64,000 bases of DNA, taken from contig JAUTDP010000010.1 in assembly GCA_033439795.1 (NCBI GenBank), forward strand, positions 2,418,001 through 2,482,000, in the 5' to 3' direction. The first letter of the stretch is position 1. Every line of letters starts with the position of its first letter. A program made the position numbers and the translations under genes. Positions 1 through 64,000 of the stretch are shown one piece after another. This DNA is from Sordaria brevicollis (lineage: Eukaryota; Ascomycota; Sordariomycetes; Sordariales; Sordariaceae). The notes below the pieces were generated by a model, which was not told the origin of the DNA, did not search any database, and worked only from the letters and a program-made list of their open reading frames with translations.

Positions 1-1076
1 CCGAGCTAACCACACAGCATAACATCAACAGAAACAAACAAACTCCCAAACTGTAATATCCGACCAGTCTGCTGGTTGGTAGTTTCATGGTGCTATCCAA
101 GCCGCACAGTTTTTGAGCTTTAGACTGGACTTGACGGGTATCAACCATGAACAACCTCTCGTGTAGTAATAAATACCCGTCAACAATCACAAGCAGAACA
201 ATCCGGCCAATGTTCTTTCGGTGTTGAATAATAAGGTTCATATCAAGCTTTCGAGCCATTCAATCGGGAATGAAGTCTAAATCCAGAGTATCCACTCCCA
301 TTCAGGGGCTGCCAGCTGTCAATCTGCCTTCGACATTGGACGCATCGCTGGCAAGCAGCAGGAAAAGATAAGACGATCCACTCTGCCGCAGCTGCCAGGC
401 AGTTCATCCCATGGATTGATCTCCAGCGCGCCGCGCTGCACTGCAATGACGCTGGCAGCGGGACCTGCACTAACAATTAATTTGCTGGGACTGACAACCC
501 GGACGCCGCACGCGGGACCCTTTTGGCTGGGCTGGGCTGAAAGTGGAATTGGGACCCATTCGGGGATGCCACATGTAATTCGCGTTTCGGATCCGTCCCG
601 TAGAGTAGTGTAGTTCTTGAATCAGTCAGGCCACCGCCGTCACTCTTTTCTCCTTTTTTCCTTCTTTTGTTCGTAGACAGTCGAGTCGGAGGTTATAGTG
701 AAGTTTGTACATCAGGTTCAAGGTACGTGATACCAGCAAGTGAAGGTCTGAGGAAAGAAAGAGTCTGGTCGCAACTTACACATCGCGCGCAACACTATGT
801 ACCGCCTTCGCTCCCGGCCGCCGTCGTGATCGTCATCACCCATTCCCCGATCTCCAAAAAGAAAAGGGGACGAACTTGACCAGAGCTCTCCAAATCACGA
901 CCTTCTTAAACCCAGAAATATCTAACAAGCGTCATCGTGCAGACCACCACCCACCACCACCTTTCACGAAACCAAGCTTCCCGCTTCCGCTCTCTTTTTC
1001 TCCTCCCAACTCGACAGCCCAGTCGCATCACCTCTCCCACCCTCGTCGTACGACCTCAGCCTACAAAACCGACCCA
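1..1076. other. intergenic region upstream of the first gene
   Basis: No reading frame here has a coding-like composition or recognisable domain. The stretch from about 880 to 1076 is strongly pyrimidine- and CA-rich, as is usual for a Neurospora 5' leader, and probably belongs to the gene starting at 1077. Nothing else is supported. Confidence 0.5.
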
Positions 1077-1394
1077 ATGGCGTCCTCCCTCCCCCGCCAA
1101 GCCATGCGCCTGGCTTCCTCATCTACCCTCCGCGCCGCCGCTTCTCGTCGTTGCGCCTCTACCCTTCAGAACACCACCGCTCGCGCTCGCAGCACTCAGT
1201 GGACTTTCCCTAAGGAGTCAGGAAAGAGAAGCTACAGCAACTTGCCCCCCGGCGGCTCCCCCCCTCCTCGCGAAACGAACAAGGTTGCTTTCTGGCCCTT
1301 TGTGGCGGTGATTGCGCTTGGTTCGGGTGGCTATATGTTGTTGGTTAACAGGCGGAAGGGTGAGTCTTTTCCTACCAATATTCTCGGGGGGTGA
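1077..1394 (+). CDS. small putative mitochondrial single-pass membrane protein
   Basis: Predicted protein of 105 residues; I do not recognise a named family. The start is the ATG at 1077 after a C/A-rich leader; the frame is open further upstream, but that part reads like UTR. Residues 1-40 are rich in Ala, Ser and Arg with no acidic residue, typical of a mitochondrial presequence. A proline-rich linker (about 57-65) is followed by one hydrophobic segment (about 70-90) and then Asn-Arg-Arg-Lys, so an inner-membrane anchor is likely. A good donor (GTGAGT at 1360) lies just after the Arg-Arg-Lys codons, so the last 11 residues may be intron read-through and the true C-terminus may lie in a downstream exon; I could not settle the acceptor (the AG at 1488-1489 lies very close to its candidate CTGAC branch). 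Role inferred only from topology. Confidence 0.6.
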   Translation: MASSLPRQAMRLASSSTLRAAASRRCASTLQNTTARARSTQWTFPKESGKRSYSNLPPGGSPPPRETNKVAFWPFVAVIALGSGGYMLLVNRRKGESFPTNILGG

Positions 1395-1721
1395 TAGTGG
1401 GAGGAGAAAGGGGTGGTGAGGTTGAGAGATACGGAAGCAAAGGCGGGTTAGAGGGAAAGAGGGCGGAAGGGTAAGCTTGAGCTGACCAGGAGCTCTTGCG
1501 CCTTTGTTGCCCGAATCCCCAAGCTGCTGTGCTTGGCTGGACTGGCTTGGTTAGACTGTCAAGTCAGACGGATGACGTTGGCGCAACCTCTCGTTCAACC
1601 CACCCAGCTCCTACAGACTCAGTCATCACCTCATCTTTCCACCTCCTACCTATCACCACAGCCAAAACATCTACCAAAAGACACCATAAACTAACAAAAC
1701 ATCTCAACAACAACAACAGAC

Positions 1722-2402
1722 ATGCCCCCCAACCCCACCTCCGCCTCCGCGGCGGCCACCCAAGCTCCCTCCAACCCCTCCACTCCCACCCCGGCCTTCG
1801 ACCCCTCCGACGTAACAGTAATCTTCGTCCTCGGCGGCCCCGGCGCCGGCAAGGGCACGCAATGCGCCCGCCTAGTCCGCGACTACGGCTTCACCCACCT
1901 CTCCGCCGGCGATTTACTTAGAGCCGAGCAGGACCGCCCGGGATCCCAATACGGCCAACTAATCCGCGACTGCATCAAAAACGGCGCCATCGTCCCCATG
2001 GAAGTGACCGTGGCCCTTCTCGAGAACGCGATGCGCGACACTCTTGTCTCGGCCGGCACCACCAAGGGCCGTTTCCTGATCGATGGGTTCCCGCGCAAGA
2101 TGGACCAGGCGGTGAAATTCGAAGAGGTGGTCTGCCCGGCCAAGATGGTGTTGTTTTATGATTGCCCTGAGGCGGAGATGGAGAAGAGATTGCTGGAGAG
2201 AGGAAAGACGAGTGGACGGGAGGATGATAATGCGGAGAGTATTCGCAAGCGGTTCAGGGTGTTTGTGGAGACGTCTATGCCGGTGGTGGAATATTTTGCT
2301 AAGAGGGGGATTGTGGTCAAGGTGGATAGCACGCCGGGGCCGGAGAAGGTTGCTGAGGAGACGAGAGCCCAGTTGAAGAGGGTTTTTGGGGATAAGTTCT
2401 AG
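1722..2402 (+). CDS. ura6: UMP/CMP kinase (uridylate kinase, Ura6 type)
   Basis: 226 residues, no intron. It transfers phosphate from ATP to UMP or CMP in pyrimidine nucleotide synthesis; cytosol and nucleus are the usual sites in fungi. Visible motifs: P-loop GGPGAGKGTQ at 38-47, NMP-binding helix starting SAGDLLR at about 61-67, DGFPR at 121-125, and a short LID of the type RGKTSGREDDN near 160-170. The short LID marks the UMP/CMP-kinase/AK1 class rather than the long-LID adenylate kinases. The first 28 residues are a Ser/Pro/Ala/Thr-rich extension beyond the fold. The ATG at 1722 follows an A/C-rich leader. Oddity: the stop is TAG, and the same frame stays open for 35 Glu/Lys/Gly/Val-rich codons to a TGA at 2508. 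The symbol follows the yeast orthologue. Confidence 0.92.
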   Translation: MPPNPTSASAAATQAPSNPSTPTPAFDPSDVTVIFVLGGPGAGKGTQCARLVRDYGFTHLSAGDLLRAEQDRPGSQYGQLIRDCIKNGAIVPMEVTVALLENAMRDTLVSAGTTKGRFLIDGFPRKMDQAVKFEEVVCPAKMVLFYDCPEAEMEKRLLERGKTSGREDDNAESIRKRFRVFVETSMPVVEYFAKRGIVVKVDSTPGPEKVAEETRAQLKRVFGDKF

Positions 2403-2510
2403 TTGAATGTCCCCGAAAACCAGGTGGATGGGGAGACGAAGGAGAAGGGAGAGGAAAAGGGGGGGAAGATGGATGGGGTGGAAGAGGTGGTTGCTGAGTT
2501 GAGTGGCTGA

Positions 2511-3145
2511 ACTCAGGTTTCGATGAACTTGGTTTCTCTGAATGGTGGCCGTTCCATAAAATAAAGACTTTAGTACTACAGAAAGGGAGCGATGGAGTCG
2601 GGAGACTGGTCGGTCGGTGGATGGTTCCTTGTTAAGAATTGATTTCGCTGCTTTACCAGATGTTATGGAAACTTGGCTACATGTTTACCCTTGGAAGTTC
2701 ATGATGCTGCTCTTTACGTGGCAATAGACGTTTCGAAAAGCATTGATATTGCTCTCATATCCTTGTATCCTGAGCACTCCTTTCAGAGCCGCCTTCACAC
2801 ATCACAATGGAGAGAGAAAACCTGATGATTGCTGGATATCTAAACCCATCCCACTGCGGAATGATACAACAAAAATGCAAACCCGCCAAAACGTAGTCGA
2901 AAAGAAGCAGCTCTACCTCGTTTTTAGGCTCACAAACTCCTCAGTATACAACCCTTTTTGTCAAATGAAACTTGTAGAATTCCTTTTTTTTTCCCATTCG
3001 TATGAGCTGAACTGATGATGACCGAGTGAAAGGCATTGGATACTGGAAGATCATCCTTTTTTTGATATCCCCCAAAACTCTATGCTACTAACAACCAAAT
3101 TATTTGCTCCGATATCCCAGTTTGTTTGTTAAGCAGAGACACCCT
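2511..3145. other. intergenic space between convergent genes
   Basis: The space contains the 3' ends of the UMP/CMP kinase gene (plus) and the eIF3m gene (minus). A/T-rich stretches near 2560 and 2985-3065 fit 3'-UTR and polyadenylation signals for the two genes. No additional gene is supported. Confidence 0.4.
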
Positions 3146-4530
3146 TCAGTCATCATCATCAGTGCGTTGCCTCGTCTGTCTGGCACCGCCGCGCTGTCCT
3201 CCCCTGTTGCCGCCACGCTGGCCCTGCTGCTGACCCTGACCATCCTCAAGACCGGCGTTGGCCAGCTTGCGCTCGAGCTCCTGCTGCTCGCGCTCGCGCT
3301 GGGCCTCGACGTCGGTTTGGGCCTTGCGCACGACGCCGACGAGCCTATCGACGACCGTCTTGAACTGGTCGACGCGGGTGCCGAGCTCGCGCCACTGCTT
3401 CTCGCCAAAGACGCGGTAGGTGGTGCGGTGAACAAGGAAGACCTTCTGCTTCTGTGACAGGCGGCCCTCGACCAGCTTGGAGCGGATCACGTCAATGGTC
3501 CACATCTCGACGTCCTCGTCCGAAACCTGCAGAGCCTTGGCGATGCTGGCGTAGGGGATCTCGCGGTTGGGCGTGCTGGCGGCGAGCGAGGCGAAGGTGA
3601 GCAGGCGCATCTTGCGCTGCAGCTTCTCGTGGTCGAGCTTCTCGTTCTCGATCCAGCCCTGGTGCTCGTCCCTGAAGTCGTTGTAGTCCTCGAGGTCCTG
3701 CTCGGTGAAGATGTCGAGCAGCTGCGAGTAGACGGGGTGCGAGTCGCTCAGGGCCTGGACGGAGGGGAGCGAGCGCAGGTCGTTGAAGTCGAAGCGGGTA
3801 GGGGAAGAGATGGCCATGCGGAGGGCGCGGAGGGAAAGCTTCTGGGCCTCCTCGGAGGTGACCTCTTCCTGGTTGTCGCGGTCGAAGGTGGCAAGAGCCT
3901 TGAGGAGGTAGAAGTAGGACTCCCTGTGCAGAACACATGCATTAGTATGAAGCCGTAGAGGTACCCAAGCATAAGATCAATAACTCACTCCTGATCACCA
4001 CCGTCGTTGGCGGCATCGGAAACCTCGACGTAGAGCTTGCGCTGGCTCTCAGAGTCGGACTTCCACTCCTGGAGCCATCCCTCGACGTTCTTTAACCTGG
4101 GCTTGAGGAGGTCGAACTGGCTGTTTTGCCTGATGAAGCGGACGATCTGCATAAAGACATTGAAGCGCAGAGGGTTGGTCTTGTCGAGGAGGTTGAAGAT
4201 GGTGGTGAGCGCATTGGAGGCGAGGGTGAAGCCGTGGGTCGGGGACGAGGTGATGGGCTTGAGAAGGTTGCCGCAGAGGGTGGGCAGGTACTTCTTGGGC
4301 TCCTCGGACTGGAGGACGAGGTGGATGAGGAGGTTGTAGGCGGGGGTGAAGTCCTTCTCGGGGGCGGCGTTGAGGGAGTGGGAAGCCTTGACGATGAGGT
4401 CAAGGGCATCCTCGCGCTTGTCCTGCTCGAGGAGAGGCTGGACCTGCTCGCCAACCTGGACGAAGTCGGCCATCTCCTGCGCCAACTCGGCGAAGGTGCC
4501 GTCGACGAAGATCAACTGGGGGGTAGCCAT
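3146..4530 (-). CDS. eif3m: eukaryotic translation initiation factor 3 subunit M (PCI domain)
   Basis: Two exons on the minus strand: 4530-3989 and 3923-3146, separated by a 65-nt intron (donor GTGAGT at 3988, branch ACTAATG, acceptor ACAG ending 3924). The join keeps frame (...GGDQE then [10 protein letters not shown]...) and gives 439 residues, close to fungal eIF3m. The protein is an all-helical repeat region followed by a PCI/winged-helix module (about 210-365; the stretch from [18 protein letters not shown] to the [10 protein letters not shown] segment is the typical winged helix). A Gln/Gly/Arg-rich C-terminal tail follows. eIF3m is a PCI subunit of the eIF3 complex, which binds the 40S ribosome during initiation. 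It is divergent from the PRD-4 gene across a 1.9-kb gap. Confidence 0.95.
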
Positions 4531-6462
4531 GTTGATTTATTTGTTGGAGTATCGAACTATTCCCAGTAAGGCTGAGTTGAGAGGTCTGGGTATGGATGGG
4601 ACTCGGAGTCGACACACGCGGCGGGACGGAGTCAGGTCGAGGACGGGGAGTCGGGGGAGACGGGGACACGGGGACACGGCGACCGGAACAATCTGATAGT
4701 AATGTCCTGGTGCTAAGGTCGAACGCTTCGGGGGGTGGCCGGAAACGATACGGATATCCTATAGACAGTAGGTGGGAGGGGCCCCAAAGGAAGTTTTCTT
4801 AGTGGCAGGCTCCGCTCTTCTTTTTCTTTGCGCAGTCCTGGGCCTCGACTCGCTCTTGCTGGGCTGGCTGGCTGGCTGTTCGTCAACCTCTGACCTCTCA
4901 CGACGGAGACCCTCACCAATTTCTCAAAGCAAAAAAATGCCCCGCATTCAAATGCCAAGCCCGCCCATTTTTGCCCTGTGCTGTTTCTGTGTGCTCCAGC
5001 CAGTCACGTGCAGAAGCTGTGCCGCTATCAGGGTTATTGCGGCCATCTCTCACCTCTATACATAACCCTGACATTATCGACAATGTCAAGCGCACGGTGA
5101 CAAAGCCAAAGGGAGCTTCTCATTGTCCCCATCCCCCAGCTTCTCCAAATCCGATCTTCACATCACATTCCCATCCATGTTTTGAGGCTGCAAAGGATCG
5201 ACTTGTACAGATGCACCTAATTTGTTTGAGCGTTCTTACTTCACCTCATGAACATTATCTTTGAGATTTGGAAACTCGGAGCTTACAAGATATTTACATT
5301 TCACCATACTCCTTCGCCATAAGATGATGCACTGGACAGTTGACGGATGTTCGCGGTTAACCTGCCGTGGGCTGTGGAGATATAAACTACGGGAATGACG
5401 ACAATCCTTGACTGGAGCATTAAACGGCACCAAGCTATCGAACTCGCTACATCATCGATTTTGATTCTCAACCATCGTATCGATCAGGACAAAGTGGCGA
5501 TTCTACACAGTCGCAACAGTCAACATTTTACTTGTAAGCTCAGCCAAAACACAAACAGAAGTGGGAAGCCGAGAGGGGTCACGGGTCATCTGAAATCGAT
5601 AGCCAGGCAGACACTCGCTCCAAAATGTGGTGGTGACCCGGGCAACGGCCAAGTTTACATAAACAGCCAGAGGGTATTGCACCATCTCTTTCGAGAGGAA
5701 GGAGTCTCAAAGTACCAAGTGACCCGCACGCCTGACAGCCCAGCAGATTGAACAGAATGGAAAAGAGTCACAACGAACCCACAATTGATTCTCGGAGGAA
5801 GAGTGATGACTTGCTGAATGACCAGCCTTATGCAATGCACATGGTGACATCCAAGGGGCTGAGGGTGTGTACAACAGCATATTCAATGTATAGCACAGTA
5901 ATTAAGCAATATTTTGTTGAAGGTCAGATCTCCAGAAAAGAATCCAGGTATCTGAATACAAGCTGAATAGAAGTTATTGATCGTAGTTTCCCTTTGGTGG
6001 ATTTGTCGACTTACACGCGCCAAACGAGTGGAGCCCGTGAACCCCCCAATGTTCCGCATGTCACTTCTTGGCTCGAGGCGCGGCGTGATTTCCAAGCAGA
6101 AAGTGGAAGGAGTGAGGAAGCTTTGGGCGGTCATCGAGGCTTGTACTCCGCGAATCCCTGACGTTGTTTGGTTGCTGGTGACAGAGGCCAATAGCACTGC
6201 CCGGCGCCGCTTATTCCCATCCCTCCAATGTATGTATGTACCTAGCGGAAGACATCATTCAGTCATTTTCCCCAGGCACCGTCACCACCACCCCCAAAAA
6301 ACAACTTTTCCACTTTACACACAACACACCCTCCGACCCCTCGTGTCCCGTCGCTGCTTGATCATTTTCCAATCCTCGACGCTCGAATCGAATCCAGCTC
6401 CGGCATTAACAAACTGACCATCACACCACCCGACTCGTTGCCCTACAATCCCAGCAGCAGCC
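4531..6462. other. divergent intergenic region (eIF3m and PRD-4 promoters)
   Basis: About 1.9 kb between two divergent genes. A CACGTG hexamer (E-box-like) lies near 5005. The last 200 bases before 6463 are C/T- and C/A-rich, as expected of a leader. Short open frames here lack coding-like composition. No RNA gene recognised. Confidence 0.4.
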
Positions 6463-8813
6463 ATGGCTCCACGAGCTGAAGGCAGCACTCTTAAGAGAGC
6501 TCGCGTACGTCCACTCCCATCTCATGTCATGCCTCTCACGTTGCTGCTGTTGCTGTATTACTACATGTCGAGCTTCTGATTAGTCCATGGGCGCATTGCG
6601 TCACCATCAAGCATGCTCCGTCGACTAATATGCGCTCTACTCCAGGGTTCTGCCGACGACAATGATTCCTTCAAGAAGCCCCGTCGCTCCGAGCGCCTCT
6701 CTTCCCAGCACATCGACGAAAGCCCCAAACAGAAACAGAATACGCCCGTCAACAAGACCAAGCAACTGCCTTCTCCAGTCACTCACGACACCGATGACTA
6801 CCCACAAGATGCCAAAGAGCCCACTGCTACACCACCAGCAGGTCGCCCCAGCCAGCTGTCGCAAATCAGCCCGCGCGCAGGCTCTCAATACTCCCAGTCG
6901 CAAGTTTTAGGTTCCCCGCCCAGCGATACACAAGCCTTCAGTCAGTTACCCGATGTCGATAGGCCATTGTCGGACGAAGTCGAGGATGAGGTCAAGGAGG
7001 GAGTTTGGGGCTACCTGTTCCCCTTGGATCCCAAGCACGGAGGCCGCTGTGTCGTCCTGAGGAGGAGGGCCGCTTGCCCTCTCCCAGATACAGTGTCACA
7101 GGCGGTCGGTTCTAAGCGCGGAAAGCGCGGCCAGAGGCAACTGATCAAGGAGGAACACAAGTTGGACGAGACCAAGGTCAAGGGCCTTCCATCCGGTGGC
7201 TATTTGATCGGACGACACCCAGAATGCGGTTAGTAAACCTTGACAATCCCGATCTACGTCAGTATACTAACGGTACATTAGACATCCAAATAGACGACCC
7301 GATCGTTTCGAACCGACACTGCATCATCTTCACCGAGAACAAGGGCAACGATACCGTCGCCGTATTAGAGGACCTGTCGAGTAACGGAACATTCATAAAC
7401 GAGGCAATAGTGGGTCGCAACCGAAACAGAGAGCTCCAAGAGATGGACGAGATCGCCGTTCTCGACAAAGCCCGCTTCATCTTCCGCTACCCCAAGAGCC
7501 GACACACCAGCGCCTTCAGGCAGCAGTACACCATGCTTCAGAAGTTGGGCAAGGGCCATTTTGCCGAGGTCTACTTGTGTGTGGAGAAGTCGACTGGTAA
7601 CCAGTATGCCGTCAAGGTGTTCTCCAAAACTCCTGGCCTCGAGGAGAGGTCCAAGAACGAGGGTCTTCAGCAGGAAATTGGCGTGCTGATGGGGGTTAGT
7701 CACCCCAACGTCTTGTGTCTCAAAGATACTTTCAATGAGCCCAACGCCGTTTACCTAGTTCTTGAGCTGGCGCCAGGAGGTGAGCTCTTCAATTACATCG
7801 TCAAGAAGACCAAACTCTCCGAGGACGAGTGCCGCAAGTTGTTCACGCAGCTTTTCCAGGGTGTCAAGTACTTGCACGACCGCAACATTGTCCATCGCGA
7901 CATCAAGCCCGAGAACATTTTGCTGGTCGATGATGACCTGCATGTCAAGTTGGCTGACTTTGGTCTTGCCAAGATCATCGGCGAGGAGTCATTCACCACT
8001 ACTCTATGCGGCACGCCCAGCTATGTCGCACCTGAGATTCTCACGGACACTCGCCATCGCAAGTACACCAAGGCCGTCGATATCTGGTCTCTTGGTGTAG
8101 TGCTGTACATCTGCTTGTGTGGTTTCCCGCCATTCTCAGATGAACTCACTTCCCCCGACTTCCCCTATTCGCTATCCGATCAGATCAGGCAAGGCAAATT
8201 CGATTATCCATCGCCTTACTGGGATCCTGTGGATGACCTAGCCCGTAAGTGTTTACTCCCATACTATATGACATCAGTCCGACACTAACGACGTCTAGTT
8301 GACCTGATTGACTCCATGCTCGTTGTTGACCCCGAAAAGCGATTCACCGTGGACGAGTGCCTTGATCACCCCTGGATGACCCAAAAGAAGCCCGGCGTTA
8401 ATGACAGCACTAACGGGCTTGTCAACGGTATCGCTGGGCTTGATGTTACGAGGCGTGGCGTGGCCCGCGAGCGTACTCTGCTAAGCTCCATCAACACCGT
8501 CGAGGTGGCCGACAGAATTCCACTTGGTGAGAACAAGCCCGAGCTGAAGGTTTACAAGAAGAACCCCACAGCGGCCACTGATGGCCCCAGCCAGCGAGAG
8601 TTTGTCGGAGCACAACCGGGACCCTCCCGTCAGCACGAGCCCAGGCCTGACGACAACAGAGACCCAGCCGAATTCATGAAGATGGGCGGCAAGGGTGACG
8701 AGGTTCTCTTTTCCGAGGACCCCAAGAGCAACTACCCCACCGCCAACGAGGATACTAAGGATATTGTCGAGGCGGCCAAGACGAATGGTAAGGGCAAGGG
8801 CAAGAAGAAATAG
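6463..8813 (+). CDS. prd-4: checkpoint kinase 2 orthologue PRD-4 (FHA + Ser/Thr kinase)
   Basis: Four exons: 6463-6504, 6646-7228, 7282-8244, 8299-8813, giving 700 residues. Introns have donors GTACGT, GTTAGT and GTAAGT; clear CTAAT/CTAAC branch sites lie before each acceptor. The order is a disordered N-terminus, an FHA phosphopeptide-binding domain (GRHPECDI...SNRHC...SSNGTFIN motifs, about 185-260), a kinase domain from about 292 to 560 (GKGHFAEV loop, AVK lysine, HRDIKPEN, DFGLAK, APEIL), and a Lys-rich tail. FHA followed by a Chk2/Rad53-type kinase identifies the DNA-damage checkpoint kinase. In Neurospora this is PRD-4, which phosphorylates the clock protein FRQ and links DNA damage and translation stress to the clock. 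It lacks the second FHA domain of yeast Rad53. The start is the only upstream ATG that splices in frame. Confidence 0.95.
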
Positions 8814-10302
8814 GGATGCTTCTGATCAACCCTCATCTTTCTCTTTCCCAACCTTCTTGACGAAGAAGATTCAAGCAAGCGATGAAACACAGGCATCGGC
8901 GTTTAGGGGTCATTACATATGAAGGAATTGTTTGAGTAATTAACAGGATTGTATCTGTGTGGGTTAAGGAGGAACATATCTGCAATGATGGAATGATGGA
9001 AGGTATGGCATGGATCTGATGTTTATGAAAAAGGATTTCACGAAGAAACCAAGGACGGAATATGTTTGTTGTTGTTGTTGTTGTTGTTGAAGCAAAGCAA
9101 AGCAAGCAAGCAAGCAGGCGGGTTTGGCATGGTCATTACATTACATTACGAATGAATAGGAGGAAACTACTTGTTACATACCACTTGAGCTTTAATTTTT
9201 TTTGTGCTTTTTTTCCCGTCTTCTTGCGTTATTTATGCTGGATGGATGGATGTGGATTGGGACAGGAGTTTTATACCAAAAAAAGCGGCGATGCATGAAC
9301 TTTTTTTTCAAAGTTCTTTCTTTCAGGGAAAGGTGTAAGTGGTATGTATATAAGTCATGTGGATATTTACGTGTGCGCGTTTTTTACGAAGATACCTTGG
9401 TAGATAGCGACCGCCCTTTCACTTCAATGCTGGAGGAGGGTGGAGGGTGGATTATTTGAGATGTTGAGGTAGTTAGTTACCCGAGAGGGAAGAATATGGG
9501 AAAATTTAAGATGACGACTGCTCTATGCTTTAAGCTCCAAAGTATCCAACAGGACGGTCCAAGAGTCCGAGACGACTCTGTTTTAATCGGTTTACAAAGG
9601 TCATTGTCCTTGTTGGTAGTAGGTATCGACCTTCTTGCCAACACGGAGCTAATCTGCCCCGGGGGGTCAGTGTCTCCCGCCAACAAGCCAGAGACTCGAA
9701 CAACGAACAAGGCGGGTTGGGAAGTATAGAAACTTGGAAACTAAGCCCCCGACAAAGAATTGACCAGAACTTCGGCCTACCGGCCTTGACGTCCACCGGT
9801 GTTGGGAGCTGATCATGCCAGGCCGGCCTCGGGGATGTTGAGCCAGTTGGGTGAGAATTGCTTCTTTGCCGGAGCACTACCCGGTCCCAGTCCCCCGGTC
9901 TCTGGGAGGCGACACTCCTAAAGATGGCCGGGTTCCGTAGCCGCCATTTTGGGTATCCTCTTTGCCAAAAAAACATGCCTGGGTTAAGATGTTGGAGATG
10001 TTCAACATTCCTAGCTCGCGAAGGTTGTTAGGAGTTCGGCTTCCATGGCCTTTGAGACACTCGACGGTTATCCTGATCATCCCTAGGGTTATGTGTTTTC
10101 TGCGCTTTCTGTCTTTCATGGACCTCAGAGGAGAAGAAGGGTTTACTCCTCGTAGGGTTCCATGGAGAAAGAAACATGAGGTTTGCGAGATGACATAAAA
10201 GGGGGCAACGATGGCCTTCTCGGCTTGGTTGATGAGTGCACATCAGTCAAGCTGAAATCTACTGCATCTGTGTTCGTCCACTATCTGTTCTTCAATTTGT
10301 TA
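8814..10302. other. intergenic region downstream of PRD-4
   Basis: Holds a (TTG)n microsatellite at about 9064-9090 and short AAGC repeats just after it (about 9090-9115). Short open frames near 9477-10240 overlap on both strands and have no coding-like composition. No gene supported. Confidence 0.4.
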
Positions 10303-10385
10303 GTAAGTACCATATTTCACCTTCAACATCTCCGGGTATATCATCAAATAGCCCAAGTATACTAACAATTCTCCTCTCCCTCTAG
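10303..10385 (+). other. probable 5'-UTR intron of the following gene
   Basis: A complete 83-nt intron signature lies 61 bases before the next start codon: donor GTAAGT at 10303, branch site ACTAAC near 10360, a C/T-rich tract, and acceptor CTAG ending at 10385. It is placed in the leader of the gene at 10447; transcription was not observed. Confidence 0.65.
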
Positions 10386-10446
10386 ATACCATCATCTAAA
10401 CCCTCTTCGTCACCCAAGCATCACCACCAAACACCAAACACCCACC

Positions 10447-10956
10447 ATGACCCACTACAAATACATCTACTTTCCAGCCTGCAACGAACACTCCGATCCC
10501 ATACCCGTCCCTTGCCGCCCCAACCCCAACGATCCCTCAACTTGCGTAGTCTGCACCAAATCCGACCCAAACTTCCCCGGAAGAGAGTTAGTGGAAAACA
10601 CCATCCCCAGTGTCACCTGTGGCCGAACAACCTGTCCGGTCGCTATAAACCAGAGAGTACATGCGGGCAATTATCACCAGGCTCCTGGGGGATGGGATGC
10701 GAACCAGGTGAAGAATGTGGCGGCTTTTGGGAATGGGCAGATCAGAACTACAAGAGGAATTATGAGCCAGGCGGAATGGGCAGCAGGCGCCGGTCAGGCT
10801 GGGCCGAGTGGGAGTGGTTCGGGAGATGGTGAGAGCTCTAAGAAGGAGAAGAAGGATAAAGATAAGAGAGGAAGCAAGGACAAGAAAGAGAAGAGAGATA
10901 AAAAGGAGAGCAAGGAAAAGAAAGACAAGAAGGGGAAGGGGAAGGATAAGAAGTAA
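10447..10956 (+). CDS. hypothetical Cys-containing protein with Lys-rich tail
   Basis: 169 residues, single exon, ATG in a good context (ACCATGACC). Not assigned to a named family. Residues 1-60 are rich in aromatic residues, Pro and Cys (spaced Cys at 12, 22, 32, 35, 58 and 63), suggesting a small metal-binding or disulfide-bonded domain. A Gly/Gln-rich middle follows, and the last about 45 residues are almost only Lys, Glu, Asp, Ser and Arg (KKEKKDKDK-type repeats). There is no signal peptide or membrane segment. The layout resembles the next gene on the same strand, so the two may be diverged paralogues. Confidence 0.72.
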   Translation: MTHYKYIYFPACNEHSDPIPVPCRPNPNDPSTCVVCTKSDPNFPGRELVENTIPSVTCGRTTCPVAINQRVHAGNYHQAPGGWDANQVKNVAAFGNGQIRTTRGIMSQAEWAAGAGQAGPSGSGSGDGESSKKEKKDKDKRGSKDKKEKRDKKESKEKKDKKGKGKDKK

Positions 10957-11789
10957 TAGCAGAGGCCAGCACTTTGCTATTATCCTCCACTTCAATCTCG
11001 TGTTTCCCAGCGTCAATCGTATAGGTCAACTTGCTCTTTAAGGGGCCTAGTCAAACTTTCTGGTCAAAATCCGATATATCGTCAAGGTAGTGAGATGTGG
11101 TAGACTTACCGCACATCAACTTGTCATGCTCCCCGATCACTTGTTCCTTGTTGCCAAATTGTTGGTCCAAGCCCATTCCGTTCTGTCTACCAACGAGCCG
11201 AGCGTGCCGCGGGATATGAAACCACGAAAGAGAGGCCTATCTTCCTTTGAACAAAGGGCTAGACATCAGTTGCCGCCCAGCAGGCGTATAGAATGGGAAT
11301 GGCTGGCATGTGCAGACACGCCAGAAACCATCGTGACCCTCATCGTTCATCTGTCATGTTGAAGTCAATGACGGTCGCGTACGATATTACTCAAATGATT
11401 GGAAGCGCCCTCCGATCTCGATGGTGGTGGTCTCGAAATCTGCTTGAGCATGAAGTAAGGAGTGCAAATGACAGAAGCAGCTCGTCATCGAAGGCGCTTG
11501 TGCGATATCGTGTCCGAGATCCATGACAAGGCGCGTGGTGGTTGATATAGTGTGCTTTCGCGCGCGCCATATGCCGTTGAGCTCGCAACAAATCAAGGCA
11601 TATGGCGTGTGTAGACACGATACCGTCCAAATATTTAAAGCGAAGATGATCTCGGATTGCTGAGTTCTTTCAGCACCAATATTCCATCCTCACAACGACA
11701 GCTGCAGGATCAGTGTCAGCTCACCAACACAGCCCGGTCTCTCTTCTTTCCAGTTTTTCTCTTCATTCTCTTCCCACCTCTTCAAAAAA
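10957..11789. other. intergenic region between two similar small genes
   Basis: No convincing reading frame. The last 120 bases before 11790 are C/T/A-rich and probably form the leader and promoter-proximal region of the next gene. No RNA gene recognised. Confidence 0.35.
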
Positions 11790-12722
11790 ATGTGCTACCG
11801 CTTAACTCACCTCTTCATCTGCACCCACTACCAGACCGTCGACGTTGATTGTGGAAAAAAATGCCCCAGAGTCGGTGGAATACACCTACCACACCATTGG
11901 GACCCCCAGAACAAGGCCTGCGGTGCGCTCCGTAACTGCAGGCTCTCTTCGATTGAAAGGGTCTTGAATGGCGGTGTTATTTTTGCTACTTGGACAGTCA
12001 ACGTGGACTCTGGCCCTATTGCTGCCAAAAGTAAACCCAACAAGCGTGATGACGATTTCGAGGTCGAAGAAATCGAAGAAGAGGCATCCACGGAGGTGGT
12101 ACTGCGAACTCCAGATGATCGTCACAGAGCGGAAATAGAGTACCGTCGAGCACAAGAAGGGTTGCAAGCCAAAGTCAAGGAGATAAAGCTGCTCGAAGCC
12201 TCTCCTCCGACTTCTTCAGTTCCAGCAGACCAGTCAGCAGGAGCAACACCGATGGTGCCGTATCAGGGCCAGTACCAGCACTCTGCGGGACAGCTCATCG
12301 GCTTCGACCCTTCTCAGTATCCTTCTCATCACCATGATCTCCGGTACCAGCACCCATCTCAACTACAAGTCCAGCACTACCAGACTCAACTCTCGGGATA
12401 CGCAACTCAGTATTCGTCTCAAGTCCAGCAGCAGCATTATGCAAACCCATATCCACATCAACATACCGAGCAGTACCCCAACTTGCTTCCTGCTTCCTCA
12501 GATGGATACCACGGATCATGGGATCCAAGGGCTGAACTTTATGATAGACCAGGTGTGGCCGGCCTTCTTCCACCTCCTGAAGCGCCTGATAGAACTGATG
12601 GCAAGGGCAAGCCCGAGAAAGGAGAGAAAGGAGACCAGAATAATTTGAGAAGGGAGCACAAGGATCAAAGAGAACACGGAAGACGTGGAGGGAAAGAGAA
12701 GAAGCAGAAACGATATAAATAA
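11790..12722 (+). CDS. hypothetical Cys-rich/Gln-His-Tyr-rich protein with basic tail
   Basis: 310 residues, single exon, ATG after an A-run (AAAAAAATGTGC). Residues 1-52 carry paired Cys and His (Cys at 2, 11, 21, 25, 44 and 50, with nearby His), which could form a small metal-binding domain; I cannot name it. An acidic stretch (about 76-90) is followed by a short coiled-coil-like segment and a long region rich in Gln, His, Tyr, Pro and Ser (about 150-245), likely disordered. The last about 45 residues are a Lys/Glu/Arg/Gly-rich basic tail. Same strand and general architecture as the gene at 10447. Function unknown. Confidence 0.72.
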   Translation: MCYRLTHLFICTHYQTVDVDCGKKCPRVGGIHLPHHWDPQNKACGALRNCRLSSIERVLNGGVIFATWTVNVDSGPIAAKSKPNKRDDDFEVEEIEEEASTEVVLRTPDDRHRAEIEYRRAQEGLQAKVKEIKLLEASPPTSSVPADQSAGATPMVPYQGQYQHSAGQLIGFDPSQYPSHHHDLRYQHPSQLQVQHYQTQLSGYATQYSSQVQQQHYANPYPHQHTEQYPNLLPASSDGYHGSWDPRAELYDRPGVAGLLPPPEAPDRTDGKGKPEKGEKGDQNNLRREHKDQREHGRRGGKEKKQKRYK

Positions 12723-13694
12723 GAGGGTGAGAGTGATGAGGTGAGGGGAGTGTCGGTCGAGAAAGGAGATGATAGAAGATACTACTTGGTGATGTGTATG
12801 GTTGTAAGAGGGCTTTAGGTTGAGAGGCAAGCGGTTGGGTAGCCTGGAACAGGAGACGGGTGAGGAAAGGGTATAGGAAGATGGCAGGAATGTGTAAGTT
12901 AGTCTGCGTTGGCGTTAGCTGATGAATTTGATGAGAGTTTCCGAATGAGCCAGCAGAACAACTGAAGAGGTGACAAACATGAAAAGTGGGAAAATTCCAA
13001 CAAGCTGGTTTTAAATCCGTCTCCGACTGTCACGACAGAAAAGCGCTCCTTCCCCAAACCACCCGTTTGACATGCGCAGAGAAAGAGCAACCGCGACGTT
13101 CGGAATCTTGGTCCAATCTCAACAATGGTCGATCACGACATCACGTTTCGGGATTCCATCACCCGGAATATCCAATTCGTGAAACGAAACCCAAGATCAC
13201 CGCAGGCTGCAAACTGATCGATGGGGACGATAGGTTATGAAGAGGAAACCATCATGCCGATTGCCATCGAGTCCTCGTAATCCACGACTCCATAGCGGCG
13301 GGCAGGCAGAAGTAGTCCTAGCACTTATTGCGCAGAAAACAACGATTCTTGAAAGAGATGCTATAGTGAGCGGTTGTTCATCTGTTAATGCGGTCGGTGA
13401 TTTTGAAGTGTTTGGAGTCTGAAGATTGAAGTTGGATGGAAAGCACAAGAGACGATGTGTGCCACAATCCGTTGTCGTGCCACTGCATTTGCGTTTGTAC
13501 AAGGGTTAGGGTCCAACGTGACCGTGACGTAAGGTGACAGTGGTCCGAGTCCCTTCTGGGCTGACGGCAGGAACGAGTCTCGCCCGTTTGTGTCAGGTCA
13601 TTGCTCACGAGCTTTATTCTTTCCATCCCATTGACCGAGGCCAAAATAGCTTCGATTGATCGAATATAAAAGTTGACGATACCCTCTCATGCGT
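12723..13694. other. intergenic region before the LINE insertion
   Basis: Normal base composition up to about 13690, where the sequence changes abruptly to AT-rich. No coding-like frame. This is the left flank of the retrotransposon insertion. Confidence 0.4.
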
Positions 13695-13711
13695 TTACTT
13701 GTGGTTTTGCC
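13695..13711 (+). repeat. left target-site duplication of the LINE relic
   Basis: TTACTTGTGGTTTTGCC here matches TTACTTTGTGGTTTTGCC at 20672-20689, differing by one extra T. The last 13 bases are identical. Duplications of about this length are typical of LINE insertion in fungi. Confidence 0.8.
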
Positions 13712-13739
13712 TAAACTGCTTTGGAACCGGAAACGCCGA

Positions 13740-15350
13740 TTTCTGGTCGAAGAGCGCTCTAAAACGAAAACCGACAATAGGAATCGACTCAGGAAGGTCT
13801 TTTACGTCCCTTACAATATCCTGCAATAAATATAGCGACGACGATATATCGTTATTACCGATAGCGATTAATAGCGGTAATTATAAATTCGAAAATAGCG
13901 TTTACAACCCGCTCGTAAAATTCTTAATTTATAACGACCTTAATATAATACGCGCTACGAAAATTTCGGAAAAAATGTAAAAGGACGACGAAATTATAAA
14001 GAAATTTATCGTTAAAGCGAATAAATCTTTAGATTATAACGCTATTTCGTTCGAAGATTATAATTAAATTCGTAAATTATTTAACGAATATACGAAAATC
14101 CTCGCGAAGAAAAATAAGGTAATACGCCCCGAGGTTAATAAAGTTAATAATAATTAAATTATTATTAAGAAGGATTTCAACGATTTAAAGAAAACGATCC
14201 TATAGGAATTATAAAAGAATATTAAAGAAGCGTCGAAGATATAAACCGGAATTATAAAGGACGCTCTTCCTAAGATTAAATTTATCCTTTAATATATTAC
14301 GATTATTACCCCCCCCCTAAAGATATTCCCCGTTAATTACGATTATACCCTCTTTATCCGAAGTATTACGATCGATATTTAATATTCGAAACGGACGAAT
14401 AAAGAAATTAAAACCCAAATCGAAAAGATATTTCGCGATTTAAAGGCTAGTACCCCTAATATCGTACGAATTATTATAAAATTATTTACAATTAGAAATT
14501 ATAAAATTATATTTAATAATATTATACGCGAATAATATTAATAATATTAAATTTGGATTAAGAAAGTCTTTAGCGAAAAAACGTTTATATTTTTAAATAT
14601 TATTACGTTAATTATTAAAAGGTTCCTTTAAACGAATATCGCCGAATATATAAAGATAAAGGATATTATTTATAAAATATAATAAACGAACCCGACTACT
14701 TTTATTATTAAAATACGTTTATAAAAGAAGAGAATTAATAAAGATAAAAAATTCTTTATAATAGAAATTGCAATTATAAAAATAATTAAAGTTTTTTATA
14801 AAGGATTCTTTTTTTAAAAGGGCGGCGTATATATTTACGAATTATTTACCTCCTTAATTAATATTTAATAATATTTTACTTATTAGGGCGTAAAATATTT
14901 AAAGAAGTTTTATTATAATATTAATATTTATAAACGTTATAATAAGGATAAATATAATAAAGACCGCTTTAGAGAAGCGAATTGCCCGTTTAACGAAAAT
15001 AAATCGCTAATCTTCTATATTTTATATAAAAAATACGGGTATTACGCCTTCGAAAAGAAAGTATATCTTATTTTTAAGAAAATTATCGCGAAGGCTATTA
15101 TAAAATACGCCGAAAAGCTACGCTTATTTATATACTAGAAGGACTTTAAGAGAAATATTATATTAAAGCCGGCGGCGGTAAAGGACGATAAAGATATTAA
15201 TTTTTTTAACGCCCCCTTTACTATTTATATTATTATTATTCGTAAAAGGGAATTTAAAAGTAGAAATAAAAACTATATTTATAAATAAATTAACGGGCCT
15301 TTTATTAAACCGAAATTAATAACTAAAGGCCCGATAAACGTATTTACGAA
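13740..15350 (+). pseudogene. decayed LINE ORF1 (gag-like, zinc-knuckle) relic
   Basis: One plus-strand frame reads through as a charged, helical Lys/Glu-rich protein once TAA/TAG codons are taken as former Gln. An intact stretch covers 13699-13980. Around 14900-15080 the spacing of Tyr, Cys and His (N-C-P-F-N-E-N-K followed by Y-K-K-Y-G-Y-Y) resembles CCHC knuckles in which Cys codons have become Tyr. Boundaries are approximate. Confidence 0.6.
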
Positions 15351-15689
15351 TTTTTAGAATTTAAGTATTCGGAGCGGTACCGGTTTAATTACCGCTACTA
15401 AACCGGCTATTTAGAAGGAAAAAACTCTTATTCTTATTCTACTTATAGGGTTAAAAAATATTCCCTTATAGAATAATTAATAATTTAATTAAAAATATTC
15501 TATTAAAATATAGGGAAATTATATAAAAGAGGGAAATTACTATTCGAGTAGGAGGAAATTTATAATATCGTAGCGATTTAAAAGCCGGGTAGGAATTTAA
15601 ACGAAGATATTTATCGTTTATAAAATAATAAATATATTAGGGTAAATTATTTAAAAAAAGGGAGGGCGGTTATTTATATAAATAAAAAA

Positions 15690-18600
15690 TAAAATTTTAA
15701 AGATTTAAATTTCTATATTAAAAGAAATTAAGCCTCTATAACGTTTAAGAATTTAAAAGAGCTATTAACCGTTTATTTAATTTATTCCCCTATTAAAATA
15801 TATAGAATATTAGAATACGAATAAAGGTTTCCCCTCTTCGAATTCTTCGAAGAAAGACCTTTAATAAGATATTAAATCGTAACCGTCGGGGATTTTAATT
15901 TTTATTATCCCGATTAGGATTTAAAAAATAAAATTAACCCAAAAACCGAAAAATTCTTTATATAAGTACGACAGTAATATATATAATTCGTTACCCTTAA
16001 AAAGGAGCCGACCTATATAAATAATATAATATAAGAAGAGAAAAATAAGATAATCGATTATATATAAATAATATTAAAAGTCGAAACCGAATATTAAAGG
16101 GCGTAATAATATAAATAAACCGGTTCGGATTATTATTTTTAAAAAGTTTAAATTTACGCTAAAAGAAAAATTAGGAAAGTAGAAATAAAGGAAGGTTATA
16201 ATTAGAATTTAATAAACGCGGAAAAGGTACGAAAAGCGGCGTTATAATAGATTTTAATCCCAGCGAAAATCGATACGAAGGAAGAATTGGAATTTATATT
16301 CGATAAATTCGATAGAGAATTTATAAATATAACGAAAGAATTCGTCTTATATTAGAAGAAAAATCAAAGGAGAAAAGCGAAATAATAAACGTTAAAATAT
16401 AAAATAGCGACGAAAAATACGAAGCGGAAATAATAAAAATAATATAAAGAAAGGATATTTTTAAATTGGGTAAAATTCGTAGAAATATTAATAAAAAAAA
16501 GAAGAATTAATATAAAAATTTAATAAATAATATAACGAAAAGGCGTTAAAAAGGCGTCGAAGAATTTAAATAAATTTTAAACCTTTGAAAAATAAATTTA
16601 TACCCGAAATTATTTATTAATAGACCTATTTAAATTTTTAATTTTTAAATAATATAAAAGAATAAAAGAAATCGAAGATTATAACGGTAAAATAAATATT
16701 TTTACCGAACGTTTCTTCCCGAAGGTAAATATCTTTATAAATTATTTACCCAATTAAACCCTTTTATTAAATATTAATAATTTATTATTTATTAACGAAT
16801 TAATTACCGAAGAGGATATTTAAAAGGTTTTATTTCGGATAGCTTTGAATAAAATACCGGGCGTCGATTAATATTCGAATAAATTTTTAAAAATTTATAG
16901 GGAATTATTCCGAAAAATTATAACCGCTTTTACGGTTACGAATTTTCATTTTAAATACTTCTTATAACGGTTTAAAAATACGAAAGTAATTATTCTTAAA
17001 AAGTTAAAAAAAATTATTATATAATAAAAGCTAACCGGCGTATAAAAGTTAATTTTATTATTAAATAACGTTAAGAAAATCTTCGAAGCGTTTATTATTA
17101 AAAGATTTACCCAAATTGTAAAAAAATTTAACCTTTTATTAGAGGGCTAAATAAGTAATTAAGTAGGCCGTTCGACCGAATTTACTATCCGTATCGTTAC
17201 GGATATTATATATATAATTTAGAAATTCAGAGCCGTTACGTTATTAATACTCCTTAATTTTAAAGGCGTATTTAATAAAATTAATTATAAGTAATTATTA
17301 TATACCTTATAAGAAATATAACTCCTATAATAGATTTTTAAGTAAATAGTAAATTTTATTAATAAATAAAGAAGTTCCTTCTTTTTTAATAACGAAATAT
17401 CCGCTCCCTACGTTATAAAAGCCGGAATACCTTAAAGCTCTCCCCTCTTTTTAATCCTTTTTATCCTTTTTATTATTTTATTATACTGTAAATTAATTAC
17501 GGTTAAAAATATAATTATAATCGGCTTCGCCAACGATATTAATATCGTCGCCGTAGCGAAGATTACCGAAAAAAATTATAGGATACTTTAAACGGTATAA
17601 GAAATTTATTTTAAATAAGTAAGGGAAAGAAATATAAAATTCGAAGCGAATAAAACGAAATTAATATATTTTATATAGACGAAAATATTAAGAACGGAAA
17701 TTCTTTAATTCGGGGATATTATATTTCGATTAATAGAATTAATAAAATTCTTAGGCGTTTAATTAAATTGCAAATTTAATTATTAAATTTACGCGGAAAT
17801 TATTAAAAAGAAAATAAAAATTTAAATGAATATATTAACCTAATTAATTATAAAAATTTAGGGTTATTCCTTCGTTCGTACGAAAGAGATTTATATTAAA
17901 TATATTTAAAGCGCGATTATATATAAAGCTTTAATTTTTTATTAATTAATAAAAATATATAATAAACCCTAAAGGATAATAATCGGATTGGCTAAATATT
18001 AAATTAAATATTTAAAAGTTATTACTAGGGCGTATAAAGTTACGCCGGTATAGAACCTTAAAATAGAAATTTTTTACCCGCTATTCGATTTTTATTTTAA
18101 TAAATGGGTAAGGGCTTTCGAAAAGAAATTCGCCTATATAAATTAGGTTAAATTCGTCCGAAGAATAATAGCCTAAATAATTAATTATATTTAAATAAAA
18201 CGAGTAAAAAGTCGACTATTTATTAATAAACCGGAAAATAATACCGCTAAAATTAAATAAGCGGAAAAATAAATATTAATAAAGAATTTTATAATAATTA
18301 TAGTAAAATTACCCCTAGTAATGGGTATATTCGTTTAATTATTATAACCGTTAGAATTTTTAACCCTCGATCGAAAGGTATAATTAGAGGACGTTATAAA
18401 AAGAAAATAAATATTATATTATAATTATTAATTAATAATAGTAATAATTAAATTAAATCGGCGGTATAAATTTATAATTATTAATTTCGACCCGAAATTT
18501 AATAATATTATAATAAAATAGTATATAATCGGTTAAAAAAAAAAGAAGCGGAAAAGAATCCAACTTTCGGAGGATAATAAAAATTATTATTTATTAACGA

Positions 18601-18950
18601 AAGCGAAGAGTTCTTTCTTCATTTAAATAAGAACGGAAGTAATTAGCTTTAAAGCCTTCCTTTTTTAAAGGAGAATCCCCGATATTAATACCCCTATTTA
18701 TTTATATAGATTAAAATAAAAAACGTTTTATTATATTATATTCGAATATCTCTAGATAGTAAATACGTAATTCGTAATAACCGATTAATTATAAACGTAA
18801 AAATAATTCTAAATTTATTTAAACGATAAAATTAAAGCCAAAAGAATTTTATTATAAATATTTCGGTTAGGACGATTAAATAAATACCGTTTAATAATCG
18901 AATTAAAAGAGGAGTAGCGAAATAAATTCGTTCGCTATTTTTAATTTTCT
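15690..18950 (+). pseudogene. decayed LINE ORF2 (APE endonuclease + reverse transcriptase) relic
   Basis: A single plus-strand frame shows the endonuclease segment (Y-S-P followed by R-F-P-L-F-E-F and then T-V-G-D-F-N-F-Y-Y-P-D at about 15879-15912) and, 1638 bases on in the same frame, the RT catalytic box G-F-A-N-D-I-N-I-V-A followed by E-A-N-K-T-K-L-I, typical of non-LTR reverse transcriptases. The first catalytic Asp has become Asn, a G-to-A change expected from RIP on the opposite strand. In-frame stops are TAA/TAG. Ends are approximate. Confidence 0.8.
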
Positions 18951-20671
18951 TTTCTTCCTTTTCTTTTACTTTTATTTATTAATATATTAAAATAAAGATA
19001 GGGGAAGATTTTTATTTAATTAAGAATTTATTAGGCCGCGGAAGTAATAATTTATTTAATTATTATTTCTTTTTACGATTAATTAAAACCTTTAATATTT
19101 TATTATTATTAGCGAATAAATAGTTCTATTCGTCGAATTAATAAATATATTAGCGTATAATATTAATTACGAATTAACGCTAAATGAATTAATTATTATT
19201 AATAGGAATAAGACCGGTAAAACGAATAGCTAGCGAATTAATTTCTATCGGAGAGCTATTATAGGAAGGTATACGAATACTATTATTATTCGGGGGAATT
19301 CTACCGCTACCATTATAAAATAAATTACTATTATTATTACGGGGCAAACTATTATTATTATTATAAGGGATATTATTTAAAAGAATATAACTACCGATTA
19401 AATTATTTTTATTAAAAAGGAGGAATTTACAATAACCTTTTTAAAAATAATCGTTAACTAATTACTTTTTATAGTAAATAAATTACTTAAAGGTATTAAT
19501 AAAGCCGTCGTTAGCGAAGCGAAGGCGAATTATATTAATAAATTCTTTAATAATAATACGGAGGCGGATAAAATAATCGCGGAATTCGCTACTAATTAGG
19601 TCTTTATTAACGACTTTCTCTTAAAAAGTATTACAGAAATTATAAAAACCGTAAAGTATATCGACTATATAATATAAAACCGTTAAAATATATTAAATAG
19701 CCTAATTAAATTTATTTAAAAACGAATTAAAATAAAAAACGTTAACGATATAGAAAATAATAATTTATTCGGGTAATTAGGGATATAATAAATCGATTTA
19801 GTAACGGCCTTTATATAAATATTATAACCCAGGATAATTAGGAAGGAGAAAAGGACTTTAATTAATTAAAGGGTATAAACGAAATATAAAAGAATATAAA
19901 TACGGCTTTAAAGAAATTAATATAAAGATAAAACGTAACGGAAGGAGGATTTACCCTTTCTCTAATATATAAAAGAATTTATTATTAATAAAACGTTTAA
20001 TAATATATTCGAAATTAATTTTAATATCGGTATTAATTATATTAAATATAAAGGTCGGTAAAAGAGGGCGAAAGGGAGACGAATTTTCGCCCTTATCTTC
20101 GTTAGAAATTTTTATTATTTTATAGAACGTTTTAACGTATTTTTAATAAAGAGTAACTATTTCGAATTAATTATTATTATTAAAGGAAGAAAAAACTTAA
20201 AAAGGCCCGGGGGATAAAGGGGTTTTTATATTTAAAGGAGGGAAATCTTTATATTAATATAAATTATAGTAAAAACGTAATTATAATAAAAGGAGGAAGA
20301 GGATAAAAAGAATAAAAGAAAATTTAATAATTAAGAAATTTAATAGCGGTTAAAAGGGTAAATAGGTAGAAAAATAGAAAGCGGAAGGTAATAGCAAATA
20401 GGGGATAGAACGGCGGATTAGGAAGGTAAAGCGGTCTAATATTCTAACGTAACGGTAAATGGAAGGGATAAGACGGATATTAATCGCGTTGGCGGTAAGT
20501 ATATACTACGATCGTAAAATACCGAAGAAGCGGCGCGGATAGGTCCACGCCGAGAAATATAGCCGGGGTTTTTATCCGGGGCGCTTAACGCCTACGGTTT
20601 CATCCTACGGGGAATCGGAGATAGACCCCATGCTATATTGGCGCTATAGATTTAGCTAAGGAATAAGAATC

Positions 20672-20689
20672 TTACTTTGTGGTTTTGCC
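20672..20689 (+). repeat. right target-site duplication of the LINE relic
   Basis: TTACTTTGTGGTTTTGCC, the partner of the repeat at 13695-13711. It sits exactly where base composition returns to normal. Confidence 0.8.
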
Positions 20690-20930
20690 ATCGTCCTTCG
20701 ACAACACAACTCGCAAGAGTATCAAAACAATCACTAGCGCAACCGGAACAACATAGTGGAGCCTCACCACAAAGGTTCCATGTGAATCACATCACGACAT
20801 CACAGAGCTTACAACTTTTTCACCTTACTTTCACACACCTCAAATCTCTAAGGTTAGTCCTCATTGGGATCTCACGAAGGCGAGGCATCATTGCTAACCT
20901 GTTATTCAGTCCAACTTTTAACACCTCAAA

Positions 20931-21927
20931 ATGGCCGACACCTTCGTCTCCGACTTCCAAGTCCGCTCCCTCGCGGGCGAACCCCCCGCCTCCGTCTCCG
21001 TCCGCAACCTGCAGACCTCCCTCTACGCCGCCTCCGACGCCTGGGGCCGCAAATGCGTCTCCTTCCCCCAGCCATGCCTCATCTCCGCCGAAGTGCACTT
21101 CAAACACCCCTTCGGCACCGCCGCCTCCAACGACCAGCTCGGGGCCGACACGGTGCACTACGGCAACCTCAGCAAAGCCATCTTGCAGCGAATGAAGCGG
21201 TTTACCGTTCCTCGCGAATCTTCTCCCCCTTCCCAGTCTCAGGATCAGGAAAGTAGCTTCACGCTAGCCTACGTCCTGCACGACCTCTGGGTCGGCCTAA
21301 CAGGGTGGGCGCATTTCGGATCCGTCAAGGAGGAAGAAAAGCCGTTTTTGGATGTGGGCGCGATCAGGTTTCTGTCGCTTACCATTACCCTGCCCAAGGC
21401 TTCGTTGCTGGGCGAGGGCGTGAGCATGACGTGCAGCCAGTTTTTCAAGAACGGACCGGGCGAGAAGATGCGGGAGAATCTGATTAGTGCGAGCTTGAAG
21501 CTGCATGGCCTACGGGTGCCGACGTTGGTGGGCGTGAACCCGCATGAAAGAACGGCGAAGCAGTTTGTTACGACGACGGTCAATGTGGAGAGGTATTTCC
21601 GGATGGATGATTATTATCCGGAGTTGGAGGGGAGGGTTGTTAAGGTGTGTTTTTTTGTCCCTATCTATCTATCTAATTTTTAGGGAGTATGGATGAGGCT
21701 AACGACGACGATAGGCCCTGGAGGAATCCTCCTTCGAAACGCTCGAAGCCCTCGGCGCTCATCTCGCCGAGAAAATCCTCGAGCCTGACCACATGAAGGA
21801 CCACACCAAATGGCAGGTTCACATCCGGATGGAGAAGCCCACCGCTGTTCCTCTGGCCGACTGTCCTATTGTTGAGGTACGCGCCGGTTACGGCTTCCCC
21901 GCGCCTGGTAGGCCCAACGCGAGCTAG
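20931..21927 (+). CDS. dihydroneopterin aldolase (FolB) family protein
   Basis: Two exons, 20931-21644 and 21715-21927, with a 70-nt intron (donor GTGTGT, branch GCTAAC, acceptor ATAG), giving 308 residues. The first half has the leading FolB-like pattern (F-Q-V-R-S-L ... V-S-V-R-N-L-Q-T-S). The second exon holds the diagnostic V-H-I-R-M-E-K-P-T-A-V-P-L-A-D-C-P near the C-terminus. FolB enzymes cleave 7,8-dihydroneopterin in folate synthesis; fungi usually carry two such domains at the start of the trifunctional Fol1 protein. This copy is free-standing, with no pyrophosphokinase or dihydropteroate synthase domain, so catalysis is not assured. GTACGC just before the last 20 codons could be another donor, so the C-terminus is less certain. 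It starts only 240 bases after the LINE insertion. Confidence 0.85.
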
Positions 21928-22061
21928 ATGCAGATGCTTGGTCCTTTCCGATGGTAGCGGGAACGTCTTTTCTGGCGGTGTTATTTCAAATTCCTGTCTG
22001 CTTCTTCTAAACTTTTCCTTGGTTGGTCGTTAAAAAATGGTGGTCGGGTTTTTTCGGGTAT

Positions 22062-23115
22062 TCATTGTTTTTCCGTCTTCGTCTGTATGATACCAAGAGG
22101 GACATCCCCGTTCGTAATCTCCCTCACAAACTCTGGGTCTGGGTCAAATAGCATGACGTGGAAGTGTTCCACGGCTTTAACCGATTTGATGTGCGCCCAG
22201 TTCTTGAACCAGATGATCTGTTTTGTCGTTAGTCTTCTTATCCTCACCCACTTTCCTGTTCACGATCTGGGGAAAACTCACATGTTCCTCCTTGACTCTC
22301 TTCCCAAACGTCCTCTTGACATACTCATCGATCTCTTTTCGGGCTTCATCCGTCAGATCTCCTGTAGCCGGATCATCTTCCAACTCAAACCTCGTCCACA
22401 CAACCAAATGCACAATCCTCTCATCAATCCCATAAGGCCAGTCATTCCACAAAATCTTCACATCCCCCCGCTCTTCACAACCCGGTTCGAACCTCTTCCC
22501 CGTTTTCGACCCTTTCTCCTTCGTTTCCCTTATCTTTCCTTCCCCCTCCTCCTTCTCTTTCCCCTCCTGCTCGCTTTTCTCCATCTCTTCCACTCCATCC
22601 TTCCCTTTCATTCCCTTCCCCATCTCCATCTCCGTGCCCTTCCCACCCTTCCCACCCTTGTTCCCCTTGTCCCCCTCCACCTCATCCTCCAAATCCCACT
22701 TCAACCTCTTCTCCAAAATAAACCTCTTCACACTCCCCCACTCCTCCTTTACCCCCCAACAAAATTCCAAATACCGCCACATCCCCCCCGGCGTCCTTTG
22801 GAAATCCGCCAACCTATTTTCTTTGACCCTCTTGACGACTTGGGGCCAGGTGTCGAGTTTGTAAGAAGCGTTGGGGGTGGAGATGGTAGCGAGGTCCTTT
22901 GGTGGGAGGTTGACTAAAAAGGGGGGACATTGATGGTAGAAGGGGGAGGAGGAGTGGGAGGGGTGGAGGGGGTGGTAGGGTGAGGAGGGTGGGGCGTTGA
23001 TTTGCCAGTATCGCTCGGGAGGTTGGAATGTTGGATTTGAACAAGATTGATTTGAGGATGAATCTTGATGATTTGGGTTGATATCGGAAAGTGGTTGGGG
23101 GGTTATGCTGCCCAT
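22062..23115 (-). CDS. DUF3605 / N-acetylglucosamine-induced protein 1-like protein
   Basis: Two exons on the minus strand, 23115-22282 and 22217-22062, with a 64-nt intron (donor GTGAGT, branch GACTAAC, acceptor ACAG), giving 329 residues. The conserved parts are C-P-P-F-L-V-N-L-P ... T-W-P-Q-V-V, the W-R-Y-L-E-F-C-W-G motif, I-L-W-N-D-W-P-Y-G-I-D, and in exon 2 W-F-K-N-W-A-H-I-K-S-V followed by E-H-F-H-V-M-L. These match the family typified by yeast GlcNAc-induced protein GIG1, whose biochemical role is unknown. A Lys/Glu/Gly-rich insertion (about 150-205) is species-specific low complexity. It converges with the FolB-family gene 134 bases away. Confidence 0.85.
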
Positions 23116-26100
23116 CTTGATAAACTGTTTTTTGTTGTGGTTGAAACGTTGAGTGGTTATAGGATAGTTGATATGTTAATACGTGCTGTGTTGTGTTTTG
23201 GTCTCTTTTTGGGCTAGTAGTTGTTGATAATGAGAAATGTAGAACAACACAGCCCAGGGTATGAAAAGGGTTCGTTAAGGTATGATATATGTATCTCCCC
23301 TTCGAGCGTGATGATCAAGTGTCCAAAGGAAGGAGTTACGGTGAATCACGGAAGGAGAGGTCGTTCTATGTAAATCAAGTTTGCCAAGACCGCAAGACCG
23401 GGACTTAGTCCGGCCGGCAGTCGTTGTTTGACTGGACTTTGTTTGCCGGAGATAACGACTGCGTGTCTGTGCTTCTTCAATTCGGATCAACTCCTTTTGG
23501 GAGTTGCCGATGAGTTTTTTGGCTTCAGTTTTTACTTTCTACATCGTTGATGGGCAATTGACGGGATTTTGAATGCTGTAGAAAAATGATATCTCCATTT
23601 TGATGGCTGAGTGTCCAACTTTTGACCAGCCGATGGGTTTGCTGATGAACAGGTATGGTGAGCAATCAGTGTCTTGCAATTGGAACTTTTAGATAGGTAA
23701 GGTATACAGCCGATGAAAAGATTGATGGGCCACGTTTGGGTTAGAAGGCTTCTAGAATTCACAAAAAAAAAAAAAAAAACGTGACCTTGCTTTCATCTCA
23801 CAGAATGGCAGCATCTTGGGTAGTCACCTCGGCCCGCTAGCCGTGTTTATAGCGAGCAAACATTGAGTTCCGACGAAAAGACCTGGTCATAGCCGAGAAA
23901 CGGACTGATTCTGAAGCACAAGTAGTTTAAGGAGCCATAAGATCCAACTGCTTGTAACCTACCTGCCTTCAAATGAGCGGTGTTTGATACGTATTGTGGC
24001 TGATCCAGCCCCCTTCCTCGTCAGCTGAATAAGCCAACGACATCTTAGCTTCACCAAGCCTCATAGAATGCCAACTCTCTCCCGCTCTTGATCGACGCAT
24101 GTATCTTCCTCACAAACCAGCCTTCTTCGATCCTGTATCTGTGTGTACCTGCCTAAGATCCACGTCCCGTGCCAACCCCGCTGCCGAAAGCTAGAGCACT
24201 CTGGGAGGCAAGCCACTTCAGCCCTGTAGGAGCTAGTTCTTGCCTCCCTCTTCCTTCTGTGGAGGCTGGGATCCTCCTTTTGGTTTGATTTCGACAGGCA
24301 ACCCCCTTCAGGGAGATATCTCCGAAAGCTTGCTGTTTCTTATCGGTCCTGAGAGATGCGGGGTGGTTGGGCTGTCATTGAGTGACCGTCTTACAAGGCT
24401 GATGCTGAGCGGCAAGGTGAGAGAGCAGGTATTTCATCAGAAAAAAATGGTGAAACGAGTGATGAGCTCTTGCAGCTTGTGATTTCGAGACAAAGCAAAA
24501 CTGAGAGCAAACGTGAGGCCATGTTTGCAGATATTGCCGGTATCACACAAGAGGCTTTCTGGAATTTCCTTGTGTTGCGCAAGCCTCGTCCAGCCTCATA
24601 TGGGATGAAAGGCGCCTCGACTTTTGTGTCATTCGTCCATATATCTTTGGACTCGAAGTACAGATCTAGACCTCGTCACTTGAGCGGCCTTTGAAGAACA
24701 AATACCAAACTGCGTCTGAGGTGCAAAGGAGTGATCAAATGAAAAATGAAGGATTGCTTACAAGCCCATCTCATCCATCCTATATCACCCACGTGCTGAC
24801 ATGTCATGGAACCCTCTCCATCTGACAGTGGCTGTGTAAGTGTTACATAACCCTTTCGATTTCCCATTCTTCCACACTTGATGGTCTGTATGGATCCTCG
24901 TCCTCTTTGGGTCAAAACCGAGAGACATCGTCAAAGTTGATCATCTCACAGAGGCCAAGTGTCAACCATCTCGTCCTGAAAATAGTAGTAAGTCCCACTT
25001 AGGATCGAAGTAAATAACACTAAAGTCAGGGGCAAAGGAAACAAGAGAGACAAGCCCATGTGCCAAGACGAACGATTCTGAGTGGTCTAAGACAGATGCG
25101 GCTTAAGAGGGGAGGGTGGTTCATGATCTTCATCAGGGGCACTCTCTGCTCCCAAGTAATGGGCGTTGCTTGTTTGCATACAAGACATGTGAACCTTGAA
25201 CCCCGATCAGAGTGAAGCTATCACCGTCAGCCGAGTTGTACCGAAGTGAAAGTTGATAGTATGGGTGTAAGGGGCAGGGAAGTATCGAGTTCGAAAGGGG
25301 AAGAAGATGGGACAGGGGTGTTATTGGTTCCGCCGTTTTCCATTTCCCATTGAATGAGCGGGCGGGTCGGGAAATCATGAAGATACCCACACTTGTAAAT
25401 TCACCCCAAATTGCCCAATGGATGGGTGGTCTGTGTCGGTGAGGGTGAGGATGAGGATGAGGGGTGAGATCGAGAAACGACATGTTCTCGCCGTCGTGGT
25501 CTCGCTCCGACATTTGGGATGAACTCGGTGTAAGGTACGTGAGTGTCTAGCAAAACAGCGCAGCTCCCTTTTCCCACGTGGGAATCTGGAGGCTAACGAG
25601 CTGCTATGGACTGTAGTTACGATCTGCTGGGGGATGCGTGAGCGGCTGACCTGTTCTTGGCGGAGTTCTTCCATAGTGAGAGTGTCTAGATCTGGTACCC
25701 TGGTGAATGCGGCGGTGATGGCCTTGTGATGGTGTAGTTGATGCGGCGGTGGGTGATGGTTGCGGTGAGGTTGGATGGACGTTAGCAGCCGTTGTATTCA
25801 TCAATTTGACATGACCAAAAAAAGAAGACAAGGGTGGGGCTTGTCTGGCCGAACGGAAAATCGGAATCTCAGGAGAAGCAACCTGGAAGCCATTCTCGTG
25901 ATTCCGTCCAGCCAGCCATGGGAAGAAGGGCCGGTGATGCTGTCGAGAACTTGAAAATGAAAAGTATTTCGAATTGTGTTGAAGAATCTAATGCAACGTT
26001 GAGAAAGAAAAGGAAGAATCCTTCCCCATCAGGTCTGGTTTGGAAAGAGCAAGTCGTTCGTCGCTTCCACTCTGACGTCTCGCTTAATTTTAAGGTCGAG

Positions 26101-28577
26101 CCGTAATTACCCGTTTGGTGTAAGGGGCATTTCTTCTGTAGCACAACGTCACTCGGGCCAACCATCTGTATCAAAGATACACAAACCGCTATCTCCCGGA
26201 GCACAGCATACAAGTAGAACAGAGTCCAGATGTTGAGACTACTGTCGGTGGCGTTTCACACTTTTCTCTGTGTGTTCTGTGATATTGTGTGAGGTGTATC
26301 AGTGGAAGATAGTAATAGATTCCGAGAACATGTTCCGTCAGCTGGGAGCGTTCCTGGTGCTGCTGAGAGCTGGCTGTCAAATTTCCCGGCCATGTCCACC
26401 GGAAAGCCCACGGTGGATCTATCGTGATCTCTCGCTGGTCCCACCACCCTGTTTTTAGCTCCCGCCGGGGCTGAAAAACAACATTAGCAGCCCCTCCAAA
26501 AGGCTAGAGGTACCCAAAGGTTGAATGAAGCTGTAGCCATAAGCAGTCATGAACCGCATTGGGGAGAGCTTACGATGAGGGTGATGAGGTGGGTGAAGTT
26601 GAAGATGGGGAGTTCCTGTCTCTTTCCCCCCTAATCCATGAACCGGGGCATGTGGGAGATGGATCATGGAGCTGGGCCTTGTCTCCAGTCTAACCCACGC
26701 CAGATAGTTCTCGAGGTATCTTTTAGCCGGTCAACGGTCAACGCCTCGTCCTGGTAGCTTTCAGGCAGGGAGGTACTAAGTGGATGCCCCTATTGAACAG
26801 GCAGTTAGGTTCAGGTCAGAAAGGGGAAACGTCAGGGCAACATTGGTTGGCAGAACTCGCATAGGTTGGGCAGGAAGTTGACTTAGTCCAACCAGTTCCA
26901 GTTCGACCAGTCATCCACCGAGTTTCGACAATGCTCTTTGACTGCTGGTTGCTGGTTGTTTTTGTTGAAGAAGCCGAACAACGCGGCGGCGATGCAGCAA
27001 AAAGTACAGCTTGGATGCATACGCCCATACGGAGCTATGCCTTACCCCTGGCTGCACTATGTAGGTGTCGGTGATGCTGCCTGCCCTTGCACCTCAACAA
27101 CACCCATCTTTTGCCTACAGAATCGACGACGAGAACATACCCAAAGAGCCTCAACTTGAACAAGATGTCCATCAAAACATCAATTCTTCCAGAAAGGGCT
27201 CCATTTTGCGGATTGGGTTCGGCTGCTTGGGCAGGCTGGCAGGTTCCATTCTGACGGTGATGTTGGCATGGAAGTGGAGGCGGGGTTATCCGGGTGTTTA
27301 TGCCTTGCTGAAGCACAGCAGCAGCAGCAGCAGCAGCTCAACACTTGCACCTAAACATTGATGCCAGGGGCAACCAGGGCCACAGGTTCACAACCCAAGT
27401 CCCCGCGTCGGGAGAAAAAAGGAAGCATTCCGAAAAGTGTCTGAGATTCAGTGAATGCCCAATCGTGAAATTGTCAGCATACTGAAGAAAAAGTCGAGTT
27501 GCACTGCAGTCTGTCCAAAGGGTTCTTTCCCTCACAAAAAGGTCAGACCCCGGTTCGTCTCTTCGTCAAGCAGTCCAATGACGCCACACGGTCAAGATGA
27601 GCCTGGGCCCGATCGGAGGGGTGGTCGAGGGGTGTGTCGAGGGGTGACCCACGGGGTACCTTGCTCAGGTACATGGCTCCCTAACAATTTCCACTCTGGC
27701 GTGGCCCAGTACGGGGTCAGTACGAGACTCTCGTAATGGGTTCCGACTTTCTATGGGCCATGTCATCTGGAGGTGGTTCCATGAACAAGATAAAAGCATC
27801 GAGATCCCCATGCCCACCTTGACTTTGTTGTTTGGTTCTTTTATTCTTCATTCCTCTCCCTCTCCATCATCCATCTCAGTCATCAACCAAGTCTCACCGC
27901 GTGAGCAATAGTTACGGAAGTACAAGCTGTAAGTTACCCTTGGAGACAAGAGGAAGAATGGGCAGCTGCTTGAGACTTGCACTTGCCCGTTGGCAGGCAG
28001 GCAGGCAGGCAGTTGCTACCCCTCCTCCTTTTTTTTCTTCCTTACCATTGGCACCCCTCACCTCTCCCCTACTCGAGTCGTCAGGAGTTCGGCCCTGGCT
28101 GGCAGGGGAACGGACGATTCACGGCAACCTCACCGTTCGTTGTTCCTTCCTCGAGGTCCTCCTCCCGGTCCTCCTCCTCCGCCGCTGGCCCCCCCTTTGG
28201 CTTATCTTACTGGAAGTTGGGCCGATCCTCAACGTGTCCACCGTCGACAACTTGAATTGAGCTGTCATTTGCAGAGAATTGGGACGCTAGAGAAATCACT
28301 GGCGGGTCCAGTATTCCAACAACTGCCAGCTTCCATTTCAAGCCAGAGGCCTGGCCGATCCCGACTCCTGGCTGCATTAGTCGTTTGGTTTCCATTCATT
28401 ACGTCAAGGAGGTCCAGGCTAACACACTCCCGCGCGTTTCAAAGAAATAGAAGAAGCTGCCTTCCTTCCCACCATCATCTACGCTACTACTTATAACTAC
28501 TACTTAATTCGCCCATCACGTCGTCCTTCTTCTTCTCCAACGTAATTCCCGACTTTGTCACCAACCAACTCGACACA
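23116..28577. other. long gene-poor intergenic region upstream of UDP-glucose pyrophosphorylase
   Basis: About 5.4 kb of normal base composition with no reading frame that looks coding. It contains an A18 run (about 23762-23779), a CAG microsatellite (about 27314-27340) and a GGCA repeat (about 27992-28010). The pyrimidine-rich part from about 27830 with several GTAAGT/GTGAGC-type donors may be a long 5' leader with an intron for the gene at 28578. No tRNA or 5S rRNA was recognised. Confidence 0.45.
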
Positions 28578-30334
28578 ATGGCCCAAGCAATCAAGAGCGC
28601 CCTCCCCGACCGCCTCAAGCCTTCCAACGGCGACGAGGCCGAGTTCGCCAAGAGGCACCATGGCAAGACCAGATCCCACATGGTCAGTATTCCATCTCAT
28701 CTCTCTTGTTGAGACCTCAGTAGCCAGCTTTCTCTCTTTGAGCATCCAACGGCGACAAGTCAAAGAGAAAAGACAGCAGACAAGATGACACCCCTCGAAC
28801 TAACACCCGACCAGGCTTTCGAGAACACCTCGACAAGCATCGCCGCCGCCCAGATGCGCAACCACCTCACACAGCTCGCTGAGACCGTAAAGGACCCCAG
28901 CCAGAAGAAGCTCTTTGAGACTGAGATGGACAACTTCTTCTCCCTCTTCCGTCGCTACCTCAACGACAAGGCCAAGGGCAACGAGGTGTATGTATTTGAC
29001 ACCCCCTTACGAGACAGACAAACGCTAACCCGACTTGCTACAGCTCCTGGGACCGCATTGCTCCTCCTGCCCCTCACCAGATCGTCGACTACGAGAGCCT
29101 TGCCAACAACAACTCCGTCGACTTCCTGAACAAGCTTGCCGTCCTCAAGCTCAACGGTGGTCTCGGTACCTCCATGGGTTGCGTCGGCCCCAAGTCCGTC
29201 ATCGAGGTCCGTGATGGCATGTCCTTCCTCGACATGTCCGTCCGCCAGGTTGAGCACCTCAACCGCACCTATGGCTCCAACGTGCCCATCATCCTCATGA
29301 ACTCGTTCAACACCGATGACGACACTGCTGCCATCATCAAGAAGTACGAGGGTCACAACGTCGACATCCTCACCTTCAACCAGTCCCGCTACCCCAGAAT
29401 CTTCAAGGACTCCCTCCTGCCCGTCCCCAAGTCCTTCGACTCTGCTCTCCATGACTGGTACCCTCCCGGCCACGGTGACGTTTTCGAGTCTCTCTACAAC
29501 TCTGGCATTCTCGACAAGCTTATCTCCCGCGGTATCGAGATCATCTTCCTCTCCAACGCTGACAACCTCGGCGCCGTCGTCGATCTCCGCATCCTCCAGC
29601 ACATGGTCGAGACCGAGGCCGAGTACATCATGGAGCTTACCAACAAGACCAAGGCCGATGTCAAGGGCGGTACCATCATTGACTACGAGGGTTCTGTCCG
29701 TCTCCTCGAGATTGCCCAGGTCCCCAAGGAGCACGTCAACGAGTTCAAGTCCATCAAGAAGTTCAAGTACTTCAACACCAACAACATCTGGATGAACGTG
29801 AACGCCATTAAGCGTGTCGTCGAGAACAACGAGCTCGAGCTCGAGATCATTCCCAACGGCAAGACCATTCCCGGCGACAAGAAGGGCGAGTCCGACATCA
29901 GCATTCTCCAGCTCGAGACCGCCGTCGGTGCCGCCATCAAGCACTTCAAGAACGCCCACGGTGTCAACGTGCCCCGCCGCCGCTTCTTGCCCGTCAAGAC
30001 CTGCTCCGATCTCATGCTCGTCAAGTCGGATCTCTACACCGTCAAGCACGGTCAGCTCCAGATGAGCTCCGCCCGCTTCGGTGACGCTCCCCTCATCAAG
30101 CTCGGCAACGACTTCAAGAAGGTTTCCGACTTCCAGAAGCGCATCCCCAGCATCCCCAAGATCATCGAGCTTGACCATCTCACCATTACCGGTGCCGTCA
30201 ACCTCGGTCGCGGTGTCACCCTCAAGGGTACCGTCATTATCGTGGCCACCGAGGGTCAGACCATTGACATTCCTCCCGGATCCATCCTCGAGAACGTTGT
30301 CGTCCAGGGTAGCTTGCGTCTCCTTGAGCACTAA
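28578..30334 (+). CDS. ugp1: UTP-glucose-1-phosphate uridylyltransferase (UDP-glucose pyrophosphorylase)
   Basis: Three exons: 28578-28682, 28815-28987 and 29044-30334, giving 522 residues, the usual length of fungal UGPases. The splice sites are clean (donors GTCAGT and GTATGT; branches CTAAC; acceptors CCAG and ACAG), and joins read R-S-H-M/A-F-E-N and G-N-E-V/S-W-D-R. The enzyme makes UDP-glucose from UTP and glucose-1-phosphate in the cytosol, feeding glucan, glycogen and trehalose synthesis. Signature elements are the nucleotide-binding loop [13 protein letters not shown] (about 126-138), the N-S-F-N-T-D-D-D segment, and the C-terminal left-handed beta-helix that drives oligomerisation, ending L-R-L-L-E-H. 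Strong codon bias (C-ending codons) fits high expression. The symbol follows yeast. Confidence 0.96.
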
Positions 30335-30933
30335 ACGTCTTGGTTTATACGTTTCTTGTTCAAACTTTGATTATTAGCACGTGCCGCCTTGCTTTTATGG
30401 CCTTTTTTGGGACGTCATACATATGATTATTATACCAATGGATATTACGGATTACTTCTTTTGTAATACGATCGTCCGGTCTATAGAACGGATGGTTTCA
30501 AAAGTAGAGATGGGAAGAAAGCATGAGCGATGGAGATGAGAAAGCGCATGGATAGGTAGAATTGGGAACTGAAAGGAGGTTTAGCAGTGCTTTTTTGGCG
30601 ATAGGTACAAATATGATGCTGTTACAGTCACATGTCGTTTATATGATGAAGTTACCATTGGATTTGCTGGTGATATTGTCGAGACAAGAGGCTCCGTTGA
30701 GTTGTTCTTTCATTTGCGCACATAATTAAACAAGGACTGATAGGTATGCCTACCAGAGCCACCTGGGCACATTTTTAGGTCAAGATGAATATTTCAAAGG
30801 ACACGCATAAATTCTTGGTAAACTGTTGACATGTTTCGTTCTCCTTTCTATTCATTCATGCCTATTCCTATATGCAAAAACGCCTGTTTTGTCCCATTCA
30901 CGTCATGCAAATCAATCCCTTTTCCCATCCCAT

Positions 30934-30935
<2 letters not shown>

Positions 30936-30978
<43 letters not shown>
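30936..30978 (+). repeat. 43-nt poly(A) tract between convergent genes
   Basis: An uninterrupted run of 43 A residues, bounded by CATGC on the left and CGCTTTC on the right, lies in the 3' flank shared by the pyrophosphorylase (plus) and ING-family (minus) genes. No duplicated flanks were seen, so a retroposed tail is not supported. Confidence 0.9.
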
Positions 30979-30979
<1 letters not shown>

Positions 30980-31078
30980 GCTTTCATACCACTTCTTCTC
31001 CTACACCTCCTTCCATCAACCCTTGTTAACTCTCTTTTTAACCCACTTAATCCTCGCCCCCTTCCCCTCCCCTTCCTT

Positions 31079-32998
31079 CTAAGAACCACCACTTCCTCCC
31101 CCTTGACTCCCTCCCCCACTTCCACCACCACCACCACTACCCCCCTTCTTCTTATTACTACTGCTTCCCTCCTTCTCCCCCTTCTCCCCCTTCTCCCCAC
31201 CTTTCTCCACGGCAGCCGAAGCCGAAGACGGAGGCGCAGGCCGCGCCGGGGAATCCCGCTCCATATTTTTCGCGCAAACAGGACAATACCAAGTCCCGTT
31301 CGGTTCGCTCTTCAGTCCGACGCACGACCAATGGAACCACTCGTACGGACACTCGTCGTTGTCGCAGGCTACCATGTCGCCGAAGGACACGTTTTGGCAG
31401 AGACAGTACTTGCGGTCGTCGCCTGCTTCTTCTTCTTCTTCTTCGTCTAGGTCCATTGCGTCGGGGTCTGCTTCGTCTAGGTCGAGGTCGGAGTCGTCTG
31501 CTGTGGGGGGGTTGTGGCTGGAGATGTGGGGGTGGTGGGAGGGGTTATGGGAGGAGGATAAGGTGGGGGAGCGGTGGAATTCTTGGGAGAGTTGGTGGGA
31601 GCGGTTGCGGGAGTGGGAAAGACCTGATGATGAGGGGCCGCCGGGGAGGGAGGTTCGGGGGGCGAATTGGGCTGTGGCAGAGTTGGAGGCGAGGGAGGAG
31701 GAGGGGTGATGGCCACCACCTGGGATGTCGTCTTTGTGGGAGAAGGAGGAGTTGGTGTGGTGGTGGTGGGATACGGAGCGGGAGTGGCTGCCTGAGGGGG
31801 TGTTACGGCCTCCGGTGCCAGTGCCGGCGACACGGCGGTGGATATCGGATTCGTGACCGGATAGGTTCGAGTCGGCATCTGATAAGTCGCTGTCGCCCGT
31901 GGAGTTGGCGCGCGAGGCGTTGGGTGTGTTTTTGGCCCCGGTGCCGCTGCCGCCGGAGCGTTTGAGGACCCGTGACAAGGAGGATTTGTGACCGGAGGTG
32001 GAAGAGGTGGTGCCGTTGGGACCAGCACCGGACCCGGAACCGGCTGATGGCGCACTGCTACCCTTCTTACGGGAGGCGGCCGAACTACCGGACGGTACGG
32101 ATTTCCTGCTTGTACTTCCACCTGTAGCTTTGCCCGTGCCCCGTGGACCAGCGCTGCCGGCGCGTTGGACACCGGCTGAGACGCCGCCGGAGGATTTGGG
32201 TGTTCCTGGTCCCAAGGAGGAGTGCCGGCCTAGGCCGCTGGTTTGTAGGTTTAGACCGCTGTTGGAGCGGACGGCGCCCTTACGCGCTGCACCACCGCCG
32301 CCGCCTGGCCCGGCCGAGTTTTCGCGGGCGCGTTGCTGGTTGAGTATTATAGTGGCTGCCGGCGTGGCGGGCGCCGAGGCAGAGTTGTGTTGCGAGGCGC
32401 CTTGGACGTTGCGGATCTGGTTCGAGCGGGCGGCGGCGCTGCCATTGGGGCCGGTGCCGTTGGCGAGGCCGTTCAAGGCGGAGGATATAGGGTGGTTCCC
32501 GTTGACGGGCCGGAGGGCGGTCGGGGCGGTGGTGATGTTGGCGGCACTGTCGCGGACGAGAGAAGGCAGTTCATCGGGATCGGTGAAACCGGGGTCGTGG
32601 CGGTCGTAGAGGACCTTGATCTGCTTGTCGAGAGCGCGGAGGTGCTTGTCGAAGGTGTGTTGCAGCTTTCGCGTGAGTTCGAGCTTTTCTTTGGAGAGCT
32701 GCTCGGCAAGCTCAAAGTTCTTGAGGATGGTGGCGCGGTATTCTTCTTCCTTTGGGTTCGGCTGGAAGCTGCCGTTGGCTTTGATGAACTTTTGGATGCG
32801 CTCGTCGTTCTTGTCGATTTCCTTGACCAGCTTGTCGTACTGGCGGTCCTTCTCGGCGATCTCGTCCTGCATGAAGCGGATCTCCTCAGGCAGGTTCTGG
32901 GTGTTGTGTATCCATTCGTCGAGGATCAATGCCGGGTCGAGCTCGGCGGCTGGCGGCATCTTCCTGACGAAGTCGATCGAGAGGTCGTCTCTAGGCAT
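31079..32998 (-). CDS. ING-family PHD-finger protein (Yng2/Pho23-like)
   Basis: 639 residues, single exon, minus strand. Residues about 18-135 form the helical ING domain ([16 protein letters not shown] start, then a Lys/Glu-rich coiled coil). A very long Ser/Gly/His/Pro-rich region (about 150-520) is probably disordered and ends in an acidic run. The PHD finger at about 528-575 has the full C4-H-C3 set, beginning Y-C-L-C-Q and including E-W-F-H-W-S-C and W-Y-C-P-V-C. ING proteins read H3K4me3 and recruit acetyltransferase (NuA4/NuA3) or Rpd3 deacetylase complexes; which one cannot be decided here. The tail after the finger is Gly/Ser/Lys-rich. It is divergent from the Hos2-type deacetylase gene. 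Confidence 0.92.
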
Positions 32999-33960
32999 GG
33001 TGACTTTGTGTTAACTCGGGCACCTCGTAGTGAGGCACACTCTGTTTGGGTTCGTGGAAGTCGAGGCGCAAAAGAATATTCAACAAGGACGAGACGCAAA
33101 GTGTAAGGTCATAGGGTGGGTTGGATAGAGGTAGGAACGATGTTTGCTACCCCGCGATCCGGGCGCAAAGTGAATGGGAAAAGAAGGTAGGCAGGTATTA
33201 AAAAGTCGATTTGAGATGGAAGGCGCCAAGGAGCACAAGACTTATAATGATGGAAGGAGAGGAAGACGACGACAAAAGGAACACATGATGGAAATGGAAT
33301 GACGCAGTTGTATTGTGGATAAAAGTAGAGTAATGGTTTGTAGGCATATGCTGCTTACAACATGGAAGAGGAGGGAAGGGGGGAAATAAAAAAAAACGAC
33401 GGGTGATGATTCGCGAGTCAAAAAAAATCCAAGCGGGCTCACCTTGCGACAGATGTTCGGCAAAGTGTACGTATCGATAGGTACGGCGATAATGATATGG
33501 AGACTTGAACAAGTGGAAGTGGGCGCGCTATCGATGAGGTAACCCCCCTGTCAAGCTGTTGGGTAACGATAACTCTGGCAATGCGGCCAGCGGGGAGAGA
33601 TGCTCCTTCGAGTGGTTCCTTGGGCTATCTGTCTCTGTCTGGATGAAGTACCTGGTTGAGACTATGGATTGATGAAATGGACAGACAGATGGATAGTTGC
33701 TGATTGCCTGTGATGTGGCGGGGGAAACGGGCCCGTCATTCCCGTCGCGATGCCGGGCAGACAGTTGAGAGGTGACTTATTATAGAAGGAGAGCTATGGA
33801 GTTGGAGGTAGAGATGAAGAAAAGTTAGGGAGAGATAGAGAGCAACAAAGTAGCAAGGTCAACTTCCAAAGGGGAGAATACGGTAGAGGTAGGTAGGGAG
33901 GATGGTGGCCAGATTGAGCAAGTTGAGGTTGGTGTTGGCACACACACAGCTTAAAGCCAG

Positions 33961-34015
33961 ACAAGGCAGGGCAAGGCAGGGCAAGGCAAGGCAAGGCAGG
34001 ACAAGGCAAGGCAAT
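33961..34015 (+). repeat. pentanucleotide-type microsatellite (CAAGG/CAGGG)
   Basis: About 55 bases of alternating AAGGC and AGGGC-like units. It has no coding meaning in any frame. Confidence 0.85.
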
Positions 34016-34132
34016 ACCTCTAATTCAGTTAGGTTGAATGCGTTGGACGTCAACTGTTCTCTGTACCGTACCATAGCCGCGTCCGGAACACGCCGTTGGA
34101 TGTTAAGCATGTGCAGAGACAGCGAGCGGCAA

Positions 34133-34167
34133 GAGCAGAGGGCAGAGGGCAGAGGGCAGAGGGCAGC
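34133..34167 (+). repeat. 7-bp tandem repeat (GGCAGAG)
   Basis: Between four and five units of AGAGGGC/GGCAGAG in the same intergenic gap. Confidence 0.85.
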
Positions 34168-35162
34168 TGTGGGTGGCACTTTCCACTTTACATAGCACGG
34201 CATTCCTCACCACCACGCCGTGCCAGTTATCCCATCCCGTCTTGTGTATACTTAGGTGTCCCTGGTGCAAAATGCATGTCCATTCCGTCCATCCATCACG
34301 GCCACTTCTTCACTTGGTTCACAACTTCACACACAGTTCAATTCCTCGCGGTTGGCGGCCTTGCGAAAAAGATCACTCACAGTGGGAGGAATGAACGAGG
34401 TACGTACCCTCAAATATTGTTCCAACAGCCAATCACAGCTGCTGTTGTACCTCAACTCAACGCAGCCCGCAGTAGACTAAACTGGAACCGGTTAGTAAGC
34501 TCTCAGGCACAAGATCGCCACGCAAAGCAGGCGCGAGTGCACAGAGAGCAGCAGCGGGCACAAAGAGCACCTGCACCAGAAACTCAGAAAGAGCATTGAC
34601 GCTCCGCTGACAGTTCGGGATTCCAGTTACTTCGACCCCTGCTCAACTCCGAGGTACAGAGGTACTTGGACGGTAGGTTGCAGGGGTCCACGGTTCCTGT
34701 CAAGATGGAATTCGAGATCCACGACACCGAGCGGGCAGGCACAAGTTCACAACACCAACCGTGGTGATTCTCAACTCGGTCTCAAGGAAGGAACATTCAA
34801 CATCAAGAAAAAACCATACTCTCGCAATCCCCCAACGCGACGACTGACTGGACCACCCAACTCGGTTCTTTTGCTTCTACACATTCCATTCCATATCTCA
34901 TCTTGCTTACCACAATACATCATCAGCCACACCACACCAAGTCTACAGAGTTTACCACAACCCGTCTCTCGTCTCAACTCTCATTACAGCATATACCATA
35001 GACGTGGTTAACGACAACATTCTCTCATTTTCTCACTCCGACAGTCGAACACCATCTTTAAGAATACCTTATTAATTCTCCAAAGACGCCGGTACACGGC
35101 TTGGACGGAGGACACCGGAAAAAACAAAAACACAAACACCACTACACAACATCATCACCATC

Positions 35163-36662
35163 ATGGACACCCTACAGTCGCTACAATGGAGGCCGCCAAA
35201 ACCAAACTACCTTCCCCATGATATCGACGTCGATGAGCCCATTGTGGATGTCTATAAGCCCCCGAGACCCATGGACAAGGCCAGCGACCGCGAAAATGTC
35301 GAGTACTACGCCCACATGAAGCGCATGGCCCAGGAATACAACATCACCCGCCCCAAGGGATACACGGTCTCGTACCACTTCAACGCCGACATGGAGCCTC
35401 ACCACTTTGGCCTCACCCATCCCATGAAGCCCTTCCGTCTGACCCTCACAAAGAGCCTGGTCACGGCCTACGGCATGAACTTTGCCATGGACAACTACAA
35501 CACGAGGATAGCCACGTACGAGGAGCTCAACTCGTTCCACACCAGCGACTATCTTGACTACCTCCACATGGCGCCCCCCGAGGAGATGCCCCGCGACATC
35601 GACAACCCCGACAAGGAGGTCAAGTTCAACCTCGGTGGCTCCGACTGTCCCCTCTTCCACGGCCTCTACGACTACTGTTCCATGTCTGCCGGCAGCTCCC
35701 TGGACGCCGCCCGCAAAATCTGCAACAAGCAGTCCGACATTGCCATTGCCTGGGGCGGCGGCCTTCACCACGCCAAAAAGTCCGAGGCCTCGGGCTTCTG
35801 CTACATCAACGACATCGTCCTTGCCATCCTCCAGCTCCTGCGTTGCTATCCACGAGTGCTCTACATCGACATTGACGTCCATCACGGCGACGGCGTCGAG
35901 GAGGCCTTTTACAGCACAGACCGTGTCTTGACCTGCTCCTTCCACAAATACGCCCCCGAGGTCTTCTTTCCCGGCACCGGCGGGCTCGACGACAACGGCC
36001 CCAGGTCCGAGCACAATCCCGGCGCTCACCACGCCATCAACGTGCCTTTGAACGACGGCATCACCGACGAGCAGTATGCTCACCTCTTCCAGTCCATCAT
36101 TGGCAAGATCAACGAAAAGTTCCGCCCTTCGGTCATTGCCCTTCAGTGTGGCGCCGACTCGCTTGCCGGTGACCGCCTCGGTAGGTTCAATCTGCAAGTC
36201 CAGGGTCACGGTGCCTGCGCAAAGTTCTGCAAGACCTTCGGCATCCCCATGATCATGTTCGGCGGCGGTGGTTACACTCCTCGCAACGTCGCCCGCGCAT
36301 GGGCCTATGAGACGTCGGTGGCCATCGAAATTGACGAAAAAATCAACAAGATCATCCCTGAGCACACTCCCTGGCGGAAGCATTTTGTTCATGAGGAGCT
36401 CTTTCCCTCGCTGGAGCAGATTCTGGGTGACCCGCGTGTGAATAGGAACTCGCAAAAGCGCCTTCAGGAGATCATTCAGCATGTGCACGAGCAGTTGCGC
36501 TTCGTCAACGCTGCCCCCAGCGTGCAGCAGCAGGTGATTCCGCCAGACCTGGGCGGCATCCGGGACGATGTCGAGGACCGCCTCAAAGAGGAGAGCGAGG
36601 AGCGGGATGAAGGGCTCAGACGGGACAGGGAGGAAGGTTTGGGTATCAGCGGCGAGTTTTAG
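35163..36662 (+). CDS. hda-2: class I histone deacetylase, Hos2 type (HDA-2)
   Basis: 499 residues, single exon, ATG in a CATCATGG context. It is a zinc-dependent deacetylase; Hos2 orthologues act as catalytic subunit of the Set3 complex. The catalytic core is complete: HH dyad at 202-203 (G-G-G-L-H-H-A-K-K), zinc ligands D238, H240 and D332 (I-D-I-D-V-H-H-G-D-G; C-G-A-D-S-L), and the active-site Tyr371 in G-G-G-G-Y-T. The Gly-rich segment F-N-L-G-G-S-D-C-P, the A-D-S-L-A-G-D-R form and the P-E-H-T-P-W-R end place it with Hos2/HDAC3 rather than Rpd3. In Neurospora the Hos2 orthologue is HDA-2. An acidic/basic tail (about 470-499) ends in TAG, and the same frame stays open behind it into the next gene. 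Confidence 0.93.
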   Translation: MDTLQSLQWRPPKPNYLPHDIDVDEPIVDVYKPPRPMDKASDRENVEYYAHMKRMAQEYNITRPKGYTVSYHFNADMEPHHFGLTHPMKPFRLTLTKSLVTAYGMNFAMDNYNTRIATYEELNSFHTSDYLDYLHMAPPEEMPRDIDNPDKEVKFNLGGSDCPLFHGLYDYCSMSAGSSLDAARKICNKQSDIAIAWGGGLHHAKKSEASGFCYINDIVLAILQLLRCYPRVLYIDIDVHHGDGVEEAFYSTDRVLTCSFHKYAPEVFFPGTGGLDDNGPRSEHNPGAHHAINVPLNDGITDEQYAHLFQSIIGKINEKFRPSVIALQCGADSLAGDRLGRFNLQVQGHGACAKFCKTFGIPMIMFGGGGYTPRNVARAWAYETSVAIEIDEKINKIIPEHTPWRKHFVHEELFPSLEQILGDPRVNRNSQKRLQEIIQHVHEQLRFVNAAPSVQQQVIPPDLGGIRDDVEDRLKEESEERDEGLRRDREEGLGISGEF

Positions 36663-36779
36663 TGCAATTTACGAGGCGGTGAATACCGAGTTCCACGCTC
36701 CGTGCCCAAGTCACCTCCTTTACCTCCTTTACCTCCTTTGCCCAGCGATAATGACAGACGGTTGATTCTCGCTAGCCCC

Positions 36780-39700
36780 ATGCCACCCCTCCTTGGCGAT
36801 TTACCCAGTTTTGACTCCGACTCTGGTTCCGTCTCTGGTTCCGTCTCTGGTTCCGTCTCTGACGCCTGCCAGTACACTGATACCGACTCTGACTCGTACG
36901 ATGAAGATGACTTTTCGGATTCAGATTTTGAAGATACACATATCCCCCCTACACCGATCATCAGACCGCCTTACACGTTAATTAGACTACGATTCTTACC
37001 AGCCATGGTACTCCCTCCGCTTCCTGATTTGGCTTGCTGGTGGCGAAATGTGGACCCCAGCGTGTTTGAGCATAATCCCGATAAAGCCTTGGATGCTTGG
37101 CTTGACTATTTGCATGAAGTCAGGAATGCAGGGTTTACATCGGATGAAAAGTTGGCTGAAGGGAAAGAATACATTAGATGCCTTCGGCGTGCTCTGAAAA
37201 CTGGCCGATGGTGGGCATGGATCGGCCCAGAAACAGAAAAGGGGTTCCAAGACATGATGAAACAACTAAAGCAGTGGGAGGCTATCGGAGCAGTGGCCAG
37301 GAGTGCACAGGACCCAAAGAAACTGCTGGATACAGAAGAAGAACAGAACAGTGGGCGCCTGGGACAACGGTGGTGGGAGCAAGTCAATCCACAGGATTTC
37401 GAAATTGAAAACGACCCAAAGCCAGTGATAGCGGCTATCGCCGGGGATATAAAAAGACTCAGAGATCGAGGGAGAATGTCCCAGGAAGATGTGACACACT
37501 CCTACAGAAATCTGATTGCTTTACGCACCGCTTTGGATATCAGGAGTGGCCGGCTTTCGAAGGATGGCACGGTTTGGGGAGAGACGGATGTGCAGGAGAT
37601 GGTGGAAGAATGGAAAGCATTGGAAGCCCTTGTAAGGCTGCACCGCCGCGACCGGGAAACTCGAATTTTGCGAAAAGAAAGGTATTACCTCTGGGACGCC
37701 GATGTGGTTGGGCAGGCACCTGTTGCTGGCTAGGAGAAGGGCAACAAGACCGGGACCAAGTGGGCTTTGGTGTACCAGCGATATCAAGATTTTGCGCGTG
37801 AGTTCGTTATTCTGGCAAAAAACAATCCTCGTTTCGCGGGGAAAAGTGAAGAGACAGGCTATCCGTTGGGTGTTCAGCTCACGGATCTAGAGGATCTCTT
37901 CATCGATAACTACGAGATGGCGAGTGAAACGAACGACATGAAGCGGAAACTAAACGGCGTTCTAATTGCGCGTGGACAAGGCCGGCCGCCATGTGAGAGA
38001 ATTGACGAACCACTCGATAGACATATCAAAGCGGTGCTAGCGGCCAAGCCCACCGCCAACACGAAATCCGGTGCTCCCCTCCATGCTCCCCTCTGGTATC
38101 AAAATTTTGTGGACTGGTCAAAAAAGCTCCTCGAGTGTGAGGCACTCGAGGTCTACAACTCAGCGACCGGAATAGAATATGTGGACGTCAACCACAAACT
38201 ATTAGGCGAGTTGTTGCAAGCTATGGTCAACGTGGAGGCTGACCTGGAGGATGCCAAAAGATGCTAGGAGCATGTGGAAGCCGAGGGGCTGCCTCCTCAG
38301 CAGAAGGGGAAACAGCCGCTGCGTACTCCACTGCCGACGGTGCCAGAGGTGTCTAACGACGGTGAGGATGACGGGGCAGAGGGAGGGGGTGAGGAAGTGA
38401 AGCAGAAGAAAAAGAAGAAGCCCAAAAAGAAGTCAACGAAGAAAAAGAAGAAGAAGAACATGCCGGCGCACACTAATGAGGTCGCACAACATAAGGAGGA
38501 GGAGGAGGCGGAGGGGGCGGAGGAGGATGCACAGGCTGAAGACGACAAGAAGAAGGACGAGAAACAGCTTCAAGACAACGACGATTTGAAAGATTCCTCG
38601 GACAGCGAAAACGACGGCAAAGAAGATGACATCAACAAGAACCCCGTCGAAGATCAAGACCAAGACCATGACCATCAGGCTGGACAACCACAACATGAAC
38701 CACAACCACAACCACAAGAACAACAACCACAAGAACAACAACAAACAGGACCAACTAAGAAAAGCCAAGCCAGAAACGCCAAGAAGAAGCGCAGAAAAGA
38801 ACGCAAGAAGGAGTCGGAGCGAGAAGAGAAAGACAGGTTGGAGCGCGAAGCCCTCGAGAAGAAAAAGGAAGAAGCCAAGATCAAGAGGGAAGCTCAAAAG
38901 CAAAAAGAAAAAGAAGAGCAAGAGAAGCTCAAACACAAGGAGGAGCTGAGAAAGGCCCAGGAGGAGAGAGCGGCGAGAAATAGGCAAGCAGAGCAGGAAC
39001 GGAAAGAGGCAGAAAAAGAAGAGGCGAGAAAAGCGGATGAGAGGATATTTATACAGAGGGCGGAAGAGCACAGGAAAAAGTTGAAAGAGGCGGCGAAGGA
39101 GGCTAAGGAGGCTAAGGAGGCTAAGGAGGCTAAGGAACGGGAGGAGGAAAAGGCAAGGAGGGATAGACAGGTGAAAGAGGACGGGGAAATGGCTGCGATG
39201 ATGGCGGAGGAAATGGCGGCCAAGGGTGCGAGGGAACTGAAGGAGGCGAGAGAACAGGAGGAGGCGAGGAAGGCGGGGAAGGTAGAGGAGGTCAAGGAGG
39301 CTGAAGAACGGGAGGAAAAGGCGAAGAGGGATAGGCAGCTGGAGAAAGAGGCCAGGGAAATGGCTGCGAAGGTTGCGAAGAAACAGGAGGAAGAAAAGGC
39401 CAAGGAAATGGCAGCAAAGGTTGCGAAGGTTGCGAAGGAAAGGGAGGAGAAAGAGGCCAAGGAAATGGCAGCAAAGGTTGCGAAGGAAAAGGAGGAGGCG
39501 AAGCTGGCAAACAAGGCAAAGGAGGCAAAGAAACAGGAGGAGAAAAAATCCGCGAGGGAAAAGCTGGAGAAAGAAAAAGCGATTCCTGAGCCTCCTGCAA
39601 CCGAGATTCACAAGGCGGCGGAGCACCAGCAGAAGCAGCCAGTAAAGCCAACGTATTCGCAAGCTGTACGGAAGGGCAAGGCTGGCGTGCCAGGAGAGCA

Positions 39701-42700
39701 GTCGTTACCAGCTGTACCACCGGCTGACAAAGATAATGCGCCGGAGGAGTGGCCAGCGCTGCCGGTGAAGAAGATGCCGGTTAAGGTCCAGATACCTCCC
39801 AAGCCTGCCCCTGTGTGGAGGCGGGATCCTCAGCCGGAGGAGTGGCCAGCGCTGACGGTAAAGAAGGTGCCGGTCGTACTCCAGATGCCTCCTAAGCCGA
39901 TACCGAGGCGGGATCCTCAGCCGGCCGAGGTCCAGATGCCTCCTAAGCCGACACCGAAACAAGCTTCTAAGCCGACACCGAAGCTTGCTCCTCAGCCGAC
40001 ACCGAAGCAGGATTCCAAACCAGCTCCGGAGCAAGAACCTCAGCCAGTACTCAAGCAAGAGCCTCAGCCAGCACCCAAGCGGGAGCCTCAGCTAGTACCG
40101 GAGCAAGATCCCAAACCACAGCCGGAGCAGGAACCTCAGCCAGAACCGAAGCAAAATCCTCAGCCAGAACCGAAGCAAAATCCTCAGTCGGCACTCAAGC
40201 AGGAGCATCAGTCATCACCGGATCGGGAGCCTCAGCGAGAATCGAAGCAGGATCTCCAACCACAACCGAAGGAGGAGCCTCAGCCAGCACCGGAAGAGCA
40301 GCAAGTGCCTCCATCGTCGCCGAAGCAAGATCCCCAGCCAGCACCCAAGCAGGAGCCTCAGCCAGCACCGGAGCAAGATCCTCAATCATTACCGGAGCAG
40401 GAGCCTCCGCCAGAAGAGACGCAGGAATCGCGGCCAGAACCGAAGCACGATCCCCAGCCGACACCAAAGCACGATCCCGAGCCACAACCGAAGGAGGAGC
40501 CTCTCCCAGAACCAAAGGAAGATCCTCAGCCAGAACCGGAGCAGGAATCGCAGTCAGCACCGGAGCAAGATCCCCAACAACCTGAAGTGCCGCCGTCATC
40601 ACAAATTGTACCATCGGGCGAGTCTTGGTTGGTAGGGCAGCAGCTCACGACTTCACCGGAGCCAATCTCACCACTGGCTGGAGAGGATCAAGTGCCGAAA
40701 GTGAGGCTACCACCGACTATACCAGAGAAGTCGACCGAAACCCAGATTCCCCACACGGAAACGAGCGAAAATCTTCAGTCAGCGCCAAACCAAAATCCTC
40801 AATCGCCTGTACTGGTGCCATCACAAAAACAGATGCCAGAGCAACAATTTCCATCGCCGCCGCCTCAATATCAAAGTCCTCCATATCAAAGTGCTCCACC
40901 TTACCAGCCCTTTCAAAATCAGATACCACTCCCGCTTCCCGGACCATACCAGAACTCGTTGGCATACCCGAATGCGCCGCCATACCCGTCTTTCGGACCA
41001 CACCAGAATGTGCCGCCATACCAGTCTTTCGGACCATACCAGCCTCATGGGCCACGCCGGTCTCGCGGGCCACGCCAGCCTCACGGGCCACACCGGAACC
41101 CGCTGGCTTACCAGATTGCGCCGCCATACCCGGTTCCTGGACCTCATCAGCCTCCCGGACCGTACCAAAATCCGTTGGCATATGAAGTTGGGCCGTCACA
41201 CCAGTCTCCCGGGCCGTACTATTATCCCCAGCCAATGGCATACCGGGGTCCGATGCCGTAGCAAGGCCAGATGCCGGGACAAGGACAAATTCCCTCGCAG
41301 AGTCTGAACCCTCCGCAGATATGGCAGCCTTCCCCTCCGAGACAAGAGCATATTCCGCCACCACCTCCCTTGGAGAGACCAGTTCCTTCTCAGCCACAGC
41401 TCCAATCTCAAGGTCAGCTTCAATCGCAACTTCCAAGTCTCTCCCAGACACTGACTGATCCGCAAACAGATACATTCAAAGATCCATCCACTCGCCCTCC
41501 CGCCATCGTAGGACGTCCTTCCGCTCTACCTAAACTCGTCGAGCACCTCTCGCACGACATTAGCGACATGATGCAGTCTCTTTATGCAAAAGATGACCAC
41601 CTCGCCAGCCTTCCGCAGCAATCCAAGCAGCTTCTCTTGGGCGAACTCACAGATATTTGTAGTAAGCTTGTGTGGGATTTGGTGGCTGTTCAGGAACCCG
41701 AGCAGAAACCCGAGCAGAAACCCGAGCAGGAACCCGAGCAAGAATTGGAGCGGGTTATATCGAGAGGTCATTCAGCTTGTTCAGCTCCCGGTGTTTGCGG
41801 GGTAAGGGAGACGGATCCCTTTCAGTTGCAGATGGATAACAGAACGAGGGCCAGGTCACAAGACAGGCTAAGTTGGCCGGAAGTTGTTCCCTCGAAGAAG
41901 CCGGAAACACAACAGCCGGAAGCTCAACCTCTACAGAAAGATTGGGCGAAGCTTCCCGTGTTTTCAAATACCTCGTCGTCCAAGGAGGAGAAACGGTCAC
42001 AAGCAGAGTCACAGTCACGGCAATCCACGTCGTTCCAAACGGATTGTCAGACTGAGATTGGCAGTTATTCTCCTCCTGCTCCTCCTCCTAAAGAGGATCC
42101 TCCTCCTCTTCCTCCTCCTCCTCCCCCGCCTCCTCCACCACCTCCTCATAAAGAGGATCCTGAAGAGGACAACTTGAAAGCCACCACCGCAGAACCCGAA
42201 CCCGAACCCGAGTTTTCTGCGCTCCAGTCTGCATACGAGCATTTTATGGTTCCTGAACCCGCTGTTCGCTTCACTGAGCACCAGAGTACGGCGAGTCCGC
42301 AGGAGCAGCACGAGCACGGAGGGAACTTGTCTCTGACAGTCCAAAGTCAGATGCAACCAGAAGAGAAATTGCAACAAGAATTGCAACAAGTTGAGTTGGA
42401 GCAAGCTTTAATACGAACATTTCAAGAAGCCCGAGTGAAAGAGGCACAACTTTACGGAGCATTTCGAGCAATAATGGAAGAAGAAGAAGAAGGGGTTCAG
42501 CCAGAAGACATGAAACAAGCCCTGCAACAAGAAGCATTGCATCAAGCAGAAGTGCACCAAGCATTGCGGCAAGCGGAAGAGAAACTAGCAGCATTCTACC
42601 AGGCAAAATCGCAACAAGCCTTGCAACCAGCAGAAGAAGAGCTACAGGCAGAAGAGCCACAGGCAGAAGAGCAACAACGAGCTGAATTGCAAAGACAAGC

Positions 42701-43553
42701 TGAACTGCAGCGACAGGCTGAACTGCAGCAACAGGCTGAACTGCAGCGACAGGCTGAACTGCAGCGACAGGCTGAACTGCAGCGACAGGCTGAACTGCAA
42801 CAAGCCTTGCAGCAAGAAGCATTGCATCAAGCAGAAGTGCACCAAGCATTGCGACGAGCGGAAGAGAAGCTAGCAGCATTCCACGAAGCAAAATTGCAAC
42901 AAGCCTTGCAACCAGCAGAAGAGCTACATGCAGAAGAGCGACAAGCAATCAAACAAGCAGCATTGGACCAAGCACAGCTTGAACAAGCGCTGCCAGAAGC
43001 ATTGCGGGAAACATTGCATGAAGAAAAGCAACAAGGAGCAGAGCAGCAACGAGCAGAGCAGCAACGAGCAGAGCAGCAACGAGCAGAGCAACAACGAGCA
43101 GAGCAACAACGAGCAGAGCAACAACGAGCAGAGCAACAACGAGCAGAGCAACAACGAGCAGAAGAGCGACAAGCCGAATCGCAACAAGTTGAATTGCAAC
43201 AACCTCCATTGCAACAACTATTGCACCAAGCACTACAACAAGCTGGATTGCCACAAGCATTGCAGCAGCAACAAGCAAATTTGCCAGAAGCAGGATTGTC
43301 ACAGGTATTGCACCAAGCATTGCAACAAACAGGATTGGCACAAGCTTTGCAAGGAGCTCTGCTGGAAGTATTGCAAGAAGCTGGGTTGCAACAGCAAGTA
43401 GAGGAGGAGCAGCAACCAGCTAAGGATCATCATGCTAAGGAGCAACAAGCAGAGGAGACTCCGATGCAAGAACAGGTAGAAGATGATGATGATGACTCGC
43501 AACTGCTCGAGCTCGAGGTTGATTTTGAAGGGAAAAGTCGTTGGTTTTATTAG
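36780..43553 (+). CDS. giant low-complexity K/E/P/Q-rich protein, frame broken by three in-frame TAG codons
   Basis: One plus-strand frame of 2258 codons, from ATG 36780 to TAG 43551, contains only three internal stops, all TAG: 37731, 38265 and 41259. No frameshift is seen although much of it is repetitive. The order is a Ser/Asp-rich start, two tandem copies of a roughly 113-residue module beginning with Trp-Trp (37033 and about 37371), a third non-repetitive segment (37734-38264), a long Lys/Glu/Ala coiled-coil-like stretch (about 38390-39590), a Pro/Gln/Glu repeat region (39770-40600), a Pro/Tyr/Gln-rich part, then Gln/Ala/Glu repeats (42510-43400) and an acidic end. No family recognised. 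Each TAG could be a C-to-T change of CAG, or a site read as Trp after A-to-I editing. GCCATGG at 37003 is an alternative start. It may instead be a young pseudogene. Confidence 0.6.
37033..37640 (+). repeat. two tandem copies of a ~113-residue coding module
   Basis: Copy 1 begins W-W-R-N-V-D-P at 37033, copy 2 W-W-E-Q-V-N-P at about 37371. Both continue with a Y-plus-R/L-rich helix, an A-L-K-T-G-R / A-L-D-I-R-S-G-R step and end M-K-Q-L-K-Q-W-E-A-I / M-V-E-E-W-K-A-L-E-A-L. The similarity is at protein level only, so this is an old internal duplication. Confidence 0.7.
42514..42935 (+). repeat. coding direct duplication plus 18-bp units (Q-A-E-L-Q-R)
   Basis: A segment of about 130 bases (Q-A-L-Q-Q-E-A-L-H-Q-A-E-V-H-Q-A-L) at 42514-42640 recurs at about 42800-42930 with few changes. 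Between the two copies (42684-42800) lie six to seven 18-base units encoding L-Q-R-Q-A-E. Confidence 0.8.
43036..43165 (+). repeat. 15-bp coding tandem repeat (Q-R-A-E-Q)
   Basis: Eight to nine near-identical units of GAGCAGCAACGAGCA, five codons each, so copy-number change keeps the frame. The units differ only by G/A in a CAG/CAA codon. Confidence 0.9.
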
Positions 43554-44257
43554 CCTTTGTAGGTTGCTTTGGTTTCTGCGGGGATGCGTATTCTTCTGGG
43601 ATGTGATGAGTGATAGGTAGAAGTAAAGATGGTAAATTTGGAGCCGGTGTTTGTAGTTAGGTTAGGTTAGTTTTAGCGTTGTAGCCTTTAGATAGTATTT
43701 GCTTTTGTATTGAGCGCAGAGATAGATATATCAGCGTTTTGAGTCGGTCGAGGTTATATAGATTAGATAGAAGAGTTGAATGAAGATGAAACTTCCAAAG
43801 ATCTGTGACTTGAACTGCATGTCTTGGCTGTGAACAGTAATTACTTGTTCCGAAGCAGAACAGTGACTTAGTTGACATACAAAGGAAATGCAAGAGAACA
43901 AAACCTTTGTCTTTGGAAAAGGCTTCATGTGAGATAGACCCCTTAGGGCTTCCGGCTGTGTAGAGTCACCGTCAATTGTCAACATCAGGTCTCGGATTCA
44001 GCAATCAACAAAACCCAACCTGGAGACTAAAGTGATTTTAAGGATAAAATGCTTACTCTAGATGCCGGTAGGAGCTGAGCTCAAAAGCATCTCTCGACGA
44101 TTTTGTATAATGTTCATTATTGCATTCACTTCTCAACCATCATTTGTTTACCTTTGCATTTTTCCCTCTTCTGCCCTACTTGTCTTGCATAGTATTAGCA
44201 ACAGTTTTTACGAAATTCCGGGAATCGTTAAAGTGTGCTATCGGAGTTGGGGAGAAA
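43554..44257. other. intergenic region downstream of the giant frame
   Basis: Moderately A/T-rich 3' flank. No coding-like frame and no RNA gene recognised. Confidence 0.4.
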
Positions 44258-44715
44258 CACGTTAGTAACTGGTTGATAACACTTTGGTAACGCTCTAATA
44301 ACATGTCAGTAATATGTTGATAACCGTTTCATAATACTTCTGCAAGATCTCAACAACAAGACAGTGACACTTTAATACTTTGTGGTCTCGAACATGATGG
44401 CAACCCTTTGGTAACTGTTTCGAAACACTTTGACAACTGTTTAGCAACACTTTTGCAAGAGTTTTAAAGGGGTTTGGAAAAGTGTTCAAAAGACTTTGGT
44501 AACCTTTCAATAACTATTTAACAAATGTTTGGAAACACCTTAATAACCGTTTCCCAACGCTTATTGCAAGACTTCCATAAGACATTAGTGAAAACTGGGT
44601 GTTTGGGATTCCGAACATTGTCGATAGCCCTTTAGTAACTGGTTGGAAACACTTCAACAATGGGTTAATAACATGTGTATAACACATTGGAAAGACTTTG
44701 AAATAGTTTGTAAAC
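44258..44715 (+). repeat. degenerate satellite with an 11-bp period
   Basis: The stretch can be cut into about 40 units of 11 bases with the pattern NNN-TTT-NNN-AA (for example CACTTTGGTAA, CTGTTTCGAAA, CACTTTGACAA, CTGTTTAGCAA, GACTTTGGTAA, CCGTTTCCCAA). Two breaks of the register (about 44379-44403 and 44592-44627) are themselves similar to each other and about 224 bases apart, indicating a higher-order repeat. An 11-bp period is not a multiple of three, so it is not a simple coding repeat. T-tracts and A-tracts recur roughly once per helical turn. Confidence 0.8.
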
Positions 44716-45324
44716 GAACAGTTCCTAACCAGTCCATGAAGACGTCTCACCAATACTCCGGTGATGATGGTTCATCAACACTACTGGAAGTTTATAGCGA
44801 TCAAGCAAAAACACCTTTTCACAACCACAACGGCTCAGGGAACTCTTTTGACAAAGACCTTTTCTTTTTTGTAACTAATAACGCTACTCCAAGACATGCT
44901 AACTATACTATCCCTTTTCTCGTTTCAATCTTATTTTGACATGATATGATATAAATGCTAAACTGAAAATGCTTTCCATAACAACACCAATAAGAAAAAA
45001 ATCAAAACTCCGTTTCCCAGACGCCCTGCCGGCTGCGTGATGCGCAAAAACTGGGTACCGATCGTGAGCCATTAGAGACATAATAATCCGTTCCATGCAT
45101 ATTTCCGTTCCCAACCATTCACCAATTTTTTCCTTTTTGGTTCTTTTTGTGAAAGCAGACTCCGTTTTTGTTGCTTGTGAGTTTGCGTTCGTTCATTGAT
45201 TAGACCTCGTGGTCATGCATGCCCTTCTTCCACCTCTGCATGCTTTCATTTTCATCTTTCCCACGATACCAAAATATTGATAATGGTATCATCCTCACTA
45301 GCACTTAGCCCCCCTCATTCCAAC
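44716..45324. other. intergenic region before the MFS gene
   Basis: A/T-rich 3' flank of the minus-strand MFS gene. No gene supported. Confidence 0.4.
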
Positions 45325-47148
45325 TTAATGAGTCCATTCCCTCGTACTAGCCCCAAAAGCCCCCCTAGCCTCCTCCTCCAACAACTTCCTCTTAATCCCC
45401 CTCGCCTTAACCCCCACAAACAACACCATCGCAATGCCAATCAGCAGTCCCGTCGCCATCAACCCGACATTGACAGGCACCGGATCGCCCCCGAAAGTTT
45501 CGTGAAGGAGGTAATCCAGCCCGGACTGACTAAAATTCAGCAGTCCAGCAAAGCAGATAATAGTCCCGTACACCGTGCCAAACGTTCTAAACCCGAATAC
45601 TTTGGCGCTGTAATCGGACACGGCGGTGTAATAAAAGGGGCGGTAGAGGACAAAAAGGCAGACGTTGGCGTAGGCGGCGAGCATGGAGTGGGGGATGATG
45701 CCCAGGATGCCGATGGTGGTGGCGGTTGCGACTAAGGTGGTCAGGACGGTGAGGGTGGATGTGCGGTCGAGGATTATGCCGATGAAGGGGATTGACAAGA
45801 TGCCGCCGAGGGGGAGGGCGAGGTCGAAGAAATCGTTTATGCGCTCGGATAAGAGCGGGGAGGAGAGGAGGGAGGTGTATTGCACGCGGATGGTGGCTAC
45901 GAAGTAGTTTATGCGGGTCATTTGGACGACTTTTTCGTAGAATTGTTAGTGACCGGGCAAAAGGGAGAGGGGGTGGGGGAAGGAAAAGACAAACCGGTAA
46001 ACAAGCAGATCAAAATAAACCAAGGACTCCTAATCTGCTCCCAAGCCGTATAAGCATGCATCACACCCCAAACGCCCGAAATCTCATTCTTGCGCTCTTC
46101 CCTCCTGGCCTGTTTGTCGGCCTTGGTAGTCCCCAGCAGTTCCTGGATACCCGAAACGACTTCGGCACGATGTTGTCTCTCTTCCTCATGTAAGAGGGCA
46201 GTTTCCTCGTCGATCTGGTCGTCAAATGCCCCCGAATCGACAGCAATAGGCTCTTCGATTTCTTCCACCAGTTCACCGACTGTCTTGTAGGATTGAGCGG
46301 GCATCAGGACGAACTGGATCACGACGATGGCGGCGGGTACGACGAGGTAAGCGAGGAAAAACGACTGGTGGCCAAAGGCTTCGTTGGTTCGTTCGTAGAT
46401 GACGCGGTAGACGAGGAACAGAGCGCTGGAGGCGTCGAAGGCACCCGTCAAGAGAGCGAGGATCAGGCCGGAGTTCTTGGGGAAGGCGTTGGAGAGCTGG
46501 AAGGAGGAGATGTAGGTAAATGGTCCACCGAGAGCGAGGAAGAGGTAGCCGAAGAGTAGTCCGTCGAAGGGTAACTTGTTCTCGAAGGACATGAACAGGG
46601 CACCGATGGCGAGGGACAGGGCTCCCAGAAGACCGCACACACGGGGACCGTAACGATCGAGGATGGCACCGACGGGGAGGGCAGCAACGTTGGTGGCCAC
46701 GGCGGCGGTGGTGAACATGAGGTTGAGATGGATCTCGACGCAGGTGTCTTCGCTGATGGCGTCCTCGTCGTTGGGGTCGGGCCTGCAGACGTCTCGGTAG
46801 GCACCCTCTCGTTTTAGGACGGGCTTGATGGCGGCATAGCCGAAGACTATACCGGCGGCAAAGAGGCAGTAGATGACGGCGACGACTACTTGGACTGTTT
46901 TTGACAAGAGGTTAGTATCACATGTTGAAATACTGGAGTAGAGGTGACATACGCGTTCTCTTCCACCTTGGAACTTCAAAGGCACCTACGGCCTGGATCT
47001 GTTCCAGAGCTGGAGGATCCCATTCTGCTGGTAGAGGGTTGAAGCTGATTTTGCGAGCACGGGTCGAGGCATCGGAGCTTCTCCTAGATCGGTTTTCTGT
47101 GAGGAGGGGAGCAAAGGTCTCCAGTGAGGAGACACGGTTCAGAGACAT
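45325..47148 (-). CDS. major facilitator superfamily transporter (FMP42-like, SLC43 group)
   Basis: Three exons on the minus strand: 47148-46953, 46894-45995 and 45929-45325, giving 566 residues. Introns of 58 and 65 nt have donors GTATGT and GTTTGT, branches CTAAC, and acceptors ACAG and AAAG; the joins read W-K-R-T/L-Q-V-V-V and C-L-F-T/V-V-Q-M-T-R. There are about 12 hydrophobic segments split by a large charged central loop (about 290-350). The MFS loop signature is visible as G-A-I-L-D-R-Y-G-P-R. Conserved pieces such as R-I-N-Y-F-V-A-T-I and R-T-F-G-T-V-Y-G-T match the fungal FMP42-type group related to SLC43 amino-acid carriers. Substrate and membrane are unknown. A soluble N-terminal region of about 65 residues, with Ser/Arg-rich sites, precedes the first segment. 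Confidence 0.9.
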
Positions 47149-49099
47149 GGTGACGACGGTATCCTAGAGGTATACGTCTATGTCTATGGGTACCTTAGGA
47201 AAAGGGAACGGAGGGGAGGAGAGAGAGAGAGACGGGGTAAGAGCTCTGGAAGGCTCGAGGGTGGTCGTCTCACGGTTCCCTTATAACACACACACACACA
47301 CGGTCACGATGAAGCAAGAGGAGCAAAAGAGGACGAGGGTAACCTAGGACGAAGTGAAGAGAGGAGGGGTAAAAGATGATATTATGAACAAGGCCAAGCA
47401 AGGCGTGCTAGTAGGGCCGGCACCGGCCTGGACTTGGCGTTGATCCGGGGAAGTCTAAGAAAAACGGAGGAGGGAAGTGGAGGTTGGGGGTCACGGAAAA
47501 CAAGAAAGTGACGTCGTTGAAGTTGCAGGATGGTGTCCGTCTTGTCTCGGTCCGTAGGTGGGAGACACGCGGCCGGAGGGAAGGAGATGCGTAGTCCTGC
47601 CTAATCTTATGAGTCTAATGTAGAGATGAAGTGTCTGTCACTTGAAGACAAAAAGAAACTGAAAAAAAAGAGATGTTCGATAGAGTGGCAGCGAGGTGGT
47701 TGAGGCGAGTTTCTTTCACACCCTCTCTCACACACAGGGAGGCATTCCTCAATGGAACTCGACCTTGTTGCCGTCCTTGTTCGTCACTTGACGTCCTTCT
47801 TTCGAGTCTCGGCCACCACCAATACCAACCTCTCCTTGTCAACGAACCAAACAAAAGTCTCCAATTGAAACCAAATTGACAAATCCCTTTTTCCGTGGGG
47901 GTACAGAAGAGAATCTGGGGTAATAGGTTGTGCTCTGTGATCTTTGGCCGGTCTCTGAGGAAGTTGATTCGGGAAGGAAGCAATGAACATGCAGTCAGGG
48001 TTGGAGATCAGGGAGATGTTGTTGAACCATTGAAAGGTTGGCAACTGCAATGGCACTCTGGCACTGTAGAGACACCAAATCAGGCATCCCGTTGCCAGCC
48101 GCAGGGGGCAGGTGATGGCTACAATTCAGTGTAGCGTCTAACATTACCCCGCTGTGAGCCGCCATTCCACTTTCAAGGCCACCATTGCACATGCACCACT
48201 GGCACCGCAGCGAACCACTGCAGGAACTCGAGGGCGAGTTGACGAGGATCGGAGCGAAGGGTGTTCATCCAAGGAAGTGATGGTGAAAATCTGTTCGCTT
48301 GGTTCCGAGCACGTGATATCCGACGAGTTGTGATGAACTGTTGTGAGTAAAGAGTTTTACTGACGATGTGATAAGAGTACCTAGCTGACGGCCAAATCCG
48401 ATCCGAGATAGGACCTTTGCTGATGAAGAGTTTTCGAAGCTGAAGTGGAAGCGGGCTGACGCTCACCATTCCCAACTTGAAGATGGTGTTCTTGGTGTTT
48501 TGCCCTGTGAAGCCTGGAACTCGCCTGGAATTTGCGCCGGCTCGCACTGAGGCTGCAGCAATGGCGCAAAACAAAATGGAAACTGGTGGAACCAAGGTGG
48601 GACCCTGCCGGCCGGCCCCGCTCTTCCCCGGTTGGCCGAGTCTTTTGAAAGAGTTCAAGTTTCGAGACACAGCAGATTGAAAAGGTGGTGAGACGGCATC
48701 GACTGTCTCATATTTGCAATTTGACAAGTTGATGTTTGAAGAGCATTTCAAGAGTGCACCTTGACCGAATATTAGGCGAAAAAGGCATCCTCGAAGGAAT
48801 ATCTATCCAAGAGGGTCTCATATGCCCAGTCTTCATTTCTTCAGCTGAAGAAGCAACAAGACATCACAGTCACATGCACTATTTCGTCCAATATCAAGAC
48901 TCTCAACCTAACCCAGTACAACTAGATACAAGTCTCTTCTCAAGACTCAACTCCAACCTTGAAAGAGTCCGGCGTGAAGAGAGAATCAAGAGACTTCAAA
49001 ACTTCAAACAACTTCCCGTACCCCTGGCCCATTGTTTAGGCGCTTTGACCAGGAGTACCCGGGTTGCCCCGCCATCTGATCAGTTACTACTTACCTAGT
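47149..49099. other. intergenic region at the edge of the AT-rich block
   Basis: Normal composition until about 49080, then an abrupt change. It contains a short (CA)n run near 47285-47301 and the probable leader of the MFS gene. Open frames such as 48736-49098 lack coding-like composition. No RNA gene recognised. Confidence 0.4.
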
Positions 49100-49120
49100 T
49101 ATATAGGGGGGTCGTAAACG
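49100..49120 (+). repeat. left terminal inverted repeat
   Basis: TATATAGGGGGGTCGTAAAC, at the exact point where sequence composition changes from normal to AT-rich. It pairs with the inverted copy at 60494-60514. Confidence 0.65.
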
Positions 49121-49888
49121 GTTTGCAGACTAATAACGAACTGTTTATAAAAAAATTTCTATTATGTAAATAAACCGTACTAGCAACCCTTTAAAATTTT
49201 TGAGCTGTTATTCCCCTAAACAAATATTTTAACCTTAGTAGTAACTATTATGAACAATTATAATAAGTTATATATAACCACATTAACAATTAGTCAAATT
49301 AACTACTTATCAACATAGTAATTACAAAAAGTAATAGTTAACTTAGCACAACGTTTACAAAGATACTATAATAACTAATTATTTATTTATAAACCGATAA
49401 AAAAAATAATTATAATTAAGTATAATTATTTATACTATTATAATTTATATAGGCGGCTTTATTATACAACCGTCAACTAGGTTAATTATTAATAAGTATA
49501 ACCGTCAATTAGGTTAACTTTTAATAAATATAACCACTTAAACCGTTACCGGTTATTTAATTTAATATATAAATAAAATAATTATTATAAACCGAAATAA
49601 TTATTTAATACAATTATTAAATATAGTAATAGTTATTTATAATTATAATTACCTTTTTTAATAGAAATTTCAAATAATAATTAATATAAAAAGGGGTAAT
49701 TAAAAATAACCGTTATATAAAATAACCGTTATTAAAAATAATTATTATATAAAATTATTACCAAATTAAATAATAGTAAGCATACTTATCGGCCGGATAG
49801 TTTAATTACGTATAGAAATATCTAGGGGTCCGTATATATTATTAATTCTATTATAATAGGTATTACTATCCCGGCCCGATTCCTCCCG

Positions 49889-50080
49889 CTACCCGGCTAG
49901 CTCTAATTCTAACTCCGGGTCCTACTACCCGGCCGGCTCCAACTCCAATATATACTACCCGGCCGGCTCTAATAACTTTACCCGCTACCTAGCCGGCTCC
50001 AGCTCTATCCAATACAATATACTACCCGGCCGGCTCCAATTCCAGTATATACTACCTAGCCGGCTCTAATACTATAATTT
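49889..50080. repeat. GC-rich ~30-bp minisatellite inside AT-rich DNA
   Basis: Six units start with CTACC at 49889, 49925, 49955, 49985, 50022 and 50052 (spacing 36, 30, 30, 37 and 30). The core is CTACCCGGCCGGCTC followed by a CAATTCC-like and TATATA part. The units lack CpA, which can explain why they stayed GC-rich under RIP. Confidence 0.8.
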
Positions 50081-50559
50081 ACTAATAAATATTTAATAAT
50101 TAGAATAACGGATAATATATCAAGTAATTATATATAATTAGAAGGTTAATAAGGAAATTTATAAAGGAATAAACGGAATAACGGAGAAATTTAATTTACG
50201 TATATTATATAATTATTTAATATAAAACTAACTATAATCGCCAATTAACTAATTATAATAAATATAAATTAACGAAATAATTTATTAAAAATAAACGGAA
50301 TTAAACTTATTTAAGTAAATTATATATACTAATCGATAAATAGCAATTAATTATTCGGTATAAATTCTACCTCTCTATTTAATTGCATTTTACGGATACC
50401 GTTAATAATTATAGTAAATAGCACCATAAATAGACCGTTATTACCAAGTACGGGTAAATTAATAATCTCCTAAGAACAATTCTCTAAAATATCCGCCTAA
50501 TTTACATTAATACTAAGTTTAACGATCTATATAATTAATAGACCGGTTAAAGGCTCCGA

Positions 50560-53500
50560 TTTACTATTTACGGACACGGGCTTAACGATAAAGAAAATAT
50601 AATATAACTTACCGGACTAGGTACCTCCTCCACCGTATACCCCCTATAACATTATAATTATTAATACGTATTACGGTAGTTTGTATAGTATTAAGTGTTA
50701 AAGACGCGTTTATTAATATCCGCATTATACGTAAAGATGTAATTTAGCCGCGCGCGTATTAAGGTATTACTTACTCGCTAATAAAAAATAAATTAGCCTT
50801 AGTGGAATATCCGTTTACGTTTACCGTTTAAAATACTAAGTTATATAAATTAGTATAATCAATATATTTCGGTATGCTAAGAGTTAGTAAAGTTATACTT
50901 ACTTATCGTTAAATATTACCTTTTTTGTAAAGTTATAAGTACGAGAGGGTGAGAGTAGGTCGCACAAGGTAGGTCTATTCTAGGAGAAAGACTTTAACTT
51001 GGCCAAATATAAGTCTTTAGTTAGGAGCTATCCTCTTTTATACTTATACGCTTCCCTGTGGGTCCGGAACGGTCGGCGCCCGGACTCCGAAATCCTTTCC
51101 TCTATATTATATCCTACTATCTTTATCTTATCCGCTATTTTATCCGTCGTCCTAAGCCACTGTGCCCTAGTTGTACGGGTCCCCCTAAGCCTTCCTAGCG
51201 ATACCCTTACATTTTTCTACTATAGAATTTACTAATTCCTTATTATAATTACGTTACGGCTATACTCTTACTAGTATATTCGACGCAATATTACTCTAAA
51301 TATTATAAATATTTATTAATTACGGATAGGGAGGCCGTATATATTGCGGTATACTTCCGCTTTTACTTATATTAGCGCTTTAATATTTCTATAATCGTTA
51401 TTAAAAATAATATCGATAATACCCGTCGACGGATTATTATTATCCTCCGCGTCCTCGGGTAATAAATTCTTATACTCTAAAATAATATTTAAGAATAATA
51501 TTGGTAATATCCCTCTCAAATTCTTTAAACGTATAATCATTTCGGGCTTATTAAGGATAAACCCGTTTAATAATAGGAACCGGATCAATTATATTATATT
51601 CTCGTACAATAAATAATCCTTCTCGGGCTCGCGGTAATTCTAATATATTATAATAAGCTTCTAAACTCTATAAATATACTATTAATACCGTCCGAATTAT
51701 CCATACGAAGAACCGCCCGGTATTAAATAATATAAATAAAAGCGCGAATTGTACGAAATTAAACTAAATTAAAATACAATAATATAATAATTCGCGTTTA
51801 CTACCATTATAACGCCACTTATTTTAATCTATATACGACTAGGCAAATACCCCCAATTAATAGAAACGGGAAATACCTAATAAACCGCCTATCGTACCCT
51901 TGAATTTATTTTTCACCGCACGGTATAACTACCTATCTCTAAATACTTAATAACATTAAAAATTATAAACGAAAATTCGGAATAACTTACTTATATTTAA
52001 ACTCTCCTAATAATACTATTATTAATCCTAAGAAACTATATCGACGAAAAATTTCGAAATAATATAAACTAATATAAACGTTTAATATACCTACTTATTT
52101 ACAATATTTAAACGCTTTTTAGGAAATAGATAATACGCTAATATTAATATTGTTAACTATAATAACCGTAATAATAATAATATTATTATTATCGATTATA
52201 TCGTTAATATTACTAATAGGCTTATTAGCGATAATAAAGCTTCCCGGCTCGGGTTAGGGTATTATTAATATTATTAAACGAAAGCTTACTTACGAACCGG
52301 CTAGCGCAATATTCTTCCGTCTTCCACTTCGTCGTTTATTAATAATATTACCGGTAATTACCTTTAATATTAACCGAATTATAGCCTCGTATAGTAATTA
52401 AAATATCTATTTATTAGTCCGAATTATTATATAAATATATTAATATATACGTTCTTCGGCCCTAAGGGACGGCGCCGATAATAATATATTTAATTTAATA
52501 ATCCAAACTAATATAATAATTAAAATATTAATTATAAACGGATTCGTACCGTATATTATGCTAATATAATTAGTAATTTCGTAATCGAAAGTATTTTCGC
52601 TAATTCTCAATATTAGGATATCGAAAACCCCCTATATTCTTCGAATAAATTTAACTTTAAGGTCGGTTTATTTTAATTAAAATAAACTAACGATTATTAT
52701 TAAAATTAACTATTAGGTATACTTTTATAGGCTATATATTTTATAATTAAATAATAATTATAAACGTTGCCAACTTGGATAAAACGGCATTTGCCGCAAA
52801 ATTTTAACGTAGCGGACTACGGTAATTGGTTTAAATACCGAATTTATTAAAATAATATAAAAATTATAGCTAATCCCTTTAAATTTAGAATAGGCAATAT
52901 TACTCGGACAGCTACAAATTAAATCTAAAGCTAGGGCGATATAGCGGATAGCGGGTAGTTATAACGATATACTATACGTAGTATAGAATTTCTTCCTTTC
53001 GTTGACCTTCCGTATACTATCGAATTCGCGCCGGATTCGAATAAACTCGAAATAGCCTTATAAAAATTCGACGTACGAATTATTAATATTAGTTCGCTTA
53101 TCGGCAAGGATTTTATATTCGCAATAACCAAAATTAACTATTATTTCTATAATACTATTATTCTCGTTCTATTAGGGTATATCTCTAATAAATACAATAA
53201 TCGGAATATATAAAAATATTTAAAAATATTATATATTAATATTATTAATAAATATCCGTTATAATATTTAATTAACCTTCTAATTATATATAATTATAAT
53301 ATATCCTCTATCTAATACGGTTAATAATTCGAATACTTATATAACCTCTTCGAAATTCGACCTATAAGGGCTTAAAATAACCGGAAAGATATTAATCCAC
53401 TTAATATACTCTTACCGGGGCAAGGCAGCAATTTAAATATATAACCCTATAATTAATTTAGTTATTAATCGATAAAGCCCGAAGCTATCGTTATATTGAA

Positions 53501-55450
53501 AAATAAGTATAGAGTATACTATATTATATTTTTAATATATAAATTTATTAATTAATATTTATCGGCTAAATTCCTAAACTTCGAATTTACTAAGTATTAG
53601 CAAAACCTTATAAATTAATATTAACGCGCTATTTATATTAAAAAATATTCGGCGGATTATCGGCGAATTGTATATTAAATTATTATCGAACGTAATATAA
53701 TTACTATAAATATAATCGAATTTAATATTAATAGGGCCTCGTCGAATTTTATTTAAATCGACTAACTCTAATAGGTCGATAAATAAAATTAATTTATTAT
53801 TTAATTCATTCCCGGTCAATAAATTAATATCAACTTATTTACCGGCCAAAGTACGAAGACTAATAACGCGAAAAACGACCAAAATAATATTACCCTTTCG
53901 GTTATACTATATATTCGACGTAATCGGAGGAATACCCGGCCATTCGACTCCTAAAAATCGAAATGTACGCTAATTTTAATATATAATTCGAATTTACCCG
54001 AAATGCTACTACTAATTCTTCGGGGCTATACAATCTCGTAAACGGTAGTAACGTATATAATCGATATATATATACTCGAATTCGATAAAATCCCTTAGGA
54101 ATATTAATTACCTAAAGGAATTATTAATAAATAAAAGGTAATATATAAATTCATTATTAATAATACGAATCGAATTAGTTTAATACGTATTATATTATAT
54201 TTTTATAAAATTATTTACAAAATTAATAAAATTATAGTATATCTTTTTAATAAAATTCAATAATTATAATAACTGTTAATAAATATCGATAGGATCGAAG
54301 ATATAAAAGTTTTAAATAACTATTGACGATTGCCCGAAGCCCCTCGACCGTATTATTTCCTTACGCGACGTAAATAGCGACTTCGGGTTAAATACTAAAT
54401 TTTTAGCGGTCCGTATATCGAAATATAGTAACGCTTCGCGTATATAACGTTTTAATATTTTTAAATTCGATAGTATTTTATTTAACTCTTTACTTCTAAC
54501 CTACAGGTCGCGTTTGAAAATCCGGAAAAGTTCGATATAGATAGCGTACTATTTACTCGAAATACTATTAATTATATATATTAATCCCTATTCGAATTAA
54601 AAATCTATTAGATTATAATATCATTAATATTCGAAATTAACCGATTCGGATTTAATAAATTCGGAGTAAACATCTATATTTAGTTCGATATCGTTTAGAA
54701 GCGTAGCGGTAGCGGTAACGGCTTTATTACCAATATTATTATTAAAGCCTAATTAACCTAAATTATCGATAATATTTTCAACTTCCGAATTATCGACTTC
54801 GTCGTTATATACTTTAATAGGATTTTAATAATCAATAAGGATAGGAAAATCTTCGGCGTTAATTATATTATCGTTATCGTCGTCGTCGTCGTTATCGTCA
54901 TCGTTATCGTTATCGTCGTCGGAATCGGAATCGGAATCGGAATTAGAATCAGAATTAAAATCGGAATCGGAATCGGAATCGGAATCGGAAAGCTATATTA
55001 AATAATAAATATTAATTAAATAATATATATAAATATAATAATTAAATAGCTTAATTAACCGTCGATTAATTAAGGTCGCCGTAATTATTTCGAATAGCGG
55101 GATTGCGGTTAACACCATTATTTAATAACGAAGTAAATAATAGCGACGAAAAGGACAATACTAATAAACGCTAAAGAATAACTATAACTTCTACTATTAT
55201 AGGGTTATAATTATCTCCTCTACTTTCGTCTTTATCCTTATTTTTATCCTTATTTTTATTCCTATCTTTAAATTATAGCGGATTTACTCGAAATCGTCGC
55301 GGAGGCTATCGGTCTTTATTATTAGAATCGTTATCGCATTAGGGCCGTTTATTCCTTATTTTATCTAAAATTATAATTAAAATACTTATCGCTATCGTTC
55401 GTTAAAATATAATATTAGGTTTAACGCGGCAATAGAATATAAAACGCTAT
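50560..55450 (-). pseudogene. decayed transposase-like gene (minus strand)
   Basis: Reading the minus strand and taking TAA/TAG as former Gln, long protein-like stretches appear: an N-terminal charged part (about 55400-55150), a Ser/Asp then Asp-rich repeat (54990-54880), a helical part (54600-54300), a middle (about 53820-52900) with F-G-Y-C-E-Y-K-I-L-A-D-K-R (the Tyr residues may be former Cys) followed by G-Y-F-E-F and an L-P-A-I-R-Y-I-A-L-A-L-D block, and a C-terminal part (51590-50950) that is locally open. A plausible intron with ACTAAC and TTAG survives near 50880-50930. The pattern resembles a large family of fungal transposase-like proteins with an N-x-G-C-R-x-C motif, recalled from family knowledge. 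Ends are approximate; several introns are likely. Confidence 0.5.
54880..54990 (-). repeat. Ser-Asp / Asp-rich coding simple repeat
   Basis: On the minus strand, GATTCC-type hexamers encode repeated Ser-Asp, followed by a GAC/GAT-rich run encoding Asp and Asn. It lies in frame within the decayed gene. Confidence 0.75.
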
Positions 55451-56128
55451 ATAATAATAGGCGTTCTTTCTTCCGGTTCGAATAAAGAAAGAAACGAATA
55501 AATCGGTTTTTTTTTTGACGTCGTAGGTAATATTCTAAACGAATCGAAATTAATAAATAAAAAAGAGAATTAAAAAAGCAATTAAACGGGAAGAAGAAAA
55601 AAAGGTAATTATTTAATTCGATTTAAAATTTTTAAATTAGGTAGTAACTATAAGCGGGGTAATTCGGAAGGAACGAAGTAATTCGCTAAAGGAAAGTACA
55701 ACGGATATTTAGCAATTAAACGGTAAATACTCTATTTAATACGCCGCGGTATATAAAGCCGCGGTCGGTCTATTTAATTTTATTTACATAATAAATTTAA
55801 CGCGTTTCCTTATATAAATTTACTAAAACTTTAATTAATTAATTATTAATACCCAATTAAAATTACTATTATATATTTAAATTTAACTAAAATAATACCT
55901 TTTAATTAAAACGACGCCCTATTTAACCGACCGGTCGACGTAGTATATATTTACATTCTATTAACTTAAATATAGCAATATACGCCAACTTCCGATATTC
56001 TCCGAATCGAACTATAGGAATTCAACGCTAAATTTATTCTAATACTAAACCACCGACCCGCTATTCTTATTAATAATATTACAATTATTAACGAAAATAA
56101 GGAGGAAATAAACCAATATATTATTAAT

Positions 56129-56318
56129 ATCCCTACTTAATAGCCGAACCTTATTAACGCGCCGCCTATTTAAATAGAGCCTCCAGTCGCTTTTCGAGCC
56201 ATTTTTAACCGTAGCGTAATTAAATCCCTACTTAATAGCCGAACCCTATTAGCGCGCTACCTATTTAAATAGAGCCCTTAATCGCCTTTCGAACTATTTT
56301 TAATTATAATATAATTAA
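56129..56318. repeat. 95-bp tandem duplication diverged by RIP
   Basis: Copy 1 (56129-56223) and copy 2 (56224-56318) both begin ATCCCTACTTAATAGCCGAA and end TAATTAA. Most differences are C/T or G/A, the change RIP makes. Confidence 0.8.
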
Positions 56319-57099
56319 ATTTATAATTACGGCTAACTTAATACTAAAAGTCTCTTTTATATTTATTTCCTCTTTTACGGAATAGTTTATTTCTTTTATA
56401 ATCCAATTATTTATTATCCTAATTAATAACCTAACGACCCTTAACTTAACCGGATTTATATAAATTAGAAATCTAATATTAGCAATCCCTATAAATAATA
56501 CCGACGTATTTCTCTACGATTTTTTTACTAATACGGCTAAGGGATTATAATTTAGATTACTAATCTAATTCGTCGAATTATATAATTATACCTCTACTTA
56601 CCTTAATTTACATTAATTTATTAAAGGGTATAATTATACTTTACCAAATAAAATAAATAAAATTAGAAAAGGTCGATTAATTATTAATAATAATATATAG
56701 AATAAATAGAATTAGAATATCCTAAGAAAAGACTAAAGATTAATATTTAAAAACTATAAAAGAAAAAGAGAGAAAAAAAAAAAAAAAAGAAAAAAAGACG
56801 GCAAATAATAACACACACAACGGACGACGCGTAGGCGGGAGGCAACCAAGCGACTTAAAAATTCACTATAGTATTAGAATTATTATTATTAACGGTACTA
56901 GAGGGGGCGATACTAGGGTTGGAAGCCGAACGACGGATCTTAGCGTAGGCTATTATTATATAATATAATTATTAATTATAATAATACGAACGAATATAAT
57001 ATAATAATAATAATATATTTAAATTAACGTTAATATCCTCTTAAATCCTCCTCTTAAGGGTATAACGACGGCCTACCCTCTCGAAGACCTATTTAAAAT

Positions 57100-58900
57100 A
57101 CCGGGGCCGAACGTACTTAAATTCTTAATATATTACAATTATTAGTAAATAAATTCGAATTTATTTATCCTATAATAGATTTCGTTAAATTAATTTACCT
57201 TTATAATAAATTAGATTATTATAAAACTTTAATATAATTTTACGGCGGCCGGTACTAATTACTTCAACGTCTTTACCCGCGCGTAATTCAGCCTCCATTT
57301 CCCAATAATATTCGGCTACTTTATAAGCGATTAATTTGAAGAATTCTATATAATACCTATACTATTAATTAAGAATATTATTTTTTTTATTAATTAATAT
57401 ACCCTCGATATAAAATTATCCTACCGGATAGGAGTTAATATAATCGATACGGCCCCGCATTTAAGTCTAAATTTTTTTAAAATTCTAAATCGATTACAAT
57501 TTATCTATTTTATTACGAAATTTATCGCTATTAAAAATAATAGCGGGATTGAGGATATTAATATACAAAGGGTTTTAGGCGTACGCGCGGAAGAATTATT
57601 AGAAAAATAATAATATTAACCATCTAATTTTTTAACTATAAATTATAATTAAAAAGGGAACGAAAGATTAAAAGAAAAAAGTAAATACTTACTTCTATTA
57701 TCTTTAAAATATAATTCTTATTATACTTCCCCGCATTTATTAATACCTTACGGGCCTTTTTATATTAGGAAGAGTATTTATCGATATCTTTATAAATAGA
57801 ATAAATAATTTAATTATATAAATTTATTAATATTCGATATTATTAAATAGGAATTAAATATTAATCCTACTTTCTCCTCGTACGCCGGAATATTACGGTA
57901 GTAAAAAAAGATTTACTAAACCGTTTTATTAGAAAGTTTATCGTAAAAGCTTTATTCCTCTTCGATAATTTTTTTAATTTAAGCCTAAATAAAACCCTAA
58001 TTTACTAAATCTTCGGATTTATAAATAAAGCCCTTACCCTTCTTACCCTTATAATTTTAGTAGGCCTATATAATAATTAAGCTTATAAATAATTACTACT
58101 TTTTAATCTATAACGAGTAATTAACAATATCGATTAATATTATAATAATATAAATTAATATTTTAAAACCAATTACGGTAAGAATTTATTTTATTAATCG
58201 ATTAACCTCCTCCTCCTCCTTTATTAACCTCTTCCCCTTCCTCTTTTACCCTACCCCTAACTTCCTTTTCCTCCTTATCCTCCTCCTTTACCCTACTTTT
58301 AATTATTTCTTCCTCTTCTTTATCCTCCTTTATTACTTCTTTACCCTTAATTTTAATTATTCGTTCTTTAGCCTTAACTTTAACCTAAACCTTAACGAGT
58401 AAATTATTTATATATTTAATATTAAAGCTAAATTCGTCCTTCTCTTTATTTAAGGCCGGATCGATCCCGAAGTCGGAATTAAAAGACTCTAATTCGTCGG
58501 CGAGATTTTCCTTTATAAATTACGCTTAATAAATTACGTTAACTTTATTACCGGTTTTATAAACCGCTTAATAAACGGTTTTAGCCTCCTTTATTTACTA
58601 TTTATATTCGCGGAATTTAACGCAAACGTCCGTAAACTTACTTACCGGTATATCGCCACTCTTTTTTATATCTTTAATTTCGGTTTAATACGTATAATAA
58701 TCTTTAATTATTTTTTTATATTCGGTATATAATTTCCTTATTTCGCCGTCGGCCTAATCTATATTCTTCTTAAAATCGTTAAAAGTAATAAACTTTTTAA
58801 CGAAGAAGGGGATATAGGGTAGGGAGGGCAAGGTAGGCGGAGAGGGCTAAGAAGGCTAAGAAGGCTCGGCGGCGGCGGAGGGCTTATTAAATTGAAATAT
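57100..58900 (-). pseudogene. decayed charged coiled-coil-like gene (minus strand)
   Basis: From about 58890 downward the minus strand reads as Pro/Ala-rich then Lys/Glu/Asp-rich protein interrupted almost only by TAA/TAG. The best-preserved part is about 58800-58210 (for example E-L-E-S-F-N-S-D-F-G-I-D, then a Lys/Glu repeat). A probable decayed intron separates it from a second stretch at about 58080-57850. Not assigned to a family; same strand as the transposase-like relic. Boundaries approximate. Confidence 0.5.
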
Positions 58901-60493
58901 TATTTATATTAAATATTATAACGATTAATAAATTACTATAATTCAATTTAAATACGGTTATAATTAATAATAGAATATTAACGGAAAGAAGGCGGCGAAT
59001 AAATAATAGCGTTTTAATATTAGAATATTCTAATATTTATAATATTAGCTAACCGAATAATAAAACGACTGTACGAATATAATTTAAACGAATAATATAC
59101 CGAAAAACGGCGGACTAAACGTTAGAGATTTATAATTAATAGTAATCTAAATATTACGAAGAACTTGAAATATAATTAATTTGAAGCTTATTTAATTATT
59201 ATCGTTATTACTATTATTTATAATAAAGTAACGTAACGTCGTATACTATATATAATTTAAATATATTCACCGAACGGGCGGGTGGCGATAATAATAGCGG
59301 CGAAAGGTTAATTACTACGGCGGCTATAGAAAAAAACAAGAATAAATTCAATTAATTCGAGTAATAGAGTATAATTTTAATTGTAATTGAATTAAAATTA
59401 TATAGGGGCGGCGTTGTAATAAATTCAAATAGAAGGTACGCCTAAACGAATTATTCCTTCCCAACCAAATCTCGACTATTACAATATCCTAATTCGGACT
59501 GGCGCATAGACAACTAAATAGTTATTTCGAAATTAACGGTTATTTCTATATTAATAATTATATTAAATTATAATTTTAATATATAATAGTTATAAATATA
59601 TTAACTGTATATAAATTATAATGCTAATAAATAATTCAAAGTAATAATAGCCACAAAAACCAATTAATAAAAGATAGTAATTTATATTAACTATATATAA
59701 CCTACCGACTAATATAATAATAAAAATAATTTTTGTCCGCAATAATTATATATTTACTAATACCGACTTAAATTAATTAATTATAATTATCGGTTTTATT
59801 AAAGAACCAAATTATAAATCAATACTTAGCGCTATAAACTATAACCAAATAATTACAATACTATAAATTTAAATAATTATAAATATAACCAGCCGTTCAG
59901 ATTATTTACCGCCAAAATCCAATGAATTGTCAATTAACGGTCTATAAATAATTAACCTAAATAAAGGAAAACAATATTAACTACCCAATAGAATAATACC
60001 CAAAGAATAACCAACAATAAATATAGAATCTATGAATAATTAAATAAATCGACGGTTAAGAATATTAATTATTAAGTAGAATATTTATTAATAATTATAA
60101 ATAATCAAACCATAATTTTCCAATAGCCAATTGAATTAATAGATATAGATATTAACCACTACGTAAGATATTTATTAATAAAAAATAAACTATTAAAAAA
60201 TAGTTGGTAGACAATTAATTAAAATAATTATAAATCTCGTTAATATATTGGTAATTATAACCGATAATTTGAATCAACCGAATTACGATAGTTCTCTAAT
60301 AAATAAAAAGTTTATGGCGGATTTAATATAATTGTTTTGTTGGGCTAGTATTAACGTATTAACTTTTTAAGGTTAAACTATTTATATATAGTTTCTTGCA
60401 TATAACCGTTATTCGAATAAAAGTGGATTTTTGTAACGGTTTATTGAATTAGCGATATATATATAGATATTTATGAGTTAACCGTTGTGTGGA

Positions 60494-60514
60494 GGTTTGC
60501 CACCCCCCTATATA
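60494..60514 (-). repeat. right terminal inverted repeat
   Basis: Read on the minus strand from 60514: TATATAGGGGGGTGGCAAAC. It is the inverted partner of 49100-49119, with one C/T and one C/G difference. Confidence 0.65.
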
Positions 60515-60849
60515 TCCCGCTAAGTATAGCATCACCAATTAATAATTAGTCTCTTCTATAAAACCTCCGTCCACGGCGCTCAGCGGACCCACCTTATAAA
60601 ATGTGGGTTTCCTCTCCTCGAATTTTAATAAGAGGAGGTCTATTACCGTTTTACGTAAAATGGCCGTCGGTTGTCAAAATATATACGAATATTCTCAATT
60701 CCCGTAATATATTTATCAAATACTTATTATTATCTTACCTACTATACGTTTTTTTAATTCTTAATTATTATAGTAAATATAACGCTAATAAGATTTTCCG
60801 ATTTATCTTTTTTTTTTTTTTCCTTTATTCAATATTTATTATTTTTCGT

Positions 60850-62640
60850 TCCTTAAGGGGTAACCCCCGTCGATTACACTTACTTACTTTTAAGAAAGGA
60901 ATATAATATTTCTACGAATCTTTATCTAAATACTTTAAAAATTTCCAAATATTATTATAAATATAAATCCTACCTTCGATGAAATTTTGGGGTTTATAAA
61001 ATTATTCGAATTTAATTAATCTCTTACTATTTTATTTATATTATCTCTCAATATTTAAATATATATTATAATTATTATATAATATATAACTTTAAACGAA
61101 TATATATAATATTAAACTTACTTTATTCGTATTATAATCCGGATTCTTTTAAATCCGTTTAATTATTTTAATTCTAATCGGTAAATACGCGAACTTCAAT
61201 TTAAATAAATTAAATATATTCGGCGTATTATTTATTAATATAGTAATATTATTCTTATTATTATAATTAATTTTAATAAAAGTATTATATTCCAAATTAT
61301 ATCCATTATCCTTCTTATTAAGATTATACTTTAAATTATCCTTCTTAATCGTTTTAAATAAAAGTAATAGGATATTATTATTAAATATCCTAATACTAAT
61401 CTTCTTTTAATAAACTAAAATCTTTATAAAATAAATATTTTATCTATTCGAAATTTAAATTATTTATTAATTAATTTAGGGCGATATATTTTAAAATAAT
61501 ATATACTTAGGCAAATTTACCTATATCCTCCTTAAACCCGAATAAATATTATATTATTAGTTTTTTAAATTCCTTTACGAATATAAATTTGCGTTTAGGA
61601 TTACATTTATTATTATTAACGAACTTTATACAATTTATTAATAACGTGAATTTTATTTATACTTCTCCGATCTTTTTTAATTATAGCGAATTTTACCCCT
61701 TTCTATTCTTTAATTCGGGTATATAATAATATTAATTAAAATATCCGAAATATATATTCGAAAATACGTAGGCTTTTACCTATTCGGATAATTTATAATA
61801 TTCCTCTAAATTATTAAAGTATTTATTAATCGTCCTAAAATTATATTTATTTTTAATTTTATCCTTAAGAACGAAACGTAAAATTTCGAACGGTTGGAAT
61901 TCCTCTTCGTTCTTATATTTAAAAATATATTGAAGATTATTATTTATATCGATAATAAAAATCTTATTAATAAAATAAAGAAGTATTTAATTGAGGTATT
62001 TATTAAATATAATTTATAAAGCCGAATAAATACGCCCTTAATTATTTAAATCTATTATTTATATATCCGCCTATTTAATTAAAATCGCCTTTACCGATAA
62101 TTTATTATATTAGATTCGTAATACTGGATTGTTATATTTATAATAATATTAAGAATAGGTATAAATATATTTAATATATAACGTATCGTATAATATAATT
62201 AAATTAAATTAAAAGATATCGCGGATTTATAATAGCGCTTCGGACGTACCGTATATACCCCTAATAATATTTGTAATATTATATACTTTTTCGCTCCCTA
62301 TTAGTATTTTAATTAATTTAAGACCGATTTCGCTCTATTATTTATACCCGCCCCGCAATACGTCGAATTATCCTATATATACGAATTTAATTCGTTATTT
62401 ATATTAAACGATTTATTTAATTTTATATAATCCTAGCCTTTAAACCGGATTTTAATTTCGCACTTGGTCGAAGATCCAATTTTTAATATTTTTCCAATTT
62501 CGGGTCTCCGCCCGCGAAAGTAAATAAAATCGGAACGAGAATAGCGGGCTAAATTAATTAAAGAGGCCCTTAATATATATATTATTATTAACGTCCTTTA
62601 TTTCCGTAAAATTTTATTTAAAATTATATAATATAATATC
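60850..62640 (-). pseudogene. decayed minus-strand gene of unknown class
   Basis: The minus strand reads as continuous protein-like sequence with stops TAA/TAG only, for example R-A-E-T-R-N-W-K-N-I near 62510, L-R-G-G-Y-K near 62350, K-N-E-E-E-F-Q-P-F-E-I-L-R-F near 61890 and C-N-P-K-R-K-F-I-F-V-K-E near 61590, ending with L-P-L-K-E-R-K near 60850. I do not recognise the family. It could be a second transposon gene or the start of a neighbouring element. Confidence 0.45.
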
Positions 62641-63709
62641 GACCGTTAGAAATACCCCTATAACGAATATTATAATATATATAATTATTTCTTTAATCGA
62701 ATAGAAGAATTATTATAGAAATTAAAAAAGAAATTCGGTATTCCTTCGTTTATAAATAAAGTAAGTATATTTTTTATTCGTATATAAGGTTTCTTCGAAT
62801 TATATATTTTATTTATATTTATAATTCTTAATATCGAATTTTAATTTCCCTACTTAATTATTATTTAACCCGAAATATATTAATAAATTATACGCTTTAT
62901 AATTAATAACGTAATAGAATTTATATATATTATTGCCGAATTAATAATTAATATACCGATATTATAAAATTAAAAATATTTTTAAACGTATAATTCCAAT
63001 TTTATCGCCGAATATATTAAAATACGTATAATTATCGCAATAAATAATATTAAACGCAAAATAATATTTACTATTAATATTATAAATAATAGAAACGCTA
63101 TTTCCTATATAAATATAAATAGAAATTATATAAGAACGATCCTATATATTAATACGTTACTAATTTTTAATTTATTATTATCGATAACGCGCCCTATTCG
63201 TATAATTAAATAGCCGAAGCGTAAACGGAAATAGGATAAAAATATCTATATTATATATATATTACTTTATATTTATTTATTATATTAAATTTTATTAATT
63301 CCCTAAATCGTTTAAATTCTATATTAAATAAATATTTTAGCGACCTATTAATTAAATTTAATTATTCCCTTATATTATCCCGTATTAATATAATTTATTA
63401 TACCTATTTATTTAATACGTATATAATTTCCTACCTTTATTTCTATAAGAGTAAATTAGACCTTATATTTTTTATTTATAATAATCGACTTTTTTAATAA
63501 AATTTAGAACGACCTTCACTTTTATAGAAGTAAAAATCGGGCTGTTATTAATTGCGTATATTAAAATATAAATTTAATAAGAAGGATCTACCTTAAAAAC
63601 TACGCTAATTATTATAATCCGTATATAATTCTAATTTATACCCTTCTTCCCCTACGCCTTCCTTAAAATAATTTCCTCTCTTTCCCTATTATAATTTCTT
63701 ACTATTTAT

Positions 63710-63819
63710 AATTACTATAATTAATTAATATTATTTTCGTATAAGCGAAGGTTAATTGAAATTTAATTACTATAATTAATTAATACTATTTTCGTATAAG
63801 CGAAAGTAAATTAAAATTT
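63710..63819. repeat. 55-bp tandem duplication
   Basis: Copy 1 (63710-63764) and copy 2 (63765-63819) share AATTACTATAATTAATTAAT and TTTTCGTATAAGCGAA. The differences are mostly transitions. Confidence 0.8.
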
Positions 63820-64000
63820 CTATTTCTATAAAAGCGAAACTTATAATTTAATTTATTATTATATAATAATAAAGTTTATAATACTACCTAAATGAAAGGC
63901 CAAACCGAAGCCGCCGATTTAAATAATTAGGGAATTGCTTAAGGCTACAATTCCGAATTTAAACCCCAAATCGGAATATATTAATAAAAAGGATATTAAT

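Follow-up and report, generated by a model that had tools for sequence, protein, structure and literature searches.

Results

Organization of the locus

The window, by which we mean the whole 64,000-nucleotide stretch that was analyzed, carries on its forward strand a long interrupted frame that begins shortly after a histone deacetylase gene (Table 1). The frame comprises 2258 codons with its terminal stop and would encode 2257 residues if each internal TAG were read through. All of its stops are TAG, three internal and one terminal; a scan of the whole frame found no TAA, no TGA and no change of frame, and the positions that an earlier note on this DNA had given for the frame and its three TAGs were exact. 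The frame of the 36780 ATG stays open on its 5′-side as far as 36663, immediately behind the deacetylase stop. A Pfam scan identified the neighbors as UGPase, an ING-PHD protein and the deacetylase, the last of which shares 96% identity with a protein labelled Neurospora tetraspora. HOS2 proteins from 12 other fungi, a selection out of 120 listed, share this C-terminal end, and TAG 36660 is therefore the normal, conserved end of that protein. The CT-rich tract ahead of the ATG is of a type found in some promoters or 5′ UTRs, and it may serve the interrupted frame as a promoter of its own. As for the genome at large, its mS35 mitoribosomal protein and chain 6yw5_ZZ, which we take to come from N. 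crassa, are identical at 246 of the 278 positions aligned. Both identities suggest that the genome probably belongs to a Neurospora distinct from N. crassa.

Table 1. Features of the interrupted frame and the deacetylase gene upstream of it (positions in the window)
Feature	Position	Strand	Properties
Histone deacetylase, HOS2/HDA-2 type	35163..36662	+	499 aa; same frame as the interrupted frame; stop TAG 36660
Linker, deacetylase stop to ATG	36663..36779	+	39 open codons, same frame; contains the CT-rich tract
Segment 1	36780..37730	+	317 aa; acidic start, then two W-rich repeat copies
TAG 1	37731..37733	+	hairpin-loop probability 0.96; preferred flanking bases at 4/4 free positions
Segment 2	37734..38264	+	177 aa
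TAG 2	38265..38267	+	hairpin-loop probability 0.99 (0.38 at 100-nt flanks); preferred flanks 4/4
Segment 3	38268..41258	+	997 aa; K/E/A-rich, then P/Q/E-rich 24-base repeats
TAG 3	41259..41261	+	hairpin-loop probability 0.99 at 30-nt flanks, 0.46 at 40, 0.01 at 75; preferred flanks 2/4
Segment 4	41262..43550	+	763 aa; P/Q-rich, then Q/A/E/L-rich repeats of 15, 18, 54 and 57 bases
Terminal TAG	43551..43553	+	outside hairpin loop (0.07); preferred flanks 1/4

Coding signal and relatives

A codon model trained on long open frames from 18 sampled loci (10,918 codons) detects a coding signal on both sides of each internal UAG, with frame 0 the best of the six frames in all four segments and low scores in all six over the 600 bases 3′ of the last stop. 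The margin is thin in parts of segment 1 (−0.021 versus −0.054 for the best reverse frame), and the 39-codon linker is ambiguous (−0.118 versus −0.141). Segment 1 contains a clear internal duplication, in which residues ∼87 to 174 (R1) align with residues ∼198 to 286 (R2) with a repeat score of 82 (z 10.3), both copies lying N-terminal to TAG1; a further pair, R3-R4, has P 0.07. Among repeat copies pN/pS is 0.48 to 0.66 in segment 3 and 0.27 to 0.61 in segment 4, a sign of past constraint at the protein level, although the pairs overlap and their differences may predate the stops.

No relative of the protein emerged from these searches. A Pfam scan of the four segments gave no family above cut-off and no zinc finger, and a PDB search with residues 1 to 495 returned one match at chance level (E 1.1). 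The same residues found no match at E up to 1 among the top word-sharing candidates of the protein database (proteins of ∼272 to 866 residues), and a search with the full-length read-through, which scored just the candidates with the most shared words and was crowded by low-complexity ones, gave a single match that spans 6% of the query. The database used for homologue searches includes Neurospora proteins. AlphaFold, run on 447 residues as a single sequence, gave a mean pLDDT of 37.9 and no usable fold, and targeted literature searches found no published description of the interrupted frame. With an alignment of the internal repeats standing in for relatives, Trp at TAG2 takes rank 2 out of 222 with either of the two shorter flanks and ranks 5 and 6 with the longer ones; this signal is weak (shuffle P 0.025–0.10) and is outscored by a site at residue 453.

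Frequency of the stop pattern

The earlier note had argued that a decaying gene should soon acquire mixed stops and frameshifts, such that three TAGs with no frameshift would speak against decay. The pattern itself is as described, but its force as an argument is weaker than the note held. One-step routes to a stop within the frame number 543 for TAG, 422 for TAA and 142 for TGA, and with routes weighted for transitions three nonsense changes would all be TAG with P 0.107, which is weak evidence and not beyond chance. The lack of frameshifts adds moderate weight: given three nonsense changes, none is expected with P 0.35 to 0.03 under assumed indel/substitution ratios of 0.03 to 0.15, and three disablements that are all TAG, with frameshifts counted, have P 0.038 to 0.004 under the same assumed ratios.

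The joined frame at 36780-43553 is nevertheless unusual, beyond chance. When frames of at least 150 codons on each side of a single stop are counted, the window has four joined over TAG, two over TGA and one over TAA, the four TAGs being the three internal ones and the deacetylase stop at 36660. Twenty other 10-kb loci have two over TAG and two over TGA, and two of these loci were picked for deaminase genes and include one of the two TAG-joined cases. The excess of TAG is gone at a limit of 100 codons (TAG 6, TGA 5 and TAA 3 in the window; TAG 6, TGA 18 and TAA 7 in the 20 loci).

RNA context of the UAG adenosines

Fungal A-to-I sites are reported to prefer U before the A and a position in a hairpin loop when 30 bases are folded on each side (PMC4817773; PMC11156358), the loop being a strong preference seen at 62% of sites (PMC4817773). 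We knew the loop rule before the test and used the 61-nt window described for those sites (PMC4817773). The three internal TAGs have loop probabilities of 0.957, 0.993 and 0.99, and the terminal TAG has 0.067 (sampling spread ∼0.02). As background we folded TAG sites from either strand of 18 other loci, taking the 1605 of 3370 with local GC of at least 0.45; their mean is 0.32, 12.4% reach at least 0.95, and the chance that three of three sites would reach that value is P ∼0.0019. Summed over the three sites, the loop probability at flanks of 15, 20, 30, 40 and 50 bases has P 0.006, 0.002, 0.001, 0.009 and 0.005 against 600 background sites (range 0.0014–0.0094), and a cruder count based on the best single fold gives only P 0.035. 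A TAG placed in silico within the same frame has a mean loop probability of 0.39 at the 126 CAG codons and 0.35 at the 24 TGG codons. TAG3 is the weakest of the sites, its loop being lost at flanks of at least 40 bases, and the TAG2 loop is lost at flanks of 100 bases (Table 1).

Editing sites in Fusarium also prefer certain flanking bases, namely C or U at −2, A or G at +1, +3 and +4, and G at +2 (PMC9600606). We scored the free positions, −2 and +2 to +4, treating the rule as a preference and no requirement, and because it was consulted after the flanks were known its probabilities are partly post hoc. Against genome TAGs, the flank match of the three internal TAGs has P 0.0058 and loop and flanks jointly have P 4.5e-5, both partly post hoc. 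When three sites were drawn from the 543 one-step precursors within the frame, none of 200,000 draws reached the observed value for loop and flanks.

Candidate edited genes elsewhere in the genome

A protein-kinase search of the genome gave 144 matches, with 123 of 171 candidates scored. Five of the listed matches have TAG as their sole internal stop, and of the four inspected, three resemble read-through introns. The fourth carries the motif D-TAG-TGG-S, the usual form of this kinase motif being D-W-W-S. The N. crassa orthologue of PUK1, NCU03242, is reported to carry TAG-TGG and to be edited in perithecia (PMC4817773), and by its sequence the kinase frame found here is likely the PUK1 orthologue of this genome. 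The second comparison case, a frame of 540 codons that contains a single TAG, lies ∼2 kb from one of the two OTT_1508 deaminase genes and resembles the N. crassa zao genes in position and layout. Its end appears Cys/His-rich by eye, and since its Pfam zinc-finger matches are only sub-threshold we term it no more than a ZAO-like candidate. The loop probability of the TAG is 0.76 in the PUK1-like kinase and 0.98 in the ZAO-like candidate; by analogy with their counterparts, both may be edited in this species. The two genes, together with the Neurospora affinity of the deacetylase and of mS35, are indirect signs that this species may have the sexual editing system.

Discussion

We propose that the interrupted frame is probably a new and unusually long PUK1-like gene whose UAGs are corrected to UGG by A-to-I editing in the sexual stage. 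The editing reading, first put forward in the earlier note, gains from the predicted loops at all three sites in the 61-nt fold, from the flanks at two of the three, from the best coding score of frame 0 in every segment and from the PUK1-like TAG-TGG kinase and the ZAO-like candidate in the same genome, all of which is sequence-based and indirect. According to this model, the frame would be a real gene, present once in the genome and transcribed into an mRNA with three UAG codons. In vegetative hyphae translation would end after ∼317 residues. During sexual development, a deaminase machinery of the tRNA type (Tad2-Tad3 and Ame1, as described in Fusarium) would deaminate the middle A of each UAG, which would then be read as UGG (Trp), and transcripts edited at all three sites would yield in fruiting bodies a protein of 2257 residues, largely of low complexity, whose W-rich repeats lie close to the N terminus. 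We infer the editing at this frame, its stage and the production of the full-length protein. As to its role, our guess is a large scaffold-like protein, disordered for the most part, that acts in the developing ascus or perithecium.

The frame has likenesses to several known cases. As described for PUK1 and NCU03242 (PMC4817773), it carries UAG in frame within coding sequence, with a U preceding the A and a predicted hairpin loop. The kinase domain of PUK1 is conserved and its editing has been measured (PMC4817773); the frame, which is predicted from sequence, has its three stops spread along a protein that is largely of low complexity. In Fusarium graminearum, 69 further PUK1-like genes are reported to have editing that corrects a premature stop (PMC4817773; PMC11156358), and the frame shares with them UAG interruptions that UGG would restore, its placement beside them being a prediction. 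The OLD-ZAO antiviral editing module of N. crassa likewise converts a premature UAG to UIG with a preference for a loop and for U, and ZAO is described as a zinc-finger factor encoded beside its own deaminase gene (PMC12754623). The frame has the premature UAGs, the predicted loops and the U in common with it and would share the conversion. The frame differs from OLD-ZAO in having no zinc finger by Pfam and in that both OTT_1508 genes of this genome lie on other contigs. We considered membership of that module for the frame and rejected it, as it has neither a zinc finger nor an adjoining OTT_1508 deaminase gene.

The nearest competitor is a gene disabled recently by three independent point mutations of the ordinary kind (CAG, TGG or other codons to TAG), whose decay is just starting. 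We think this rather unlikely, and what doubt attaches to editing falls mostly here. Three TAGs would arise by chance often enough (P 0.107), missing frameshifts are not rare if indels are few, and the Q-rich stretch around TAG3 makes a CAG ancestor plausible. Recent nonsense mutation does not explain why all three TAGs fall in predicted loops, two of them with the full editing context (joint P 4.5e-5), and under the assumed indel ratios of 0.03 to 0.15 it must also accommodate the P of 0.038 to 0.004 for an all-TAG pattern without frameshifts. A mutational origin of a different kind, repeat-induced point mutation (RIP) acting at CpA, had been offered in the earlier note and is contradicted by our results. 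Strongly RIP-like, AT-rich blocks do occur within the window. In the one at 14 to 20 kb, TpA/ApT stands at 1.15 and (CpA+TpG)/(ApC+GpT) at 0.11; the frame scores 0.55 and 1.52, respectively, and has no RIP signature. A search of 53.08 Mb in 27 contigs matched residues 1 to 495 (as protein) and bases 36900 to 38300 (as DNA) only to themselves, and 276 glutamine codons of the frame (126 CAG and 150 CAA) are intact. RIP is thus largely contradicted and could be saved only by a lost duplicate combined with extremely light RIP; the stops were very probably not made by RIP, and we give that origin almost no credence.

If the structure were mis-modeled, introns or separate genes could make the TAGs spliced-out sequence or true ends. 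When introns of 45 to 400 bases are listed by their signals (donor GTRNG, branch point YTRAY, acceptor YAG), six of them span TAG2, two of which keep the frame (37993-38379 and 38137-38379), and an in-frame ATG starts 9 bases past TAG3. TAG2 is, however, the only internal stop that a frame-keeping canonical intron could remove: among canonical GTRNG donors TAG1 has a single listed intron, which shifts the frame, and TAG3 has none, and frame 0 remains the best coding frame on either side of every TAG. Such a structure is improbable. Readthrough of UAG, or a suppressor tRNA, would make the long protein at all stages. The CAA directly 3′ of TAG3 is part of a leaky context, whereas TAG1 and TAG2 are directly followed by GAG, which is not known to be leaky, and readthrough would leave the loop placement unexplained; we hold it to be very improbable. 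One further possibility enlarges the role of editing. Stop-loss editing of normal UAG stops is reported for 323 genes in F. graminearum (PMC4817773) and at 47 sites in Sordaria macrospora protoperithecia (PMC5381528), and the deacetylase stop at 36660 would belong to this class if edited. Together with three further UAG-to-UGG events in one transcript, its editing would extend the 499-residue chromatin enzyme to a sexual-stage fusion of almost 2800 residues, for which the odds seem poor, and there is as little to recommend the corollary that the interrupted frame would be no separate gene but an edited-in C-terminal extension of the deacetylase. The shared frame and the openness from 36660 to the ATG have a chance of ∼1 in 11 (one third × 0.27), and TAG 36660 has a loop probability of about 0.8 (0.80 to 0.92 in one analysis, 0.74 to 0.91 in another). 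We do not favor the fusion because the single-site P of that loop is 0.11 to 0.37 and because openness is common in the background, where 424 of 1588 TAGs are likewise followed by 39 open codons.

If correction of a separate gene by editing is correct, the locus would encode a very large fungal protein switched on only by repeated RNA correction, the full-length yield of which would depend on three editing levels together. That dependence would therefore provide a sharp test between stops that are kept by selection, because they hold the protein off in hyphae, and stops that are merely tolerated. The agreement of fold and flanking bases also suggests that such rules can nominate edited genes from a genome sequence alone.

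One observation concerns the region beyond the frame. In N. crassa, hda-2 is NCU02795 and so is NCU02794, and a gene of that region, NCU10987, may be a counterpart of the interrupted frame. NCU10987 is described as belonging to the three genes that a 30-kb deletion affects along with so/ham-1 (PMC10580951). In the DNA analyzed here, some 36 kb past the end of the interrupted frame, there is a 1132-residue frame with a WW domain that is possibly so.

Other TAG-containing loci of the genome

A locus sampled without regard to the frame in question, L009, contains an open frame whose two parts are linked only by a TAG with preferred flanking bases at 4/4 positions and a predicted hairpin-loop probability of 0.62. 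The frame looks coding by eye and is a candidate for a further edited gene. In the PUK1-like kinase at L005, TAG-TGG sits inside the kinase domain. The TAG-containing frame at L008, a candidate ZAO-like gene, has an OTT_1508 deaminase gene as a neighbour at a distance of ~2 kb; the zinc-finger matches of the frame are below threshold.

Features in the window and at other loci of the same genome (G000)
Feature	Location	Strand	Remarks
TAG-joined frame	L009 (G000:C1:1000001-1010000), offset 1698	minus	367 + 274 codons
PUK1-like kinase	L005 (G000:C25:2612000-2615000)		TAG-TGG
Candidate ZAO-like frame, in-frame TAG	L008 (G000:C12:625000-634999), offset 7545-9165	minus	layout and deaminase neighbour
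Repeated EEWPAL motif	window 39740-39860		segment 3 of interrupted frame
FHA + kinase frame	window 7224-8288		terminates in TAA
AT-rich blocks	window 14000-20000 and 49000-64000		GC 0.18-0.32 per kb
Tandem repeat, 95-base unit, ~2.2 copies	window 56111-56320		within AT-rich block

Other features of the window

The repeat profile of segment 1, which precedes the first TAG of the interrupted frame, also matches the EEWPAL motif region of segment 3, between the second and third TAGs. The FHA + kinase frame, which we take to be of the prd-4 type, is followed by continued open frame past its TAA, perhaps reflecting an intron. The gene-rich island is bordered by the AT-rich blocks, whose RIP-like indices are strong; the GC content of the tandem repeat (0.35) is slightly above that of its flanks (0.31 and 0.24).
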